Below, piece by piece: positions 1-47,999 of a stretch of 47,999 nucleotides of DNA. Made by a program: the position numbers and the translations under genes. The notes beneath the pieces are model-generated. The model ran no database searches, was not told the DNA's origin, and worked only from the letters and a program-made list of their open reading frames with translations. This DNA is from a virus: IMG/VR virus record IMGVR_UViG_3300012096_000003, positions 1 to 47,999 of that record, one strand, 5' to 3'. Numbering within the stretch: position 1 is the stretch's first letter; every line of letters begins with the position of its first letter.

Positions 1-123
1 CCTGCTGAATGAACATGAGAAGCTGACGCTGCAGCGCGCCGATGCCTCGATCACGACCGGTATTTCATCGGCAACCAACGATCTGACCGCAATGGCGCGC
101 GGCGGCATCACCTCCGGCCCGGC
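1..123. repeat. Terminal direct repeat, left copy
   Basis: These 123 bases are identical to 47877-47999. The reading frame of the gene at 47404 continues without a break into the gene at the window start when the two copies are merged. This is what a circular assembly with a k-mer overlap gives. A true packaged terminal repeat is less likely, because the repeat lies inside a coding region and is very short. Confidence 0.95.
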
Positions 124-2452
124 CTGGGAGGCCGCGAGCGCCAAGGTGGCGGCGCTGACCCAGCAGAAGGTCAACAATCCGAGGCTGGCCTATCCGCCGG
201 AGCAGGCGGCCTTCGATATGCAGCAGCTCGACGGCAACCTGAAGGCCAACGGGTTCCTGTATCACATCGATCAGGTCTACAAGAGCCAGGACCCGGAGAC
301 TGGCGGTGCCAAGGGCGCGCTCGAGCAGGCCAAGAGCATCCTCACCGATCCCTCGATCAAGCTCTCCGAGGCCCAGCGCGAGCAGTTCTACCACAAGGCG
401 GTCGGCGAGATCAGGGCGAACGAGGCGATCCGCAAGCAGGATCTGGGCGAGGCGCGGGCCTCCTTCAACGAAATCAGCCTGATCAGCGCCGCCGGCGGCA
501 AGGTCACGCCCGATATGGTCGAGAACGTCGCCAGCGGCTTCCGCGCGGCGGGCGATCCCGGCGGGGCGGCGCGGGTCTATTCCTCGTTTCTGCGCAAGCC
601 GCTGAACGATGATTTCGGCCGGCAACCGCTGGCCGATCAGACCAAGCAGTTGACCGCGCTGCAGGGCGCCAACGCCGCCGCGTCCGCGCATGCGTTCTTC
701 ACCAACCGCGGCTATACCCCGGAGCAGGCCGCGGGCATCGTCGGCAATCTCGTGCATGAAAGCGGCATGCAGCCGGGGGCGGTGGGGGATAGTGGTACCT
801 CCGGCGGGTTGGCGCAGTTCCATAATGAGCGGCTGACTGCTTTGAAGCAGTTCGCGGCCGACAAAGGCAAGCCGGCGACGGACTTCCAGACCCAGTTGGA
901 GTTCATCGACAAGGAGCTGAATTCGACGGAAGCGCCGACCCGCGCCAAGCTGTTGGCCGCCAAAACCCCGGAACAGGCCGCCGCGGCGTTCATCGATTAC
1001 GAACGTCCGCAGGGCTGGACGCCGCAGAACCCGGCTGGCGGGCTTGGCTACCAGAGCCGTATCGGCCTCGCGCGGCAGGTGTTCGACGGCAAGCCGACCG
1101 ACGCCAGCATGGGGCCGGCCGGCACCGCGTGGCTCGCCGCCAACCGCAAGAGCGCGGTGGACGATGCTGCCACGGCGCAGTGGAAGACGGTGATGACCGA
1201 TTATGCCAAGGACGGCACCCGGCCATCGCTGAAGGCGGTCAACGATATCGTGGTGGCGGCGCGCGCGACCGGCAATGCGGCGCTATTGGATACGATTGGG
1301 GCCGATGCTGACCGAATGGACCTGTCGGGGCAATTCTCGCGTACTTCGCTGCCGGAACAGCATGCCACGCTGACCTCGATGGAGACGGCGGCGGCCGGCG
1401 GCCAGTTGTCGCCGGGCTCGGCATCGGTATTGAAGGACCTGCAGAAGCGCAATCAGGTCATCACCAAGGGCCTAGACGACAATCCGATCGCGACCACGGT
1501 GACGAATTTCCCGGACAAGCTGAAGCCGCCGGCACCGCTGGACTTCTCCTCGGACCAGGCGCTCGCGGCCGGTCTGAAAACGCGCGGCCAGATCGCAGCA
1601 TTTGCCTCGCAGAACTGGCAAGTCCCGCCGGTCGCGGCGCTCGACGCCGCCGATGTTCAGCAGATGCAGGCCCAGCTCGCCAATCCCGACCCAGCCGTGA
1701 AGGGCAAAATCTTCAATGCGCTATCGCAGCTTCCGGAGGATACACGGAATGCGACACTGGCCAAGATCGGCTCCGGCCGCCCCGATCTGATGGTAGGCGT
1801 GGCCGCGGGCAGCATGATGCATGCCGCGCCAGATGTCGCCTCCAGCATCATCCGCGGGCAGGCGGCGATCGCGATGGACAAGGGATATCTGCCGGCGAAG
1901 GGGGCCGAGGCCGCCGCGGCCCTTGATACCGAGTTCGACAAGCATGTCCCGGCTTCGACCTTCTCGCTGGCGGCGCGTACCGATGCGTCCGGTCCCTATG
2001 CGGTGGCACAGGGCATGGTGAAGGCGCGCTATGCCGACCTCTCGGCGCAGTCGGCCGATACGTCCGGGAAATTGAACAGCGACCGGCTGGCGCAGGCGGT
2101 GAACGATGTCACCGGTGGTATCCTCGACCACAATGGCGGCAAGCTGATCGCGCCGGTGCGCGGCATGCCGCAGGCCATCTTCGATCGCACCATGAACGGC
2201 ATCACCGACAATGATCTGGCCGACGTCTCGACGCTCGGGGGCGAGAAGATCGACGCCAATTACCTGCGCAACAATGCCACGCTCGAAAGCGTCGGCGACG
2301 GCCGCTATTTCATCAAGCTGGGCAAGGACCCGCTGCGGCCGGTCTACGCCTATCAGGGCGCCAACAGCGAGGCGCCACAAAAGTTCATGCTGGACCTGCG
2401 CAACCGGCCGCTCGGCGCGCCGGTGGTACCCGTCATGACGGTCCAGCCATGA
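1..2452 (+). CDS. Large ejection/internal virion protein with tail-lysozyme domain (C-terminal part; gene begins at 47404)
   Basis: This is the 3' part of a gene that starts at 47404 and crosses the circular join; the merged product is about 974 residues. Around residues 387-520 there is a phage tail-lysozyme-like domain. It starts with a helix containing FFTNRGYTPEQAAGIVGN, followed by LVHESGMQPGA (likely catalytic Glu near residue 411) and GGLAQFHNERL. The rest is Ala/Gln-rich and helical, as in proteins ejected with the genome. It probably opens peptidoglycan during DNA entry. Its stop overlaps the next start (ATGA at 2449). An annotation of the linear window would call only 92-2452, but codons are open in frame from base 2. 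The role is inferred from the domain and from the order after the tail genes. Confidence 0.85.
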   Translation, partial: LLNEHEKLTLQRADASITTGISSATNDLTAMARGGITSGPAWEAASAKVAALTQQKVNNPRLAYPPEQAAFDMQQLDGNLKANGFLYHIDQVYKSQDPETGGAKGALEQAKSILTDPSIKLSEAQREQFYHKAVGEIRANEAIRKQDLGEARASFNEISLISAAGGKVTPDMVENVASGFRAAGDPGGAARVYSSFLRKPLNDDFGRQPLADQTKQLTALQGANAAASAHAFFTNRGYTPEQAAGIVGNLVHESGMQPGAVGDSGTSGGLAQFHNERLTALKQFAADKGKPATDFQTQLEFIDKELNSTEAPTRAKLLAAKTPEQAAAAFIDYERPQGWTPQNPAGGLGYQSRIGLARQVFDGKPTDASMGPAGTAWLAANRKSAVDDAATAQWKTVMTDYAKDGTRPSLKAVNDIVVAARATGNAALLDTIGADADRMDLSGQFSRTSLPEQHATLTSMETAAAGGQLSPGSASVLKDLQKRNQVITKGLDDNPIATTVTNFPDKLKPPAPLDFSSDQALAAGLKTRGQIAAFASQNWQVPPVAALDAADVQQMQAQLANPDPAVKGKIFNALSQLPEDTRNATLAKIGSGRPDLMVGVAAGSMMHAAPDVASSIIRGQAAIAMDKGYLPAKGAEAAAALDTEFDKHVPASTFSLAARTDASGPYAVAQGMVKARYADLSAQSADTSGKLNSDRLAQAVNDVTGGILDHNGGKLIAPVRGMPQAIFDRTMNGITDNDLADVSTLGGEKIDANYLRNNATLESVGDGRYFIKLGKDPLRPVYAYQGANSEAPQKFMLDLRNRPLGAPVVPVMTVQP

Positions 2453-4164
2453 GTTTCCTCGATCTCTACCAGGGGAATCAGGATCAGGCGGCGAGGATGC
2501 AGCCGAATGAGGGCACGCGGCTGCCGACCGGGTTCGATGAGAATTTCAGCGCGGCCTGGAGCGATGGAAGACTGTTCAGCCAGTCGATTGCCAAGCTCAA
2601 TGCGCGGGCCTCGGCACTCGACGACTATGCCGATGAGGTCAAGCGCCAGACCGGCGGCGATCTGACGGAGGATTTGGCTCCAAAAGAAGGTGGCGTGCCG
2701 CTGGATTACGATGCCATCAATGCCAAGGTGGCGGCGCTGAAGGCGAAAAATCAGGCGTTCACAATCGATCCGCTATCCGACGAGGAGATCGATAGACGCG
2801 CGCTCGCCAAAGCCCAGGCTGCACACCGCACCTATGAGACGCTGCAGACGGGCGAGAAGACCTGGGGCGGCTCGTTCGGCACCGGGCTTGGCAGCGCGGC
2901 GGCGTCGGCGGCGGATCCGATCAATATCGTGGCGCTTGGCGTGGCGCCGGAGGCGGCGGGCATCAGCATCGTGGCTTCGGCGCTGCGCTGGGGCGCGCTT
3001 GCGGGGCTGTCGCAGGCTGCGATCGAGTTCTCCAGCGATCAGTTCAAGGAGCAGGTGCAGCCCGGCTACACCGAGAGCGGGGCGCCCATCCGCGAGATCG
3101 GCGGGGCCTTCATCAGCGGTGCGGTGCTCAGCGGCAGCGTCAAGGCACTCGGCAACGCCTGGACCCGCGTCAAGACTGGCGCTTGGCCAACCTCGGTGCG
3201 CGATGCCGGCAACGTCATTGAGAGCGAGGCGAACGTCGCTAATACCAACCCGTTTCCGGGGGCGGAAGGCGAGGTCGCGCACCACGAGGCGCTGGTCAAA
3301 ACGATCGACGATATTTTGGCGGGGCGGCCGGTCCAGATCGACGGTATTATCACGCCTGAATTTCTAGATCGCTCGCGGATGATGGTTCAAAGCCTTCAGG
3401 CTAATGAGCCGATGAGGTTGCCTGTCATCAATCGTCGCGCGATCGAGCTTGTCGCAGAGCAGGACAAACTCTCCCGCCGCGATGCGGAACTGGCCTCGAA
3501 CCTTGAGACTATGCCGCAGGGCGATATCTCTGCGGCCGACCGGCTCAACCGGCTGCAGGCGGTCGATCAGCAGATTGCGGCGACAGAGGATCTTGCCGAG
3601 AAGCGGAAGCTCGGCGAGCGGCGCGATCAGATCCTGGTCAACACCAACCCGGAAGCCCTGCAGGCTGCCGCCGCACCGATCGAGGCCAGGCGCCAGGCCG
3701 AAGCTGAGCGCGCCTCAATTGCCGCCCGGCTGGACGATATCACCGCGGAACACGCCAATCTGCAGGCCTCCTCGCTGCCTCCGATGGAATTACCGGCGCT
3801 TGGTGCTCGCGAGCGCATTCCGACCGGCCCAAAGGGGCAGTTCGAGATGGATCTGCAGCCAGCGGCGGAAGAGCCCGTCACGCCTAAGGTTGCGGTATCG
3901 AAGGAACCTGCGATCCAGCCGCCACTGCAAACCACGGAGGAAATGACCAAGACCCTGACCGCGCCGGACCACCAGGATGCGATCCGGGCCGATGTCGACC
4001 GTGAACGCGCGCTGGGAGACGTGCAGGTGCCGGGAGTCGATGAGAACGGCAATCACACCATGATCAGCATCGACAAGGCGATGGATGAGGTCGACGCCTA
4101 CAAGCAGGCAGCAGAGCAGATTCAGGCCTGCGCTAATCCGCCAACGGAAGAGAAGGCTTCGTAA
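2449..4164 (+). CDS. Probable internal virion/ejection protein, 571 aa
   Basis: The gene is translationally coupled to the lysozyme-domain protein (ATGA overlap) and to the next gene (TAATG at 4164). Roughly residues 145-245 hold a Gly/Ala-rich hydrophobic stretch (GTGLGSAAASAADPINIVAL; ISIVASALRWGALAGLSQAA) that could insert in a membrane. The C-terminal half is charged, helical and Gln/Glu/Ala-rich, with coiled-coil character. No enzymatic motif is visible. Its place between two other very large virion-type proteins and its composition suggest an ejected core protein, comparable in position to T7 gp15/gp16. That role is inference. It could also be a structural tail-interior protein. Confidence 0.7.
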   Translation: MSFLDLYQGNQDQAARMQPNEGTRLPTGFDENFSAAWSDGRLFSQSIAKLNARASALDDYADEVKRQTGGDLTEDLAPKEGGVPLDYDAINAKVAALKAKNQAFTIDPLSDEEIDRRALAKAQAAHRTYETLQTGEKTWGGSFGTGLGSAAASAADPINIVALGVAPEAAGISIVASALRWGALAGLSQAAIEFSSDQFKEQVQPGYTESGAPIREIGGAFISGAVLSGSVKALGNAWTRVKTGAWPTSVRDAGNVIESEANVANTNPFPGAEGEVAHHEALVKTIDDILAGRPVQIDGIITPEFLDRSRMMVQSLQANEPMRLPVINRRAIELVAEQDKLSRRDAELASNLETMPQGDISAADRLNRLQAVDQQIAATEDLAEKRKLGERRDQILVNTNPEALQAAAAPIEARRQAEAERASIAARLDDITAEHANLQASSLPPMELPALGARERIPTGPKGQFEMDLQPAAEEPVTPKVAVSKEPAIQPPLQTTEEMTKTLTAPDHQDAIRADVDRERALGDVQVPGVDENGNHTMISIDKAMDEVDAYKQAAEQIQACANPPTEEKAS

Positions 4165-6584
4165 TGGCAACCGTGATGGAGTGTATCGAAAAAATGGTGG
4201 CGGCGAAACAGATCAGCCGCGCCATCGCCGATGAAGCAATCGAGACCTTCAAGCGCAGCAAGGCCGAATATTCCTATGCGCGCGGGCCCGCCAGTGCAGA
4301 TGCGGCGGCGGCCCAGGTCGTTGCGAAATCGATGAGCGACAAGGCGGCCGAGAAGCAGATTTCCATCGCGGCAAGTGTCAAGACATGGCGTGCGCTGGAA
4401 GCACGCACCGATATTGCCGGGAAGAACATCAACGAATCCGTGATGGCGACGCTAACCAAAACGGCGCGCGGCGATGATGTGCGGGGCGAGAATATCGATT
4501 ACAAGGGAAAGGCGGTCAAGGACTGGCTGTTCGGCATGCTCGGCCCCGAGATCGAGAAGTTCAAGCCGGGGTTTTTCGCCAATCAGAAATTGATCACCAG
4601 CGCCGAGAACTTCATCAAGGAACGGTTCGGCATCGATACCGGCGATACGCTGGCAAAAGCCGTCTCGAATGGATTTCAGAAGGTGATCGACGAGGGCTCG
4701 GCGCGTGCGAAGGCTGCGGGCAAGATATTTTCCGAATTGGAAGACTGGCGCCTGCCACAGCATTGGTCACCATCGCGCGTCGCGCAATTCAGCCAGGATG
4801 AATATGTCCGAGATCATCTCAACGAGATTGCGACCGGCGGCCTAAAGCTGTTCGACAAGGAGACCAACCGCTATGCAACCGCGCCGCAATATTCGGAGAT
4901 GCTGAAAAAGGCGTGGTCCGACATCAAGACACAAGGCGGCGACGACGGGCCATTCTCCAAGAACATGCGCACCTTCGAATTCCAGCCGGGCGCAGAAGGC
5001 GCGGCGTCATGGCTGAAGCTGCAGGGCAAATACGGCATTGGCAACGAGATCATCGGCGCGGTTGATCAGCACGTCAACAACATGGCACGCACAATCGCCA
5101 TGCATGAGATTTACGGCCCCAATCCGGATGCGACCTTCAAGGCGCTGATGCGCAAGGTGAACGAAGGGCCGGGCTCGTCACTGGTGCGGGGCACGCGCTG
5201 GCTCGACAGCCCGCGGGCGCTGCAGCTCACCTATGACAATCTCGCAGGCCGCGGTCATCCCATCGCCAACGAGTTCTGGGCGCGGTTCTGGTCCGGTGCG
5301 CGCGAGGTGGTCGGCGTGGCGAGCTTGCGCAATCTGCCGATCACGATCATCCCCGGCGATACCGCGATGTCGTTCCTGTCGGCCAATTTCAACGGCATGT
5401 CTGGGCTGGATATTCTGTCCCATGTTTTTGACGGCAAGATGACCCGAGAGGTTGCGCAGCATTTGCAGGTCAGCGCTGGCGGCTATGGCGATTTCATCAA
5501 CAACAACGTGCGGAAATATGAGGATCAGCTCAACGTCTCCGGCATGGTCCGCAAGGTGTCGCGCCAGATCGTCAAGGCGACCGGCGCCGACTGGTGGACG
5601 ACGAACGGGCGCTTGGGGGCCCAGATCTCCTATCTGCATATGCTGCAGGGGGAAAGTGGTAAAGCTTTCGCCGATATCGATCCCGCCTTGCGCGACAATT
5701 TCCTCGCCCGCTACGGCTTTACCTCCGATGAATGGAACCGGATGCGGGGCCAACAGCCATGGATCGCGCGCAACGGCGCCAAATACATGGATGTGACGGA
5801 GATGGAGCGGCCACTCTCCGAGCGGCTGATGGCGGCGATCAAGGAGCAATCCGCCTTTGCCTTCCACCAGCCCGATGCGCGCACCCAGGCAATCATGCGG
5901 GGCGGGGCGCAGGCCGGTTCCGTGGGCGGAGAGCTGCAATTGATGCTCGGCCAATACAAGCAGTTCACCATGGAGCGCATGACGACCCACCTGATGCGGG
6001 TTCTGACCGATGGGCCGATCGAGAACCGGGTGGCACGCGGGTTGGCCTTTACGGCTCTCAGCATGGCGGCAGGCGCGGTCAGCCTGCAGGCGGCTGCCGT
6101 GGTTGGCGGCAAGGACCCGATGGACATGAAAAGCCCGAAGTTCTGGACCGAGGCATTCGCCAGGGGCGGTGCCGGCGGCATCTATGGCGATATTTTGGGA
6201 GCGGCGCTGCATGGCGACCGCGGGGCGGCCAGCATGGTCGGGCAGATGGCGGGTCCCATTCCAGGCATGGCTGGGGACATCTTTTCTGCCGCGACGTCGC
6301 CGCTCAGACAGGTCCTGGACGAATCAGGCAAGCCCACCAAGAGCACCTTCGCCAAGGAGGCGCTCCAGGGCATCCAACGGCATTCGCCGAGCACCTGGTA
6401 CACCAAGACGGCCGTGGACCGCCTGTTCTGGGATAAGCTGCAGGTGCTGGTCGATCCGAACTACCGGCAATCGTTCCGGCGGGCCGAGCAGAATGCCAAG
6501 AAGAAAAACCAGGGTTTCTGGTGGGGCCCAGGATCCAGCGCTCCTACGCGCGCGCCAGATCTGACAACGGCGGTATCCCACTAG
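4164..6584 (+). CDS. Probable large internal virion/ejection protein, 806 aa
   Basis: The start overlaps the previous stop (TAATG). The product is long and mostly alpha-helical. It has a hydrophobic, Gly/Ala-rich segment around residues 630-660 (ALSMAAGAVSLQAAAVVGGK) and another at 670-715, then a basic C-terminus with FWWGPGSSAPTRAPDL. A large protein with a late membrane-like segment at the end of the tail module is typical of podovirus ejection proteins, which form a trans-envelope conduit. No peptidase or transglycosylase motif was recognised. It is the last gene before a short gap that carries the GTGCGTTGCC element and the tail fibre. Confidence 0.7.
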   Translation: MATVMECIEKMVAAKQISRAIADEAIETFKRSKAEYSYARGPASADAAAAQVVAKSMSDKAAEKQISIAASVKTWRALEARTDIAGKNINESVMATLTKTARGDDVRGENIDYKGKAVKDWLFGMLGPEIEKFKPGFFANQKLITSAENFIKERFGIDTGDTLAKAVSNGFQKVIDEGSARAKAAGKIFSELEDWRLPQHWSPSRVAQFSQDEYVRDHLNEIATGGLKLFDKETNRYATAPQYSEMLKKAWSDIKTQGGDDGPFSKNMRTFEFQPGAEGAASWLKLQGKYGIGNEIIGAVDQHVNNMARTIAMHEIYGPNPDATFKALMRKVNEGPGSSLVRGTRWLDSPRALQLTYDNLAGRGHPIANEFWARFWSGAREVVGVASLRNLPITIIPGDTAMSFLSANFNGMSGLDILSHVFDGKMTREVAQHLQVSAGGYGDFINNNVRKYEDQLNVSGMVRKVSRQIVKATGADWWTTNGRLGAQISYLHMLQGESGKAFADIDPALRDNFLARYGFTSDEWNRMRGQQPWIARNGAKYMDVTEMERPLSERLMAAIKEQSAFAFHQPDARTQAIMRGGAQAGSVGGELQLMLGQYKQFTMERMTTHLMRVLTDGPIENRVARGLAFTALSMAAGAVSLQAAAVVGGKDPMDMKSPKFWTEAFARGGAGGIYGDILGAALHGDRGAASMVGQMAGPIPGMAGDIFSAATSPLRQVLDESGKPTKSTFAKEALQGIQRHSPSTWYTKTAVDRLFWDKLQVLVDPNYRQSFRRAEQNAKKKNQGFWWGPGSSAPTRAPDLTTAVSH

Positions 6585-6587
6585 ACG

Positions 6588-6597
6588 GTGCGTTGCC
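6588..6597 (+). promoter_or_regulatory. GTGCGTTGYC element, copy 1
   Basis: An exact GTGCGTTGCC lies in the 22-bp gap between the 806-aa virion protein and the tail fibre, followed by a C-rich tract (CGACCCTCC). The same 10-mer occurs in the gaps at 10589 and 43895, and with one change at 34478. Its function is unknown; a late-gene control element is a guess. Confidence 0.5.
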
Positions 6598-6606
6598 CGA
6601 CCCTCC

Positions 6607-8364
6607 ATGCCCGGCCCAAATCTGGGCATGAGCCTGACCCGCCGCTTCATCCTCGCTCTTGCCCTGATGGCCGGCCTCACGCCGGTATTTGCGCAAGCTC
6701 CACCGCCGGTTCCAGCGCTTCCGGATGCTGAGAGGCGGACAACCTATAGCATCTCCGGCTCGACCTGTGCCTGCGCGGTCAATTTCGCGATCTATGGCGA
6801 TTCGACCGACGTCCAGAACTGGCTCGAGGTATTCGTTAACGGCGCGCTGGTCACCTCGGCTAACTGGACCATCACCAGTCCGACCGGACCGCTCTCCACC
6901 ATCCCGCGCCCGATCACCGATGCGGTGCTGACCTTCAACGCAGCCCAGACCGGCACGGTGCAGATTGTTGGTGCGCGGCGGCCGCGGCGGACCTCGCAGT
7001 TTGCCGAGAACCAGGGCGTTCCGGCCCGCAACCTGAACCAGGTCTTCACCGATGTCATCGCGATGCTTCGCGAGAACTGGGACAAGACCAACGATGTCAC
7101 CGGCCGCGCCGTGCTCGCCCCCCCGGGCGAGACGCTCAACCTGCTGCCGATCGCAGCCAACCGTTCCAGTCATGGCGCCTGCTTCGATAGCGGCGGCAAT
7201 CTGACTTCCTGCGTATCGATCCCGAGTTCGACTTTTGCCGCCGGCAACGGCATCACCTTCACCGGTGTTGGCCCGACCACGATCAAGGTAAATCTGGCCG
7301 CCGGCTCCAACGTTACGCTCAGCGGCACGAATCCCATCACGATCAACGTCCCGCTAGCTGCCGGCTCTGGTATCGCGCTCACGGGATCGAACCCACTCAC
7401 GATCTCCACCGTTCCTTCGGCCCAGTCGCCTCAGCTCGGCGTCATCCCGACGACATCGCCAATCACGGTCACGATCGCATCGCCTGCGGTTTTCACCTGG
7501 GCAAATCATGGCCTTTTGGCCAATTCGACGGTCTACTTTTGCACGACGGGCGCACTCCCGACAGGTCTTACCGCATGCAATAGCAATGCCTCCGGCCTCA
7601 TCAATGATCCAACACTCTGCTATGTCGTCGGTTCTTCGATCACTCTGAATACCTTTCAGTGCGCCACCTCTATCGCGAATGCCAACGCGGGCACCTCCAT
7701 CAATACAACCGGAGCGCAATCCGGAACCCATACGGCCTTCGCTAACTATTTCGCCTGCGCAGGCTGTATTGGCGAATACAAATTCCATCTGACGTTGACA
7801 AATAATGCCAACGTCACGACAGCCGTAAACACGATCTATAATTCGCTCAGTTTGTCTGCCGGCGTATGGGAAGTAGGGGGAACTACCGGAATAGTTGGTA
7901 CAGGTGGGGCCACGGTTTGCGCCGATACCCACGCGAGCTATGGCATCGGCATCAGCAGCATCGCAACCGCGCCATTCGGCGGCTCGCTAGGTTATCACAT
8001 CACCTCGAACAATTCCAATTGCATGCTGTTCACGTTGGACAGTAGTCAGATCGTGGTACCGAGCCCAGGCCCAAGCACAATTAACTTTGTAGGTCTGCCG
8101 GACTTCTCCGGCGGTACTGCAACCCTGTATGGCGTGGCACACGCGAAGCGAATGTATCGAAGAAGATATCGGGTGCGTTGCCGAAGTCGCGCATCCTGCC
8201 ATGGTTCTGCCCGAATGGAGGCGAGCCGGCATGACCATCAATTTCCCGAAGTTTGCCGATGCCTTGAAACGCCTCTGGCCGAACAGCGACGTCACAATCA
8301 AAGGATTGGGCGCCGGCATCATCGCCGCAGCCCCGACCGTGTTTCCGAAATACGGCTGGGATGA
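6607..8364 (+). CDS. Tail fibre with T7-like head-binding domain and signal-peptide-like N-terminus; 3' end probably frame-shifted
   Basis: Residues from about 35 to 150 resemble the virion-binding N-terminus of T7-type tail fibres: a hydrophobic beta-rich section with NWLEVFVNGAL, then LNQVFTDVIAMLRENWDK. The middle holds three similar beta repeats of about 20 residues (e.g. LAAGSNVTLSGTNPITI). A better start may be ATG 6628, which gives MSLTRRFILALALMAGLTPV...FAQ, a textbook Sec signal peptide and odd for a fibre. From about 8150 the frame turns Arg-rich and overlaps the endolysin by 134 bp. The -1 frame there gives a sensible tail, with its TGA at 8232-8234 overlapping the endolysin ATG (ATGA). 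The true end is therefore probably 8234, reached after a sequencing indel or a frameshift. Confidence 0.75.
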   Translation: MPGPNLGMSLTRRFILALALMAGLTPVFAQAPPPVPALPDAERRTTYSISGSTCACAVNFAIYGDSTDVQNWLEVFVNGALVTSANWTITSPTGPLSTIPRPITDAVLTFNAAQTGTVQIVGARRPRRTSQFAENQGVPARNLNQVFTDVIAMLRENWDKTNDVTGRAVLAPPGETLNLLPIAANRSSHGACFDSGGNLTSCVSIPSSTFAAGNGITFTGVGPTTIKVNLAAGSNVTLSGTNPITINVPLAAGSGIALTGSNPLTISTVPSAQSPQLGVIPTTSPITVTIASPAVFTWANHGLLANSTVYFCTTGALPTGLTACNSNASGLINDPTLCYVVGSSITLNTFQCATSIANANAGTSINTTGAQSGTHTAFANYFACAGCIGEYKFHLTLTNNANVTTAVNTIYNSLSLSAGVWEVGGTTGIVGTGGATVCADTHASYGIGISSIATAPFGGSLGYHITSNNSNCMLFTLDSSQIVVPSPGPSTINFVGLPDFSGGTATLYGVAHAKRMYRRRYRVRCRSRASCHGSARMEASRHDHQFPEVCRCLETPLAEQRRHNQRIGRRHHRRSPDRVSEIRLG

Positions 8365-8896
8365 CGATCTTCTGGTCTGCCACGCCATGGCGCAATTCTC
8401 GGAAGAGACCGACGCCGGCCGCGAGATGCAGGAGAATATGAATTACAGTGCAGCAAGGCTGCTGCAGATCTTCCCCACGCATTTCAATCATGCGGAAGCG
8501 ATCGCATTTCAGCATCAGCCCCGCCTGATCGCGGATAAGGCCTATGGCGGCCGGATGGGCAATAAGCCGCCACCGTCGGATGATGGCATAAACTGTCGCG
8601 GGCAAGGCCTGTCACAGCTCACGGGAGCCGGAAATTACAAGGAACTGCAATCGCACTATGGGCTACCGGTCTACGACAAGCCGGAGATTCTGCTCGATCC
8701 AAAGTTCGCGCTCGAAATCGGGCTCGCCGATCTGACGATGTGTGGCTGCCTGTCTTACGCCAAGAATGACAATCTAGTCGGCGTATCCTCTATGCTCAAC
8801 GTTGGCCATCTCGTGACCGACCCTCACAAAATAAATGGCTTCGGATTACGCCAACAATGGCTTGGTCTGTGGAAGCACGCGATGGGTGTCCCATGA
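8231..8896 (+). CDS. GH19-like endolysin, 221 aa
   Basis: A cytoplasmic muralytic enzyme of the GH19 (chitinase-like) type is proposed. It has CHAMAQFSEETDAGREM (candidate catalytic Glu58/Glu59), ENMNYSAARLLQIFPTHF, KAYGGRMGN, and CRGQGLSQLTGAGNYKEL, the usual GH19 endolysin signatures in order. The ATG at 8231 was chosen because the family begins close to this point and because it overlaps the tail-fibre stop in the alternative frame. The frame is open upstream to 8129, but that part looks like a shadow. No signal peptide is visible, so release should depend on the holin nearby. Its TGA overlaps the next start at 8893 (ATGA). Confidence 0.88.
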   Translation: MTINFPKFADALKRLWPNSDVTIKGLGAGIIAAAPTVFPKYGWDDDLLVCHAMAQFSEETDAGREMQENMNYSAARLLQIFPTHFNHAEAIAFQHQPRLIADKAYGGRMGNKPPPSDDGINCRGQGLSQLTGAGNYKELQSHYGLPVYDKPEILLDPKFALEIGLADLTMCGCLSYAKNDNLVGVSSMLNVGHLVTDPHKINGFGLRQQWLGLWKHAMGVP

Positions 8897-9090
8897 TCGG
8901 TTGGCACATCTTCTCGACCGTCTGCATGATCCTCTATCCTGAGCAGTGCTACACGAAAGTGATGCCTATAGCCTACGCAACACAGCATCAATGTCTCGTC
9001 GTTCTTGCGGACCCATGGAATCACATCCGCGAATTGCCGCTGATAGTCGAGGGATCGCGCTCCATCAAACTCGGATGCAAAACTCAATGA
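8893..9090 (+). CDS. Small unknown protein of the lysis region, 65 aa
   Basis: It starts with an ATGA overlap on the endolysin stop and ends with an ATGA overlap on the next gene. The product has a hydrophobic N-terminus (MIGWHIFSTVCMILYPEQCY) and three or four Cys residues. It belongs to no family I can name. The tight coupling in a lysis cassette suggests a part in lysis or in host surface interaction, without direct evidence. Confidence 0.7.
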   Translation: MIGWHIFSTVCMILYPEQCYTKVMPIAYATQHQCLVVLADPWNHIRELPLIVEGSRSIKLGCKTQ

Positions 9091-9305
9091 CCATCGTGTG
9101 GACCGCATGGCTGTGCATTATCGCCGGAAGCTTCGTTTGTTTCGAGGCCTTCGCGCTCAAGACCGACCGCACGACGCTATCTCGTTACGTCTGGACAATA
9201 AGTAAGGCGTGGCCGCCGTTCCCATGGATCGCTGGCGTGCTGACCGGATTTCTCGCCGCGCATTTTTGGTGGGGCGGAATAGTTTGCTTTTCACCTGTTC
9301 AATAG
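9087..9305 (+). CDS. Small membrane protein of the lysis region, 72 aa
   Basis: Two hydrophobic segments are visible: near residues 3-24 (VWTAWLCIIAGSFVCFEAFAL) and 46-68 (WIAGVLTGFLAAHFWWGGIVCF). A short polar stretch with KTDRTTLSRYVW lies between them. It is translationally coupled to the previous gene (ATGA) and sits just ahead of the holin candidate. It could be a second holin, an antiholin, or a membrane accessory protein; the sequence does not decide. Confidence 0.7.
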   Translation: MTIVWTAWLCIIAGSFVCFEAFALKTDRTTLSRYVWTISKAWPPFPWIAGVLTGFLAAHFWWGGIVCFSPVQ

Positions 9306-9317
9306 GAGATATCGAAC

Positions 9318-9653
9318 ATGGCAATTATATCTCAAGATCAGGTTGCTGGTCAGCTCCGGATTATTATTCCGGCGCTGGGAACCATCGTAACTGCATTCGG
9401 CGTGACCTCGGCCCAAGCCGGTAGCTGGACCCAGATTGCGCTCGGCATGGTGGGGCCGCTGTCCTACCTCATCGTAGCAATTTGGTCCTTCATCGCAAAC
9501 TCTCGCGCATCGATCATGGCAGCAGCCGCAAAGCCAGCCGCTCCCGGCGCACCTCTCCCCCAAATTGTTCTTCCCGAATCCGAGGCAGCTCTTGCCAAGC
9601 AGCTACCGAGCAACGTGAACACAACTGCCGATGTGAAAGTGGTGACGAAATGA
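9318..9653 (+). CDS. Holin candidate, 111 aa
   Basis: The ATG follows an AGGAGA ribosome site. Two hydrophobic stretches (LRIIIPALGTIVTAFGV, about residues 13-30, and IALGMVGPLSYLIVAIWSFI, 40-59) are followed by an Ala/Pro-rich soluble tail. Size, topology and position directly after the endolysin fit a holin that permeabilises the inner membrane. The TGA overlaps the next ATG at 9650. Confidence 0.75.
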   Translation: MAIISQDQVAGQLRIIIPALGTIVTAFGVTSAQAGSWTQIALGMVGPLSYLIVAIWSFIANSRASIMAAAAKPAAPGAPLPQIVLPESEAALAKQLPSNVNTTADVKVVTK

Positions 9654-10213
9654 GGATCTTTCTCACAATCGCGCTGCTGCTGATCGGCTCGGCCGCACAG
9701 GCGGAAGTATTGCCACGGGCGCGCCCGGTGGCGCCTGCACCCACGCAAGTTGATGACACTCCTGCACCGTCCGGGAAATGTCTGATCCCATGGGACCCGC
9801 TGAAACTCTGCGGTGCTCTAACGGGCAAACCGGAGGAAGATTTCCAACGAGTCGTCAAGCGCATTCAGGGATTGACTCAGAAGGATTTGGATTATGCGAT
9901 CCTCAAAGCTAAGAGTGCCGGGACGCTTCCGAGCAAGATTCGCCTGCAATGTCTTCAGGCAATATCTGATGCTAAAACTCAATTCGATGGCGAGCTAAAG
10001 GACGCTAATGGCAATGTCGTTCCGAGGCCTGATCCGGCATTGATCACCAGCCTCGAAGAAACGGCCGAACTTGTCGATAATCTATCTCCGCAAGGGGCGC
10101 TACTTACATCCTGCGCTGGTACGGCACAGATGTTCAAAACCAATGTTCTTGCTGCCATCAACGCAATTGTTACGGGCGCCGCTTCGATCGCTGCTGCGCC
10201 AGCAGGTTTCTAA
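9650..10213 (+). CDS. Secreted/periplasmic protein of the lysis region, 187 aa
   Basis: The N-terminus MRIFLTIALLLIGSAAQA is a clear Sec signal peptide with a probable AQA|EV cleavage site. The mature part starts Pro-rich and continues as helices with conserved-looking Cys residues (GKCLIPWDPLKLCG, IRLQCLQA, LLTSCAG). It ends with an Ala-rich hydrophobic stretch (AAINAIVTGAASIAAAPAGF). It is coupled to the holin candidate by ATGA. A spanin-like or periplasmic lysis helper is possible from its position. I do not recognise a family function. Confidence 0.75.
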   Translation: MRIFLTIALLLIGSAAQAEVLPRARPVAPAPTQVDDTPAPSGKCLIPWDPLKLCGALTGKPEEDFQRVVKRIQGLTQKDLDYAILKAKSAGTLPSKIRLQCLQAISDAKTQFDGELKDANGNVVPRPDPALITSLEETAELVDNLSPQGALLTSCAGTAQMFKTNVLAAINAIVTGAASIAAAPAGF

Positions 10214-10224
10214 ATGCAGTCTGA

Positions 10225-10485
10225 ATGAAAATGGACCCTCAATGGATCATTGCCGGATGTGCCGCAATCACATTGCTAATTTTGTGGACCAGCACCGTGA
10301 TTGCGGCAGCCCTGTGGCTGATGAACAAGCTCAAGGAGCTGAAAAAGGAAATCCTCGCCGACTTCAAGGCCAAGCATGAGGAAAATGCTCAGAAGGTGGA
10401 GGCAATGCGAGCTCTTGTCATGCGCCACGATCTGATCCTTGATCCCGAGTTCAACGGAAGCGGGAAGAGCCGAGCCCGGCAATGA
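10225..10485 (+). CDS. Membrane-anchored coiled-coil protein, possible i-spanin, 86 aa
   Basis: One strong membrane segment (IIAGCAAITLLILWTSTVIA, about residues 8-28) is followed by a Lys/Glu-rich helix (KLKELKKEILADFKAKHEEN). That architecture and the place in the lysis cassette fit an inner-membrane spanin, but no partner o-spanin lipoprotein is visible inside this gene. The TGA overlaps the following ATG (10482). Confidence 0.7.
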   Translation: MKMDPQWIIAGCAAITLLILWTSTVIAAALWLMNKLKELKKEILADFKAKHEENAQKVEAMRALVMRHDLILDPEFNGSGKSRARQ

Positions 10486-10583
10486 CGGAACCCGGCAAGG
10501 ACGCACTCACCGTCCTGATCCTGGTCGCGATTGGTCTCGTTTCATGGGCCATTGAGACATTCCTCGGGCGCTGGAAACGGTAA
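10482..10583 (+). CDS. 33-aa single-pass membrane microprotein
   Basis: Reading from ATG 10482 (ATGA overlap with the previous stop) gives MTEPGKDALTVLILVAIGLV, then SWAIETFLGRWKR and a TAA. It has a single transmembrane helix and a basic C-terminus. The exact coupling and clean hydrophobic profile support a real gene although it is very short. The role is unknown; a lysis regulator or holin accessory is possible. Confidence 0.65.
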   Translation: MTEPGKDALTVLILVAIGLVSWAIETFLGRWKR

Positions 10584-10588
10584 TCGGA

Positions 10589-10598
10589 GTGCGTTGCC
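10589..10598 (+). promoter_or_regulatory. GTGCGTTGYC element, copy 2
   Basis: An exact GTGCGTTGCC in the 63-bp gap between the lysis cassette and the secreted adhesion-like cluster. See copies at 6588, 34478 and 43895. Confidence 0.5.
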
Positions 10599-10646
10599 GG
10601 CTGGTACCCTAAACGGCAAAATCCTCTGAAACCACGGGGATTTGCC

Positions 10647-10997
10647 ATGAAGCGCGTCCTATTCGCATGCCTGCTCTGGGCCGGGTCCTGCCTGGGGGCA
10701 GCGGCCTCGTCCTGCAACGTCACCGAATTTGTGCTGACCGCTGATGCAGGTGTGCAGGTCACACGCATCCCGCCGCTGGTCGACCAGGCTCCAATCACGA
10801 CTTCCGGCACCAGCGCTCAATCCTCGGCATTTGGCGGCGATACAAAAATGGTGCGGGTCTGGTGCGATACACAATCCGCGGTTGCCTGGGGTGCCAATCC
10901 GACCGCGACGACGAACAACATGCCCCTGTCCGCTGGCGTAGGCGAATATTTCCAGGTGCTGGCGGGGCAGAAGGCCGCGTTCATTTTGAGGCCATAG
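10647..10997 (+). CDS. Small secreted protein, 116 aa
   Basis: MKRVLFACLLWAGSCLGAAA is a Sec-type signal peptide. The mature part is beta-rich with two Cys (SSCNVTEF, RVWCDT) and ends VGEYFQVLAGQKAAFILRP. That style (FGANPTAT..., EYF.V..G.K.A) is common in small phage appendage or decoration proteins, although the signal peptide is not. It is the first gene after a GTGCGTTGCC element and starts a run of five signal-peptide genes. Function not assigned. Confidence 0.75.
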   Translation: MKRVLFACLLWAGSCLGAAASSCNVTEFVLTADAGVQVTRIPPLVDQAPITTSGTSAQSSAFGGDTKMVRVWCDTQSAVAWGANPTATTNNMPLSAGVGEYFQVLAGQKAAFILRP

Positions 10998-10999
10998 CG

Positions 11000-11209
11000 A
11001 TGAAAACCGTCATCGCTCTCACCCTCCTGATCGCTTCGCTGGTTGCTGCCCATGCCCTCGGGATCGGAAAAGAGGGGCTCGGATTTGGTCACCTCGGCGC
11101 GCAGCAGAAATCAATCTCGATCGCCCCACTCACCCCATGCACATCGACCGGTATCTATAATCTCAGCAATGTCTGCAACGACATCTATTTTATCGGAGCG
11201 CTGAAATGA
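11000..11209 (+). CDS. Small secreted protein, 69 aa
   Basis: The N-terminus MKTVIALTLLIASLVAAHAL is a signal peptide. The short mature part is Gly/Ser-rich with two Cys (TPCTSTGIYNLSNVCND). It starts 3 bp after the previous stop, and its TGA overlaps the next ATG at 11206. No family recognised. Confidence 0.7.
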   Translation: MKTVIALTLLIASLVAAHALGIGKEGLGFGHLGAQQKSISIAPLTPCTSTGIYNLSNVCNDIYFIGALK

Positions 11210-12159
11210 ACAAGCTTGCTCTAATCCTTGCGTTCCTGCTCGGAAGTATCGCGAGCGCATTAGCGGCCTGCACCAGTCCGGCGGTGATGCACGATTTCCC
11301 AGGCACAGCTTTCAATATGAGCCTTGCGACGAATGCGGGGGATGGCAACTGTGCATCGAATATGGCGATCATTGGAACGTTACCAGCCTTTGCTGCGATA
11401 CCGGCGTTCAAATTTGATCAGACGACGCCAGGCACGACCAATGGCGTACAGATCAATGCGGCGCTTCCTGCAGGCACCAATCTTCTGGGCAAAGTAGGTA
11501 TCGACCAGACAACGCCTGGAACAACCAACGGCGTTCAAGTAAATAGTTCTGCGCTGCCGACCGGTGCCTCGACATCGGCCAATCAAACCAACAAGACCCA
11601 GTTTACCCAATTAACTGACGGAACCAATGCTGCTGCTACTTATACCGGTTATGGTACGGCCCCTACAGGCAACGTTCCTGGCGTCAATGCCTTCGTCACC
11701 AATGCGACGCCCGGCATCGCTAACAACGCCGACGGCATCGCGGCGGTTGCGGCGGGTTCTACCTCTCCGGTCCCGGTCAACAACTACAATTATGTTTTCA
11801 ATGGCGCGACTTGGGACCGGCTTCGATCAATCGCGGGTGGCAGCCTACAGACGGTCAATGGCGGCAATACATACAACACCGTGGCTGCATCGCAGAGCGC
11901 GCAGGCCTTGACCGGCGGCAGCGGCGGTGCGACCGGCGATTATCTGTCGCATTGCATGGTATTTCCAACCTCGACGTCTCCCGGTGTCGTCACCATCCTT
12001 GATAATGCCTCGACGATCTTTCCATTCCCAGGTGGTGCAAGTAGCCTTTCCAACTTGGTGCCGTTTCCGATCGCGATTGGCGCCAAGAGCACCAGCGGCG
12101 CATGGAAAGTAACGACAGGCGCCAATGTGTCGGTGACTTGCGTCGGGAAATTCACATGA
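11206..12159 (+). CDS. Secreted fibre-like protein with internal repeats, 317 aa
   Basis: A signal peptide (MNKLALILAFLLGSIASALA) precedes a low-complexity Asn/Thr/Gly/Ala-rich, beta-strand-type body. The motif DQTTPGTTNGVQ occurs twice about 32 residues apart, the second time preceded by LGKVGI. Repeats of this type are frequent in phage tail fibres and baseplate-associated spikes. The C-terminal third (SHCMVFPTSTSPGVVTILDN) looks like a compact beta domain. It overlaps both neighbours by 4 bp. A receptor-contact or decoration role is inference. Confidence 0.75.
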   Translation: MNKLALILAFLLGSIASALAACTSPAVMHDFPGTAFNMSLATNAGDGNCASNMAIIGTLPAFAAIPAFKFDQTTPGTTNGVQINAALPAGTNLLGKVGIDQTTPGTTNGVQVNSSALPTGASTSANQTNKTQFTQLTDGTNAAATYTGYGTAPTGNVPGVNAFVTNATPGIANNADGIAAVAAGSTSPVPVNNYNYVFNGATWDRLRSIAGGSLQTVNGGNTYNTVAASQSAQALTGGSGGATGDYLSHCMVFPTSTSPGVVTILDNASTIFPFPGGASSLSNLVPFPIAIGAKSTSGAWKVTTGANVSVTCVGKFT

Positions 12160-12950
12160 TGGTGCCGGTTCGCACGATCGCATGGCTGTTTGCCATCGCG
12201 CTTGCGATGTGTCCGACACTTTCGGCCGCGCAATCAGTGCCGCTGCCGAGCTTTCCGCCGGGATTGTTTGCTGGAAGGGGCGCGATTGATGCGCCCAGCG
12301 GCAGCGGTGCTTCCATCGCTCCGTTATTTGGCCAAGCCAGCACCGGCGGGGCAAGTCCGCTCACAATTGGTTCTGGAATCGTATTTTCGACCGGTGTTGT
12401 AGGAGTTGGTATCGCGCAGGATCGTGGCGGCGGGGCTGTGGGGGCGCCCACAGCCGTGACGATCAATGGCGTTGCAGCAACTCAAATAGGCACGACCGTC
12501 TCCGATGGAACGCAGAACGGTGTCAGTTGCTGGTACGCGCCAGTTACGGCAGGAACCGGTAACGTCACGATTACCAATGTCGGAGGTTTCGGCGAAACTG
12601 CGGCCAATGGATGGATGATCACTGGAAATCTCAGTAACATCCCAACCGCCAACAGTTCCTTCAACGGCTTTTCTCCGACCCAAGCCGATCCTCAAGGGCC
12701 GATGAGCTTGACCGTCGCTAGTGGCGGTGTTGCAATGGCGGTGGTCGGCTCTAATTTCAAGCCGGTAACCGTGAATCCGACGACGTGGGTCGCCGCGACG
12801 AGAGATGCATTGACCGAAGCAGAAAACGCCACTGGCAACGAAATCGCAATCGCAGGCGCACATATCACGGGAGCCGGAACCTTCGGTATTGAAGCCAGCG
12901 GCACGACTTCGTGGCTGTATTCCGGCATGTGCGGCGCAGCGTGGCAATGA
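12156..12950 (+). CDS. Secreted beta-rich protein, 264 aa
   Basis: It starts ATGATG at 12156, overlapping the previous TGA. The signal peptide is MMVPVRTIAWLFAIALAMCP...SAAQ. The mature part is Gly/Ser/Thr/Ala-rich with a segment like those of phage Ig-like or jelly-roll surface proteins (GNVTITNVGGFGETAANGW; AGAHITGAGTFGIEASGTTS). Two Cys are present (SCWYAP, MCGAAW). It couples by ATGA to the large propeller protein at 12947. Exact fold and function are not recognised. Confidence 0.75.
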   Translation: MMVPVRTIAWLFAIALAMCPTLSAAQSVPLPSFPPGLFAGRGAIDAPSGSGASIAPLFGQASTGGASPLTIGSGIVFSTGVVGVGIAQDRGGGAVGAPTAVTINGVAATQIGTTVSDGTQNGVSCWYAPVTAGTGNVTITNVGGFGETAANGWMITGNLSNIPTANSSFNGFSPTQADPQGPMSLTVASGGVAMAVVGSNFKPVTVNPTTWVAATRDALTEAENATGNEIAIAGAHITGAGTFGIEASGTTSWLYSGMCGAAWQ

Positions 12951-15559
12951 GTAGGTGCCGTTCCGTCTTCATTTCGCTTCTTCTTATTCTCTTCGGCGCG
13001 CGGGCTGAAGCCGGCTGGGCTGTTTTCCAGGACAGCAACTCGGCCAACGCGTCTTTCACGCCACAATGGCAGGATTTCAGCCTCGGCGCCGGCGGCAATG
13101 CCTACGGGATCAAGATCTATCCTGACGGCACGCAGCTTATCCAGAATGACACCTATGGCGGTCACATCTACAAGCCGACCGGGACGTGCGTCGGATCGAA
13201 CAATTCGACTTATGCCGCGCCATGTTGGCAGCAACTGATCACCGCGACCTCGCTGCCGGCGAGCGCGGTAGGCCCGCAATTCGTCGGCAGTGGCAATCTC
13301 GGCACGGCCGAACTCGTCGCGTGCGCCAGCAACACCAACGTGCTCTACATGATCTACACCAATCTGGTGTATGTCAGCACGAACCGCGGCGCTAACTGGG
13401 TAGCCACGACGCAGACCATCACGATCGCGGGCAATCGCGGTCCTGGAAATCATCCGCGCCTCGCGTGCGACCCTAATAATCCCGACGTCATCTACGCGAT
13501 CTCGCCGTCGTCTGGCACCTTCGTTAGCACCAACGGACGATCCGGACTCAGCGCGGCCTGGACGCAGGTCACCGCCGTCGGTTCCGGTACCAGCGGCAAT
13601 GGCGGTATCATCGCGTTCGATGCGTCATCAGCATTCTCCGGTGGCTTTACGCAGCGCTTTATGATCTGCACCTATGGCACGGGGTGCTATCTGACATCGA
13701 ATGGCGGTGTGGCGGGCGGCGGATCGTTCTCACTGACCAGCTCGGGACCGACGACAGGTTTGCAGATCAAATCTGACAAGTTCGGCCAGTTCTGGGTCGT
13801 GAATACGGGCGCCAGTGTTTTCCTATTCTCGGGAGGCGCATGGTCGACCAAGACCCCAGGCGTCAACGCGAATACCATCGCGATCGATCCGAACAGCGCT
13901 TCGCAGGTCGCCAACCATCTCGCCATCATCAATTCGTTCTCGGGTCAAATTCTTGTCTCCATCGATAACGGTGGTTCATGGCAGAACACTACCAACAATC
14001 CAGGGCAGGCTGCCTCCGCTCCGCAACCGCCATGGCTCGCGACCGCCAATCAACAGAGCGCTGGATTGCCATTCTTCTCCGGTATCACGATCGAATACGA
14101 TGGCTCCAGCAATCTCTGGATGGGCGCGGGTCTTGGTGCATGGGAGACGCCGGCACCGACCTCCGGCAGTTCAACGGTGTGGACCGCGAATACGGTCGGC
14201 ATCGAACAACTTGTTACCAACCAGATCATCTCGCCGGTTGGCGGTTCGCCACTCGCCGCCGTCTGGGACAAGGGTTTTTTCCTTGTCAAAAACCCGGACG
14301 TCTTTCCGTCAACCTACTGGAACAATTCCCCCAATTCCAATTGCGGCCAAGCGGCCTGCAGCCCGATCATGGGCGGCTGGGCGCTTGATCATGTCGCGGG
14401 TACGCAGTTCATCACCGGCGTCGAGCGCAGTAATCTGGATTCGAGCTATTCGCCGGCGGCGTCATCGGACGGCGGCAATACGTGGACCCGATGGGCAGCC
14501 TTACCCGCAAGCCCCGACGTCGGCGGCGCGATCGCGGCTTCGACCACGACGAATTGGGCTGTCGTACCAGGCCAAAATACGGCGCTTCAATTCACGACCA
14601 ATGGGGCTACAAGTTGGGCCGCCGCAACCGCAACCGGCAACAATGGCTGGATTGCCAATTACGTCAACAACCGTCAGCCGCTCGCCGCCGATCGCGTGAC
14701 GGCGGGCGTGTTCTATGCGGTTGATCTCGGAACTGGGCCTGCCGGCACACAGAAGTTCTGGGTTTCGACCAACAACGGAGCCACTTTCACGAGCCCAGGC
14801 GCACCGTTCGATGGTAGTCCTTTCAACGATAGTCTGATTACCCCGCCGACGCTCGGCAGCGTCAATACCGCAGGTCACGTGTTCTATGTGACTGGCCAGC
14901 AATCCAGCCCATCGACCGGCCATATCTGGAAATCCACCAATCAGGGCACCTCATGGACGTGCCTGACTGCGACGGGGGCCGGGTGCTCCGGCGCGACGCT
15001 AACCGATCCGAATAATGTCGGCTTCGGCGCGCCTAAGCCGGGCGGTGGCGGCTATCCGATGATCTACGCTATTGCGACCATGAGCAGCGTGTACGGCGTT
15101 TATGCCAGTGCTGATGCCGGTGCGACGTGGGCGCTCATCAACGTGCCTGCCAGCCAGCAGATTTGGCCAGGGAATAGCGTTGATGATCCGACCTGGGTGA
15201 CAGGGGATTCCAACGTCTATGGGCGCCTGTACGTCGCCTACCGCGGCTCAGCGGGGGCTTACATCGATCTTGCCGATGCCTGCCCCTGGGTAAACTTTTC
15301 CAACACCAACCCGAATGCCTCGCTTACTGGAACCATTACACTGACCGCGCAACATTCCGGCTTGGTGCCGGTCACCAGCGTGCAATTCAGTGTCGATGGT
15401 AGTAACATCGGAGCGCCGCAAACCGGGGCTAGCCCGTACTCGGTATCATGGAACACGGGCGGCGTAGCGACCGGAGCTCACACGCTTAAAGTTCAAGCGA
15501 CCGGTAACGGCTGTTCCAGTTCAGGGAATTCGTTTTCGATACCAGTGACCACACACTGA
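12947..15559 (+). CDS. Secreted Asp-box beta-propeller protein with C-terminal Ig-like domain, 870 aa (candidate receptor-binding/depolymerase protein)
   Basis: A signal peptide (MSRCRSVFISLLLILFGARA) is followed by a long beta-propeller region. It contains many Asp-box-type loops: VSTNRGANW, VSIDNGGSW, SSDGGNTWTRW, TTNGATSW, VSTNNGATF, KSTNQGTSW and ASADAGATW. Such repeats occur in sialidases, GH74-type glycosidases and BNR proteins. The last about 85 residues form an Ig-like domain (SLTGTITLTAQHSG, VTSVQFSVDGSNIGAP, GAHTLKVQATGNGC). No catalytic triad could be assigned, so enzyme versus lectin-like binding is open. It ends the rightward late region and overlaps the convergent gene at 15521 by 39 bp. 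Confidence 0.8.
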   Translation: MSRCRSVFISLLLILFGARAEAGWAVFQDSNSANASFTPQWQDFSLGAGGNAYGIKIYPDGTQLIQNDTYGGHIYKPTGTCVGSNNSTYAAPCWQQLITATSLPASAVGPQFVGSGNLGTAELVACASNTNVLYMIYTNLVYVSTNRGANWVATTQTITIAGNRGPGNHPRLACDPNNPDVIYAISPSSGTFVSTNGRSGLSAAWTQVTAVGSGTSGNGGIIAFDASSAFSGGFTQRFMICTYGTGCYLTSNGGVAGGGSFSLTSSGPTTGLQIKSDKFGQFWVVNTGASVFLFSGGAWSTKTPGVNANTIAIDPNSASQVANHLAIINSFSGQILVSIDNGGSWQNTTNNPGQAASAPQPPWLATANQQSAGLPFFSGITIEYDGSSNLWMGAGLGAWETPAPTSGSSTVWTANTVGIEQLVTNQIISPVGGSPLAAVWDKGFFLVKNPDVFPSTYWNNSPNSNCGQAACSPIMGGWALDHVAGTQFITGVERSNLDSSYSPAASSDGGNTWTRWAALPASPDVGGAIAASTTTNWAVVPGQNTALQFTTNGATSWAAATATGNNGWIANYVNNRQPLAADRVTAGVFYAVDLGTGPAGTQKFWVSTNNGATFTSPGAPFDGSPFNDSLITPPTLGSVNTAGHVFYVTGQQSSPSTGHIWKSTNQGTSWTCLTATGAGCSGATLTDPNNVGFGAPKPGGGGYPMIYAIATMSSVYGVYASADAGATWALINVPASQQIWPGNSVDDPTWVTGDSNVYGRLYVAYRGSAGAYIDLADACPWVNFSNTNPNASLTGTITLTAQHSGLVPVTSVQFSVDGSNIGAPQTGASPYSVSWNTGGVATGAHTLKVQATGNGCSSSGNSFSIPVTTH

Positions 15560-15745
15560 CCTATTCCAATCCTTCTGTTCCTGCGAGGTCATCTGCCGAT
15601 ATTTCCATTCGCCATCATGACCGCGCCACCGAAAAGCAATTGGGCCGCGCGCGATGCTGCCATCTATGAACGTTATTTTTTGCCATGGCCATGCACGATA
15701 GCATTCAGAGCCATCCGAACGATCGAGTATGACATGCGCGCTCAT
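15521..15745 (-). CDS. Last gene of the leftward operon, unknown, 74 aa
   Basis: Start ATG 15745 overlaps the stop of the upstream microprotein (TGATG). The product has a Trp/Tyr-rich body (IAFRWRGHDGEWKYRQMT) of a type I have seen in small proteins of rhizobial prophages, with no assigned function. It converges on, and overlaps by 39 bp, the end of the propeller gene. No clear terminator hairpin lies between the two transcription units. Confidence 0.65.
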   Translation of the reverse strand: MSAHVILDRSDGSECYRAWPWQKITFIDGSIARGPIAFRWRGHDGEWKYRQMTSQEQKDWNRSVCGHWYRKRIP

Positions 15746-15873
15746 CAGCGGCATCCCTGCATCAGCATTCCGGCTAGCCGCGCACCGCTTTGATCGGGCT
15801 GACATTGTGGCGCAAGATAGAGCGCGCCAACGATCACCATGACCGCATAGCCGAAGATCAAAATAGTTTTCAT
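15745..15873 (-). CDS. 42-aa membrane microprotein
   Basis: Reading ATG 15873 to TGA gives MKTILIFGYAVMVIVGALYL followed by APQCQPDQSG... and a short soluble tail with two Cys. An N-terminal membrane helix or signal anchor is evident. It is translationally coupled to the gene at 15521 (TGATG). Unknown function. Confidence 0.6.
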   Translation of the reverse strand: MKTILIFGYAVMVIVGALYLAPQCQPDQSGARLAGMLMQGCR

Positions 15874-15894
15874 TTTTCTAACTCACATTGCTTA

Positions 15895-16059
15895 TTAGTG
15901 CGATTTCAGAGCGTGGCGATAGCCCAAAGCGAATCCACCCCAGCCAATAGGGATCCACATCCATTCTGGGTGTCCAGCGAATTGCAATGCCAGGCCAAAA
16001 AGCCAAAAAGCATTGCCGATCCAAAGAGTGTTTGACCGCTTGCGTTCTGTTTCACTCAT
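15895..16059 (-). CDS. 54-aa membrane microprotein
   Basis: The translation is MSETERKRSNTLWIGNAFWL, then FGLALQFAGHPEWMWIPIGW and GGFALGYRHALKSH. Two hydrophobic Trp-rich segments are flanked by charged ends, so two membrane passes are likely. It lies 9 bp after the next upstream gene and 21 bp before the following one. No family recognised. Confidence 0.65.
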   Translation of the reverse strand: MSETERKRSNTLWIGNAFWLFGLALQFAGHPEWMWIPIGWGGFALGYRHALKSH

Positions 16060-16068
16060 GGCTTTATC

Positions 16069-16179
16069 TCACCGTTTGCGAAATTTGGGCACAAAATAAA
16101 GAACGCAGGCGCACATCAGCCATCCGAGCAGAAAGATCATGCAGCCAAAGAATACAATGTCCGATATGTTTATAGTCAT
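16069..16179 (-). CDS. 36-aa membrane microprotein
   Basis: Translation from ATG 16179: MTINISDIVFFGCMIFLLGW then LMCACVLYFVPKFRKR. It has one long hydrophobic helix with three Cys and a strongly basic C-terminus. The spacing fits its neighbours (9 bp on either side). Function unknown; holin-like or membrane-partner roles are conceivable. Confidence 0.6.
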   Translation of the reverse strand: MTINISDIVFFGCMIFLLGWLMCACVLYFVPKFRKR

Positions 16180-16187
16180 CGCTAAGG

Positions 16188-16385
16188 TTACTTCATCGAC
16201 TGACAGGTAAAGCTAGATTTTTTGGCAACTGCTGAAAGCGCTTGTCCAGCTTTAATACAGGTGTCCATATCTGGCATCTGCTGCACTATCGTTGGAAATT
16301 CGATCTTGCTTATACATTCACTCGAGAGTGGTGATGAGCAGGGAAAATTCCATGTCGTGATGACGATCAAAAAAACCTTTTCCAT
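16188..16385 (-). CDS. Small exported protein, 65 aa
   Basis: ATG 16385 was chosen because it follows an AGGAAGG ribosome site. The N-terminus MEKVFLIVITTWNFPCSSPL looks like a signal peptide or lipoprotein-type leader. The mature part has Cys residues (SECISK, DTCIKAG, FTCQSMK) that could pair in the periplasm. Unknown function. Confidence 0.6.
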   Translation of the reverse strand: MEKVFLIVITTWNFPCSSPLSSECISKIEFPTIVQQMPDMDTCIKAGQALSAVAKKSSFTCQSMK

Positions 16386-16414
16386 TTCTTTGCCTTCCTG
16401 TGATGAAAAGGAAG

Positions 16415-16588
16415 CTATTGCGATTCGGCCGGAGCTTTCTCCGTCCACCCCCATGAAATGATATTGAAGACTTCTTCCCGAACTAGCGATTCGATTTCGT
16501 CATCGGTCGCGCTGTCCTCAACTTCGATTTCGCCAGACCAATCGGCGCCTTGCTGGCCGGTCTCGAGGCTCCACTCGATCGTTCTCAT
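16415..16588 (-). CDS. Acidic small protein, 57 aa
   Basis: Translation from ATG 16588 (AGGAAAA ribosome site) gives MRTIEWSLETGQQGADWSGE followed by an acidic helix (VEDSATDDEIESLVREEVFN). Similar short acidic proteins recur in phage early operons. No function known to me. Confidence 0.65.
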   Translation of the reverse strand: MRTIEWSLETGQQGADWSGEIEVEDSATDDEIESLVREEVFNIISWGWTEKAPAESQ

Positions 16589-16609
16589 GTCGTTTTCCTT
16601 TGCTGCTGA

Positions 16610-16834
16610 TCAACGCGATCGGCGTTGAAATGGTGAACAAACTTCACCGGGTCTAACCTTCCGGCAAAAATCTATGATCGCAATGCACTGGCCACAGTTG
16701 ATGCTTGCGTGTGTCTCGATCATGACATCATCTCCGAGCTCGCCTTCAGGTGCTGCTCCACAAAGCATATAGTCAGCGGCAATTATGCCCTGACAGTGTA
16801 TTATACATCCTGTTTCAAGATAGTGCTTTGCCAT
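16610..16834 (-). CDS. Cys-rich small protein, 74 aa
   Basis: The sequence MAKHYLETGCIIHCQGIIAA with YMLCGAAPEGE and INCGQCIAIIDFCR contains several Cys and His spaced as in small metal-binding proteins. A zinc-binding regulator is plausible but unproven. Confidence 0.65.
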   Translation of the reverse strand: MAKHYLETGCIIHCQGIIAADYMLCGAAPEGELGDDVMIETHASINCGQCIAIIDFCRKVRPGEVCSPFQRRSR

Positions 16835-16847
16835 GCTCTTTAACTAC

Positions 16848-17141
16848 CTAGAAATGCGAATCTGTTTCAACCAATTGCCAGCCGAAGCGCTCGGAAACTG
16901 CGGCAGTCCATTGACGCGCTTCTTTAAAGTTTGCGGGCCATGTCTTGAGCGCGTAGGATAGATTGATCGTCAGCGGGCCGCTCTTGATATTAACTTCGGT
17001 GCCGTGCCTGCAGCGGACAAGGTAAAATGAATAAAAAGTCTTCGGCAAGGGAAATCCGAACACATCGGAGATCACCAATAGACTATCCGGAAGCGGAAGT
17101 GGTTCGCGGAGCCTAATCTTTGAGAGTCTGTGAACAGTCAT
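16848..17141 (-). CDS. Unknown protein, 97 aa
   Basis: A mixed alpha/beta sequence starting MTVHRLSKIRLREPLPLPDS, with aromatic strands (FGFPLPKTFYSFYLVRCRHG) and a C-terminal Trp-rich helix. It lies within the leftward operon, 12 bp after the next upstream gene. No motif recognised. Confidence 0.6.
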   Translation of the reverse strand: MTVHRLSKIRLREPLPLPDSLLVISDVFGFPLPKTFYSFYLVRCRHGTEVNIKSGPLTINLSYALKTWPANFKEARQWTAAVSERFGWQLVETDSHF

Positions 17142-17153
17142 TGCTCTGCCTGT

Positions 17154-17669
17154 CTACAAAGGCACATTCGGTGCCCATAGGATTAATTTTCCGCGTTTCA
17201 CCTGGCCGCGTTCCCATCCAGCTTTGAGATAGCAGCATCCCGGATTGGTCGAGCGTACCCTACGCACGTCAATTTCAGTCCGCAGGCGCTCGGCGGGGAT
17301 CTCTCCGTACCGCTCACGCCAGCGCCTCAAGGTCTCCTCGGTGGCCGATATGACGAGCTCGGAGGATAGGCCGGCGCCGAGGTTTCGAAACAGCATGTTC
17401 CGCAGGACGTATTTGGCGGCCTTGTCTGTCTCACCGATGCGTCCGCGACTCGAACCGGTGCCAACAGCCATCGGCGTCTTTTGCCGAACCACGGCCCATA
17501 CAGCGCGCCCGCAATCGGTCACCAAAACGATCTCCTGGCCGACGCCTGTAAAGGTCTTGCTTCCTGGCGTCCGACGAGAATAGTGCGGGCCCTGTCCTTC
17601 AAACAATCCAGCGCCGTCAACCACGTCGAGTGCGCGGCGATCAGACGATGAAGACAGGAGCCATTTCAT
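17154..17669 (-). CDS. Conserved phage protein, possibly GNAT/Mom-like, 171 aa
   Basis: The middle holds a strand-helix pattern (EIVLVTDCGRAVWAVVRQ; KYVLRNMLFRNLGAGLSSEL). The end has VRSTNPGCCYLKAGWERGQ followed by LILWAP. The NPGxCYxxAGW block resembles the C-terminus of acetyltransferase-fold proteins, including Mu Mom-type DNA modification proteins. If so it would modify phage DNA or another substrate. This is a fold-level guess. Confidence 0.65.
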   Translation of the reverse strand: MKWLLSSSSDRRALDVVDGAGLFEGQGPHYSRRTPGSKTFTGVGQEIVLVTDCGRAVWAVVRQKTPMAVGTGSSRGRIGETDKAAKYVLRNMLFRNLGAGLSSELVISATEETLRRWRERYGEIPAERLRTEIDVRRVRSTNPGCCYLKAGWERGQVKRGKLILWAPNVPL

Positions 17670-17687
17670 GTTTTCCGTTTCGACGCG

Positions 17688-17978
17688 TTAAGGTGAGGTC
17701 TGCCATTGCATCCAGTCGGCCCGCGGGAAACGACCGTTGAACGGTGACCAATCATCCGGGCGCTCTTCCACAAACCGCCATTCCACATCTTCCGGCATCA
17801 CATCGTAGGATCGCAAGACGCGGTCGCGAGCGCCTTCTTCGTGGTCCGCACGAATGGCGGCGACGACGGTATCTGCATCGTCAGAGCAGCGTAATCCGCT
17901 GACCCACCACGGCGAGTGAAGCTCAAATCCGCCGAGCAGTTCTGGCGTGTGGAACCAACTCACCCAATAGTTCTTCAT
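17688..17978 (-). CDS. Trp-rich conserved small phage protein, 96 aa
   Basis: The sequence starts MKNYWVSWFHTPELLGGFEL, has the block HSPWWVSGLRC, and ends VEWRFVEERPDDWSPF...FPRADWMQW. It is a distinctive conserved-looking small protein that I associate with Rhizobiales prophage early regions. There is no assigned activity. It sits in the leftward operon. Confidence 0.7.
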   Translation of the reverse strand: MKNYWVSWFHTPELLGGFELHSPWWVSGLRCSDDADTVVAAIRADHEEGARDRVLRSYDVMPEDVEWRFVEERPDDWSPFNGRFPRADWMQWQTSP

Positions 17979-17999
17979 CTCGTTTCCCCTTGCTTGCCG

Positions 18000-18167
18000 T
18001 TAAGACTGATCGGTCGCAGCACCAATCGCAACATCGAGTGCGGCAAGCAGCGCCGCCGTTTCATCCTTTCCGTCGCGACGAGCTTTCCAATAGGCATCTT
18101 TTGCGGGTTCGACGATCTCGCGCCAACCAAAATCACTGGTAGGAAGACTTCGGAAATTATGGCCCAT
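18000..18167 (-). CDS. Small unknown protein, 55 aa
   Basis: ATG 18167 to TAA gives MGHNFRSLPTSDFGWREIVE then PAKDAYWKARRDGKDETAAL and a short Ala-rich end. The protein is soluble, helical and charged. Spacing of 23 bp from the upstream gene and 21 bp to the next fits the operon. Confidence 0.6.
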   Translation of the reverse strand: MGHNFRSLPTSDFGWREIVEPAKDAYWKARRDGKDETAALLAALDVAIGAATDQS

Positions 18168-18190
18168 GAAAAATGTTCCCTTGCTGGTCG

Positions 18191-18633
18191 TTATTGCAAT
18201 TTGCTTGGCGGCATCAGTGCGAGCATCTGGCCGCCGGCATAGGCCTCCGCGATCCGTGGCTTGATATGGGTCGCAACAGTCTGACCGTCGGGCATGACGA
18301 TATGCGCCAGGAATTCGTCCTCGAACGATGTGATACCGGTTTCGACCGCCTCGAGCTTAGCCTTGATGACCAATGCGAGGGCACGCCAGCTCTGTCGGCA
18401 AGCCTGCTCCCATTTCTCCATCTTCTTGGCTGGGCCCATCGGGGACCCGCGCCCGTCCCGCTGAAAGCGCTTCTCAGCGATGTCCGGCGGCTGTTCGCCT
18501 CGAAGCAGACGACGGATCGGCCGGGAGCATTCATGAACGCGGTGCTGGTCGCTCCATATCGCGAAATCAGTTTCTCGATCTCGGCTCGGGACTTCTCAAC
18601 AGAGACCGTGGTCCCTTCGGCGAAGCGTGCCAT
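18191..18633 (-). pseudogene. Conserved phage gene split by an internal out-of-frame deletion
   Basis: The 5' part (ATG 18633, TAATG overlap with the upstream gene) reads MARFAEGTTVSVEKSRAEIE... to about VVCFEANSRR near 18490. The expected continuation (DIAEKRFQRDGRG ... MEKWEQACRQSWRALALVIK ... KAKLEAVETGITSFEDEFLA) is in another frame down to the stop at 18191. Both halves match what I remember as one family of about 150 residues. In that family a short strand block (IRF.LPLP-like) follows the arginine pair, and it seems to be missing here. A small deletion near 18481-18492 explains both the loss and the frame change. An internal ATG (18439; MGPAKKMEKW) might still give the C-terminal part. 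A sequencing error is the alternative. Confidence 0.6.
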
Positions 18634-18854
18634 TATGATGCCTCTTGCTTGAGAGGAGGCCGACCGGAGCAGTTCACGACGATCTTATACCGCAGATCAT
18701 CGAAGGGCTCTTTCATCAATCCAATGCCGCCAATCACCAAGACATTCCCGCCGTTGGCCTTGATCCAATGCTGCGTGGCAGCAAGTAAATTATGAGCCGG
18801 ATCATCCTTTCGGAATCTCATATGGATCATTCGGCCTTTCTTCTTTGCCATCAT
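18633..18854 (-). CDS. Conserved small basic phage protein, 73 aa
   Basis: It starts MMAKKKGRMIHMRFRKDDPA and continues HNLLAATQHWIKANGGNVLV with IGGIGLMKEPF. A basic N-terminus and a core helix-strand unit are visible. The TAA overlaps the following ATG (TAATG at 18633). Function unknown. The 116 bp upstream (18855-18970) carry no gene I can support. Confidence 0.65.
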   Translation of the reverse strand: MMAKKKGRMIHMRFRKDDPAHNLLAATQHWIKANGGNVLVIGGIGLMKEPFDDLRYKIVVNCSGRPPLKQEAS

Positions 18855-18970
18855 CCTCTCCTGATATTTGCCGCGCCATGCGGCTCTATGCGTTTCAACG
18901 TCGATTTCCTTACTGACGCGGGCCTTGAATTTGCTGGGGTGTCCGGTAGCAGCTCGTTAGCGTTGCTGAT

Positions 18971-19192
18971 TCAACCTAGTTGTCGATCGAACTCAATAAT
19001 CAGGTTTACGACCCCATCGTCTCTGACGAACTTTGCAGACTTCGCGCCTCTACCCTGCTCGTCATAGACTGTCACCACGATTTCATGGTCCGGCAAGTCT
19101 TTCACGATGGCTTGGATCCAATCGCCAAGGCCCATAGCATCCTCACTGAAATCATACTCGGAGATGACCTCCGGCTCATCATCTACTGACAT
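18971..19192 (-). CDS. Acidic small protein, 73 aa
   Basis: ATG 19192 overlaps the upstream TGA (TGATG). It is acidic (MSVDDEPEVISEYDFSEDAM), followed by a compact beta-rich half (HEIVVTVYDEQGRG; VVNLIIEFDRQLG). Phage proteins with such charge sometimes mimic DNA, but nothing specific supports that here. Confidence 0.6.
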   Translation of the reverse strand: MSVDDEPEVISEYDFSEDAMGLGDWIQAIVKDLPDHEIVVTVYDEQGRGAKSAKFVRDDGVVNLIIEFDRQLG

Positions 19193-19449
19193 CACTCGGC
19201 TCCTACCAATTCTTTCATTAATGAAACCGGGATATCTCCCAGCGCGAATTTGTTGCGATCTTCGGCGCCCAAGCTGAGGACGGCTTGACGGCCAAACTCT
19301 TCATAATAGCATTTGGGATGCGCGTCAGAAACCACTTCACGATCGTCGGCCATGCCGCCGCAGATCTTGCATGTGTGCAAGTGACGAACGTCGTGAGCTT
19401 TCAATTTGGTGCGACCGTCAGGCATCCGGTATAGGTCAGTGTGGCTCAT
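19192..19449 (-). CDS. Small putative zinc-binding protein, 85 aa
   Basis: ATG 19449 overlaps the upstream stop (TAATG). The N-terminal part has DVRHLHTCKICGGMADDREV followed by HPKCYYEEFG, a CxxC...H..C arrangement typical of zinc knuckles. The C-terminal half is helical. Unknown role. Confidence 0.65.
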   Translation of the reverse strand: MSHTDLYRMPDGRTKLKAHDVRHLHTCKICGGMADDREVVSDAHPKCYYEEFGRQAVLSLGAEDRNKFALGDIPVSLMKELVGAE

Positions 19450-19658
19450 TACTCGCACCCGACAATCTGAACATCCCAGCCGCGGCCAGTGCGATCCGCA
19501 TCTTGCTCCTGGTCCGGCCAAAGGAGCGTCGCCGTCTCTCCGGCCGCGGTCCCAGTCAAAAACACCGCGTTGACGGTTATCCCATCCTTATCGACGAGCT
19601 CATACCGGGTTGGTAACCCTACGGTAACTTTATGCTCATCTGTTCCGTGTGTGTTCAT
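19449..19658 (-). CDS. Small unknown protein, 69 aa
   Basis: Beta-rich small protein beginning MNTHGTDEHKVTVGLPTRYE. It is the first gene downstream of the integrase, after a 132-bp AT-rich gap, so it may have its own promoter or be read through from the integrase. No family recognised. Confidence 0.6.
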   Translation of the reverse strand: MNTHGTDEHKVTVGLPTRYELVDKDGITVNAVFLTGTAAGETATLLWPDQEQDADRTGRGWDVQIVGCE

Positions 19659-19790
19659 GACTAAACCTCAGTGTCATCTTATAAATATCAATGTCTTACG
19701 AGGTGCGTCTAAAATCAAGTATTCTAGTCTTATATCATAATCTGGGCCATTTTAAAGGGTTTTATTTCTTACTGGTAATACTTTGGTAAC
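19659..19790. other. AT-rich intergenic region after the integrase; candidate attP
   Basis: This 132-bp gap follows the integrase stop. It is much richer in A/T than its neighbours, and non-coding sequence next to int is the usual place for attP. GGTAA-type repeats occur at 19612, 19622, 19773 and 19783 (TGGTAAC, CGGTAAC, TGGTAA, TGGTAAC) and could be arm-type integrase sites. No tRNA 3' end was recognised, so the core site cannot be named. Confidence 0.35.
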
Positions 19791-20789
19791 TTAACGGGCG
19801 TCTGCAGCGTCCTTTTGCCAGTCCGGATGATGGTGTCCATACACCTCAAGAAGGATCTTGAGAGACATCCCAAGCGAGTTGGCGGCTTCCCACGGATCGA
19901 TTTTGGCGCGCATTAGAGCGGTCGCACGGGTATGCCGTAGAACATGCGGTGTAATGTGCCGAGGAAGTTTAGCGGCTGCTCTAACTCGTTCCCATGAACT
20001 GACGGGACGCTTGATCCGTTCGCCGCGGAAGCTGACGACATAGACCGCCTTCTGTCCGTCAAGCCGACGCCATCGACGAAGATGAGAGAGTAGTCGGATT
20101 CCAATGCGGACGGGCGGTGATCTTTTTTTGGTCTGTGCGACATTCACTTCTCTTCGTTTCATCACGCCGGTTTCCAGATTGATCATCGACCATTTAAGCC
20201 CGGCGATCACATCCCGTCTCGATCCCGTATACCAACCGACAAGAAAGAACCGGGCGAGATGTGGTGTTCTTCGTGCAACTTTTAAAAATCTCGCGGCTTC
20301 GCTTCTCTCCATGAAGTCGGGACGCCCCAACGGCCTAGTGGGCAAAACCACAGTCGGAACGACTTTCAGCGGACCATGTTCCCTATGCCAGTGCTTGAGT
20401 GCGGCATTGAGGAATGCCAGCTCACGCCTGGCGCAGGCTGGACTTTTACGTTGTGCCGCATAGGTTCTGCACAATGTCGCATTGATTTGCTCTACCTTCT
20501 TATCGCCCCACCATTTGCCAAGTCTTTTGATGTCATATAGGACGTGATCCTTGCTAGCCGTGTGCGACAGATGCTCAGTAAAATAGACGTCTAGGACGTC
20601 GGCGATAAACGGCGTAGGGCTATCCTTGACGACGTGTTTCGACGCGATGTGTTCCCCGAGGAATTTTTCAGCCTGTCGAGTTTCATCAAGAGCGAATCCC
20701 GTGCGGCGGCGGCTCCGTCCGTCGAGGACGGTCCATGTTCCTCGCTTCTTGTCGAACCAGAGCCGCGGGCCGGCGCTTCTACGAGGCAT
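19791..20789 (-). CDS. int: Tyrosine-recombinase integrase, 332 aa
   Basis: It catalyses site-specific integration of the phage genome. The C-terminal catalytic domain shows the expected motifs in order: the first Arg in GWYTGSRRDVIAGLKW, HVLRHTRATALM (HxxR), and VYGHHHPDWQ, where the Tyr is the likely nucleophile. The N-terminal half carries a SAM-like core-binding domain. ATG 20789 (MPRRSAGPRLWFDKKRGTW) was preferred to TTG 20828. The gene overlaps the excisionase-like frame by about 200 bp, so the two are probably co-translated. It lies far from the repressor, at the distal end of the pL operon. Confidence 0.9.
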   Translation of the reverse strand: MPRRSAGPRLWFDKKRGTWTVLDGRSRRRTGFALDETRQAEKFLGEHIASKHVVKDSPTPFIADVLDVYFTEHLSHTASKDHVLYDIKRLGKWWGDKKVEQINATLCRTYAAQRKSPACARRELAFLNAALKHWHREHGPLKVVPTVVLPTRPLGRPDFMERSEAARFLKVARRTPHLARFFLVGWYTGSRRDVIAGLKWSMINLETGVMKRREVNVAQTKKRSPPVRIGIRLLSHLRRWRRLDGQKAVYVVSFRGERIKRPVSSWERVRAAAKLPRHITPHVLRHTRATALMRAKIDPWEAANSLGMSLKILLEVYGHHHPDWQKDAADAR

Positions 20790-20968
20790 TTTGCATCCAT
20801 GTTCTTGAGGCGAGCGAGAGTAGTCCAATAAGATCGCCCGATTTTCGAAATCACGAGATTGCCCCTGCTGGCCTCAGCGCGCAAGGTCGCAACTTTACGT
20901 CTATCGCCGAGGAATATTTCAGCGGCATGTTCGAGCGTCAGAAGCTGGTCCTCGGGGATCTCGCGCAT
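20591..20968 (-). CDS. Excisionase-like/DNA-binding protein overlapping int, 125 aa
   Basis: Residues 8-60 (LTLEHAAEIFLGDRRKVATL; NLVISKIGRSYWTTLARLKN) look like the winged-helix/MerR-type fold of phage excisionases and directionality factors. The remaining about 65 residues run in a second frame over the integrase 5' end and are Ser/Arg/Thr-rich. That could be genuine dual coding or simply an open frame. It sits directly upstream of int and would set the direction of recombination. Confidence 0.6.
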   Translation of the reverse strand: MREIPEDQLLTLEHAAEIFLGDRRKVATLRAEASRGNLVISKIGRSYWTTLARLKNMDAKCLVEAPARGSGSTRSEEHGPSSTDGAAAARDSLLMKLDRLKNSSGNTSRRNTSSRIALRRLSPTS

Positions 20969-20993
20969 ATTCCTTAAACCGATGCTAAGGTGA

Positions 20994-21518
20994 TTAGTCA
21001 GCCGCAGGCATTTCGAACGGGTAAACCGCCACGCGCGGCTCGACGTACACCGGCTTCAAAGACTTGTCGTTTGGATCGAGGCAGATGACCCATGTTCCAT
21101 CTGCAGCGGAAGGCATATAGAGCCCATTTGGCTCGGGCTGATCAGCGTCCCAATAATGCCACTGACCTTGCGTCCCGTCGGGATAATATGGCGCAGTGAC
21201 CTTCGGCGCCTTTGGCGCGGTGTACTGCGTGGAGTACGGGAATCCATATCCGATAGATGTCGCCGGACAGACGCGGTGACGCTTCCCATTGAGATCGATG
21301 ATATAAGTATAGGTCACGAGATGCGGGCTATCGCGCAATTCGTAGATCGTCTTCAACATGCGCTTTTCGGTAAAGTTGGTGATCGCTGGCATGCCAACGA
21401 CGGTTGACGCCTGATTTTGGTTCAATTGCGTCTGACGTGCTTCGCGAGCTTGACCGCTGTTGTCGTCCATACAGCCGGTGAGAGGCAGGGCAAGAGTGAT
21501 CAGGATAAGACGCTTCAT
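20994..21518 (-). CDS. Phage-encoded lipoprotein, 174 aa
   Basis: The N-terminus MKRLILITLALPLTGCMDDN has a clean lipobox (LTGC), so the product should be lipidated at the Cys and anchored in the membrane facing the periplasm. The mature part has a conserved-looking beta domain with LRDSPHLVTYTYIIDLNGKR and HRVCPATSIGYGFPYSTQ. Lipoproteins expressed from lysogeny regions can block superinfection or change the surface; which applies here is unknown. Confidence 0.75.
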   Translation of the reverse strand: MKRLILITLALPLTGCMDDNSGQAREARQTQLNQNQASTVVGMPAITNFTEKRMLKTIYELRDSPHLVTYTYIIDLNGKRHRVCPATSIGYGFPYSTQYTAPKAPKVTAPYYPDGTQGQWHYWDADQPEPNGLYMPSAADGTWVICLDPNDKSLKPVYVEPRVAVYPFEMPAAD

Positions 21519-21521
21519 GAA

Positions 21522-21857
21522 TTAACCTCCGAGTTGTTGGATAAAGGATTGCAAATCTAATGGAAGACGAGACTGATCAAACGCCGATGCCTCGTGAAGG
21601 GCCATCGCACGGATCGTGGCGCGCTCGTCATCGCTCTTGGCTTGCTGATATTGCAATTTGAGCCGGTAAATCTCGCGCGTCTGACCTTCGCTATAGGCGC
21701 GTGACTCGATCATCACATCGCGGCGGGTGGCTTCATATTTTGGAGCGAGATAGGCATAGAGGTGATAGCCGCCGATGCTGAGACCAACGAGGGCGCCAAC
21801 GGCAAGCATGGCGATAAAGCAAAATGCGAAAAAGTCCTTCATGTTGATTTCTTTCAT
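21522..21857 (-). CDS. Single-pass membrane protein, conserved in phages, 111 aa
   Basis: A hydrophobic segment (FCFIAMLAVGALVGLSIGGY) is followed by a long charged helix (YSEGQTREIYRLKLQYQQAK; DDERATIRAMALHEASAFD) and RLPLDLQSFIQQLGG. ATG 21842 has a better spaced AAAGAAA ribosome site and may be the real start. It ends 4 bp before the lipoprotein start, so the two may work together at the envelope. Confidence 0.7.
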   Translation of the reverse strand: MKEINMKDFFAFCFIAMLAVGALVGLSIGGYHLYAYLAPKYEATRRDVMIESRAYSEGQTREIYRLKLQYQQAKSDDERATIRAMALHEASAFDQSRLPLDLQSFIQQLGG

Positions 21858-21878
21858 TATCCGATGGTTATGGCGAAG

Positions 21879-22130
21879 TTATTCGGCCGCGTCAGCGATA
21901 GGCTGCGGCTTCGCCTCCAATTCCCGAATCCGCTTGTCCAGCACCCAAACAACATTTTCTCCCATGCCAACGCTCTGTCGCGGCAACAGATGCAGGACAA
22001 TCGCGAGGTTATCATAGGCGTCGGCCTTCGGTTGCAGTCTGTCTATCGTCGCCCGCAAACTGACGATTTCCTGCTTGCAGCGATTCATCATTTCGATAGC
22101 TTCTTGATTGTTAATGGTGGCTCCGGGCAT
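21879..22130 (-). CDS. Coiled-coil small protein, 83 aa
   Basis: ATG 22130 was chosen over 22136 because GGAG lies at proper spacing only from the second Met. The product is helical (EAIEMMNRCKQEIVSLRATI; DRLQPKADAYDNLAIVLHLL), with a Trp-containing C-terminal helix. A recurring phage early protein without a known role. Confidence 0.65.
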   Translation of the reverse strand: MPGATINNQEAIEMMNRCKQEIVSLRATIDRLQPKADAYDNLAIVLHLLPRQSVGMGENVVWVLDKRIRELEAKPQPIADAAE

Positions 22131-22140
22131 TCTCATTCTC

Positions 22141-22473
22141 CTAATTGTTGAGATCTAAACCGAGCACTTTTCGCATTTCGGGCGATAATCTCTTGGCAGC
22201 TTCCTGTCCCGAAGGACTTCGCGCCCATTCGTCGCTTTCTTCCTTCGTCGCGTCGAACTCGCCATTGGCAACGCGTGATGCGAACGTTCGGAGGCCACCC
22301 GCCATCAGCTCGTTGTAGAGTTGAGTAATCGGGCAGACATGAGTGTCGGCATAATCATCAAACTCGCCGGTCTCCGCGCGCTTGGCAAATGCTTCATACT
22401 TGGCGGCCTTGTCTGCTGGAGAATTGGTGCCAATCTTCCGCAGCTCGCTTGCCAGCTTGTCTCGCGTTCGCAT
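22141..22473 (-). CDS. Unknown helical protein, 110 aa
   Basis: Begins MRTRDKLASELRKIGTNSPA and contains CPITQLYNELMAGGLRTFAS. Charged and helical throughout with no recognised motif. It is separated from the next gene downstream by a short gap holding a GGAG ribosome site. Confidence 0.6.
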   Translation of the reverse strand: MRTRDKLASELRKIGTNSPADKAAKYEAFAKRAETGEFDDYADTHVCPITQLYNELMAGGLRTFASRVANGEFDATKEESDEWARSPSGQEAAKRLSPEMRKVLGLDLNN

Positions 22474-22494
22474 GCTATATGCCTTTTCAACTCG

Positions 22495-22674
22495 TTATGG
22501 TTTGATCTCTACGACGATCGATATGCGCATGATCCTGTTACCTTTTGCCTCGTCGTGCACGCAGAAGTATTGCTGACAATGAGCTTTCGTCGATCCTACG
22601 GTATCAACTTGGATTTTGCCGCCAGGGCTAACGATCGCATAACCCTTGGCGATATGAATGCGATGATTCTTCAC
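22495..22674 (-). CDS. Small basic beta-rich protein, 59 aa
   Basis: The GTG start at 22674 overlaps the upstream TGA (GTGA) and follows AGGAGA. The product (MKNHRIHIAKGYAIVSPGGK) is a compact beta-rich unit. Function unknown. Confidence 0.6.
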   Translation of the reverse strand: MKNHRIHIAKGYAIVSPGGKIQVDTVGSTKAHCQQYFCVHDEAKGNRIMRISIVVEIKP

Positions 22675-23105
22675 TTCTGTTCTCCTGAAGCGGTCTTTAA
22701 AGCTGGATCCTTGATCTCGCTCTTGATCCATCGCCGAATGCGCAGATAGCGATCAGCCGGCGTTTCTTTTTCCCGCCCGGCTTCATCGTTCTCGTAAACG
22801 ATCTCGCAAGCCATGGCCCGAGCAATGCCGAAGATCCCGGCTATCGTGTCGGCATCTTCCGGATCAAGCTGGCTCATATCGATGTTGCGCGAGAGGCCAA
22901 CAGCACCGAGCGCACAAACCGCGCCATCCTTCTCGAGCTCCCAGGCGACGAGCTCCTTCACTGGCATGGCTTCGAATGTCGCGAGCATTTCCTTGAGGAA
23001 AGCTTGGCCGCGCCTACCCTGGAAAGCAGACTTGACCGCGCCCCGATATAACCAGCCGCGATTGTCACCTTCCCAGATATTTTCGTCGTATCCTGATCGG
23101 CTCAT
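22671..23105 (-). CDS. Conserved phage protein of the MSRSGY type, 144 aa
   Basis: The N-terminus MSRSGYDENIWEGDNRGWLY and the core GRRGQAFLKEMLATFEAMP, CALGAVGLSRNIDMSQLDPE and IFGIARAMACEIVYENDE form a pattern I recognise as a widespread phage/prophage protein of unknown function. It is coupled to both neighbours by 4-bp overlaps. Confidence 0.7.
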   Translation of the reverse strand: MSRSGYDENIWEGDNRGWLYRGAVKSAFQGRRGQAFLKEMLATFEAMPVKELVAWELEKDGAVCALGAVGLSRNIDMSQLDPEDADTIAGIFGIARAMACEIVYENDEAGREKETPADRYLRIRRWIKSEIKDPALKTASGEQK

Positions 23106-23416
23106 TTCGAGGCCCCGCTAGCAATCTTTAAATCTGTTTCTTCATCAAGTTTGGCGCCGCGCTCCATCTCGCGGTACTCTTGTTCCATCCAATCATCGTT
23201 GGCGTCTTCGTGACATGCGCACTCGCATGGACCGCCCTCGTGATTGACAGTCAATTCGGAAACTCCGGTGTCTCCATGATGCCGGACCCACTCCTTCGGC
23301 ATTTGAGGGAGCGCGGTATTGCCGATACGCTTTCCATCCTGTCCGACAATCGGAACGCCGCAAATGCTGCTGTAAGCGCTGGCGCAATTCCATGGCGTCG
23401 GTGTGTGCTCGGTCAT
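23102..23416 (-). CDS. Unknown protein with Cys cluster, 104 aa
   Basis: MTEHTPTPWNCASAYSSICG followed by a GGPCECACHED cluster, then acidic helix. The HTPTPW opening is common among small phage early proteins. The Cys cluster may bind metal. No function assigned. Confidence 0.6.
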   Translation of the reverse strand: MTEHTPTPWNCASAYSSICGVPIVGQDGKRIGNTALPQMPKEWVRHHGDTGVSELTVNHEGGPCECACHEDANDDWMEQEYREMERGAKLDEETDLKIASGASK

Positions 23417-24060
23417 TTCGATATTCCTTGTTCGTCAGTTAAAGAACCCTCGCATTTGCCAACGGCAGGCTTTCCACAATGCACGCAGATGATTCCTGAA
23501 TCCATCCGGGCCCTCATCGCATAGCTCAACGCATGCATGACATGGTAGATCGCCATCGGCGGCTCGTTGCCGGCTGCTTTCGTCTCCTCGATGTATTGCT
23601 TGAGGAGATCGGAGGCGTCTTTGATTGGATCGTCGGGTTCAATCTTGGAAGGGATGAGGGCGAAAGACATGGATTCACCTTTATGATCTTTTCGCCATAA
23701 AATGCGGATGCCAGATACTTGGTCGATATCAATCCAAAAAACGCCGCCGCTCCTGAAGTGCCATTCCATTCCGAAACTTGATTCATCATCTGCTGCCGCG
23801 CCTTCAGTAGGCGGGACCTCCTGCAGAAAGGCTTCGAGTATTTCTCGTGCGATCTCTTCCCGCTGCGGAGGCGGGGTGGCGGCAGCCCGGGTGTTCCATT
23901 GGATGATTGAGTCTTGTTTGGTGAACGCCGTCGTTCTGGGCCCGAAGCATTTCTCATTCGAACAATAAATTTGTCCCAGTATCCCTTTGGGATGGCCGTT
24001 ACATTTGGCTTCACCACCGCAGAACGGGCATGGCTCCAGCATCATGTTTGCGTCGGTCAT
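23413..24060 (-). CDS. Lar-like restriction-alleviation protein (N-terminal), 215 aa
   Basis: The N-terminus MLEPCPFCGGEAKCNG, then YCSNEKCFGPRTTAF and IIQWNTRA, is the two-CxxC zinc-ribbon pattern of Lar family proteins. In the Rac prophage, Lar lowers type I restriction of unmodified DNA. The C-terminal two thirds are longer than a typical Lar and end in a second CxxC (IICVHCGKPAVGKCEG). ATG 24060 was preferred to the upstream TTG. The restriction-alleviation role is by family; activity here is inferred. Confidence 0.65.
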   Translation of the reverse strand: MTDANMMLEPCPFCGGEAKCNGHPKGILGQIYCSNEKCFGPRTTAFTKQDSIIQWNTRAAATPPPQREEIAREILEAFLQEVPPTEGAAADDESSFGMEWHFRSGGVFWIDIDQVSGIRILWRKDHKGESMSFALIPSKIEPDDPIKDASDLLKQYIEETKAAGNEPPMAIYHVMHALSYAMRARMDSGIICVHCGKPAVGKCEGSLTDEQGISK

Positions 24061-24073
24061 GGCTTTGGCTTTC

Positions 24074-24331
24074 TTAATGCAATCCAAGATTCTTCATATT
24101 GCGCTGTCGTTGCTCAACGACCATCCGATGGTTTTCTCGAACGGCGCACTCCAGCACTAATCCTCGATTGGCTGCGGATAGCTTCGCTAATGCATTGCCG
24201 TAATCCATTCCACGGGAAACAGCACATCCGCCTTCAGCCAGCCGCCCATCATCACAGCCGAAACCGCCCGCCTCGTGTGATGCGATATAGAGCGGACAGA
24301 ACTCAATGCGAGAATGCGGACAATCGTTCAT
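24074..24331 (-). CDS. Cys-rich small protein, 85 aa
   Basis: MNDCPHSRIEFCPLYIASHE followed by GGFGCDDGRLAEGGCAVSRG. Four or five Cys with His in the first 40 residues suggest a metal site. The rest is helical. It lies between the ATPase-side genes and the Lar-like gene. Confidence 0.65.
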   Translation of the reverse strand: MNDCPHSRIEFCPLYIASHEAGGFGCDDGRLAEGGCAVSRGMDYGNALAKLSAANRGLVLECAVRENHRMVVEQRQRNMKNLGLH

Positions 24332-24486
24332 CGCTTCGCCTTCCGCTTCGATTTCTTCGGCGCCGCAGAGAATGGCGAGAGCTTAAGCGATGTGGCATCG
24401 GCGAATGCAAGACGCCAGTTATCCCACCAGAGTTTCAGTTCATACTCGCGCTCAATTTCTAATGCGATCTTCTGTGCGTTGCTCAT
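24328..24486 (-). CDS. Small basic protein, 52 aa
   Basis: ATG 24486 with an AGGAAAGG ribosome site gives MSNAQKIALEIEREYELKLW and ends in a Lys/Arg tail (KKSKRKAKR). The short overlap with the next gene supports it. Unknown; the basic tail could bind nucleic acid. Confidence 0.6.
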   Translation of the reverse strand: MSNAQKIALEIEREYELKLWWDNWRLAFADATSLKLSPFSAAPKKSKRKAKR

Positions 24487-24512
24487 GGTGATGGCCTTTC
24501 CTTGGGTTGAGA

Positions 24513-25475
24513 TCATGCCGGCGCGCGCATGTGGTCGACGGCCTTCTTCACGCGTGTCTGCAGCGCCCGCCAATCGTGCTGCTCGTCCCACGCGATTGCC
24601 TTGCGCAGTTCGATCTGGTCGCTCCAGGTTTTGGCGAGAAGATCAGAATTGGTGGCGCCGAGGATGATAGTGGTCCAGCTCGTGAAATATTCGGCGGCGG
24701 TCGGGATATCGTCAGCCGCCCCGGCTCCAGGGCTGGAGGGGGTGATTGCCGGGGCACCCTGCGCCCAGCGAGCGAAAGCGGCGCCCATCTCTTCGCAGAG
24801 CGGCTTGCCGGCTTCGATGTAGGGCGCAAGATAGTTGGGAAGTTTGATAATAAAATCTTCGCCGATTTTCTCGGACTTCCAGACGGGAACCCCATCGGCG
24901 CGTGGCGGCAGGATGCATGTCAAGTCCAGCGTGTGTACGATTTCCAGCGGCGCTACCGGCTGCCAGCCGATATTGGTGACGACCTTTTTTCCATTCACAA
25001 CATCCTGCTTCGTCTTCTCGCGAGCGCGGAATGTGAAGATCAGAGGGACCTTGATCTTGAGGATTCCGGAGATCAGCAGTTTTCGCGCAGCCTTCGGCTT
25101 TGCCCAGGCCGCCCACTCGTTATTGCCCATCTTCGGCACCATCTCATCGTGCCATTCGAGATAGGCCTCATGCTCGTCCGATAGGCTATCAACGATGATC
25201 GCGGCCGGTTTCATCGGCAATTGCGCGCGGATAGCATCAAGGAAATCGTTCGACCGGCCGGTCGCCAGCTCGACAATCTTGAATGGTATCTGATCGTTAT
25301 ACTTGCGCGCTCGGCCGCCCTCGGTATCGATCACGATGATGTCGCCGCCGCGCACGGACTGAATACCCTTCGCGATCCGTAATGCGCTCAGGCTTTTGCC
25401 ACCACCAGGCGGCCCGATCATGCCGAGTAGCAGCGGTTCTTCCGAGCGGATTGCGGGAACAGCTTGATAATTCAT
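24513..25475 (-). CDS. RecA-fold AAA ATPase, Sak4-like recombination protein, 320 aa
   Basis: A Walker A motif (GMIGPPGGGKSLSALRIAKG, about residues 20-34) is followed by a Walker B-type strand (AAIIVDSLSDEHEAY). This is the arrangement of single-domain phage RecA-like ATPases used for strand annealing or pairing (AAA_24/Sak4 group). It is adjacent to, and co-directional with, the RecE-like nuclease at 25477, so the pair probably forms the phage homologous-recombination system. No single-strand-binding protein was recognised nearby. Confidence 0.8.
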   Translation of the reverse strand: MNYQAVPAIRSEEPLLLGMIGPPGGGKSLSALRIAKGIQSVRGGDIIVIDTEGGRARKYNDQIPFKIVELATGRSNDFLDAIRAQLPMKPAAIIVDSLSDEHEAYLEWHDEMVPKMGNNEWAAWAKPKAARKLLISGILKIKVPLIFTFRAREKTKQDVVNGKKVVTNIGWQPVAPLEIVHTLDLTCILPPRADGVPVWKSEKIGEDFIIKLPNYLAPYIEAGKPLCEEMGAAFARWAQGAPAITPSSPGAGAADDIPTAAEYFTSWTTIILGATNSDLLAKTWSDQIELRKAIAWDEQHDWRALQTRVKKAVDHMRAPA

Positions 25476-25476
25476 G

Positions 25477-26391
25477 TTAACCGGCCATGATCAGAGATGG
25501 GTCATTCTCGATCGCTTCAGCCATCTCGCGCTGCAGCCATTGATTTTCCTTGTATCCAGGATAGTTCGGTGTGATCGAGCGGTTGGGATAGCCCGGCCAA
25601 CTCGATTGCCTTGTTCCGTTCCTGATGCAGGACGACCAACGGTCGACCGCATGCTGCACTTTCTTGCGGCCCATAGTCAGCCACCGCTCGTCCATGTGCA
25701 TGACGCTGAGTGCGTGGGGTTCATCCGTTTCCTGAGCGATGAAACGGAATTGACGGCGACCGGCGCCGACGGGATCAAGGACGTCAAGTCCACGCTCGAT
25801 GAAAGCAGCTTGAATATCCCAACCGGCGGCCTCGGCTCGTATCCCGAGCACATGCGGCGCGACTGACATACCGGTCGACTTGAAGTCATCGACCGTGCGG
25901 AGATCGTCATGCAGCCAGTCGATCACTGATCGAAACCAGATGCCATCTTCTTCCCAGGCGATCACGACCTCGGCTGCGCCATTGGTAAACGCGCTGGAAT
26001 CTTCGTGCTTCGCGATCTGCCGGAATGTTGCCTGCGCCATATTAGAGGCTCGCTCAAAATCGGCCACGAGAACGGCGATCTTGCCAGCCTGAGCAGCTTC
26101 GTCTCGCGCCAGTTTTGCTGCATTCGTGCGCCAACTGTCGCAATCAAGTACGGTAAAATCCTTGCCGCGGCCGAGCACCAGCTTATGCACCACATTACCG
26201 AGATCGAATTTGGTATCATCACCGGGCAGCCAATCGCCATTGAGACGCGGATGCACTGTCCACGCATGCCGCGGCGACCGCTCGATGATGATCTTGCACA
26301 GGGATTGCGTGAGGCTGGGCAGCGGGCATAGGTCGGCGCGATAATCCGCATCCGAAACGTCCCTATAAATTCCGGCTTTAATTATTTTCAT
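25477..26391 (-). CDS. RecE-like PD-(D/E)XK exonuclease, 304 aa
   Basis: The N-terminal part (SLTQSLCKIIIERSPRHAWT; LGNVVHKLVLGRG) matches the start of RecE/DUF3799-type nucleases. The catalytic set appears as Glu141 (AEVVIAW), Asp158 (RSVIDWL) and Asp169-Phe-Lys171 (VDDFKST), then a helix with Gln (IQAAFIERG). It should resect double-stranded ends to feed the neighbouring ATPase. It overlaps the upstream gene by one base at 26391. Confidence 0.82.
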   Translation of the reverse strand: MKIIKAGIYRDVSDADYRADLCPLPSLTQSLCKIIIERSPRHAWTVHPRLNGDWLPGDDTKFDLGNVVHKLVLGRGKDFTVLDCDSWRTNAAKLARDEAAQAGKIAVLVADFERASNMAQATFRQIAKHEDSSAFTNGAAEVVIAWEEDGIWFRSVIDWLHDDLRTVDDFKSTGMSVAPHVLGIRAEAAGWDIQAAFIERGLDVLDPVGAGRRQFRFIAQETDEPHALSVMHMDERWLTMGRKKVQHAVDRWSSCIRNGTRQSSWPGYPNRSITPNYPGYKENQWLQREMAEAIENDPSLIMAG

Positions 26392-26603
26392 TACTTCGCT
26401 CTCGCTGTGATCAGGATCGTGCGGCCCTGTGGACGACCTCTAGGATGAAACATCCGAAGTGCGCCCGTAGTAACCAGTGCATTGATAGTTCTAAGATCGT
26501 AGAAAGGACCAGACTTTGAACGCGCAAACCCGCGCCGAAATAACGAAAGCGGCTCAATCGTCGCTTCTATAATCGCCCGACGTTGGATGTCTGACAGCTT
26601 CAC
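26391..26603 (-). CDS. Small DNA-binding-like protein, 70 aa
   Basis: The GTG start at 26603 overlaps the upstream TGA (GTGA). The product (MKLSDIQRRAIIEATIEPLS; FYDLRTINALVTTGALRMFH; PRGRPQGRTILITARAK) has the helix and wing-like pattern of a small winged-helix domain. Function unknown; the overlap with the nuclease gene suggests co-expression. Confidence 0.6.
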   Translation of the reverse strand: MKLSDIQRRAIIEATIEPLSLFRRGFARSKSGPFYDLRTINALVTTGALRMFHPRGRPQGRTILITARAK

Positions 26604-26746
26604 CGCCCATACACTCCGCGCTTTAGCAGATTGATAAGCGCCTGCCGGATTGCTTCCATGCCATCCAGGCCGAATATCGAGCACACGCCGACGAAAACGA
26701 TCGCGTTGATATCGAGCCAGAGCATCACGCATTGATAGAGCGTCAT
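26600..26746 (-). CDS. 48-aa membrane microprotein
   Basis: ATG 26746 overlaps the upstream TGA (ATGA). Translation: MTLYQCVMLWLDINAIVFVG then VCSIFGLDGMEAIRQALINL and a basic end. The N-terminal half is hydrophobic and the C-terminal half amphipathic. Precise overlaps on both sides support it. Function unknown. Confidence 0.6.
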   Translation of the reverse strand: MTLYQCVMLWLDINAIVFVGVCSIFGLDGMEAIRQALINLLKRGVYGR

Positions 26747-26847
26747 GCCGCACCTGCCACGAGATGCGCGAGGAACTGCGACACGAAGACGAAGAGGCCA
26801 ATGGCCGCGGCTTCGAGTGTGAGGGCAATGGCGATGCGGATCATCAT
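26743..26847 (-). CDS. 34-aa membrane microprotein
   Basis: Starts ATGATG at 26847, overlapping the previous stop. Translation: MMIRIAIALTLEAAAIGLFV then FVSQFLAHLVAGAA. Almost the whole chain is one hydrophobic helix. It is coupled on both sides by 4-bp overlaps. Role unknown. Confidence 0.55.
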   Translation of the reverse strand: MMIRIAIALTLEAAAIGLFVFVSQFLAHLVAGAA

Positions 26848-26993
26848 AGCCCCCACATGCTAATTAGGCTCAGAATTGACCGGCCATTGATCGTGATCGC
26901 GAGTGCCAGGAAGATCGCGACAACCACCGCGCCTTCTGCAGCGAGCGCGGCCATGGCGGCGGCTTGCAGCTCGTCGGGGTCAGATTTGCGCAT
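26844..26993 (-). CDS. 49-aa membrane microprotein
   Basis: ATG 26993 with an AGGAG ribosome site gives an acidic N-terminus (MRKSDPDELQAAAMAALAAE) and one membrane helix (GAVVVAIFLALAITI). It is the first of three consecutive membrane microproteins. Unknown function. Confidence 0.6.
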   Translation of the reverse strand: MRKSDPDELQAAAMAALAAEGAVVVAIFLALAITINGRSILSLISMWGL

Positions 26994-27219
26994 CGGAGGG
27001 CTCCTTTGCAGCAAGGCCCGCATAATGCGCCTTGAGAACGCCGTTGATTGCAGTCGCAAGAGCGCGAGCCAACATTGCATCTTGAAGATGAAAAACAACG
27101 TCGCTCCATGAGCTGTCGTTCATGCCTTCGAAATGCAAAATTAGAGGGGTCGATTCCAGATCGGCCAATGTTTCTGCATTGCGCAGTTTGAGGCGTTGAA
27201 ACGATGTACTTGTATACAT
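26980..27219 (-). CDS. Unknown small protein, 79 aa
   Basis: ATG 27219 overlaps the upstream TGA (TGATG). Contains MYTSTSFQRLKLRNAETLAD and HFEGMNDSSWSDVVFHLQDA. Mixed alpha/beta with no recognised motif. Confidence 0.6.
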   Translation of the reverse strand: MYTSTSFQRLKLRNAETLADLESTPLILHFEGMNDSSWSDVVFHLQDAMLARALATAINGVLKAHYAGLAAKEPSDAQI

Positions 27220-27551
27220 CACACCCTCCGCAAATCTCTGGCGTGGTCGAGCGCGGCGATGACCTGATCGAACTTGTTCATGAAGGCCTCGACGCGCGGA
27301 TGCCGGACATGCTCGACCTGAGCCATCAGATCGTCCGTCACATCCCGCGAACTGATCCCGACCGGCGTGAACTCGATCTCGATGATCTGCACGACGTTCT
27401 TGATCTCGCCGGTGCGGATGTCGTGCAGCGTGTCGGCGCGGTTGGTGCGCTCGACGGGCCTCTCCAGCCAGGCTAGGCCCAGCCGATCAAAATCAGCCAG
27501 CACTAGGTGGATGACGGTTTGTTTGATCTCGGGGGCACAGCGCGCGGTCAT
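27219..27551 (-). CDS. Unknown protein, 110 aa
   Basis: Second gene from pL. It starts MTARCAPEIKQTVIHLVLAD, followed by a beta strand with VVQIIEIEFTPVGI and a C-terminal helix. It overlaps the first gene by 4 bp. No family recognised; as an immediate-early product it could act on host functions. Confidence 0.6.
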   Translation of the reverse strand: MTARCAPEIKQTVIHLVLADFDRLGLAWLERPVERTNRADTLHDIRTGEIKNVVQIIEIEFTPVGISSRDVTDDLMAQVEHVRHPRVEAFMNKFDQVIAALDHARDLRRV

Positions 27552-27769
27552 ATGCTGCGCTCCCCGTTTCCAACCTTGACGCTATGAACGGTGGCGGCAA
27601 ACTCGATCGACGTGCCATCGTCTCTTCCGACGCCGCCGGCGCCCTCGATCGTGGCCTTGATCCAGACGACGACTTTGCCGCCGGCTTCAATCTTGCGGGC
27701 AAGCGCATGCCGCCCGCGCTTGACGTCGAGCAGCAGGAAGTCCGATTTGAAAGGCGAGGGGGACGGCAT
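27548..27769 (-). CDS. First gene of the pL operon, small unknown protein, 73 aa
   Basis: ATG 27769 is preceded by GGAG and lies about 20 nt from the predicted pL start point. The product (PFKSDFLLLDVKRGRHALAR; VVVWIKATIEGAGGVGRDDG; EFAATVHSVKVG) is a compact beta protein of a type frequent at the head of phage early operons. It should be the first product after induction. Confidence 0.65.
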   Translation of the reverse strand: MPSPSPFKSDFLLLDVKRGRHALARKIEAGGKVVVWIKATIEGAGGVGRDDGTSIEFAATVHSVKVGNGERSI

Positions 27770-27796
27770 AGGCGCGCTCCGGTTGTTTCGGAGAAC

Positions 27797-27826
27797 ACCG
27801 TAGTTCGCAGTGTGCGAACCCGTCAA
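27797..27826 (-). promoter_or_regulatory. Predicted leftward early promoter pL
   Basis: On the - strand TTGACG (27826-27821) and TACGGT (27802-27797) are separated by 18 bp. The spacer is filled by operator 27803-27819, so a bound repressor would block RNA polymerase. The arrangement copies pR exactly (TTGACT, 18 bp, TATGGT). Confidence 0.7.
27803..27819. promoter_or_regulatory. Repressor operator OL1
   Basis: GTTCGCAGTGTGCGAAC: a perfect 7-bp inverted repeat with a 3-bp spacer, within the spacer of pL. Confidence 0.8.
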
Positions 27827-27829
27827 GAA

Positions 27830-28141
27830 CTATTTTCGCAGCCTGCGAACTTTTTTGATTGGAGCCGGTGCCGGCTCGGGACCGATCTCAAGCATGAGGT
27901 CTCGGCCGGTCACCTGCATGTCGCCGAAAAGTAGCCAGTCCACGGTAACGCCGAAGCGCTTCCGCATCCTGCGCGCAGATTCCATGGTGAGGGGCCTGGA
28001 GCCGGATTCATAAGCACTTAGAGTGCTTTTGGTCATGTGAAGCTGCTGCGCAAGCTCCTGCTGCTGCAACTTTGCTCGCTGCCGCAACGCTACCAGACGC
28101 CTGCCCACGGCCTCATCTGAATCCGGTTCCATACCTTCCAT
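27830..28141 (-). CDS. XRE-family phage repressor (CI-like), 103 aa
   Basis: An HTH domain is visible in AVGRRLVALRQRAKLQQQEL, AQQLHMTKSTLSAYESGSRP and LTMESARRMRKRFGVTVDWL. ATG 28141 (MEGMEPDSDEAV) was chosen because sequence upstream is Arg/Ser-rich shadow. The protein ends soon after the DNA-binding domain (PAPIKKVRRLRK), so it lacks the Ser-Lys peptidase domain of RecA-cleavable repressors. Four 17-bp operators flank it. Operator OL2 overlaps its 3' end. Confidence 0.8.
   Translation of the reverse strand: MEGMEPDSDEAVGRRLVALRQRAKLQQQELAQQLHMTKSTLSAYESGSRPLTMESARRMRKRFGVTVDWLLFGDMQVTGRDLMLEIGPEPAPAPIKKVRRLRK
27834..27850. promoter_or_regulatory. Repressor operator OL2
   Basis: TTTCGCAGCCTGCGAAC: matches the 7-3-7 operator with one mismatched outer base. 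It lies upstream of pL, inside the 3' end of the repressor gene, 31 bp centre to centre from OL1. Confidence 0.7.
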
Positions 28142-28167
28142 GGAACCATGATCTTCAAAAAATGTCG

Positions 28168-28184
28168 CTTCGCAGTTCGCGAAC
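28168..28184. promoter_or_regulatory. Repressor operator OR2
   Basis: CTTCGCAGTTCGCGAAC: the same 7-3-7 layout with two changes from GTTCGCA-N3-TGCGAAC. It lies between the repressor start and pR, 26 bp centre to centre from OR1, and could also control the repressor's own promoter. Confidence 0.6.
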
Positions 28185-28186
28185 CC

Positions 28187-28216
28187 TTGACTAGTTCGCA
28201 TGGTGCGAACTATGGT
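28187..28216 (+). promoter_or_regulatory. Predicted rightward early promoter pR
   Basis: TTGACT (28187-28192), an 18-bp spacer and TATGGT (28211-28216). The start point falls at about 28223, directly at the Cro-like ATG (28224), so the message may be leaderless. OR1 fills the spacer. Confidence 0.7.
28194..28210. promoter_or_regulatory. Repressor operator OR1
   Basis: GTTCGCATGGTGCGAAC: a perfect 7-bp inverted repeat with a 3-bp spacer (8 bp with the flanking A/T), lying inside pR. Confidence 0.8.
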
Positions 28217-28223
28217 CTCGCTC

Positions 28224-28493
28224 ATGAATTGGGATTTAGTCATCGATGCCCTCTGCGGAGAGGCACCTGGCGGGCTTACGGCAGCCGCCGGCGCGCTGGG
28301 CCAGCTCACCTCGGTTGTGAGCGGCTGGCGAACACGCGGCATCCCGGCGGGCCATTGGGGCGCCGTGGTGGCCTTGGCGATCGATGTGAAAAAGCCGGAG
28401 ATTACGTTCGAACTGTTGGCGGAGTTGGCGGCTCGGGACTTGGAGGAAGCGCGCTTGAAGCGGGCGCGACGTCTTGAAGAGGCCCGCCCATGA
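28224..28493 (+). CDS. Cro/YdaS-like regulator, 89 aa
   Basis: First gene of the rightward operon, divergent from the repressor. The core (VIDALCGEAPGGLTAAAGAL; GQLTSVVSGWRTRGIPAGHW; GAVVALAIDVKKPEITFELL) has the spacing of the helix-turn-helix in YdaS/Cro-like phage proteins. ATG 28224 was chosen because it coincides with the predicted pR start point and no ribosome site is visible. ATG 28212 in the same frame is an alternative. It should oppose the repressor at the shared operators. Confidence 0.7.
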   Translation: MNWDLVIDALCGEAPGGLTAAAGALGQLTSVVSGWRTRGIPAGHWGAVVALAIDVKKPEITFELLAELAARDLEEARLKRARRLEEARP

Positions 28494-28542
28494 TACTGCG
28501 GCGGGTAAACCACGTTCTGCATTCCAACTCCCCCCTGTCGCT

Positions 28543-28632
28543 TCAAGCGAGCGGGGAAACAAGCACAACCGGCCAGAATAGAATAGCTGTAAAAAGTCGT
28601 ATTTCGGAAACTTTTTCGTCATGTTCCGCCAA
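28543..28632 (-). CDS. Possible 29-aa membrane microprotein (TTG start)
   Basis: The frame from TTG 28632 reads MAEHDEKVSEIRLFTAILFW then PVVLVSPLA and TGA. It has an acidic head and one hydrophobic helix, and overlaps the gene ending at 28619. The non-ATG start and lack of a clear ribosome site make it doubtful. Confidence 0.3.
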   Translation of the reverse strand: MAEHDEKVSEIRLFTAILFWPVVLVSPLA

Positions 28633-28723
28633 TGGAACAATGAGCGCACTGCAGCACGATCCACACCAGCAGCAGCATTCCCGCGCATATCAGCGTCCGC
28701 CTTCCGATGGTGTTGTGCCGCAT
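28619..28723 (-). CDS. 34-aa membrane microprotein, antisense island
   Basis: Translation from ATG 28723: MRHNTIGRRTLICAGMLLLV then WIVLQCAHCSIGGT. A basic N-terminus and one membrane helix followed by Cys residues suggest an inner-membrane microprotein. It begins 1 bp after the upstream stop. It points against the rightward operon. Confidence 0.55.
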   Translation of the reverse strand: MRHNTIGRRTLICAGMLLLVWIVLQCAHCSIGGT

Positions 28724-28724
28724 G

Positions 28725-28829
28725 TCAGTCCCGCGGCCGGCCGCCGAAGTTCCAGAACCACCACAGGAATAGCCGCCAGGCGAGGTAGAGCCCGCCGAGC
28801 AGCAGCAATATTCCGATCAGCCACGCCAT
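28725..28829 (-). CDS. 34-aa membrane microprotein, antisense island
   Basis: Translation from ATG 28829 (AGGGG ribosome site): MAWLIGILLLLGGLYLAWRL then FLWWFWNFGGRPRD. A single Trp-rich membrane helix with a basic tail. With the gene at 28619 it forms a leftward pair embedded between two rightward genes, which suggests separate (possibly lysogenic) expression. Confidence 0.6.
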   Translation of the reverse strand: MAWLIGILLLLGGLYLAWRLFLWWFWNFGGRPRD

Positions 28830-28952
28830 GTTGCAGCCCCTCCCAATCCGATCTGAGCACGAGACTACCTCGGGTTGCAATATCCGTCATGGCGGATTCA
28901 TATCCGGTTTTGATCGGCAATTGGCACAAATCGATTGTAGGAGCTGGCTGAG

Positions 28953-29285
28953 ATGGATGTCTCGAAGGCGCTGAGAGAGCTGTCGCAGCCTCAGATGCGC
29001 GACGAGAAGATCACTGTCATCATTGAAAGATGTGCCCATTTGGCAGGTCTTTCCTACTCTCGTTGCTATGAAATCTATTACGGCCGCGCTCGTCGTATTG
29101 AGCCGGAAGAGATCGCGCGTATCAGCGACGCCCTGAAACAGAAGAACGCACGGGATGCGCGACATGAACTCGCGGAACTTCGGCTTAGGCTCACGCGACT
29201 TGAAAACCTTTTGCTGCAAGCTGATGAGGAATTCCATCGCGAGGATATTGATCAAACTCGGGATGTGCTGCGCCGCCCTCGCTGA
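28953..29285 (+). CDS. Probable regulatory/DNA-binding early protein, 110 aa
   Basis: An AGGAG ribosome site precedes ATG 28953. Residues 20-60 (KITVIIERCAHLAGLSYSRC; YEIYYGRARRIEPEEIARIS) look like a helical DNA-binding module. The C-terminal half is a coiled-coil-like helix (ELAELRLRLTRLENLLLQAD). I recall similar proteins in rhizobial prophages without known function. It is the first rightward gene after the antisense island. Confidence 0.65.
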   Translation: MDVSKALRELSQPQMRDEKITVIIERCAHLAGLSYSRCYEIYYGRARRIEPEEIARISDALKQKNARDARHELAELRLRLTRLENLLLQADEEFHREDIDQTRDVLRRPR

Positions 29286-29624
29286 ATGGATCGCCCCATG
29301 GATAAAGCCCGGAGCTGCATGATGCTTAGGATCAGACAGAGGGTCGTTCTGGTGGGCTGGCCTTATGAAAGGCTGATTGCAGGCTGGCGCAATATCGGCG
29401 CGCTCTATCCAAGCGTCGGCGAGGTCTACACCATACGCGCGATCAAGCCTTGGAAAGCCAGTCCAGTTCTTCTTCTGTGCGAGATCGACAATTCGCATCT
29501 CGGTTTTCCGCTGGAGCCCGGATTTCGTCAGGAATTTTTCCGCCCGATCGTCGAGCGCAAGACCAACATCTCTGCCCTGAAGGCGTTGCTGGTTCCTGCG
29601 AACAAGCAGGCGGAGCATGTCTAA
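29286..29624 (+). CDS. Conserved small phage protein, 112 aa
   Basis: The core (VVLVGWPYERLIAGWRNIGA; YPSVGEVYTIRAIKPW; LLLCEIDN; FFRPIVERKTNISALKALLV) is an SH3-like beta-barrel pattern ending in the 'FRPIVERKT' block common to phage proteins of unknown function. Starts at 29286 or, equally well, at the internal Met codons near 29316-29319. TAATG overlap with the next gene. Confidence 0.65.
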   Translation: MDRPMDKARSCMMLRIRQRVVLVGWPYERLIAGWRNIGALYPSVGEVYTIRAIKPWKASPVLLLCEIDNSHLGFPLEPGFRQEFFRPIVERKTNISALKALLVPANKQAEHV

Positions 29625-29971
29625 TGATCAAAATTCCGGACGCCCTCCCCAATCCTTGGATTTTGAATAGCGGGGCACCACAGCCTCGCGGAGAGCCTGC
29701 GCACACAAATGCCGCTCAGCCCGTAGGCTCTCCAAATCTTTCGGACGGCGTCCTTTTTAGCTCTCTATCCTCGGAAGAGAGTGATCCCTCGGTGACGTTG
29801 GATTATGCGCCGTCCGAATCCGTTTCGCATATCCACAATCGCGACCACGGTGAGTTGCTCCGCGAACTGGACGAACTGATCCGCGCCAACGATCTCACCT
29901 GCGAGAAAAGCCTGGTCGAGATCGCCGAGGACGACGATGTGCCGCTGTTCCTGCGCAGGAAGGTCGGCTGA
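29624..29971 (+). CDS. Unknown acidic protein, 115 aa
   Basis: ATG 29624 overlaps the upstream TAA. The first 75 residues are Pro/Ser-rich and probably disordered. The end is a charged helix (HGELLRELDELIRANDLTCE) followed by PLFLRRKVG. Coupled to the RusA-like gene by TGATG. No function assigned. Confidence 0.55.
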   Translation: MIKIPDALPNPWILNSGAPQPRGEPAHTNAAQPVGSPNLSDGVLFSSLSSEESDPSVTLDYAPSESVSHIHNRDHGELLRELDELIRANDLTCEKSLVEIAEDDDVPLFLRRKVG

Positions 29972-30375
29972 TGGACGCGATCACGTCTTTTGCAGATCCT
30001 CCATTTGCCGTCGCGCCGGATATCGTGCTCGACCTACCGGCGCCGATCTCGGCCAATGTCGCGCGCAAGATCAACTGGGCTGCTCATAAGCGCCTGACGG
30101 ACTGGAAGCGCGGCGCTGATGGCTACGTATTTGCGGCCAAGCGCCGAGCTATCAATCCTATCAAGCTGGAGCGCGTTCCGCGGTTCGAACTGACCGTCGT
30201 GCTGGACGAGGAGTTCAATGATCTTGACCTCGACAATTCGCTTAAAACATTGATCGACTATCTCGTCTGGATTGGCCTGATCGAAAACGACGCGAAGAAG
30301 AACATGCGCGGGCTCCACGTGCTCTGGGGTGAGGCGCCGCAAGGCTGTCGGGTGATCGTGAGGCCGTGCGAATGA
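29971..30375 (+). CDS. RusA-like Holliday-junction resolvase, 134 aa
   Basis: RusA-type nucleases cut four-way junctions with acidic residues on a dimeric fold. Here FNDLDLDNSLKTLIDYLVWI (Asp86, Asp88, Asp96) and GLIENDAKK (Asp107) copy the DLDN...D...D arrangement of RusA. Length and the beta strand before the motif also fit. It would clear branched DNA before packaging. It overlaps the next gene by 4 bp. Confidence 0.75.
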   Translation: MDAITSFADPPFAVAPDIVLDLPAPISANVARKINWAAHKRLTDWKRGADGYVFAAKRRAINPIKLERVPRFELTVVLDEEFNDLDLDNSLKTLIDYLVWIGLIENDAKKNMRGLHVLWGEAPQGCRVIVRPCE

Positions 30376-30647
30376 CTGATTCTGGCCAGCTTACCTTTCT
30401 CACGATGGGCGGCGCCACAGTCACGGTGCCCAAGCGCAGCAAGCATCATATCCAGCAGCGCGGCTATGCCTCGCCGCCAGGAACGGGCCCAGCAGGAGAG
30501 ACCTGCGGTTCCTGCAATCACTGCGCTCGCGATCGAGAAGGCCGTTATCGCAAATGCGAGCTTAACCGCGCCGCATGGACCCGTGGACCACGCACCGACA
30601 TCCTGGCCAGATCGCCCGCTTGCGCCAAGTGGGAGAAGCCAGAATGA
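30372..30647 (+). CDS. Cys-rich zinc-ribbon-like small protein, 91 aa
   Basis: GPAGETCGSCNHCARDREGR, YRKCELNRAAWTRG and SPACAKWEKPE form a Cys4/5 pattern seen in a widespread phage early protein family. ATG 30372 (ATGA overlap) was chosen. Probably metal-binding; function unknown. Confidence 0.7.
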   Translation: MTDSGQLTFLTMGGATVTVPKRSKHHIQQRGYASPPGTGPAGETCGSCNHCARDREGRYRKCELNRAAWTRGPRTDILARSPACAKWEKPE

Positions 30648-30823
30648 GTCGGAGCCATCTTTCCCAGGCCGAGCTGGCCGACCTGCATTCGGTATTACGG
30701 CGGGCGGCCGAACGCGCGGAACGGCGCCGCAACCAGCGGCCGGAAGACGCCGAGGCCGAGGATCACGCTGAGCGGCTCGCGGCCGAGGTCGCCAATCTTG
30801 CGCGGGAATTGGAGAGAACGTGA
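30644..30823 (+). CDS. Small helical protein, 59 aa
   Basis: Starts MSRSHLSQAELADLHSVLRR and is almost wholly charged helix (Glu/Arg/Ala-rich). ATGA overlap upstream and GTGA overlap downstream. Possibly a coiled-coil partner; unknown. Confidence 0.6.
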   Translation: MSRSHLSQAELADLHSVLRRAAERAERRRNQRPEDAEAEDHAERLAAEVANLARELERT

Positions 30824-31134
30824 CCTGCAAAATGGATGAGCCCTGCTACGTCTACATACTGGTAGATCCCCGCAATGACGGGAAACCGTTCTACGTCGGC
30901 ATTTCTAATAATCCCCGGTACCGATTTTACTCGCATTGCCATGATCGGTGCTCTGCTGTGTGGGATTTTCTGAATTTCCTGACGCAGAACTGCGACATCG
31001 AACGCGATGATATCCTCAAAATTTATGAGCACTGCCCAAATCGCAGTTCAGCATTCGATCTCGAATATCGGCTCGTCACAACGCTTCCTGGCCTATTCAA
31101 TAGACCCTACCGAAGGGGAAAATCTTACGCATGA
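30820..31134 (+). CDS. GIY-YIG nuclease-domain protein, 104 aa
   Basis: CYVYILVDPRNDGKPFYVGI followed by SNNPRYRFYSHC carries the GIY-YIG core (YVY...YVG, then Arg). A GTG start at 30820 overlaps the previous TGA; ATG 30832 is an alternative. No extra DNA-binding domain follows, so it may be a stand-alone nuclease involved in DNA processing or a free-standing homing-type enzyme. It lies directly upstream of the replication initiator. Confidence 0.72.
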   Translation: MTCKMDEPCYVYILVDPRNDGKPFYVGISNNPRYRFYSHCHDRCSAVWDFLNFLTQNCDIERDDILKIYEHCPNRSSAFDLEYRLVTTLPGLFNRPYRRGKSYA

Positions 31135-31943
31135 ATGCGCGGACCCCGATCGCCGACATGATCGCTGAGATGCACGCAAGCGGCATTCAGTTGGATATGA
31201 TTATTGTCGCCGTGCGATCGATGGAACGCGCTATGTCCACCCGACATCCGGTGGATGAAGTAGCTGAAAAACGACGTGCATGGGACCGGCAGTATCGCCG
31301 AAACAAGCGACTACCGCGTCCACCCGATCAACCCGATATCCACCCGAATCCACCCGATGTCGGCGATATTGCTCTCTCTTCCTTAGAGAAGAAAGATAGC
31401 TATTCAGAAGTAGTTAATAAGAAAGAAAAGAAAGAGCGCGGTCACAAACTTCCACCCGACTGGAAACCAAATCGGCACCACTACGACGAAGGTGCGTGTC
31501 GAGGCATGAGCTTTGCCGACGTCGATGAGCGCGCCACGCGCATGCGCGAATGGTGCGATGCAAATGCAAATCGATCGATCACCACCAAAGCCAATTGGGA
31601 CGCTGCGTTCATGGGCGCCTGGCTCAAACAGGAAAATAATCGAAATGGCCAGCGAACTGGAAATACGCGCACAACTGGACACGATGCGATCCTTGCCGCT
31701 GCCACTCGCGAGGCTCGAAAGATCCCTGGGGACGGTGCAATGGCCGGATCAGCCGATGAGGCTGAATTTCCCTTCCGGCATGAGCCTGAGCGAGGATCAG
31801 CGGGCCTCAATTCAAGAACGAATGGACACGCTGATCCGCATCACGACGGGCGAAAACCTCAAGCCAGCGGAGTGCTCGAAGGCGAGGTTATCGCTCCTGA
31901 CAAAGCTGCTGCTGGGGTATCCAGCCGCGGGCTCGGCCACTGA
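31131..31943 (+). CDS. Replication initiator/helicase-loader-like protein with internal origin, 270 aa
   Basis: The N-terminus is helical. The middle (about residues 110-180: HKLPPDWKPN, FADVDERATRMREWCDANAN, NWDAAFMGAWLKQEN) resembles the C-terminal domain of phage replication proteins that load the host helicase. Residues 60-100 are encoded by an iteron array plus an A/T-rich tract, as in lambda O. From about residue 172 the gene overlaps the next one by 299 bp in another frame. The C-terminal part (HDAILAAATREARKIPGDGA; GVLEGEVIAPD) still looks protein-like. Its role in origin binding is inference. Confidence 0.7.
   Translation: MNARTPIADMIAEMHASGIQLDMIIVAVRSMERAMSTRHPVDEVAEKRRAWDRQYRRNKRLPRPPDQPDIHPNPPDVGDIALSSLEKKDSYSEVVNKKEKKERGHKLPPDWKPNRHHYDEGACRGMSFADVDERATRMREWCDANANRSITTKANWDAAFMGAWLKQENNRNGQRTGNTRTTGHDAILAAATREARKIPGDGAMAGSADEAEFPFRHEPERGSAGLNSRTNGHADPHHDGRKPQASGVLEGEVIAPDKAAAGVSSRGLGH
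31236..31358 (+). repeat. Iteron cluster, candidate replication origin
   Basis: TCCACCCGA occurs at 31236, 31319, 31339 and 31349, with a variant CAACCCGAT at 31329. The last four are spaced exactly 10 bp apart, one helical turn. The 10-bp period is not a multiple of three, so protein repeats do not cause it. An inverted repeat CATCC-GGT-GGATG lies at 31245-31257. Confidence 0.65.
31369..31438. other. A/T-rich tract next to iterons, candidate unwinding element
   Basis: Directly after the iterons the sequence changes to A/G- and T-rich runs (e.g. TAGTTAATAAGAAAGAAAAG), far below the local GC. This is the usual arrangement of a DNA-unwinding element. Confidence 0.5.
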
Positions 31944-32238
31944 GAAAGCTGCCGAGGCACGCGTGGGATTCTATCTCGAAGCCGTGGGGGATATCGCACC
32001 GTGGGCATTGGATGCCGCGATCAGGCGATGGGTGAGGGGAGATGTCGAGAACATCAACGTCGATTTTGCGCCGAGTCCAGGGACGCTGCGCCGTATCTGC
32101 GAAACTGAATTGGAGCCGTTCTCAAAGCAGATTGGCCAGCTCAAGCGCCTGTTGTCCGCGGTGTCGATCGACCGCGCGATGGACCCCACACCGCTCTTGG
32201 ACTCGCATAGCGTTGTGCGGCTGAGAGCCGCCGAATGA
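31645..32238 (+). CDS. Replication-region protein, 197 aa
   Basis: ATG 31645 gives MASELEIRAQLDTMRSLPLP, then a helical body: GMSLSEDQRASIQERMDTLI, ARVGFYLEAVGDIAPWALDA, AIRRWVRGDVENINVDFAPS. The 'ALDAAIRRW...FAPSPGTLRRI' block is typical of a phage protein found next to replication initiators, function unknown. The first 299 bp are shared with the initiator gene in a different frame. It ends with an ATGA overlap on the next gene. Confidence 0.65.
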   Translation: MASELEIRAQLDTMRSLPLPLARLERSLGTVQWPDQPMRLNFPSGMSLSEDQRASIQERMDTLIRITTGENLKPAECSKARLSLLTKLLLGYPAAGSATEKAAEARVGFYLEAVGDIAPWALDAAIRRWVRGDVENINVDFAPSPGTLRRICETELEPFSKQIGQLKRLLSAVSIDRAMDPTPLLDSHSVVRLRAAE

Positions 32239-32411
32239 GCCGCGCCCCACAATCGATCTGGGTTCCGCGCCCGCCAGCACTGGATTACGCCTGGATCAAC
32301 GGCGCCCGCTACATGCGGGTCGAGCACGCCGCGGACCAGATGCTGATTGCGTATGAGCATGGGCGGCAGGATGCGGCTATCGAACGGATGATTGCGGAGG
32401 CCGCGGAATGA
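32235..32411 (+). CDS. Small unknown protein, 58 aa
   Basis: ATG 32235 to TGA gives MSRAPQSIWVPRPPALDYAW then INGARYMRVEHAADQMLIAY and a helical end. Overlaps of 4 bp on both sides. No motif recognised. Confidence 0.65.
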   Translation: MSRAPQSIWVPRPPALDYAWINGARYMRVEHAADQMLIAYEHGRQDAAIERMIAEAAE

Positions 32412-32596
32412 AATACCGCTGGGCATCTCCGTCGAGACCTGATCTGAACAATACATTTCGCATCTGTAAAAAATGCGGGCTGGTGCGCGTCACACGGCAT
32501 GAACCTGATAATCGGCCCCAGCATTGGATCGAATTTCACAGAGATGGTCGCAAGCTTCCCGCCATCAAGACTCCGGTATGCGAGGCCGCAGAATGA
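32408..32596 (+). CDS. Small zinc-finger-like protein, 62 aa
   Basis: FRICKKCGLVRVTRHEPDNR followed by HWIEFHRDGRK and TPVCEAAE: CxxC plus a later Cys and His suggest one zinc site. ATGA overlap at the start. Possibly a nucleic-acid or protein adaptor; function unknown. Confidence 0.65.
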   Translation: MKYRWASPSRPDLNNTFRICKKCGLVRVTRHEPDNRPQHWIEFHRDGRKLPAIKTPVCEAAE

Positions 32597-32597
32597 C

Positions 32598-33080
32598 ATG
32601 GATGGCGAAGACGACATCACCACCGCGATCCGCCGCGCTACCGCGCATCTGGTTGCGTATCGCTTCAGGCTGGAAAATGCACGTAACGAGAGGCGCAAAC
32701 TGATGGCCATCGAGATCAAGGGGCTGAAGCTGCAGGCAATGACGGCGCGGGGTCATCTCGACCGGCTGAGCCAGGCCTATGCCAGATTCAACGAGGCGGC
32801 GCCGGCGCATGCTGCTGACGTCGAGGGCATGGCCGAGCAGGTCGGCGAGATGGCCTCAGATCTCGAGTTCGCCACCAATCTCCTGGGAAACTCCGCCGCG
32901 GTTTCTGGGCATCGCGAGAGCGAGCCAGGGAATGGCGCCGAGAAGCCCCAGAAACCGCCCGTGGTGCCGCCAAACCTCCTGGCCGGTGCTGGTGACCTCA
33001 ATCAGCCCAAAACCGCTCCTGAGGCCCCGCTGGCCTCGCAGCAGGCAGGCTCCCCCGCGTCCGGTGAGCCCGCCACGTGA
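32598..33080 (+). CDS. Coiled-coil protein with Pro-rich tail, 160 aa
   Basis: ATG 32598 (MDGEDDITTAIRRATAHLVA) begins 1 bp after the previous stop. The first 100 residues are helical (LENARNERRKLMAIEIKGLK). The tail is Pro/Gly/Ala-rich (PQKPPVVPPNLLAGAG) and probably disordered. No function assigned. Confidence 0.6.
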   Translation: MDGEDDITTAIRRATAHLVAYRFRLENARNERRKLMAIEIKGLKLQAMTARGHLDRLSQAYARFNEAAPAHAADVEGMAEQVGEMASDLEFATNLLGNSAAVSGHRESEPGNGAEKPQKPPVVPPNLLAGAGDLNQPKTAPEAPLASQQAGSPASGEPAT

Positions 33081-33385
33081 CCACACAGGACGCATCCCGA
33101 GGTGGTGAGATGAAATGCTGCGAATGCAAATTTTATCTCACCAGACGAAAAGATGGAATGCCGGCCGAGGAATGTCATCGATATCCGCCCCTAGATGTTC
33201 AATGGCTGGATTATCATTCGGCAGACCTTCTGCGCGACATAGCATGGTCTCTGAATAAGATAGCGGGAATTTCCATTCCGGAATCTCCTTCTATTCCTAT
33301 CAATTCGGAAGCCACGGAAGTTCCGAGGCTTAAATGGCCGTATGTCGATGAAAATGATTGGTGCGGGGAGTTTCAACAAAAATGA
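33077..33385 (+). CDS. Cys-containing small phage protein, 102 aa
   Basis: A GTG at 33077 overlaps the previous TGA, but ATG 33110 (MKCCECKFYLTRRKDGMPAE) is a likely real start after GGTGAG. CxxC, a later ECHRYPP and the C-terminal NDWCGEF are spaced as in a common phage zinc-binding mini-protein. ATGA overlap downstream. Confidence 0.65.
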   Translation: MTTQDASRGGEMKCCECKFYLTRRKDGMPAEECHRYPPLDVQWLDYHSADLLRDIAWSLNKIAGISIPESPSIPINSEATEVPRLKWPYVDENDWCGEFQQK

Positions 33386-33885
33386 GCGACCTTGGCATCG
33401 ACCGCTATGAGCTCTACCGCGTCATCACGGACATGGATGCGCTGCACGAGGCCTTCCGCGATCGGTTCGAGGACCTGCAGGCCACCCGCGAGGCCATCGA
33501 CGAGGCAGGCGGTTTTCAATCCGGATATGCCGGCAAGCTGCTCTGCAATCCGCCTATGAAGTCGTTCGGCCGCCAATCCCTGCCGCGGATGCTCAAGGCC
33601 GGGCAAATGGCGCTCATCCTCGTGATCGACAATGAATGTTTCGCCCCGGTCAAGGAACGCCTGGAAAAGCGCAAGCGTCCCATGCGAAGCATCGTTCGCA
33701 TCAAGCGGCCTAAGTGGCTGTTCAATCGCGAGAAAGCCAGCAAAGCTCGCAAGAAATACCTGCAATCCATTCCCGAGGCCAAGCTCGCGAAGAAGATGCG
33801 AAAGCTCGCAAAAGGCCGCTGGATTGCGCATCGTCGGCGCGAGCGGGCTTTAGCTCAGTTGGAGTGCGTCGCTGAGATCGCGTAA
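33382..33885 (+). CDS. Basic phage protein, 167 aa
   Basis: MSDLGIDRYELYRVITDMDA followed by RFEDLQATREAIDEAGGFQS and KLLCNPPMKSFGRQSLPRML; the C-terminal third is Lys/Arg-rich (KASKARKKYLQSIPEAKLAK). The pattern recurs in rhizobial prophages. The basic end suggests nucleic-acid binding; no catalytic motif is visible. Confidence 0.6.
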   Translation: MSDLGIDRYELYRVITDMDALHEAFRDRFEDLQATREAIDEAGGFQSGYAGKLLCNPPMKSFGRQSLPRMLKAGQMALILVIDNECFAPVKERLEKRKRPMRSIVRIKRPKWLFNREKASKARKKYLQSIPEAKLAKKMRKLAKGRWIAHRRRERALAQLECVAEIA

Positions 33886-33902
33886 ATGCGCATGATCGGC
33901 GG

Positions 33903-34442
33903 ATGGCAAATCAGCGGCCCGATCCTCAGGACCTAAAGCGCAAGCTCGTTGATATCAGGCTGCGCTACGACAGCCATTCCCGCGAAGTCCAAGCCAAGAA
34001 TACCAATAGATCCCGTGGAATGGCCGCCATCAGGCTGGCCGAGCTTACCCGCTGGTTGAATGACGTTTACGGTGCCGGCGTCGAGCTTGATCCCGACGAC
34101 TTCCCCATCGTCTACGTGTTCGTCCATCATATCGGCGCCCTCAAGGATGCCGCGCGGCGGATCAACGACTGGGTACGCACCTATGCTCCATGGATCAGCC
34201 CCCACGATCTCGAGCGCCTGATCCTGGAGACCGAGCTCAAGCCACGACGTTGGACTGCCGACAAGCTCGGTCGCAAGATCACGCTCACAGATGAACAGCG
34301 CACCAGGCTCAAGATCAAGACCATAGGCGCTTTCGGCATCAACAAGGATATGCGCCTCCAAAATCGCCGAAAGGCCGAGGCCGAGCGTCAGCGGGGCCAA
34401 CGAGCCGCCATCAAGGCAGCCAAACCCGTACGCAGCATATAG
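33903..34442 (+). CDS. Basic protein upstream of the terminase, possible late regulator, 179 aa
   Basis: Helical, basic protein (SREVQAKNTNRSRGMAAIRL; ARRINDWVRTYAPWISPHDL; KLGRKITLTDEQRTRLKIKT) ending in an Arg/Lys/Gln-rich helix. ITLTDEQRTRLKIKTIGA resembles the helix pair of small DNA-binding domains. It is the last gene before the packaging genes, where phages often keep a late-gene activator or antiterminator. This is position-based inference. A 14-bp perfect hairpin spans its stop codon. Confidence 0.6.
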   Translation: MANQRPDPQDLKRKLVDIRLRYDSHSREVQAKNTNRSRGMAAIRLAELTRWLNDVYGAGVELDPDDFPIVYVFVHHIGALKDAARRINDWVRTYAPWISPHDLERLILETELKPRRWTADKLGRKITLTDEQRTRLKIKTIGAFGINKDMRLQNRRKAEAERQRGQRAAIKAAKPVRSI

Positions 34443-34464
34443 ATGCTGTAATATGCTGCGTACG
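34427..34464. repeat. Perfect 14-bp inverted repeat (hairpin) at the terminase boundary
   Basis: CGTACGCAGCATAT (34427-34440) and its exact reverse complement (34451-34464) are separated by 10 nt. No T-run follows, so it is not a plain terminator. An alternative smaller hairpin, CAGCAT-ATAG-ATGCTG (34433-34448), competes with it. Confidence 0.85.
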
Positions 34465-34477
34465 CTCCCAATCACGG

Positions 34478-34487
34478 GTGCGTTGTC
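34478..34487 (+). promoter_or_regulatory. GTGCGTTGYC element, copy 3
   Basis: GTGCGTTGTC, one base different from the other copies, then a C-rich tract (CCAGCCCCGCCCC). It lies 14 bp after the hairpin and 31 bp before the small-terminase candidate. Confidence 0.5.
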
Positions 34488-34518
34488 CCAGCCCCGCCCC
34501 AGGCTCCATCCTCGCGTC

Positions 34519-34971
34519 ATGAGCGAGCTTGCCGTCCTTCCAGCCAAATCAGACCAAATCGACGCCAAACCAGCGCGTCAGCCACGCATTCCTCCCAAGA
34601 TCAGTCAAATCGTCGACTGGCTCGTCTCAGGCACCTGCAAGAACCAACAGGCCGCCTGCGAACGCGCAAATCTCGATCCGTCATACGTCTCCCGTGAACT
34701 CAGGAAGGTCCATGTACGTGTGTTTATGGAGCGCCGTGCACGCGAAACCATCGCCAACGGTACTATGAGGGCGTCTGCGCGGGTGTTGGAATTGCTCGAT
34801 GCATCATCGGATCACGTCAGCTTCGAGGCCAGCAAGCATGTCCTGGCCATCGCTGGCATCAAGCCCACTGCCGACGCGCAAGTATCTGTCAACATTGACA
34901 TAAAGGCCGGTTACGTCATCGATCTGACGGATGAGCCAAAGCGGCCAGCTATCACAATAGAGCATGACTGA
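34519..34971 (+). CDS. Small terminase candidate, 150 aa
   Basis: MSELAVLPAKSDQIDAKPAR leads to a helix-turn-helix-like block (CKNQQAACERANLDPSYVSR) and helices (ELLDASSDHVSFEASKHVLA). It resembles DNA-recognition small terminase subunits, which sit just before the large subunit. ATG 34519 was chosen over 34453 because the upstream part holds the GTGCGTTGTC element. Specificity for a pac or cos site is assumed, not seen. Confidence 0.6.
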   Translation: MSELAVLPAKSDQIDAKPARQPRIPPKISQIVDWLVSGTCKNQQAACERANLDPSYVSRELRKVHVRVFMERRARETIANGTMRASARVLELLDASSDHVSFEASKHVLAIAGIKPTADAQVSVNIDIKAGYVIDLTDEPKRPAITIEHD

Positions 34972-35227
34972 GATTATGCGAATGAGATCACACGAGCAAT
35001 ATCAATAGGTTATTAGAGAATGTTCCATAATGACGGTTATGCGAACTTCGGGAACGTGTGATGTCGATGCTGGATGGGTGGCCATCGATCTCGGATCAGC
35101 GGTGAGGCAAGGCCGGGGGGAAAATTCGAGGGCGCGCGTGCCGGCTGATGTCCGCCCCTCGCTGTTATCTTTTCTATTCTTCGCGGCTGATTTTTGTTTT
35201 TCTGGAATTTTGTTTGGGAATTGACAG
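34972..35227. other. 256-bp non-coding gap upstream of the terminase operon
   Basis: I see no convincing gene. It contains an interrupted inverted repeat, CATAA-TGACGG-TTATG (35025-35040), inside GTTCC...GGAAC arms, a poly-G/A tract (GGGGGGAAAA near 35115), and a T-rich stretch before the next gene (35165-35220). A short frame at 35030-35224 lacks protein character. A promoter, packaging site or terminator could lie here. Confidence 0.5.
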
Positions 35228-35623
35228 ATGCGCACCCTCGACAAGCCTGTGACGATTTTCGAGTACCGAAACGGACGTCCGTTACCGGATTGGTTTGTTG
35301 AGCGGTACGATGACGAGCTACGGGCGTGGGGGGCGAATTTCTCGAAGATCGGGCCGATCAAGTCGATTGTGTTGCGGGAAGGGTATTTTGCGGATTTGTC
35401 GCCGGATGCGGAACAGGGGGCGGTACTGCTGGGGGTGAAGCTGATTGCGGAGGTGTCTTCGCGGCGGGACCTGGTGACGGTGCGGCCGCTGGGGGATCAG
35501 GATGAGGCATTGATTGCTCGGCATTGCGAGAAGATGCAGCGGCTGGGGGTTTGGGCAAGGGCAGTGCTGCGGGAGCCTGAGCGGCCTGGGGTGCCGTTCA
35601 TGCCGAACATTTACCGGCAATGA
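35228..35623 (+). CDS. Unknown protein before large terminase, 131 aa
   Basis: MRTLDKPVTIFEYRNGRPLP then WGANFSKIGPIKSIVLREGY and HCEKMQRLGVWARAVL. Mixed alpha/beta protein with no recognised motif. The stop overlaps the terminase start (ATGA), so it belongs to the packaging operon. Confidence 0.65.
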   Translation: MRTLDKPVTIFEYRNGRPLPDWFVERYDDELRAWGANFSKIGPIKSIVLREGYFADLSPDAEQGAVLLGVKLIAEVSSRRDLVTVRPLGDQDEALIARHCEKMQRLGVWARAVLREPERPGVPFMPNIYRQ

Positions 35624-37203
35624 TTGAGTATGATCCCGCCACGGGATTCCCGGTGTTTAAGCCAGATGGCGCGGTGTTGCGGGCATTCATGCGGGACAAT
35701 GTTTCGCGGGTGAAGATCATTCAGGGGCCGGTCGGCTCGGGTACGTCCTCGGCGTGCTGCATGCATGTGTTCCAGCGGGCGCTGGCGCAACCGATTATCC
35801 AGCGTGACGGTAAACAGCGGCAGCGGTTCCGGGCGCATATTTTCCGCGAGACCTATTCCAAGCTGGAGGAGACCACGATCCCGACATGGAAGGACTGGTT
35901 CCTGCCGGGGACGGGCGCGGGGCAGTTTGGGGTGTTCTACGAGACGCGGCCGTATCGGCATGAGATCAGGGTGGGACCGCTGGAGCTCGACGTCACGTTC
36001 ATGGCGCTGGACGATATCCGGGATGCGAAATCGTTCTTCATGTCGCTGGAGACCTCGCTGATCTGGTTCAACGAGGTGCAGTTCGCGCAGTACGAAGTTT
36101 TCTCGGAGGCGGTCGGGCGCGTCTCGCCGCCGCGGTTTCCGGCGATGAAGGATGGCGGCTGCACCTGGGGCGGGCTGATCGCCGACACCAACGCGCCGCC
36201 GGCGGATCACTGGCTGCCGATCATGCGGGGCGACGTGCCGCCGCCGGACTGGATGAGCGAGGAGAAGCGGCGCGCGCTGAGGAAGCCGGCGAGCTGGGGC
36301 TTCTACATGCAGCCGCCCGGGCTGCTGGAGGATTTCGAGGAATATCAGGACGGCGGTGGCAAGCGGCAGAGCAGGCTGATCGGCTACAAGCCGAATCCGG
36401 AAGCGGAGAATCTGAAATACCTGCCGGCGGCGTTCTACGAGGAGAAGATCGCAGGCAAGACCAAGAGCTGGATCGACGCCAACATCATGAACCGCTCGTC
36501 GGTAGTGACCGACGGCCAGCCAGTCTATCCGCAGTTCCGGCGCGACGTCCATGTCAGCGATCGACCATTGGAGATTGTGGCTGGCGTACCGATCACGGTA
36601 GGGCTGGATTTCGGCCGCATGCCGGCGGCGCTGATCACGCAGAACCTGCGCGCGGACTGGTTCGTGCATCGCGAGTTCATCGGGCGCGACATGTCGGCGG
36701 TGGAGTTCGCGCCGCTGCTGAAGGCGTATCTGGCGCGGGAATATCCGGGCTTCACGTTCAATTTCTGGGGCGATCCGGCGGGCCAGCATCGCGGTCAGGC
36801 AACTGACAAGACGCCATTCGAGGTGTTCGAGGAGCATGGCATGCGGGTGCTGCCGGCGCCGAATCCGCAGAATATGTATTCGATCCGGCACGAGGCGGTG
36901 AATGCGATTTTGATGCGGCGCTCGAGCGCAGGCGAACGGCCTAGCGCGCTGCTGGTCGATCCCGGTTGCGTCACCTACATCACGGGCATGTCGGGCGGCT
37001 ATTTCATGCGGCGGCTGCGGGTGTCGGGCGAGCGCTACGCCGAGGAGCCGGAGAAGAACCAGTATAGCCACATCTGCGAGGCAGGAGAAAATGCATTTCT
37101 GGGGGGCGGCGAGGGGCGCGCGGTGACGATGGGGCGCACCGCGGAACAGCATGGCATCCGCGTCTATGCGGGCAAGAAGACCATGCGCCGGATCGTGGCG
37201 TGA
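35620..37203 (+). CDS. terL: Large terminase subunit (packaging ATPase/nuclease), 527 aa
   Basis: It drives DNA into the capsid and cuts the concatemer. The ATPase half starts KIIQGPVGSGTSSACCMHVF: a Walker A-like loop in which the usual GK[ST] lysine is Thr (GSGTSS). A Walker B-type segment follows (SLETSLIWFNEVQFAQY). The nuclease half shows the RNase H-type acidic motifs VGLDFGRMPAALI and FNFWGDPAGQHRGQ. Length is normal. It ends with a GTGA overlap on the next gene. Confidence 0.88.
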   Translation: MIEYDPATGFPVFKPDGAVLRAFMRDNVSRVKIIQGPVGSGTSSACCMHVFQRALAQPIIQRDGKQRQRFRAHIFRETYSKLEETTIPTWKDWFLPGTGAGQFGVFYETRPYRHEIRVGPLELDVTFMALDDIRDAKSFFMSLETSLIWFNEVQFAQYEVFSEAVGRVSPPRFPAMKDGGCTWGGLIADTNAPPADHWLPIMRGDVPPPDWMSEEKRRALRKPASWGFYMQPPGLLEDFEEYQDGGGKRQSRLIGYKPNPEAENLKYLPAAFYEEKIAGKTKSWIDANIMNRSSVVTDGQPVYPQFRRDVHVSDRPLEIVAGVPITVGLDFGRMPAALITQNLRADWFVHREFIGRDMSAVEFAPLLKAYLAREYPGFTFNFWGDPAGQHRGQATDKTPFEVFEEHGMRVLPAPNPQNMYSIRHEAVNAILMRRSSAGERPSALLVDPGCVTYITGMSGGYFMRRLRVSGERYAEEPEKNQYSHICEAGENAFLGGGEGRAVTMGRTAEQHGIRVYAGKKTMRRIVA

Positions 37204-37637
37204 ATTACGAGCCCGAAGTCTGGAATGTCGTGTTCAACCGTGAGGCGGCGTCGGGCTGGGCTAAATGGGTGCCGGGCCGCTACAAGCATGTGCGGGCTTA
37301 TGCCTTCGTGCCGGCGACCAGGACCTGGCTGTTCTACGATGTCAGTTTCGCCGGCACTGTAATTGCGGCGATCCCGCATGGCGAGGATTCCTATGCCAGG
37401 ATCTGGGAGTTCATCGGCCCGGAGGGGGCTTCCGATATCGTGGCCATGAAGCGATTACCATCGCGGCGGCGCCTATTCCCGTGGTCGAACTGGTGCACCC
37501 CGGCGCTGCGGCACCTGCTGAACTTGCCTGGTAGTGCGTTGCGGCCAGACAGCTTCCATCGCGATTGTCTCGCCAACGGTGGAGTGCCGTTCGAGGCAAA
37601 GTATGCAAGCGCCGCAATACCAGCAGCCCCCGCCTGA
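37200..37637 (+). CDS. Unknown protein between terminase and portal, 145 aa
   Basis: A GTG start overlaps the terminase stop. The N-terminal half is beta-rich (YKHVRAYAFVPATRTWLFYD; VIAAIPHGEDSYARIWEFIG). The C-terminal part has SNWCTPALRHLLNLPGSALR and HRDCLANGGVPFEAK. A lone Cys ahead of a helix and a later His could suggest a cysteine-hydrolase-like fold, but this is weak. Podoviruses often keep a small conserved gene here. Confidence 0.65.
   Translation: MNYEPEVWNVVFNREAASGWAKWVPGRYKHVRAYAFVPATRTWLFYDVSFAGTVIAAIPHGEDSYARIWEFIGPEGASDIVAMKRLPSRRRLFPWSNWCTPALRHLLNLPGSALRPDSFHRDCLANGGVPFEAKYASAAIPAAPA
37534..37543 (+). promoter_or_regulatory. GTGCGTTG variant inside coding sequence
   Basis: GTGCGTTGCG, sharing nine bases of the element, sits 60 bp before the small gene at 37603 but inside the preceding gene. 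It may be chance. Confidence 0.25.
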
Positions 37638-37815
37638 TCCGACCATCACCGCGCTGAATGCAAAGGCGCAGACCGATGATGTGGCGGCGCTGCAGCAGAC
37701 CGCCTCGATCGACACCGCCTCGCTGATGGCGCGCTATGGCACCCGGCTCGCGATGGCTGGCGCGATGCCGCAGGGTGCACCGCTCACCGTGACGCCGCCG
37801 CCGGTGGTCCGCTGA
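37603..37815 (+). CDS. Small protein preceding the portal, 70 aa
   Basis: ATG 37603 after a GAGG ribosome site, overlapping the previous gene by 35 bp. MQAPQYQQPPPDPTITALNA then DDVAALQQTASIDTASLMAR and YGTRLAMAGA: Pro/Gln-rich head and a helix ending in a conserved-looking block. Its TGA overlaps the portal start (TGATG). Function unknown. Confidence 0.7.
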   Translation: MQAPQYQQPPPDPTITALNAKAQTDDVAALQQTASIDTASLMARYGTRLAMAGAMPQGAPLTVTPPPVVR

Positions 37816-39410
37816 TGGCGGACCACAAGGACAACCCACTGGAGAAAGAGGGGCTGGCCCGGCTGGCCGAATGCCGGCGCTGGAAATCGATGTGGGATCT
37901 CGAACTGCGCGAGGCCTATTTCATGGTCACCCCGCAGCGCCAGCGCAATATCCTGTCGACCTCGGCGCCGCCGCAGCAGCGTCTGCTCGATGCTGCCGAG
38001 CTCAACACCGATCTGGGCATCGAGCTGGCCGGCGATTTTGCAACCGAGGTGATCAACACCTACATGCCCGAGGCGACGCCATGGTGCGAGCGCGGCAAAG
38101 GAATGTTCATCACGCAGGCGCAGTTCGAGACCGTGGCCAAGGATGCCAATGAAGGCGATGCCGCGATCTTCGATGCGATGAAGGCCTCCAATCTCTACAG
38201 TGAAATCTCCAAGGCATTCGATCCGGATTTGTCGATCGGCACGGTCGGGATGTGGATTCAGCCCTCGATGCCGGGCGGCCCGATCGAGTGCCTCGCGACG
38301 CCAATCCGGGAGTTCGAGATCAACCTCGGCCCGAATGGCGAGATCGATGACCGCTTTGCGATCCGCTACACCCGCAACAGCTTCGTGCAGAAGCTGCTGG
38401 GCGATGAAATCTTCGCCAAGGTGTCGGAAGAAACCAAGAAGATGCTGAAGGAAAAGCCCGCCGAGCGCACCGAGCTGCGCTGGGGCTTCTGGCGGTTGTG
38501 GAACGATCATTCGGATGAATGCTGGCAGCATGTCGTGTTCGTGGCCAAGGAAATGGTCCACGACGTCGTGATCAAGGGCGAGGGCTGCTGTCCGCTGCTG
38601 ATCTTCCGCTGGAATCCAAATCCGGACTGGCCATGGGGGCAGGGCCCGGAATTGCAGTACATGCCGACCCTGCGGCAGGTCGATGAGCTCGAGGACATGC
38701 GGATCAGGCACGCCGAAATGGCGATTTCGCCGCCGATCGGCTATCCCGACGATTCCTTTGCCGCGATCGAGCAGGGGCTCGAGCCCGGCATGGCCTATCC
38801 GATGCGGGCCGGCAGCGCCAAGGAAGTGGTGAAGATCTACGAGCCGCCGCCCTCGAACCCGGCCGATTACCAGTACGAGGAGAAGGAGAAGCGGCTGCGC
38901 CGCGGCTTCTTTGTGGATTTCCCGGAGCAGACCGGCGATACCCCGCCGACGCTGGGGCAATGGCTGGATGAGATGGCGCGCGCGCAGCGGCGCATCGGCC
39001 GGCCCGGCCTGCCGTTCTGGCGCGAGGGACCTGCCAAGATTTTCCTGCGTTTCAAGTATTTGCTGGAGCGCGCCGGCGCCATCAAGCCGATCGTGGTGGA
39101 TGGCAAGACCGTGGCGCTGATGCCGTACAATCCGACCCAGCGCGCCGCCGAGCAGCAAGAAATCGCGATGGCGGTGCATGGCCTGCAGATCGCGGCCCAG
39201 CTCTGGCCTGAGGAATACAAGCTCATCGTCGATGGCAAGGCCACCATGATCGGACTGTTCAAAAAAATGCGGATCGAGCTGATCAAGATCCGCGATGAGA
39301 AGACTGTCAAATCCGTGCTCGGCCAGATGAGCCAGCTGATCGGCTCGACGCCGCCCGGCGGCCAGAAGCCGGCGCAGATCGCGACCGAGGGACAGGCGAC
39401 CGCGGCATGA
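37815..39410 (+). CDS. Portal (head-tail connector), 531 aa
   Basis: The portal forms the dodecameric ring for DNA passage. The N-terminal region (WKSMWDLELREAYFMVTPQR), the segment LAGDFATEVINTYMPEATPW, and WNPNPDWPWGQGPELQYMPT with LRQVDELEDMRIRHAEMAIS match the T7-type head-to-tail connector family, and 531 residues is the usual length. Its position after the large terminase agrees. Confidence 0.88.
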   Translation: MADHKDNPLEKEGLARLAECRRWKSMWDLELREAYFMVTPQRQRNILSTSAPPQQRLLDAAELNTDLGIELAGDFATEVINTYMPEATPWCERGKGMFITQAQFETVAKDANEGDAAIFDAMKASNLYSEISKAFDPDLSIGTVGMWIQPSMPGGPIECLATPIREFEINLGPNGEIDDRFAIRYTRNSFVQKLLGDEIFAKVSEETKKMLKEKPAERTELRWGFWRLWNDHSDECWQHVVFVAKEMVHDVVIKGEGCCPLLIFRWNPNPDWPWGQGPELQYMPTLRQVDELEDMRIRHAEMAISPPIGYPDDSFAAIEQGLEPGMAYPMRAGSAKEVVKIYEPPPSNPADYQYEEKEKRLRRGFFVDFPEQTGDTPPTLGQWLDEMARAQRRIGRPGLPFWREGPAKIFLRFKYLLERAGAIKPIVVDGKTVALMPYNPTQRAAEQQEIAMAVHGLQIAAQLWPEEYKLIVDGKATMIGLFKKMRIELIKIRDEKTVKSVLGQMSQLIGSTPPGGQKPAQIATEGQATAA

Positions 39411-39796
39411 CCGACGAACCCGTTAATCCATTCCAGGAAGAGGCCGATGCGATCCTTGCCATTGCCGCGAGCCGCGATGGCGCCCTGCTGCACCGCTACC
39501 TGCGCCGGGTGCTGGAGACCGTGGTCGATATCCAGGAGACCGGTGCGTTGTACGCCCACAACGGGCGACGCAGTTTGGCGCGCGATCTGATGCGCATGAT
39601 GGCCGAGGGACTTGATGCCGGACGAACAGACCCAGGGAACGACCCAATCCTCGCAAGGAACGCAAGGCCAGTCCACGTCAGCTCAAGGGTCAGGCGCGAC
39701 CCAAACCAGTACCCAAGGGTCGACAGCTACCCAGACAACCTCAACCCAGACGGGTCAGACCGAGCAGCAAACGACGGCGCCGGCAAGGCCGGCTGA
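39407..39796 (+). CDS. Unknown protein overlapping the scaffold gene, 129 aa
   Basis: It overlaps the portal stop by 4 bp. The first about 65 residues are helical (NPFQEEADAILAIAASRDGA; RYLRRVLETVVDIQETGALY). The rest is Asp/Pro/Arg/Asn-rich and shares 182 bp with the scaffold gene in another frame, so the true functional end may be near 39620. A GTGCGTTG copy lies inside (39543). Confidence 0.55.
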   Translation: MTDEPVNPFQEEADAILAIAASRDGALLHRYLRRVLETVVDIQETGALYAHNGRRSLARDLMRMMAEGLDAGRTDPGNDPILARNARPVHVSSRVRRDPNQYPRVDSYPDNLNPDGSDRAANDGAGKAG

Positions 39797-40433
39797 TCTC
39801 CCGGAAGCCTTCTGGGATGCCCAGAAGAACGCGGTGAATACCGCCAAGATCAACGAAATGATCGTGGCGAACGCAGCCAATGAATCGCGCCGCCTGTCGC
39901 TTCCGCAGAAGTCGGAGGATGTCAGCCTCGATCTGCCCAAGGAGTTCAAGCTTCCGCAAGGGGTCGATTTCAAGTTCGATCCCGCCAAGCCGGAATACAA
40001 TAAATTCCGCGAACTGGTCGTCGCCGAGGGTATTTCGCAGGCCACCGCCACCAAGCTGACCGGCCTGTTCGCCGAGATCATGGTCGGCGATCAGGCTTCC
40101 ATCCAGGCCTTCGAGACTGCCGAGATCGCCAAGCTCGGGGCCAATGGCCCCGCCCGCGCCACCGCGGTGAAGACCGGCATGACCGGCATGATCGGAGAGG
40201 CTCTCGCCGGTCATCTGCAGGTCATGACCCGCACCGCCGGCGGCGTGCAGGCATTGGAGGCGATTCTCGCCAAGTTCTCCTCGCAGGGCGCGGCCTCGTT
40301 CTCGCAGGCGCATCGCGAGCCGGGCCAGGGCGGCAACAAGGTCTCCGAGGAACAGTGGGCGACGATGAGCCCGGCGGCGCGGCTGGATTATTCCCGCCAG
40401 TTCGATCAGTCCCAGTTCCAGAAGACGGGGTGA
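39615..40433 (+). CDS. Scaffold/capsid-assembly protein, 272 aa
   Basis: The first 60 residues are a Gln/Ser/Thr/Gly-rich disordered tract (TQGTTQSSQGTQGQSTSAQG). Then LPEAFWDAQKNAVNTAKINE and a charged helical body (FAEIMVGDQASIQAFETAEI) follow. Gene order portal-scaffold-capsid, length and composition fit scaffolding proteins of T7-like podoviruses. A preceding TTG lies one codon upstream; ATG 39615 is preferred. Confidence 0.75.
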   Translation: MPDEQTQGTTQSSQGTQGQSTSAQGSGATQTSTQGSTATQTTSTQTGQTEQQTTAPARPADLPEAFWDAQKNAVNTAKINEMIVANAANESRRLSLPQKSEDVSLDLPKEFKLPQGVDFKFDPAKPEYNKFRELVVAEGISQATATKLTGLFAEIMVGDQASIQAFETAEIAKLGANGPARATAVKTGMTGMIGEALAGHLQVMTRTAGGVQALEAILAKFSSQGAASFSQAHREPGQGGNKVSEEQWATMSPAARLDYSRQFDQSQFQKTG

Positions 40434-40436
40434 TCC

Positions 40437-40652
40437 ATGACCGTCCTCACCATCACCATCGTCGACCAGGCTTTCGACAGGAAATCCGCCGAGATCGCCT
40501 ACCTGCAGCGGGTTCTCGATCTGGCGAAAAACGAGATCGGCCGGGCCCGCGGCACCGTCACCTCCGGAGCGATCATCGGTCAAAGCGCGGCCGGGGTCGC
40601 CAATACCAGTCTCGGATCATGGGCCTACGCGTCCAGCGCCAGCAACCCATAG
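40437..40652 (+). CDS. Small unknown protein before the capsid, 71 aa
   Basis: MTVLTITIVDQAFDRKSAEI then AYLQRVLDLAKNEIGRARGT and a small-residue tail. Helical core with an SSASNP end. It lies between the scaffold and capsid genes with 3- and 14-bp gaps. Perhaps a minor head component. Confidence 0.6.
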   Translation: MTVLTITIVDQAFDRKSAEIAYLQRVLDLAKNEIGRARGTVTSGAIIGQSAAGVANTSLGSWAYASSASNP

Positions 40653-40666
40653 AAGGACCTTGAACC

Positions 40667-41620
40667 ATGGCCATCTCGAATCTCATTACCCTTCCGGAAT
40701 ATGCGAAGGGTTTTGCGCGCGAGGACGTCCGGCGCACCGTGATCGAAATGTTCACGCAGTACAGCGACATTTTCGAGGTGATGCCATTCGAGACGCTGCG
40801 CGGTTCGAAATATACCGGCTACCGCGAGGCCGCGCTCCCAGCGCCGGTGTTCCGCGCCATCAACGAGGCTTCCTCGTCCGGCCACGGCACCATCTCGCCA
40901 TTCGACGAGTCGACCTACATCATCGACCACGATATCGACGTCGACCGCGCGATCCAGGACCGTCACGGTCCGGAGCGCCGCAACTACGAGGAGCGGATGG
41001 GCATCACCGCCTTTGCCCGCCTCTGGGTCGATACCTTCATCAAGTGCGACCAGTCGACCAACCCGCGGGTGTTCAACGGCCTCAATGTGCGTGCCCGCAA
41101 GTTCGGCCGGCTCTATCACAACTCCACCGCCTCGGGCGGCGCCGCACTGTCGCTCGCCAACCTCGACCAGTTCCTCAACAACATCTCGCGCAAGTCCGGC
41201 ACCACCTATATGATGGTGCCGTTCGTGTCGCTGCCGCTGTGGATCCAGGCCGCGCGCACCCAGACCCTGACCGGCTTCGTGATGCAGACCTGGGATCAGA
41301 CCGGCCTGCCGAAGCTGTCCTACGCCAATCTGCGCATCCTGTTCGGTTATCCGAAGGACGATCAGGTGCCGGTGCTGCAGTTCAACGAGGTCGCCACCGG
41401 CGGCGGCTCCGCGGTCACCGCCTCGCTCTACGGCCTGACGCTCGGCGAAGGCATGATGCGCGGCATCACCGTGCGTCCGCTGACACCGGAAGATGTCGGC
41501 TTGCTGCAGGACCGCAAGACCTACCGCACGCATATCGGCTGGGATGTCGGCCTGGTCGACGAGTTCAAATACTGCATGGGTCGTCTCGACTCCTGGACCA
41601 ACGCGCCAATCGTCGCTTAA
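40667..41620 (+). CDS. Major capsid protein, 317 aa
   Basis: MAISNLITLPEYAKGFARED with FEVMPFETLRGSKYTGYREA and a long structured body (VDTFIKCDQSTNPRVFNGLN; TTYMMVPFVSLPLWIQAART) fits an HK97-fold capsid monomer of podoviruses, without an N-terminal delta domain of the HK97 type. It follows the scaffold gene and has a purine-rich ribosome site, as expected for high expression. Confidence 0.85.
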   Translation: MAISNLITLPEYAKGFAREDVRRTVIEMFTQYSDIFEVMPFETLRGSKYTGYREAALPAPVFRAINEASSSGHGTISPFDESTYIIDHDIDVDRAIQDRHGPERRNYEERMGITAFARLWVDTFIKCDQSTNPRVFNGLNVRARKFGRLYHNSTASGGAALSLANLDQFLNNISRKSGTTYMMVPFVSLPLWIQAARTQTLTGFVMQTWDQTGLPKLSYANLRILFGYPKDDQVPVLQFNEVATGGGSAVTASLYGLTLGEGMMRGITVRPLTPEDVGLLQDRKTYRTHIGWDVGLVDEFKYCMGRLDSWTNAPIVA

Positions 41621-41637
41621 CCCTTTAGGAGGCCCCG

Positions 41638-42162
41638 ATGGGTGACCGTACATATTCCTTTGACGCCAATGCCGCCTTGTCGGACGGCGCCGCTGCCATT
41701 GCCGCTACCGGCTATTCGCAATATGCCGGCTCTGATGGCCTGTTCGATTCCGGCGGCAATCAGAACGTTACAGTTCAATTGCCTTCGATTGCGGATGGGT
41801 CCGGCATCATTACGCCGCAGCAGGCCCGCATCGACGCCGCCCTGGTGGTCGACCTCACGGCGGTCACCACCTCGGGCACAGCCTCGGCCAAGCTGATCCT
41901 GGTCGGCTCCAATGATCCCGCTTTCGGTGCTGGCAAGTCCGCCCAGCTCGGCATGATGGAGTTCGGCGCTGCGGCTTCGCTGGAGCAGGCGAATGGCTTC
42001 CTGACGCCGGCGCCCAACGCGGTCGGCGGCTCGCGCTACGAACTGATGTTCACCAACGAGCAGAACAACGTCAAATACCAGTTCATCAAGCTCTATGTGG
42101 TGATCGCCAACTCGGGTTCGATCACCTTCAAGGCGTTCATTGCCGTATTGCCGGAGCCATAG
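41638..42162 (+). CDS. Capsid cement/decoration protein candidate, 174 aa
   Basis: MGDRTYSFDANAALSDGAAA then ARIDAALVVDLTAVTTSGTA, ASAKLILVGSNDPAFGAGK and YQFIKLYVVIANSGSITFKA: a beta-jelly-roll-like pattern. Position just after the major capsid protein matches the Bbp16-type cement protein of phage BPP-1. AGGAGG lies before the start. Confidence 0.7.
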   Translation: MGDRTYSFDANAALSDGAAAIAATGYSQYAGSDGLFDSGGNQNVTVQLPSIADGSGIITPQQARIDAALVVDLTAVTTSGTASAKLILVGSNDPAFGAGKSAQLGMMEFGAAASLEQANGFLTPAPNAVGGSRYELMFTNEQNNVKYQFIKLYVVIANSGSITFKAFIAVLPEP

Positions 42163-42163
42163 C

Positions 42164-42526
42164 ATGACCGAGAAAAAGCCGCCGCGCACCGGGATCGTGC
42201 CATCGGACATGGATGCGCAGGGCAATGTCGTGCTGTGGGATCATGGCCCGGCTGATGCCAAACATCAGGCCCCGGTGCCGGTCATCCTGCATGCCGGCGA
42301 TGCCGGCCACGCCATGATGATCGATCCGGAGCGCTATGCGCTGGAGCCGTTCGAGCTCGATGAGGATGAAATCGCAGGGCGTGTCCAGGATATGAAGGCC
42401 AAGCGCGAGGCGGCGCGGGATTTCGCGCAGCACGCCATCGACCGCCGCAACGCAATCGCGGCGATGATGTCAGACCGCGCGCAGGCCAGGCTGGTCGAGC
42501 AAGAACCGGAAGAGAAGGCTATCTGA
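42164..42526 (+). CDS. Unknown head-region protein, 120 aa
   Basis: ATG 42164; MTEKKPPRTGIVPSDMDAQG then VVLWDHGPADAKHQAPVPVI and an acidic/helical C-terminal half (FELDEDEIAGRVQDMKAKRE). TGATG overlap with the next gene. No family recognised. Confidence 0.65.
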   Translation: MTEKKPPRTGIVPSDMDAQGNVVLWDHGPADAKHQAPVPVILHAGDAGHAMMIDPERYALEPFELDEDEIAGRVQDMKAKREAARDFAQHAIDRRNAIAAMMSDRAQARLVEQEPEEKAI

Positions 42527-43026
42527 TGGATCTGGAATTCACCAGGATCACCAATTCGCTCGCCCCGGAGCTCGCCAAGACCTACGTGATCTTATGGGAC
42601 ATCGGGCCCTTGAAGCCGTCCGCGCCGGCCAAGCCGGTGGCCCCGAAGGGCAAGGAAGGCGAGCCCGAATACGACATCGCCATGGTCGAGTTCAAGGAAT
42701 CGCTGGAGGCCTATGCCGAGGCCAGGAAGGCCTATCTGGCCGGGCTGAAGGAGCACGCGATCTGGCAGAAGGATCAGGGCGGCGCCATCGAGCGCCAGAT
42801 GTTCTCCTGCGACGCCAATGACGCGCTGGAGCGCGCGCCGGAACGCTATTTCATCTCGTCCTCGACCCGCGGCTATTCCCAATTGAAAAACCAGGGCCTG
42901 CCCGCCGGCTACCGGCCGGGCCGCGGCCATGACGCCAATCTCGAGCGCGCGCGCCAGGGCGAGGCCGAATTTGCCGCTGCGCGCGCCAAGGACCCCGTAT
43001 TCGGAAACCCGGAGCTACGCCAATGA
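42526..43026 (+). CDS. Unknown head-region protein, 166 aa
   Basis: MDLEFTRITNSLAPELAKTY with a Lys/Pro-rich linker (PSAPAKPVAPKGKEGEPEYD) and helices, ending with a motif containing GYSQLKNQGLPAGYRPGRGH. Overlaps the next gene by 4 bp. Possibly a head-completion factor; unproven. Confidence 0.6.
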   Translation: MDLEFTRITNSLAPELAKTYVILWDIGPLKPSAPAKPVAPKGKEGEPEYDIAMVEFKESLEAYAEARKAYLAGLKEHAIWQKDQGGAIERQMFSCDANDALERAPERYFISSSTRGYSQLKNQGLPAGYRPGRGHDANLERARQGEAEFAAARAKDPVFGNPELRQ

Positions 43027-43598
43027 TGATCCGTCGCCTTCTGCTCGCGCTTGCGGTCGCTGCATTTGCCGCTCTGCTGGGCGCTCCGGTACAGGCTGCC
43101 CAGGTCAACATGTGCGCGGCCGATGTCGCCGGCGGCGTGCAGGGCCCGCGGACCTTCGGCGGCACCGGCAGCCAGGTCCCAAGCGGCGCGACCTACATCC
43201 TCAACGGCCAGGGCTGCGCGCTGGTCCAGTTGGCCGATGTCGGCTATTTCCAATCCCAGGGCTTTACCCAGGCTTCCTCTCAGAACGCCATCGTCTTCAA
43301 CACCGGCATTGCCACCGGAACCACTAATTTCGTCATTGGCACCCTGCCGGCCAAGGCCTATATCCAGCAGATCATCTTCTCGAACTCGGTAGCGGCCACG
43401 GCCGGAACCATTTCGATCGGTTCTACTGCTAGCGGCACTCAGATCGTGACCGGTACGGTTGTCGGCGCCTCCGTCGATATCGCGGCGACCATTTTGCTGC
43501 CTGTAAGCGCCACTGGCGTTGCGACGTCCCTCAATATGTCATCCACCGCATGGAACAGCTCCAACGTCACTGTAACCGTCGTCTACGGGTATTACTGA
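43023..43598 (+). CDS. Signal-peptide-bearing virion-region protein, 191 aa
   Basis: MMIRRLLLALAVAAFAALLG with AQAAQVNM at the predicted cleavage site is a clear Sec signal peptide. The mature protein is a Thr/Ser/Gly/Ala-rich beta structure (IQQIIFSNSVAATAGTISIG; TGTVVGASVDIAATILLPVS; SSNVTVTVVYGYY), like phage head fibres or decoration domains. A signal peptide in a head gene cluster is unexpected. Confidence 0.72.
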   Translation: MMIRRLLLALAVAAFAALLGAPVQAAQVNMCAADVAGGVQGPRTFGGTGSQVPSGATYILNGQGCALVQLADVGYFQSQGFTQASSQNAIVFNTGIATGTTNFVIGTLPAKAYIQQIIFSNSVAATAGTISIGSTASGTQIVTGTVVGASVDIAATILLPVSATGVATSLNMSSTAWNSSNVTVTVVYGYY

Positions 43599-43599
43599 A

Positions 43600-43833
43600 A
43601 TGATGATCAAAACCACCGACTACGACGACTTCAAATTTCTTATTGCTTCGGCATCGTCTAACGTCAGTTACTTCGATGGCACGACATATTTTGTGGTGTA
43701 TTCTTTTACCACAACCTATGCGATCGAATGCAAGATTCCGGCAAAGCCAGCAACGTGGGCAGCCGATCTTGGCGTCTCTATCCCGCCGTCGCCACATCAA
43801 TTGAACGCGCCACTTGAGTTTGTAGACTACTGA
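43600..43833 (+). CDS. Small virion-region protein, 77 aa
   Basis: It begins 1 bp after the previous stop (MMIKTTDYDDFKFLIASASS, then YFDGTTYFVVYSFTTTYAIE). Its beta character and position pair it with the preceding signal-peptide protein. Base composition here is more A/T-rich than neighbouring genes. Followed by the terminator at 43862. Confidence 0.65.
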   Translation: MMIKTTDYDDFKFLIASASSNVSYFDGTTYFVVYSFTTTYAIECKIPAKPATWAADLGVSIPPSPHQLNAPLEFVDY

Positions 43834-43861
43834 TTTCATCCACTTGGCCATGGTACCTCCG

Positions 43862-43889
43862 CCCTCCCACTTGCACCGGGAGGGTTTTT
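43862..43889 (+). terminator. Intrinsic transcription terminator
   Basis: CCCTCCC and GGGAGGG form a perfect 7-bp GC stem with a 9-nt loop, followed by TTTTTC. It separates the head genes from the tail genes and is followed within 6 bp by a GTGCGTTGCC element. Confidence 0.88.
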
Positions 43890-43894
43890 CTTTG

Positions 43895-43904
43895 GTGCGT
43901 TGCC
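43895..43904 (+). promoter_or_regulatory. GTGCGTTGYC element, copy 4
   Basis: An exact GTGCGTTGCC immediately downstream of the terminator and 29 bp before the tail gene at 43934, followed by a C-rich stretch (ACCCCTGACCGCCC). The position argues for a start signal of a new transcript or an RNA element. Confidence 0.55.
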
Positions 43905-43933
43905 ACCCCTGACCGCCCGCGCAAGGTGGTTGC

Positions 43934-44620
43934 ATGGCAGCCTTCGAATGGCCGGTCGACAAGCTCGGCGTCATCAATTCAGCGCTTTCGCAAACCGGCG
44001 ATAATCTCGTTGCGGTTGCCGATGACGGCTCACCGGAATGGACGGTCTGCTCGCCCGGCTACGAACGCGCGCTGGCATACATGATCGAAACTCATGGCTG
44101 GTCGCAGGCGACCGATGTCCGCATCCTGCAGCCGGCCGGCAATGTCCCAGACGACGATCAGTTCGACACCGCCTATCCGCTGCCGGACGATCTCGTGCAC
44201 CTGATCTGGGTGCGCATTTCCGACCTGCCGACGGTCTGGGGCCTGCTCAACAATCAACTCGTAGTCAATGCGCAGGGCGGTCCGCCGCCACCGCCGGTCG
44301 GTACCGTCACGCCCGCAATCGTCACCATCAAAGGCATCTTCTCAACCAATTCCGATCCGGTGAACGCCACGCCGACCTTCGTGGTGGCGCTGGTCGCCTT
44401 CGTGATGTCCGGCGTCTATCGCGGACTGCACAAGGATGTCGGCCAGGCCGAGCGGATGTGGAACAGCGGGAAGGCGCTGCTGCAGGAGGCGATGACCCGC
44501 CATGATCAGCAATCACCGAAACGGTCGATGTTCAATTCGCGTCTTTCAGCCGCCCGCCGCATTCGCCGCCCGTGGCCGATCGTGCCGCCGGGATGGGGTG
44601 GAACTGGCAGTCCGGGGTGA
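43934..44620 (+). CDS. Tail-tube adaptor protein (T7 gp11-like position), 228 aa
   Basis: MAAFEWPVDKLGVINSALSQ with TGDNLVAVADDGSPEWTVCS and YERALAYMIETHGWSQATDV is the typical opening of podovirus 'tail tubular A' type adaptor proteins that ring the portal. A Val-rich hydrophobic strand follows (FVVALVAFVMSGVYRGLHKD). It ends in an Arg/Pro/Gly-rich tail. Order (adaptor then large hub) is as in T7. Confidence 0.75.
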   Translation: MAAFEWPVDKLGVINSALSQTGDNLVAVADDGSPEWTVCSPGYERALAYMIETHGWSQATDVRILQPAGNVPDDDQFDTAYPLPDDLVHLIWVRISDLPTVWGLLNNQLVVNAQGGPPPPPVGTVTPAIVTIKGIFSTNSDPVNATPTFVVALVAFVMSGVYRGLHKDVGQAERMWNSGKALLQEAMTRHDQQSPKRSMFNSRLSAARRIRRPWPIVPPGWGGTGSPG

Positions 44621-44626
44621 TCTGCC

Positions 44627-46918
44627 ATGGTCCAGAAAATGCTCGGCGGCCAGCGCGATTTCTCCTATGGAGAGGTCGACCCTGATCTGAAGCGGAATGA
44701 CGATCATCCCGCGCGCAAGGGCGGCCTGCGGCAGATGGCGAATGCCCGCATCCGTAATTCCGGCGCGATCCAGAACCGGTCCGGCCGCCGTGCGCTCTAT
44801 CGCGCACTGGACGGCGATCTTCGCACCGAGCGGATCACGCTATCCGCCGGCCATGATTTCGATATCCAGTTCGCACCCGGCCTGCTGAAGATCATCGATT
44901 CCAGCGGCACAGTCGTGGGCCGTTTCGCCAACCAGGGCGGCGGTGCGGCGATCCCCTGGGTCTCACAGTCCGATATCAACTCCATCGTTTATGCGGCGCT
45001 CAACCTGTCGATCTACGTCACCTTCGGCCACGCCATGCGTCCGCAGGTCGTGTCATGGGATGGCGTGTCGATCTGGAGCATCGCCGATTACACCGAACTG
45101 ATGCAGGGTAGCCAGAAGCGAACGCCGTTCTACCGGATCAGCCAGCAAGGCATTTTCATCATCCCTTCCGCGCAATCCGGCGCGATCACGATCCTGGCCT
45201 CGGCGCCGGTCTTTACCGCGGCGATGGTCGGCACCCGCATCCGCTTCGTCGGCCGCCAGATCCTGATCACAGCCTTCACGGACTCGACGCACATCTCCGG
45301 CACTGTGCAGGAGACCCTACCGGGTTCGCAGGTCATCAATTTCGCAAGCAGTCCCTTGACCGTGATTGCGACCGGAGATGTCGTGATCGGCTCGGTATCC
45401 GGGTCCGAGGGCGTTGTCACGAACACGAGCGGCACGAATATCACCGTTCAATTGCTGCGGACATCGAGCACCTCGTTCACCTCGATCAGCGGGCAGGTCA
45501 ACGTCGTCGCATTCGTCGGAAGCGATATCGTTGCGGGGCCGGGCGGCAGCATCGCCGCAAGCTCGGCGAATTCGATCGGCCCGCCGAGCGGCTGCGCGGT
45601 CTGGGACGACGAGGTGATGAACACCTTGCGCGGCTATCCAGCCTCCTGCTTCGTCGATCAGTTCCGGCTTGGCTTCTGCGATTTCCCATCTGTGCCCGGC
45701 GGCATTGGCTGGTCCGCGATCAATTCGCCGACCGATCTGTATGCAGGTCCCAATCCGGCGGACGCGATGTTCGAGGTCGCGCCGAGCAAGGTGCGAGTGC
45801 TCTACGTCCAAGGCGGCCCGGAAAGTTCGGAGTTCGTATTCTGCGACCGGCGCGTCTATTATATCCCGATCTCGCCGACCAACCCGCTGAAGACGGGCAG
45901 CGTCTCGTTCCAGGTGCTCTCGGGCGATGGCAGTGCGCCGGTGCAGCCGCGGCTGGCGCAGGAGGCCATTCTCTACATAAATGCCGGCCAGAACAGCGTG
46001 ATGGCGATCATTGCCAGCGGCGCCTATTACCGGCCGTTCAACACCAAGAACCTCAGCGAGTTTCATTCGCATCTGTTCAGCCAGATCGTCGCCATCGCGG
46101 CCCCGAGTGCCGATGGTACCTTCAATGAGCGCTACGCCTATGTGCTCAATGCCAATGGCTCTGTCGTGGTCGGCAAATACACCCCGGATAGCCTGTTGAC
46201 CAACCAGCCCGTGATCGGCTGGGGCCCATGGTCCGGCGTCGGTGCGGTATCCTGGGTTCACGCCAGCGCCGCCAATGTGCTGTTCACCACATCCTATTTC
46301 GGCGCCGGCCTGGTCGAGATTCTCGACGATACGCTCTATCTCGATGCCTCGCTATTCGTGAACAATCTTCCGGTCCCCTTCACGCCCCCGGCGGGTCTCG
46401 GCCCGCTCTGGTTCATCGCCGGCCAGAGCGTGACGCTGATGGATCAGGGCAGCCGCCCAATGGGAACCTACCAGGTCGATGCCAATGGCTTCATCGCGCC
46501 GCAGAACAATGGTGGCGAGAACCTGCTGGCGGCAACGCTGGTGGCCGGCCAGTCCTGGACCGGGATTGCCGAGCCGTTCTGTCCGGACGCCCAGCCCGGC
46601 ACCGATGTCGGCCAGCGCATGGCGCAGCGGCAGGTCGCGGAATTCCGGGCCTATGTGCTGCACTCGACCGGGTTCATGCTGGCGTGGCTGTTCTGCGGCC
46701 GGCAAACCCGTACCTCGCCGCCATTGGGAACGCCGATGCAGCAGCGCCGCTTTCCGGCCTACAATGTCGATGACGACGCAACCCAGCCGCCGTCACAGCG
46801 CGAAACTGCGGAATCGATCCGGCCGACCGGCAGCTCCTATGATCCGCGCGTGGCCGTGATCTGGGATACGCCCGGCCCCCTGGAAATTCTGGAGCTGGGC
46901 ATCGAATGCTCGGTATGA
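44627..46918 (+). CDS. Tail hub/nozzle protein (T7 gp12-like position), 763 aa
   Basis: The start (MVQKMLGGQRDFSYGEVDPD; KRNDDHPARKGGLRQMANAR; NSGAIQNRSGRRALYRAL) carries the 'F..GE..P' and 'R.G..' signatures of podovirus tail tubular B/stabilisation proteins. The remainder is beta-rich and of normal length. The C-terminal end (SYDPRVAVIWDTPGPLEILE) is also typical. It forms the distal tail where fibres attach. Confidence 0.8.
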   Translation: MVQKMLGGQRDFSYGEVDPDLKRNDDHPARKGGLRQMANARIRNSGAIQNRSGRRALYRALDGDLRTERITLSAGHDFDIQFAPGLLKIIDSSGTVVGRFANQGGGAAIPWVSQSDINSIVYAALNLSIYVTFGHAMRPQVVSWDGVSIWSIADYTELMQGSQKRTPFYRISQQGIFIIPSAQSGAITILASAPVFTAAMVGTRIRFVGRQILITAFTDSTHISGTVQETLPGSQVINFASSPLTVIATGDVVIGSVSGSEGVVTNTSGTNITVQLLRTSSTSFTSISGQVNVVAFVGSDIVAGPGGSIAASSANSIGPPSGCAVWDDEVMNTLRGYPASCFVDQFRLGFCDFPSVPGGIGWSAINSPTDLYAGPNPADAMFEVAPSKVRVLYVQGGPESSEFVFCDRRVYYIPISPTNPLKTGSVSFQVLSGDGSAPVQPRLAQEAILYINAGQNSVMAIIASGAYYRPFNTKNLSEFHSHLFSQIVAIAAPSADGTFNERYAYVLNANGSVVVGKYTPDSLLTNQPVIGWGPWSGVGAVSWVHASAANVLFTTSYFGAGLVEILDDTLYLDASLFVNNLPVPFTPPAGLGPLWFIAGQSVTLMDQGSRPMGTYQVDANGFIAPQNNGGENLLAATLVAGQSWTGIAEPFCPDAQPGTDVGQRMAQRQVAEFRAYVLHSTGFMLAWLFCGRQTRTSPPLGTPMQQRRFPAYNVDDDATQPPSQRETAESIRPTGSSYDPRVAVIWDTPGPLEILELGIECSV

Positions 46919-46928
46919 GGACGCGATA

Positions 46929-47402
46929 ATGGGCCAAGCCGCCTCGTCATCGAAATCCGCCGGCGGCGCCACGATCGCCTCGCTGGCGCTGACCGTAGCC
47001 AGCGATGTCACGCAGGGCAGCGCCACGCAAGCCTCAGATGCATTCCAGGCCGACAAGGCGGAACGCGCGGCGGCATTCGGCCAGACCCAGGCGACCCTGA
47101 CCGACACCACCATGCTGCAGAACCTGAACACCACGCTCGGCAATATCGAGAGCGTACGGGCCGCGGCCAATGCCGATCCCACTTCGCCAAGTTCGATTGC
47201 CCTGATGGACCAGAGCCGGGAACGCTCCGATCTCCAGCGCATGGCGGCGGTCGGCTCGGAACGCGCGCAGAGCGCGGAGGATCTGGCGAGCGCCGATTAT
47301 CTGCGGCGCGCGGGCGATTTCGCGGTGACCCAGAGCTACCTGAAGGCTGGAACCGACGTTGCTGGCGCGCTCGCCAAGGGCATTCCTGGCATGGGGTCAT
47401 AG
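46929..47402 (+). CDS. Small internal virion protein, 157 aa
   Basis: A helical Ala/Ser/Thr-rich protein (MGQAASSSKSAGGATIASLA; QADKAERAAAFGQTQATLTD) in the place of T7 gp14, right before the large ejection proteins. It ends with AYLKAGTDVAG-like small residues and starts 10 bp after the hub. The ejection role is inferred from position and composition. Confidence 0.7.
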   Translation: MGQAASSSKSAGGATIASLALTVASDVTQGSATQASDAFQADKAERAAAFGQTQATLTDTTMLQNLNTTLGNIESVRAAANADPTSPSSIALMDQSRERSDLQRMAAVGSERAQSAEDLASADYLRRAGDFAVTQSYLKAGTDVAGALAKGIPGMGS

Positions 47403-47403
47403 C

Positions 47404-47999
47404 ATGGTCGATGTCCCCTCGATTGCCAACGTCGTCCCGATGGTGCGGGCGCCACAAAGCCGGGTGTCACCGGCCGAGATCGCGCAGCCCTATCAGGAAC
47501 TCGCCGCTAATCTCGACAAGGGCGCGGGCGTTCTCAATGATGCTGCGGTCGCGATTGCCAGGAATGCCGGCCTGAAAGCCGTCACGCGGGATGCCGATGG
47601 CAATGTGCAGGTCGAGCATCCGCCCCTGATCGGCGACGCCGCGATTGCCTTCCACCAGGCCGTCAAGGTGGCGGCGGTTGCCGACGGGGAGGGCGAGGCC
47701 AAACGCGGCGATATCGCGCTACGGCAGCAATACCGGGACGATCCGGATGGCTACCTGAAGGCGGCCGACGCCTACAAGCAGAAGCAGGTCGACCAGTATA
47801 GCCAGGCCGGCGGCCCCGATGTCGGCATGGCGATCGGCAAGCTGATCGATGGCCAGACCACGCTGACCTATCGCGGCCTGCTGAATGAACATGAGAAGCT
47901 GACGCTGCAGCGCGCCGATGCCTCGATCACGACCGGTATTTCATCGGCAACCAACGATCTGACCGCAATGGCGCGCGGCGGCATCACCTCCGGCCCGGC
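47404..47999 (+). CDS. N-terminal part of the tail-lysozyme ejection protein (continues at window base 1)
   Basis: ATG 47404 lies 1 bp after the previous stop and gives MVDVPSIANVVPMVRAPQSR. The frame stays open to the window end and joins the gene listed at 1-2452 through the 123-bp duplicated join (base 47877 equals base 1). The whole protein is about 974 residues. This part is helical, with Gln/Lys-rich segments (GYLKAADAYKQKQVDQYSQA). Confidence 0.88.
   Translation, partial: MVDVPSIANVVPMVRAPQSRVSPAEIAQPYQELAANLDKGAGVLNDAAVAIARNAGLKAVTRDADGNVQVEHPPLIGDAAIAFHQAVKVAAVADGEGEAKRGDIALRQQYRDDPDGYLKAADAYKQKQVDQYSQAGGPDVGMAIGKLIDGQTTLTYRGLLNEHEKLTLQRADASITTGISSATNDLTAMARGGITSGP
47877..47999. repeat. 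Terminal direct repeat, right copy
   Basis: Identical to bases 1-123. Removing one copy gives a 47,876-bp circle with an uninterrupted ejection-protein gene. Confidence 0.95.

Follow-up and report, generated by a model that had tools for sequence, protein, structure and literature searches.

In the textbook view, the tail fibres of tailed phages are added in the cytoplasm before lysis. The locus described here therefore raises the question of why a tail fibre gene, and several of the late genes around it, should encode N-terminal leaders of the Sec type. The window, meaning the whole 47,999-nucleotide stretch that was analysed (IMG/VR record IMGVR_UViG_3300012096_000003), had been annotated in a preliminary description as carrying a late block of secreted 'virion' proteins. 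Three explanations had been offered for the leaders: export followed by joining of the particle during or after lysis, coating of the lysogen surface, or uncleaved leaders acting as membrane anchors.

Bases 1-123 of the window are repeated exactly at 47877-47999, and this 123-base terminal repeat indicates that the genome is complete, either circular or circularly permuted, with 47,876 bp (about 47.9 kb). IMG/VR classes the record as linear despite the repeat, and the internal virion protein gene at 47407 runs on into the ORF at 92. Encoded in the window are a tyrosine integrase, a T7-type head-tail connector, a major capsid protein, a tail adaptor, a nozzle, an endolysin, an internal virion protein with a tail lysozyme domain and a phrog_684 virion protein. 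The integrase together with the T7-type connector, adaptor and nozzle set identifies a temperate podophage with a T7-like tail. Window genes for which both ends are given below lie on the plus strand unless stated otherwise. The phrog_684 structural protein (4164..6584, E = 7.6e-103) is without a signal peptide (SP), lies directly upstream of the fibre and was used as the neighbour marker. The gp11-like adaptor (43934..44620; phrog_394, E = 6e-13) and the gp12-like nozzle (44627..46918; phrog_376, E = 8e-27), both SP-less, are the presumed docking partners of the fibre. The endolysin (8231..8896; phrog_181, E = 3.9e-33) also has no signal peptide. The holin candidate (9318..9653) is a membrane protein proposed from its hydrophobic segments and from homologues beside lysis genes in loci L005 and L014; it had no Pfam or PHROG match.

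The motif GTGCGTTGC, with the variants GTGCGTTGG, GTGCGTTGA and GTGCTTTGC, precedes late genes at window positions 6587, 8172, 10588 and 43894, and lies about 40 nt upstream of the fibre start in many loci, in SP+ and SP-less phages alike. In several cases a stem-loop comes next, its 3' arm reaching up to or into the start codon, with z-scores of about -3 to -4.6 (window 6628 and 10647, L027, L043 and L008) and non-significant values in many others. The motif may be a late promoter or an element that controls translation.

Leaders were called with a home-made rule-based scorer that requires a basic n-region, a hydrophobic core and an A-x-A-type site. When calibrated on 162 E. coli K-12 genes, it recovered 25 of 28 known signal peptidase I proteins, and its false calls were mostly multi-pass membrane proteins. 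The scorer called the fibre (6628) and the genes at 9650, 10647, 11000, 11206, 12156, 12947 and 43023. When the N-termini of these eight were shuffled, 1-9% of trials were called as leaders; for arbitrary internal starts in SP-less late proteins the rate was 0.2%. The Sec leaders ascribed earlier to the same eight genes were therefore borne out: in the signal-peptide prediction that had been suggested as a check, every one of the eight proteins scored as signal and none as non-signal. The fibre start at 6628 is also the best placed, as the alternative at 6607 merely adds to the n-region. Two further calls in the window were a weak, spurious one at 46929 and a lipoprotein with an LTGC lipobox (20994-21518, minus strand), which adjoins the integrase in the early region and is a candidate lysogen-expressed envelope protein. 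No leader was called by the scorer on the portal, scaffold, capsid, adaptor, nozzle or large internal virion genes of the window. Export as a property of all virion proteins is thus ruled out, since the early-assembling ones have no leaders. The Tat route was likewise rejected, with the strict S/T-R-R-x-F-L twin-arginine motif occurring in 1 of 35 fibres.

The window fibre (6628..8364) has a Sec signal peptide at residues 1-22 ending in AxA|Q, a gp17-like docking domain at approximately residues 25-190 and a Cys-rich distal part. Its frame has no stop where relatives end (window 8130-8364) and extends 134 nt into the endolysin gene, owing to either a lost stop or a sequencing error; the natural end is probably near 8152. 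By its docking fold, T7-like gene position and SP-less orthologues, it is a genuine T7 gp17-type fibre. An HMM built only from SP-less sister fibres matched it with E = 8.5e-14, and with hhalign the SP+ docking domains scored 97.8-99.1% against the four closest SP-less groups and 74% against the most distant one. Against T7 gp17 alone, hhalign gave a weak match: 34% from the SP-less profile and 1% from the SP+ profile. The AlphaFold2 model of the mature fibre domain was of moderate quality (pLDDT 65, reaching 82-88 over most of residues 10-93), and its best structural matches with Foldseek and VIA-align were podophage fibre docking domains: HRP29 (8es4, Z 8.7), T7 (7ey9, Z 8.5), LME-1 (9efk, Z 8.3) and the T7 gp17 N-terminus (7boz, Z 6.2), with cyanophage P-SCSP1u and the T7 proximal half fibre (8dsp) also among them. 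The fibre gene stands between an internal virion protein gene and the lysis genes, which is the T7 order. By sequence, the fibre N-domain gave nothing convincing against Pfam, NCBIfam and PDB, and one weak 'tail protein' member only in PHROGs. In tblastn searches of 50,697 phage records, the whole fibre, 43023 and 12947 gave a match to the mid-fibre domain only or none, with no phage match at all for 12947, which indicates that there is no close cultured relative. A second docking domain was found at none of the loci searched with the SP-less-fibre HMM, and that of the fibre is the only one in the window genome.

Docking-domain searches of viral contigs and genomes resulted in 34 scored loci, a few of which are overlapping stretches of one contig; three are in Bradyrhizobium genomes, presumably as prophages (L006, L007 and L008). 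As the search patterns of one scan lay in the mature domain, leaders were not selected for by that scan. A leader was present in all 34 docking-domain fibres, with scores of at least 5.07, which falls among the values of genuine signal peptides from E. coli. The leaders are 19-34 residues long and less conserved than the N-domain (48% vs 62%), and the cleavage site has Ala at -1 in 33 of 33, Ala, Ser or Val at -3, and Gln at +1 in 31 of 33. A leader of variable length and sequence in front of a strict A-x-A|Q site is as expected of a signal peptide that is cleaved off, rather than of an anchor with a structural role. For the window fibre, cleavage is predicted to leave a mature N-terminus of pyroGlu-APPPVPALPDAER.

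The fibre shows the features of a Sec/signal peptidase I substrate: a basic n-region, a hydrophobic core, A-x-A and no later membrane segment. The 19-residue hydropathy maximum across the family was 1.79, giving no sign of a membrane segment after the leader, and neither a lipobox nor a membrane segment was found in the fibre. The suggestion that the leaders are uncleaved membrane anchors is contradicted by the strict site combined with variable leader length, which make an anchor unlikely, and by the even number of mature cysteines. A second fibre-like family in these phages, with the motif NRVATTAYVQN and variants, also carries signal peptides and even cysteine numbers (L006 8830, L007 12134, L020 8980, L022 12571).

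Exported, disulfide-bonded proteins prefer even numbers of cysteines (PMC7678975). Cysteine content was 1.73% in SP+ fibres vs 0.72% in SP-less fibres, with N-domain medians of 4 and 0, respectively, and the mature count was even in 34 of 35 SP+ fibres, the exception (L039) being cut by the contig end. Among the SP ORF clusters of these phages, 84 had even and 5 odd mature counts, vs 55 even and 80 odd for conserved non-exported genes at the same loci (Fisher p = 7e-18, an optimistic value because the SP clusters are related and not fully independent). In the window, the mature fibre has 12 cysteines to its likely end or 16 to the frame end, and the other leader-bearing proteins have 4 (9650), 2 (10647), 2 (11000), 4 (11206), 2 (12156), 12 (12947) and 2 (43023), those of 10647 and 12947 being counted from the translations. 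The mid-fibre domain has 6 cysteines in the window, vs 0-1 in SP-less tail proteins of Rhizobium, Sinorhizobium, Leptospira and Microbacterium phages. Judged by these sequence comparisons, the fibre domains have gained cysteines relative to their SP-less homologues. Paired cysteines in the mature exported proteins, and not in the non-exported genes, suggest that these leaders function as such.

With the gene upstream of the fibre as the search query, phages could be sampled without regard to the fibre itself. The slot after this gene was taken by an SP+ fibre in part of the phages and by an SP-less one in the rest, the N-domains being of one kind. In the tree of the upstream gene the SP state changes at least three times, which rules out a single origin of the state with the phage backbone. 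The SP+ N-domains fit one clade, with weak support, and one clade combined with three backbone changes indicates that the SP-fibre module has probably moved between phage backbones. A scan with the fibre of Mwe-JY08 found no additional SP-less relatives.

Genes resembling HNH endonucleases by eye lie just upstream of the SP-fibre modules in L050 (10903-11439) and L032 (8912-9430) and are a possible means of module exchange. In the Bradyrhizobium prophage L006, two genes are inserted between the SP-fibre and the adaptor (12242-14517, minus strand); by eye, the pair resembles membrane acyltransferases, as in receptor-modifying conversion genes. Mwe-JY08 (L047, PP395640) is listed for Microcystis, and its virion genes match the window lineage. 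It carries genes such as DUF2312 and DUF1376, which we take to be associated with alphaproteobacterial phages, and its assignment to Microcystis may be questionable.

For the other leader-bearing genes, the label of 'virion' proteins held to differing extents: it probably stands for the fibre, through its docking domain, and probably not for 9650, which groups with lysis-associated exported proteins. The 9650 protein (9650..10213) takes the place where relatives have small lipoproteins beside the lysis genes (L010, L014 and L015) and is therefore probably an ordinary exported protein of the lysis cassette. The gene at 10647..10997 encodes the SP version of a small virion-type protein. It has SP+ homologues with 2 mature cysteines in L008, L010, L093 and L094, in the last of which the gene is close upstream of an SP-fibre. 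Taken with these, leaderless homologues among the structural genes of Pelagibacter phage HTVC106P and cyanophage MinM2 indicate a second virion-type family that gained a leader. AlphaFold2 modelling of the mature protein (pLDDT 49) was too poor for a fold search.

The small protein at 11000..11209, with a G-F-G-x-L-G-A motif, has an SP+ homologue in L010, and the head-region protein at 43023..43598 has one in L026. The protein at 11206..12159 is fibre-like, with repeats, and could be a lipoprotein, having a lipobox-like LAAC. For the gene at 12156..12950, L010 has an SP gene at the corresponding place (16107), and it carries a similarly ordered block of five SP genes. The last gene of the block (12947..15559) encodes a BNR/sortilin-type propeller with a bacterial Ig domain, Big_7 (PF15902, PF17957 and PF02012). 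Virion homologues were not demonstrated for 12947, 12156 or 11206, a point against the model set out below, and a role at the lysogen surface is possible for them.

We put a probability of about 70% on the reading that the fibre and decoration proteins are exported by Sec, oxidised in the periplasm and docked on fibreless particles at lysis. In this lineage of T7-type temperate podophages from soil, with Bradyrhizobium as the known hosts, the fibre and several small virion-type surface proteins would be made late as Sec precursors, which would cross the inner membrane unfolded and lose their leader at A-x-A|Q. Folding, trimerisation and disulfide formation would follow in the periplasm, while heads, portal, adaptor, nozzle and internal proteins, all leaderless, would build fibreless particles in the cytoplasm. 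Once holin and endolysin have opened the envelope, both pools could mix and the gp17-like N-domain could dock on the adaptor and nozzle, a step that would have to work in dilute lysate. The distribution of leaders, absent from early-assembly proteins and present on a fibre-like and decoration-like set, is as this model predicts. Of the three explanations first offered, the fibre is best accounted for by export with subsequent joining of the particle at lysis or later, in view of its leader, docking domain and paired cysteines; on this evidence, export is well supported, and docking after lysis is what we infer. Assembly in two compartments, with DNA-filled heads and tails in the cytoplasm and oxidised, stored receptor-binding fibres and decoration proteins in the periplasm, infectious only once lysis mixes both, is on balance probable, if held with a little less confidence than the model as a whole. 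The notion of an 'export then lyse' module beside the holin and endolysin genes is loosely true of the window, but in relatives the SP-fibre also occurs away from lysis genes. As the fibre of prophage L006 sits between capsid-region and adaptor genes, adjacency to lysis is not general.

The exported proteins could instead coat, block or modify the envelope of the producer or lysogen as non-virion proteins, for instance in receptor masking, superinfection exclusion or adhesion. This would be in the manner of lambda Lom, whose signal-peptide gene sits in a region of tail-fibre genes and is active in lysogens (PMC12309495). The temperate nature of the phage, which encodes an integrase, and the lack of a phage match for the 12947 propeller and Ig protein would both suit such a role. 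However, neither a lipid nor a membrane anchor was found in the fibre, its docking domain is homologous to those of SP-less fibres and is the only one in the genome, and in L006 the SP-fibre is flanked by capsid-region and adaptor genes. The SP genes of the block also lie on the late strand in an operon arrangement, 9650 overlapping the holin candidate by ATGA and the later ones overlapping each other in the same way. We therefore consider an envelope coat improbable, and for the fibre, which keeps the sole docking domain of the genome on the late lytic strand, the lysogen-coat explanation found no support.

A dual role draws on the same evidence as periplasmic storage with docking at lysis and needs no extra part: before docking, the periplasmic fibres could bind the receptors from the inner side of the envelope and keep progeny particles from adsorbing again to the dying cell or to its debris. 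We regard this addition as somewhat less probable still than the envelope coat. The leaders could also be unused, with cytoplasmic folding, normal assembly and a hydrophobic N-terminus that is a relic or a structural tail anchor. Sister phages with the same docking domain are leaderless, showing that export is not needed for docking, but the SP form is kept throughout the 34 fibres with a variable sequence and a strict cleavage site, and the paired cysteines are confined to the mature part. Disuse of the leaders is accordingly very improbable.

If docking of periplasmic fibres at lysis is true, the final maturation of some tailed phages occurs outside the cytoplasm. This would bear on disulfide-dependent fibre stability, on the mixing of fibres when phages co-infect a cell, and on the possible misfolding of recombinant fibres from such phages when these are made in the cytoplasm. 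Bradyrhizobium lysogens with such prophages (L006, L007 and L008) make the route directly testable. Among the full-text articles searched, which included few subscription journals, a signal peptide on a tailed-phage fibre was nowhere described. The window fibre belongs to a known kind and differs by its cleavable leader; its assembly route may be new for tailed phages.

Signal peptides on virion proteins are known from filamentous phages, whose coat proteins pIII and pVIII use the host export machinery, staying in the inner membrane and assembling during extrusion. The window fibre, in contrast, has no membrane segment after its leader, and its phage is a tailed phage with lytic release. Lambda Lom resembles the fibre as an SP gene of the tail-fibre region but is an outer-membrane beta-barrel of the lysogen with no tail-docking domain. 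Among SP-less fibres, a close likeness is that of Mwe-JY08 (36866-39808), which has the same docking domain (hhalign 99.1%) and the same genome slot, and differs in having no leader and only 3 cysteines in 980 residues. With T7 gp17, as with the HRP29, LME-1, P-SCSP1u and Kp9 fibres, the window fibre shares the N-terminal docking fold, and the window has both the T7 gene slot, after the internal virion protein and before the lysis genes, and a T7-like portal, adaptor and nozzle. T7 gp17 is without a Sec leader or abundant, even-numbered cysteines, whereas the window fibre has both.
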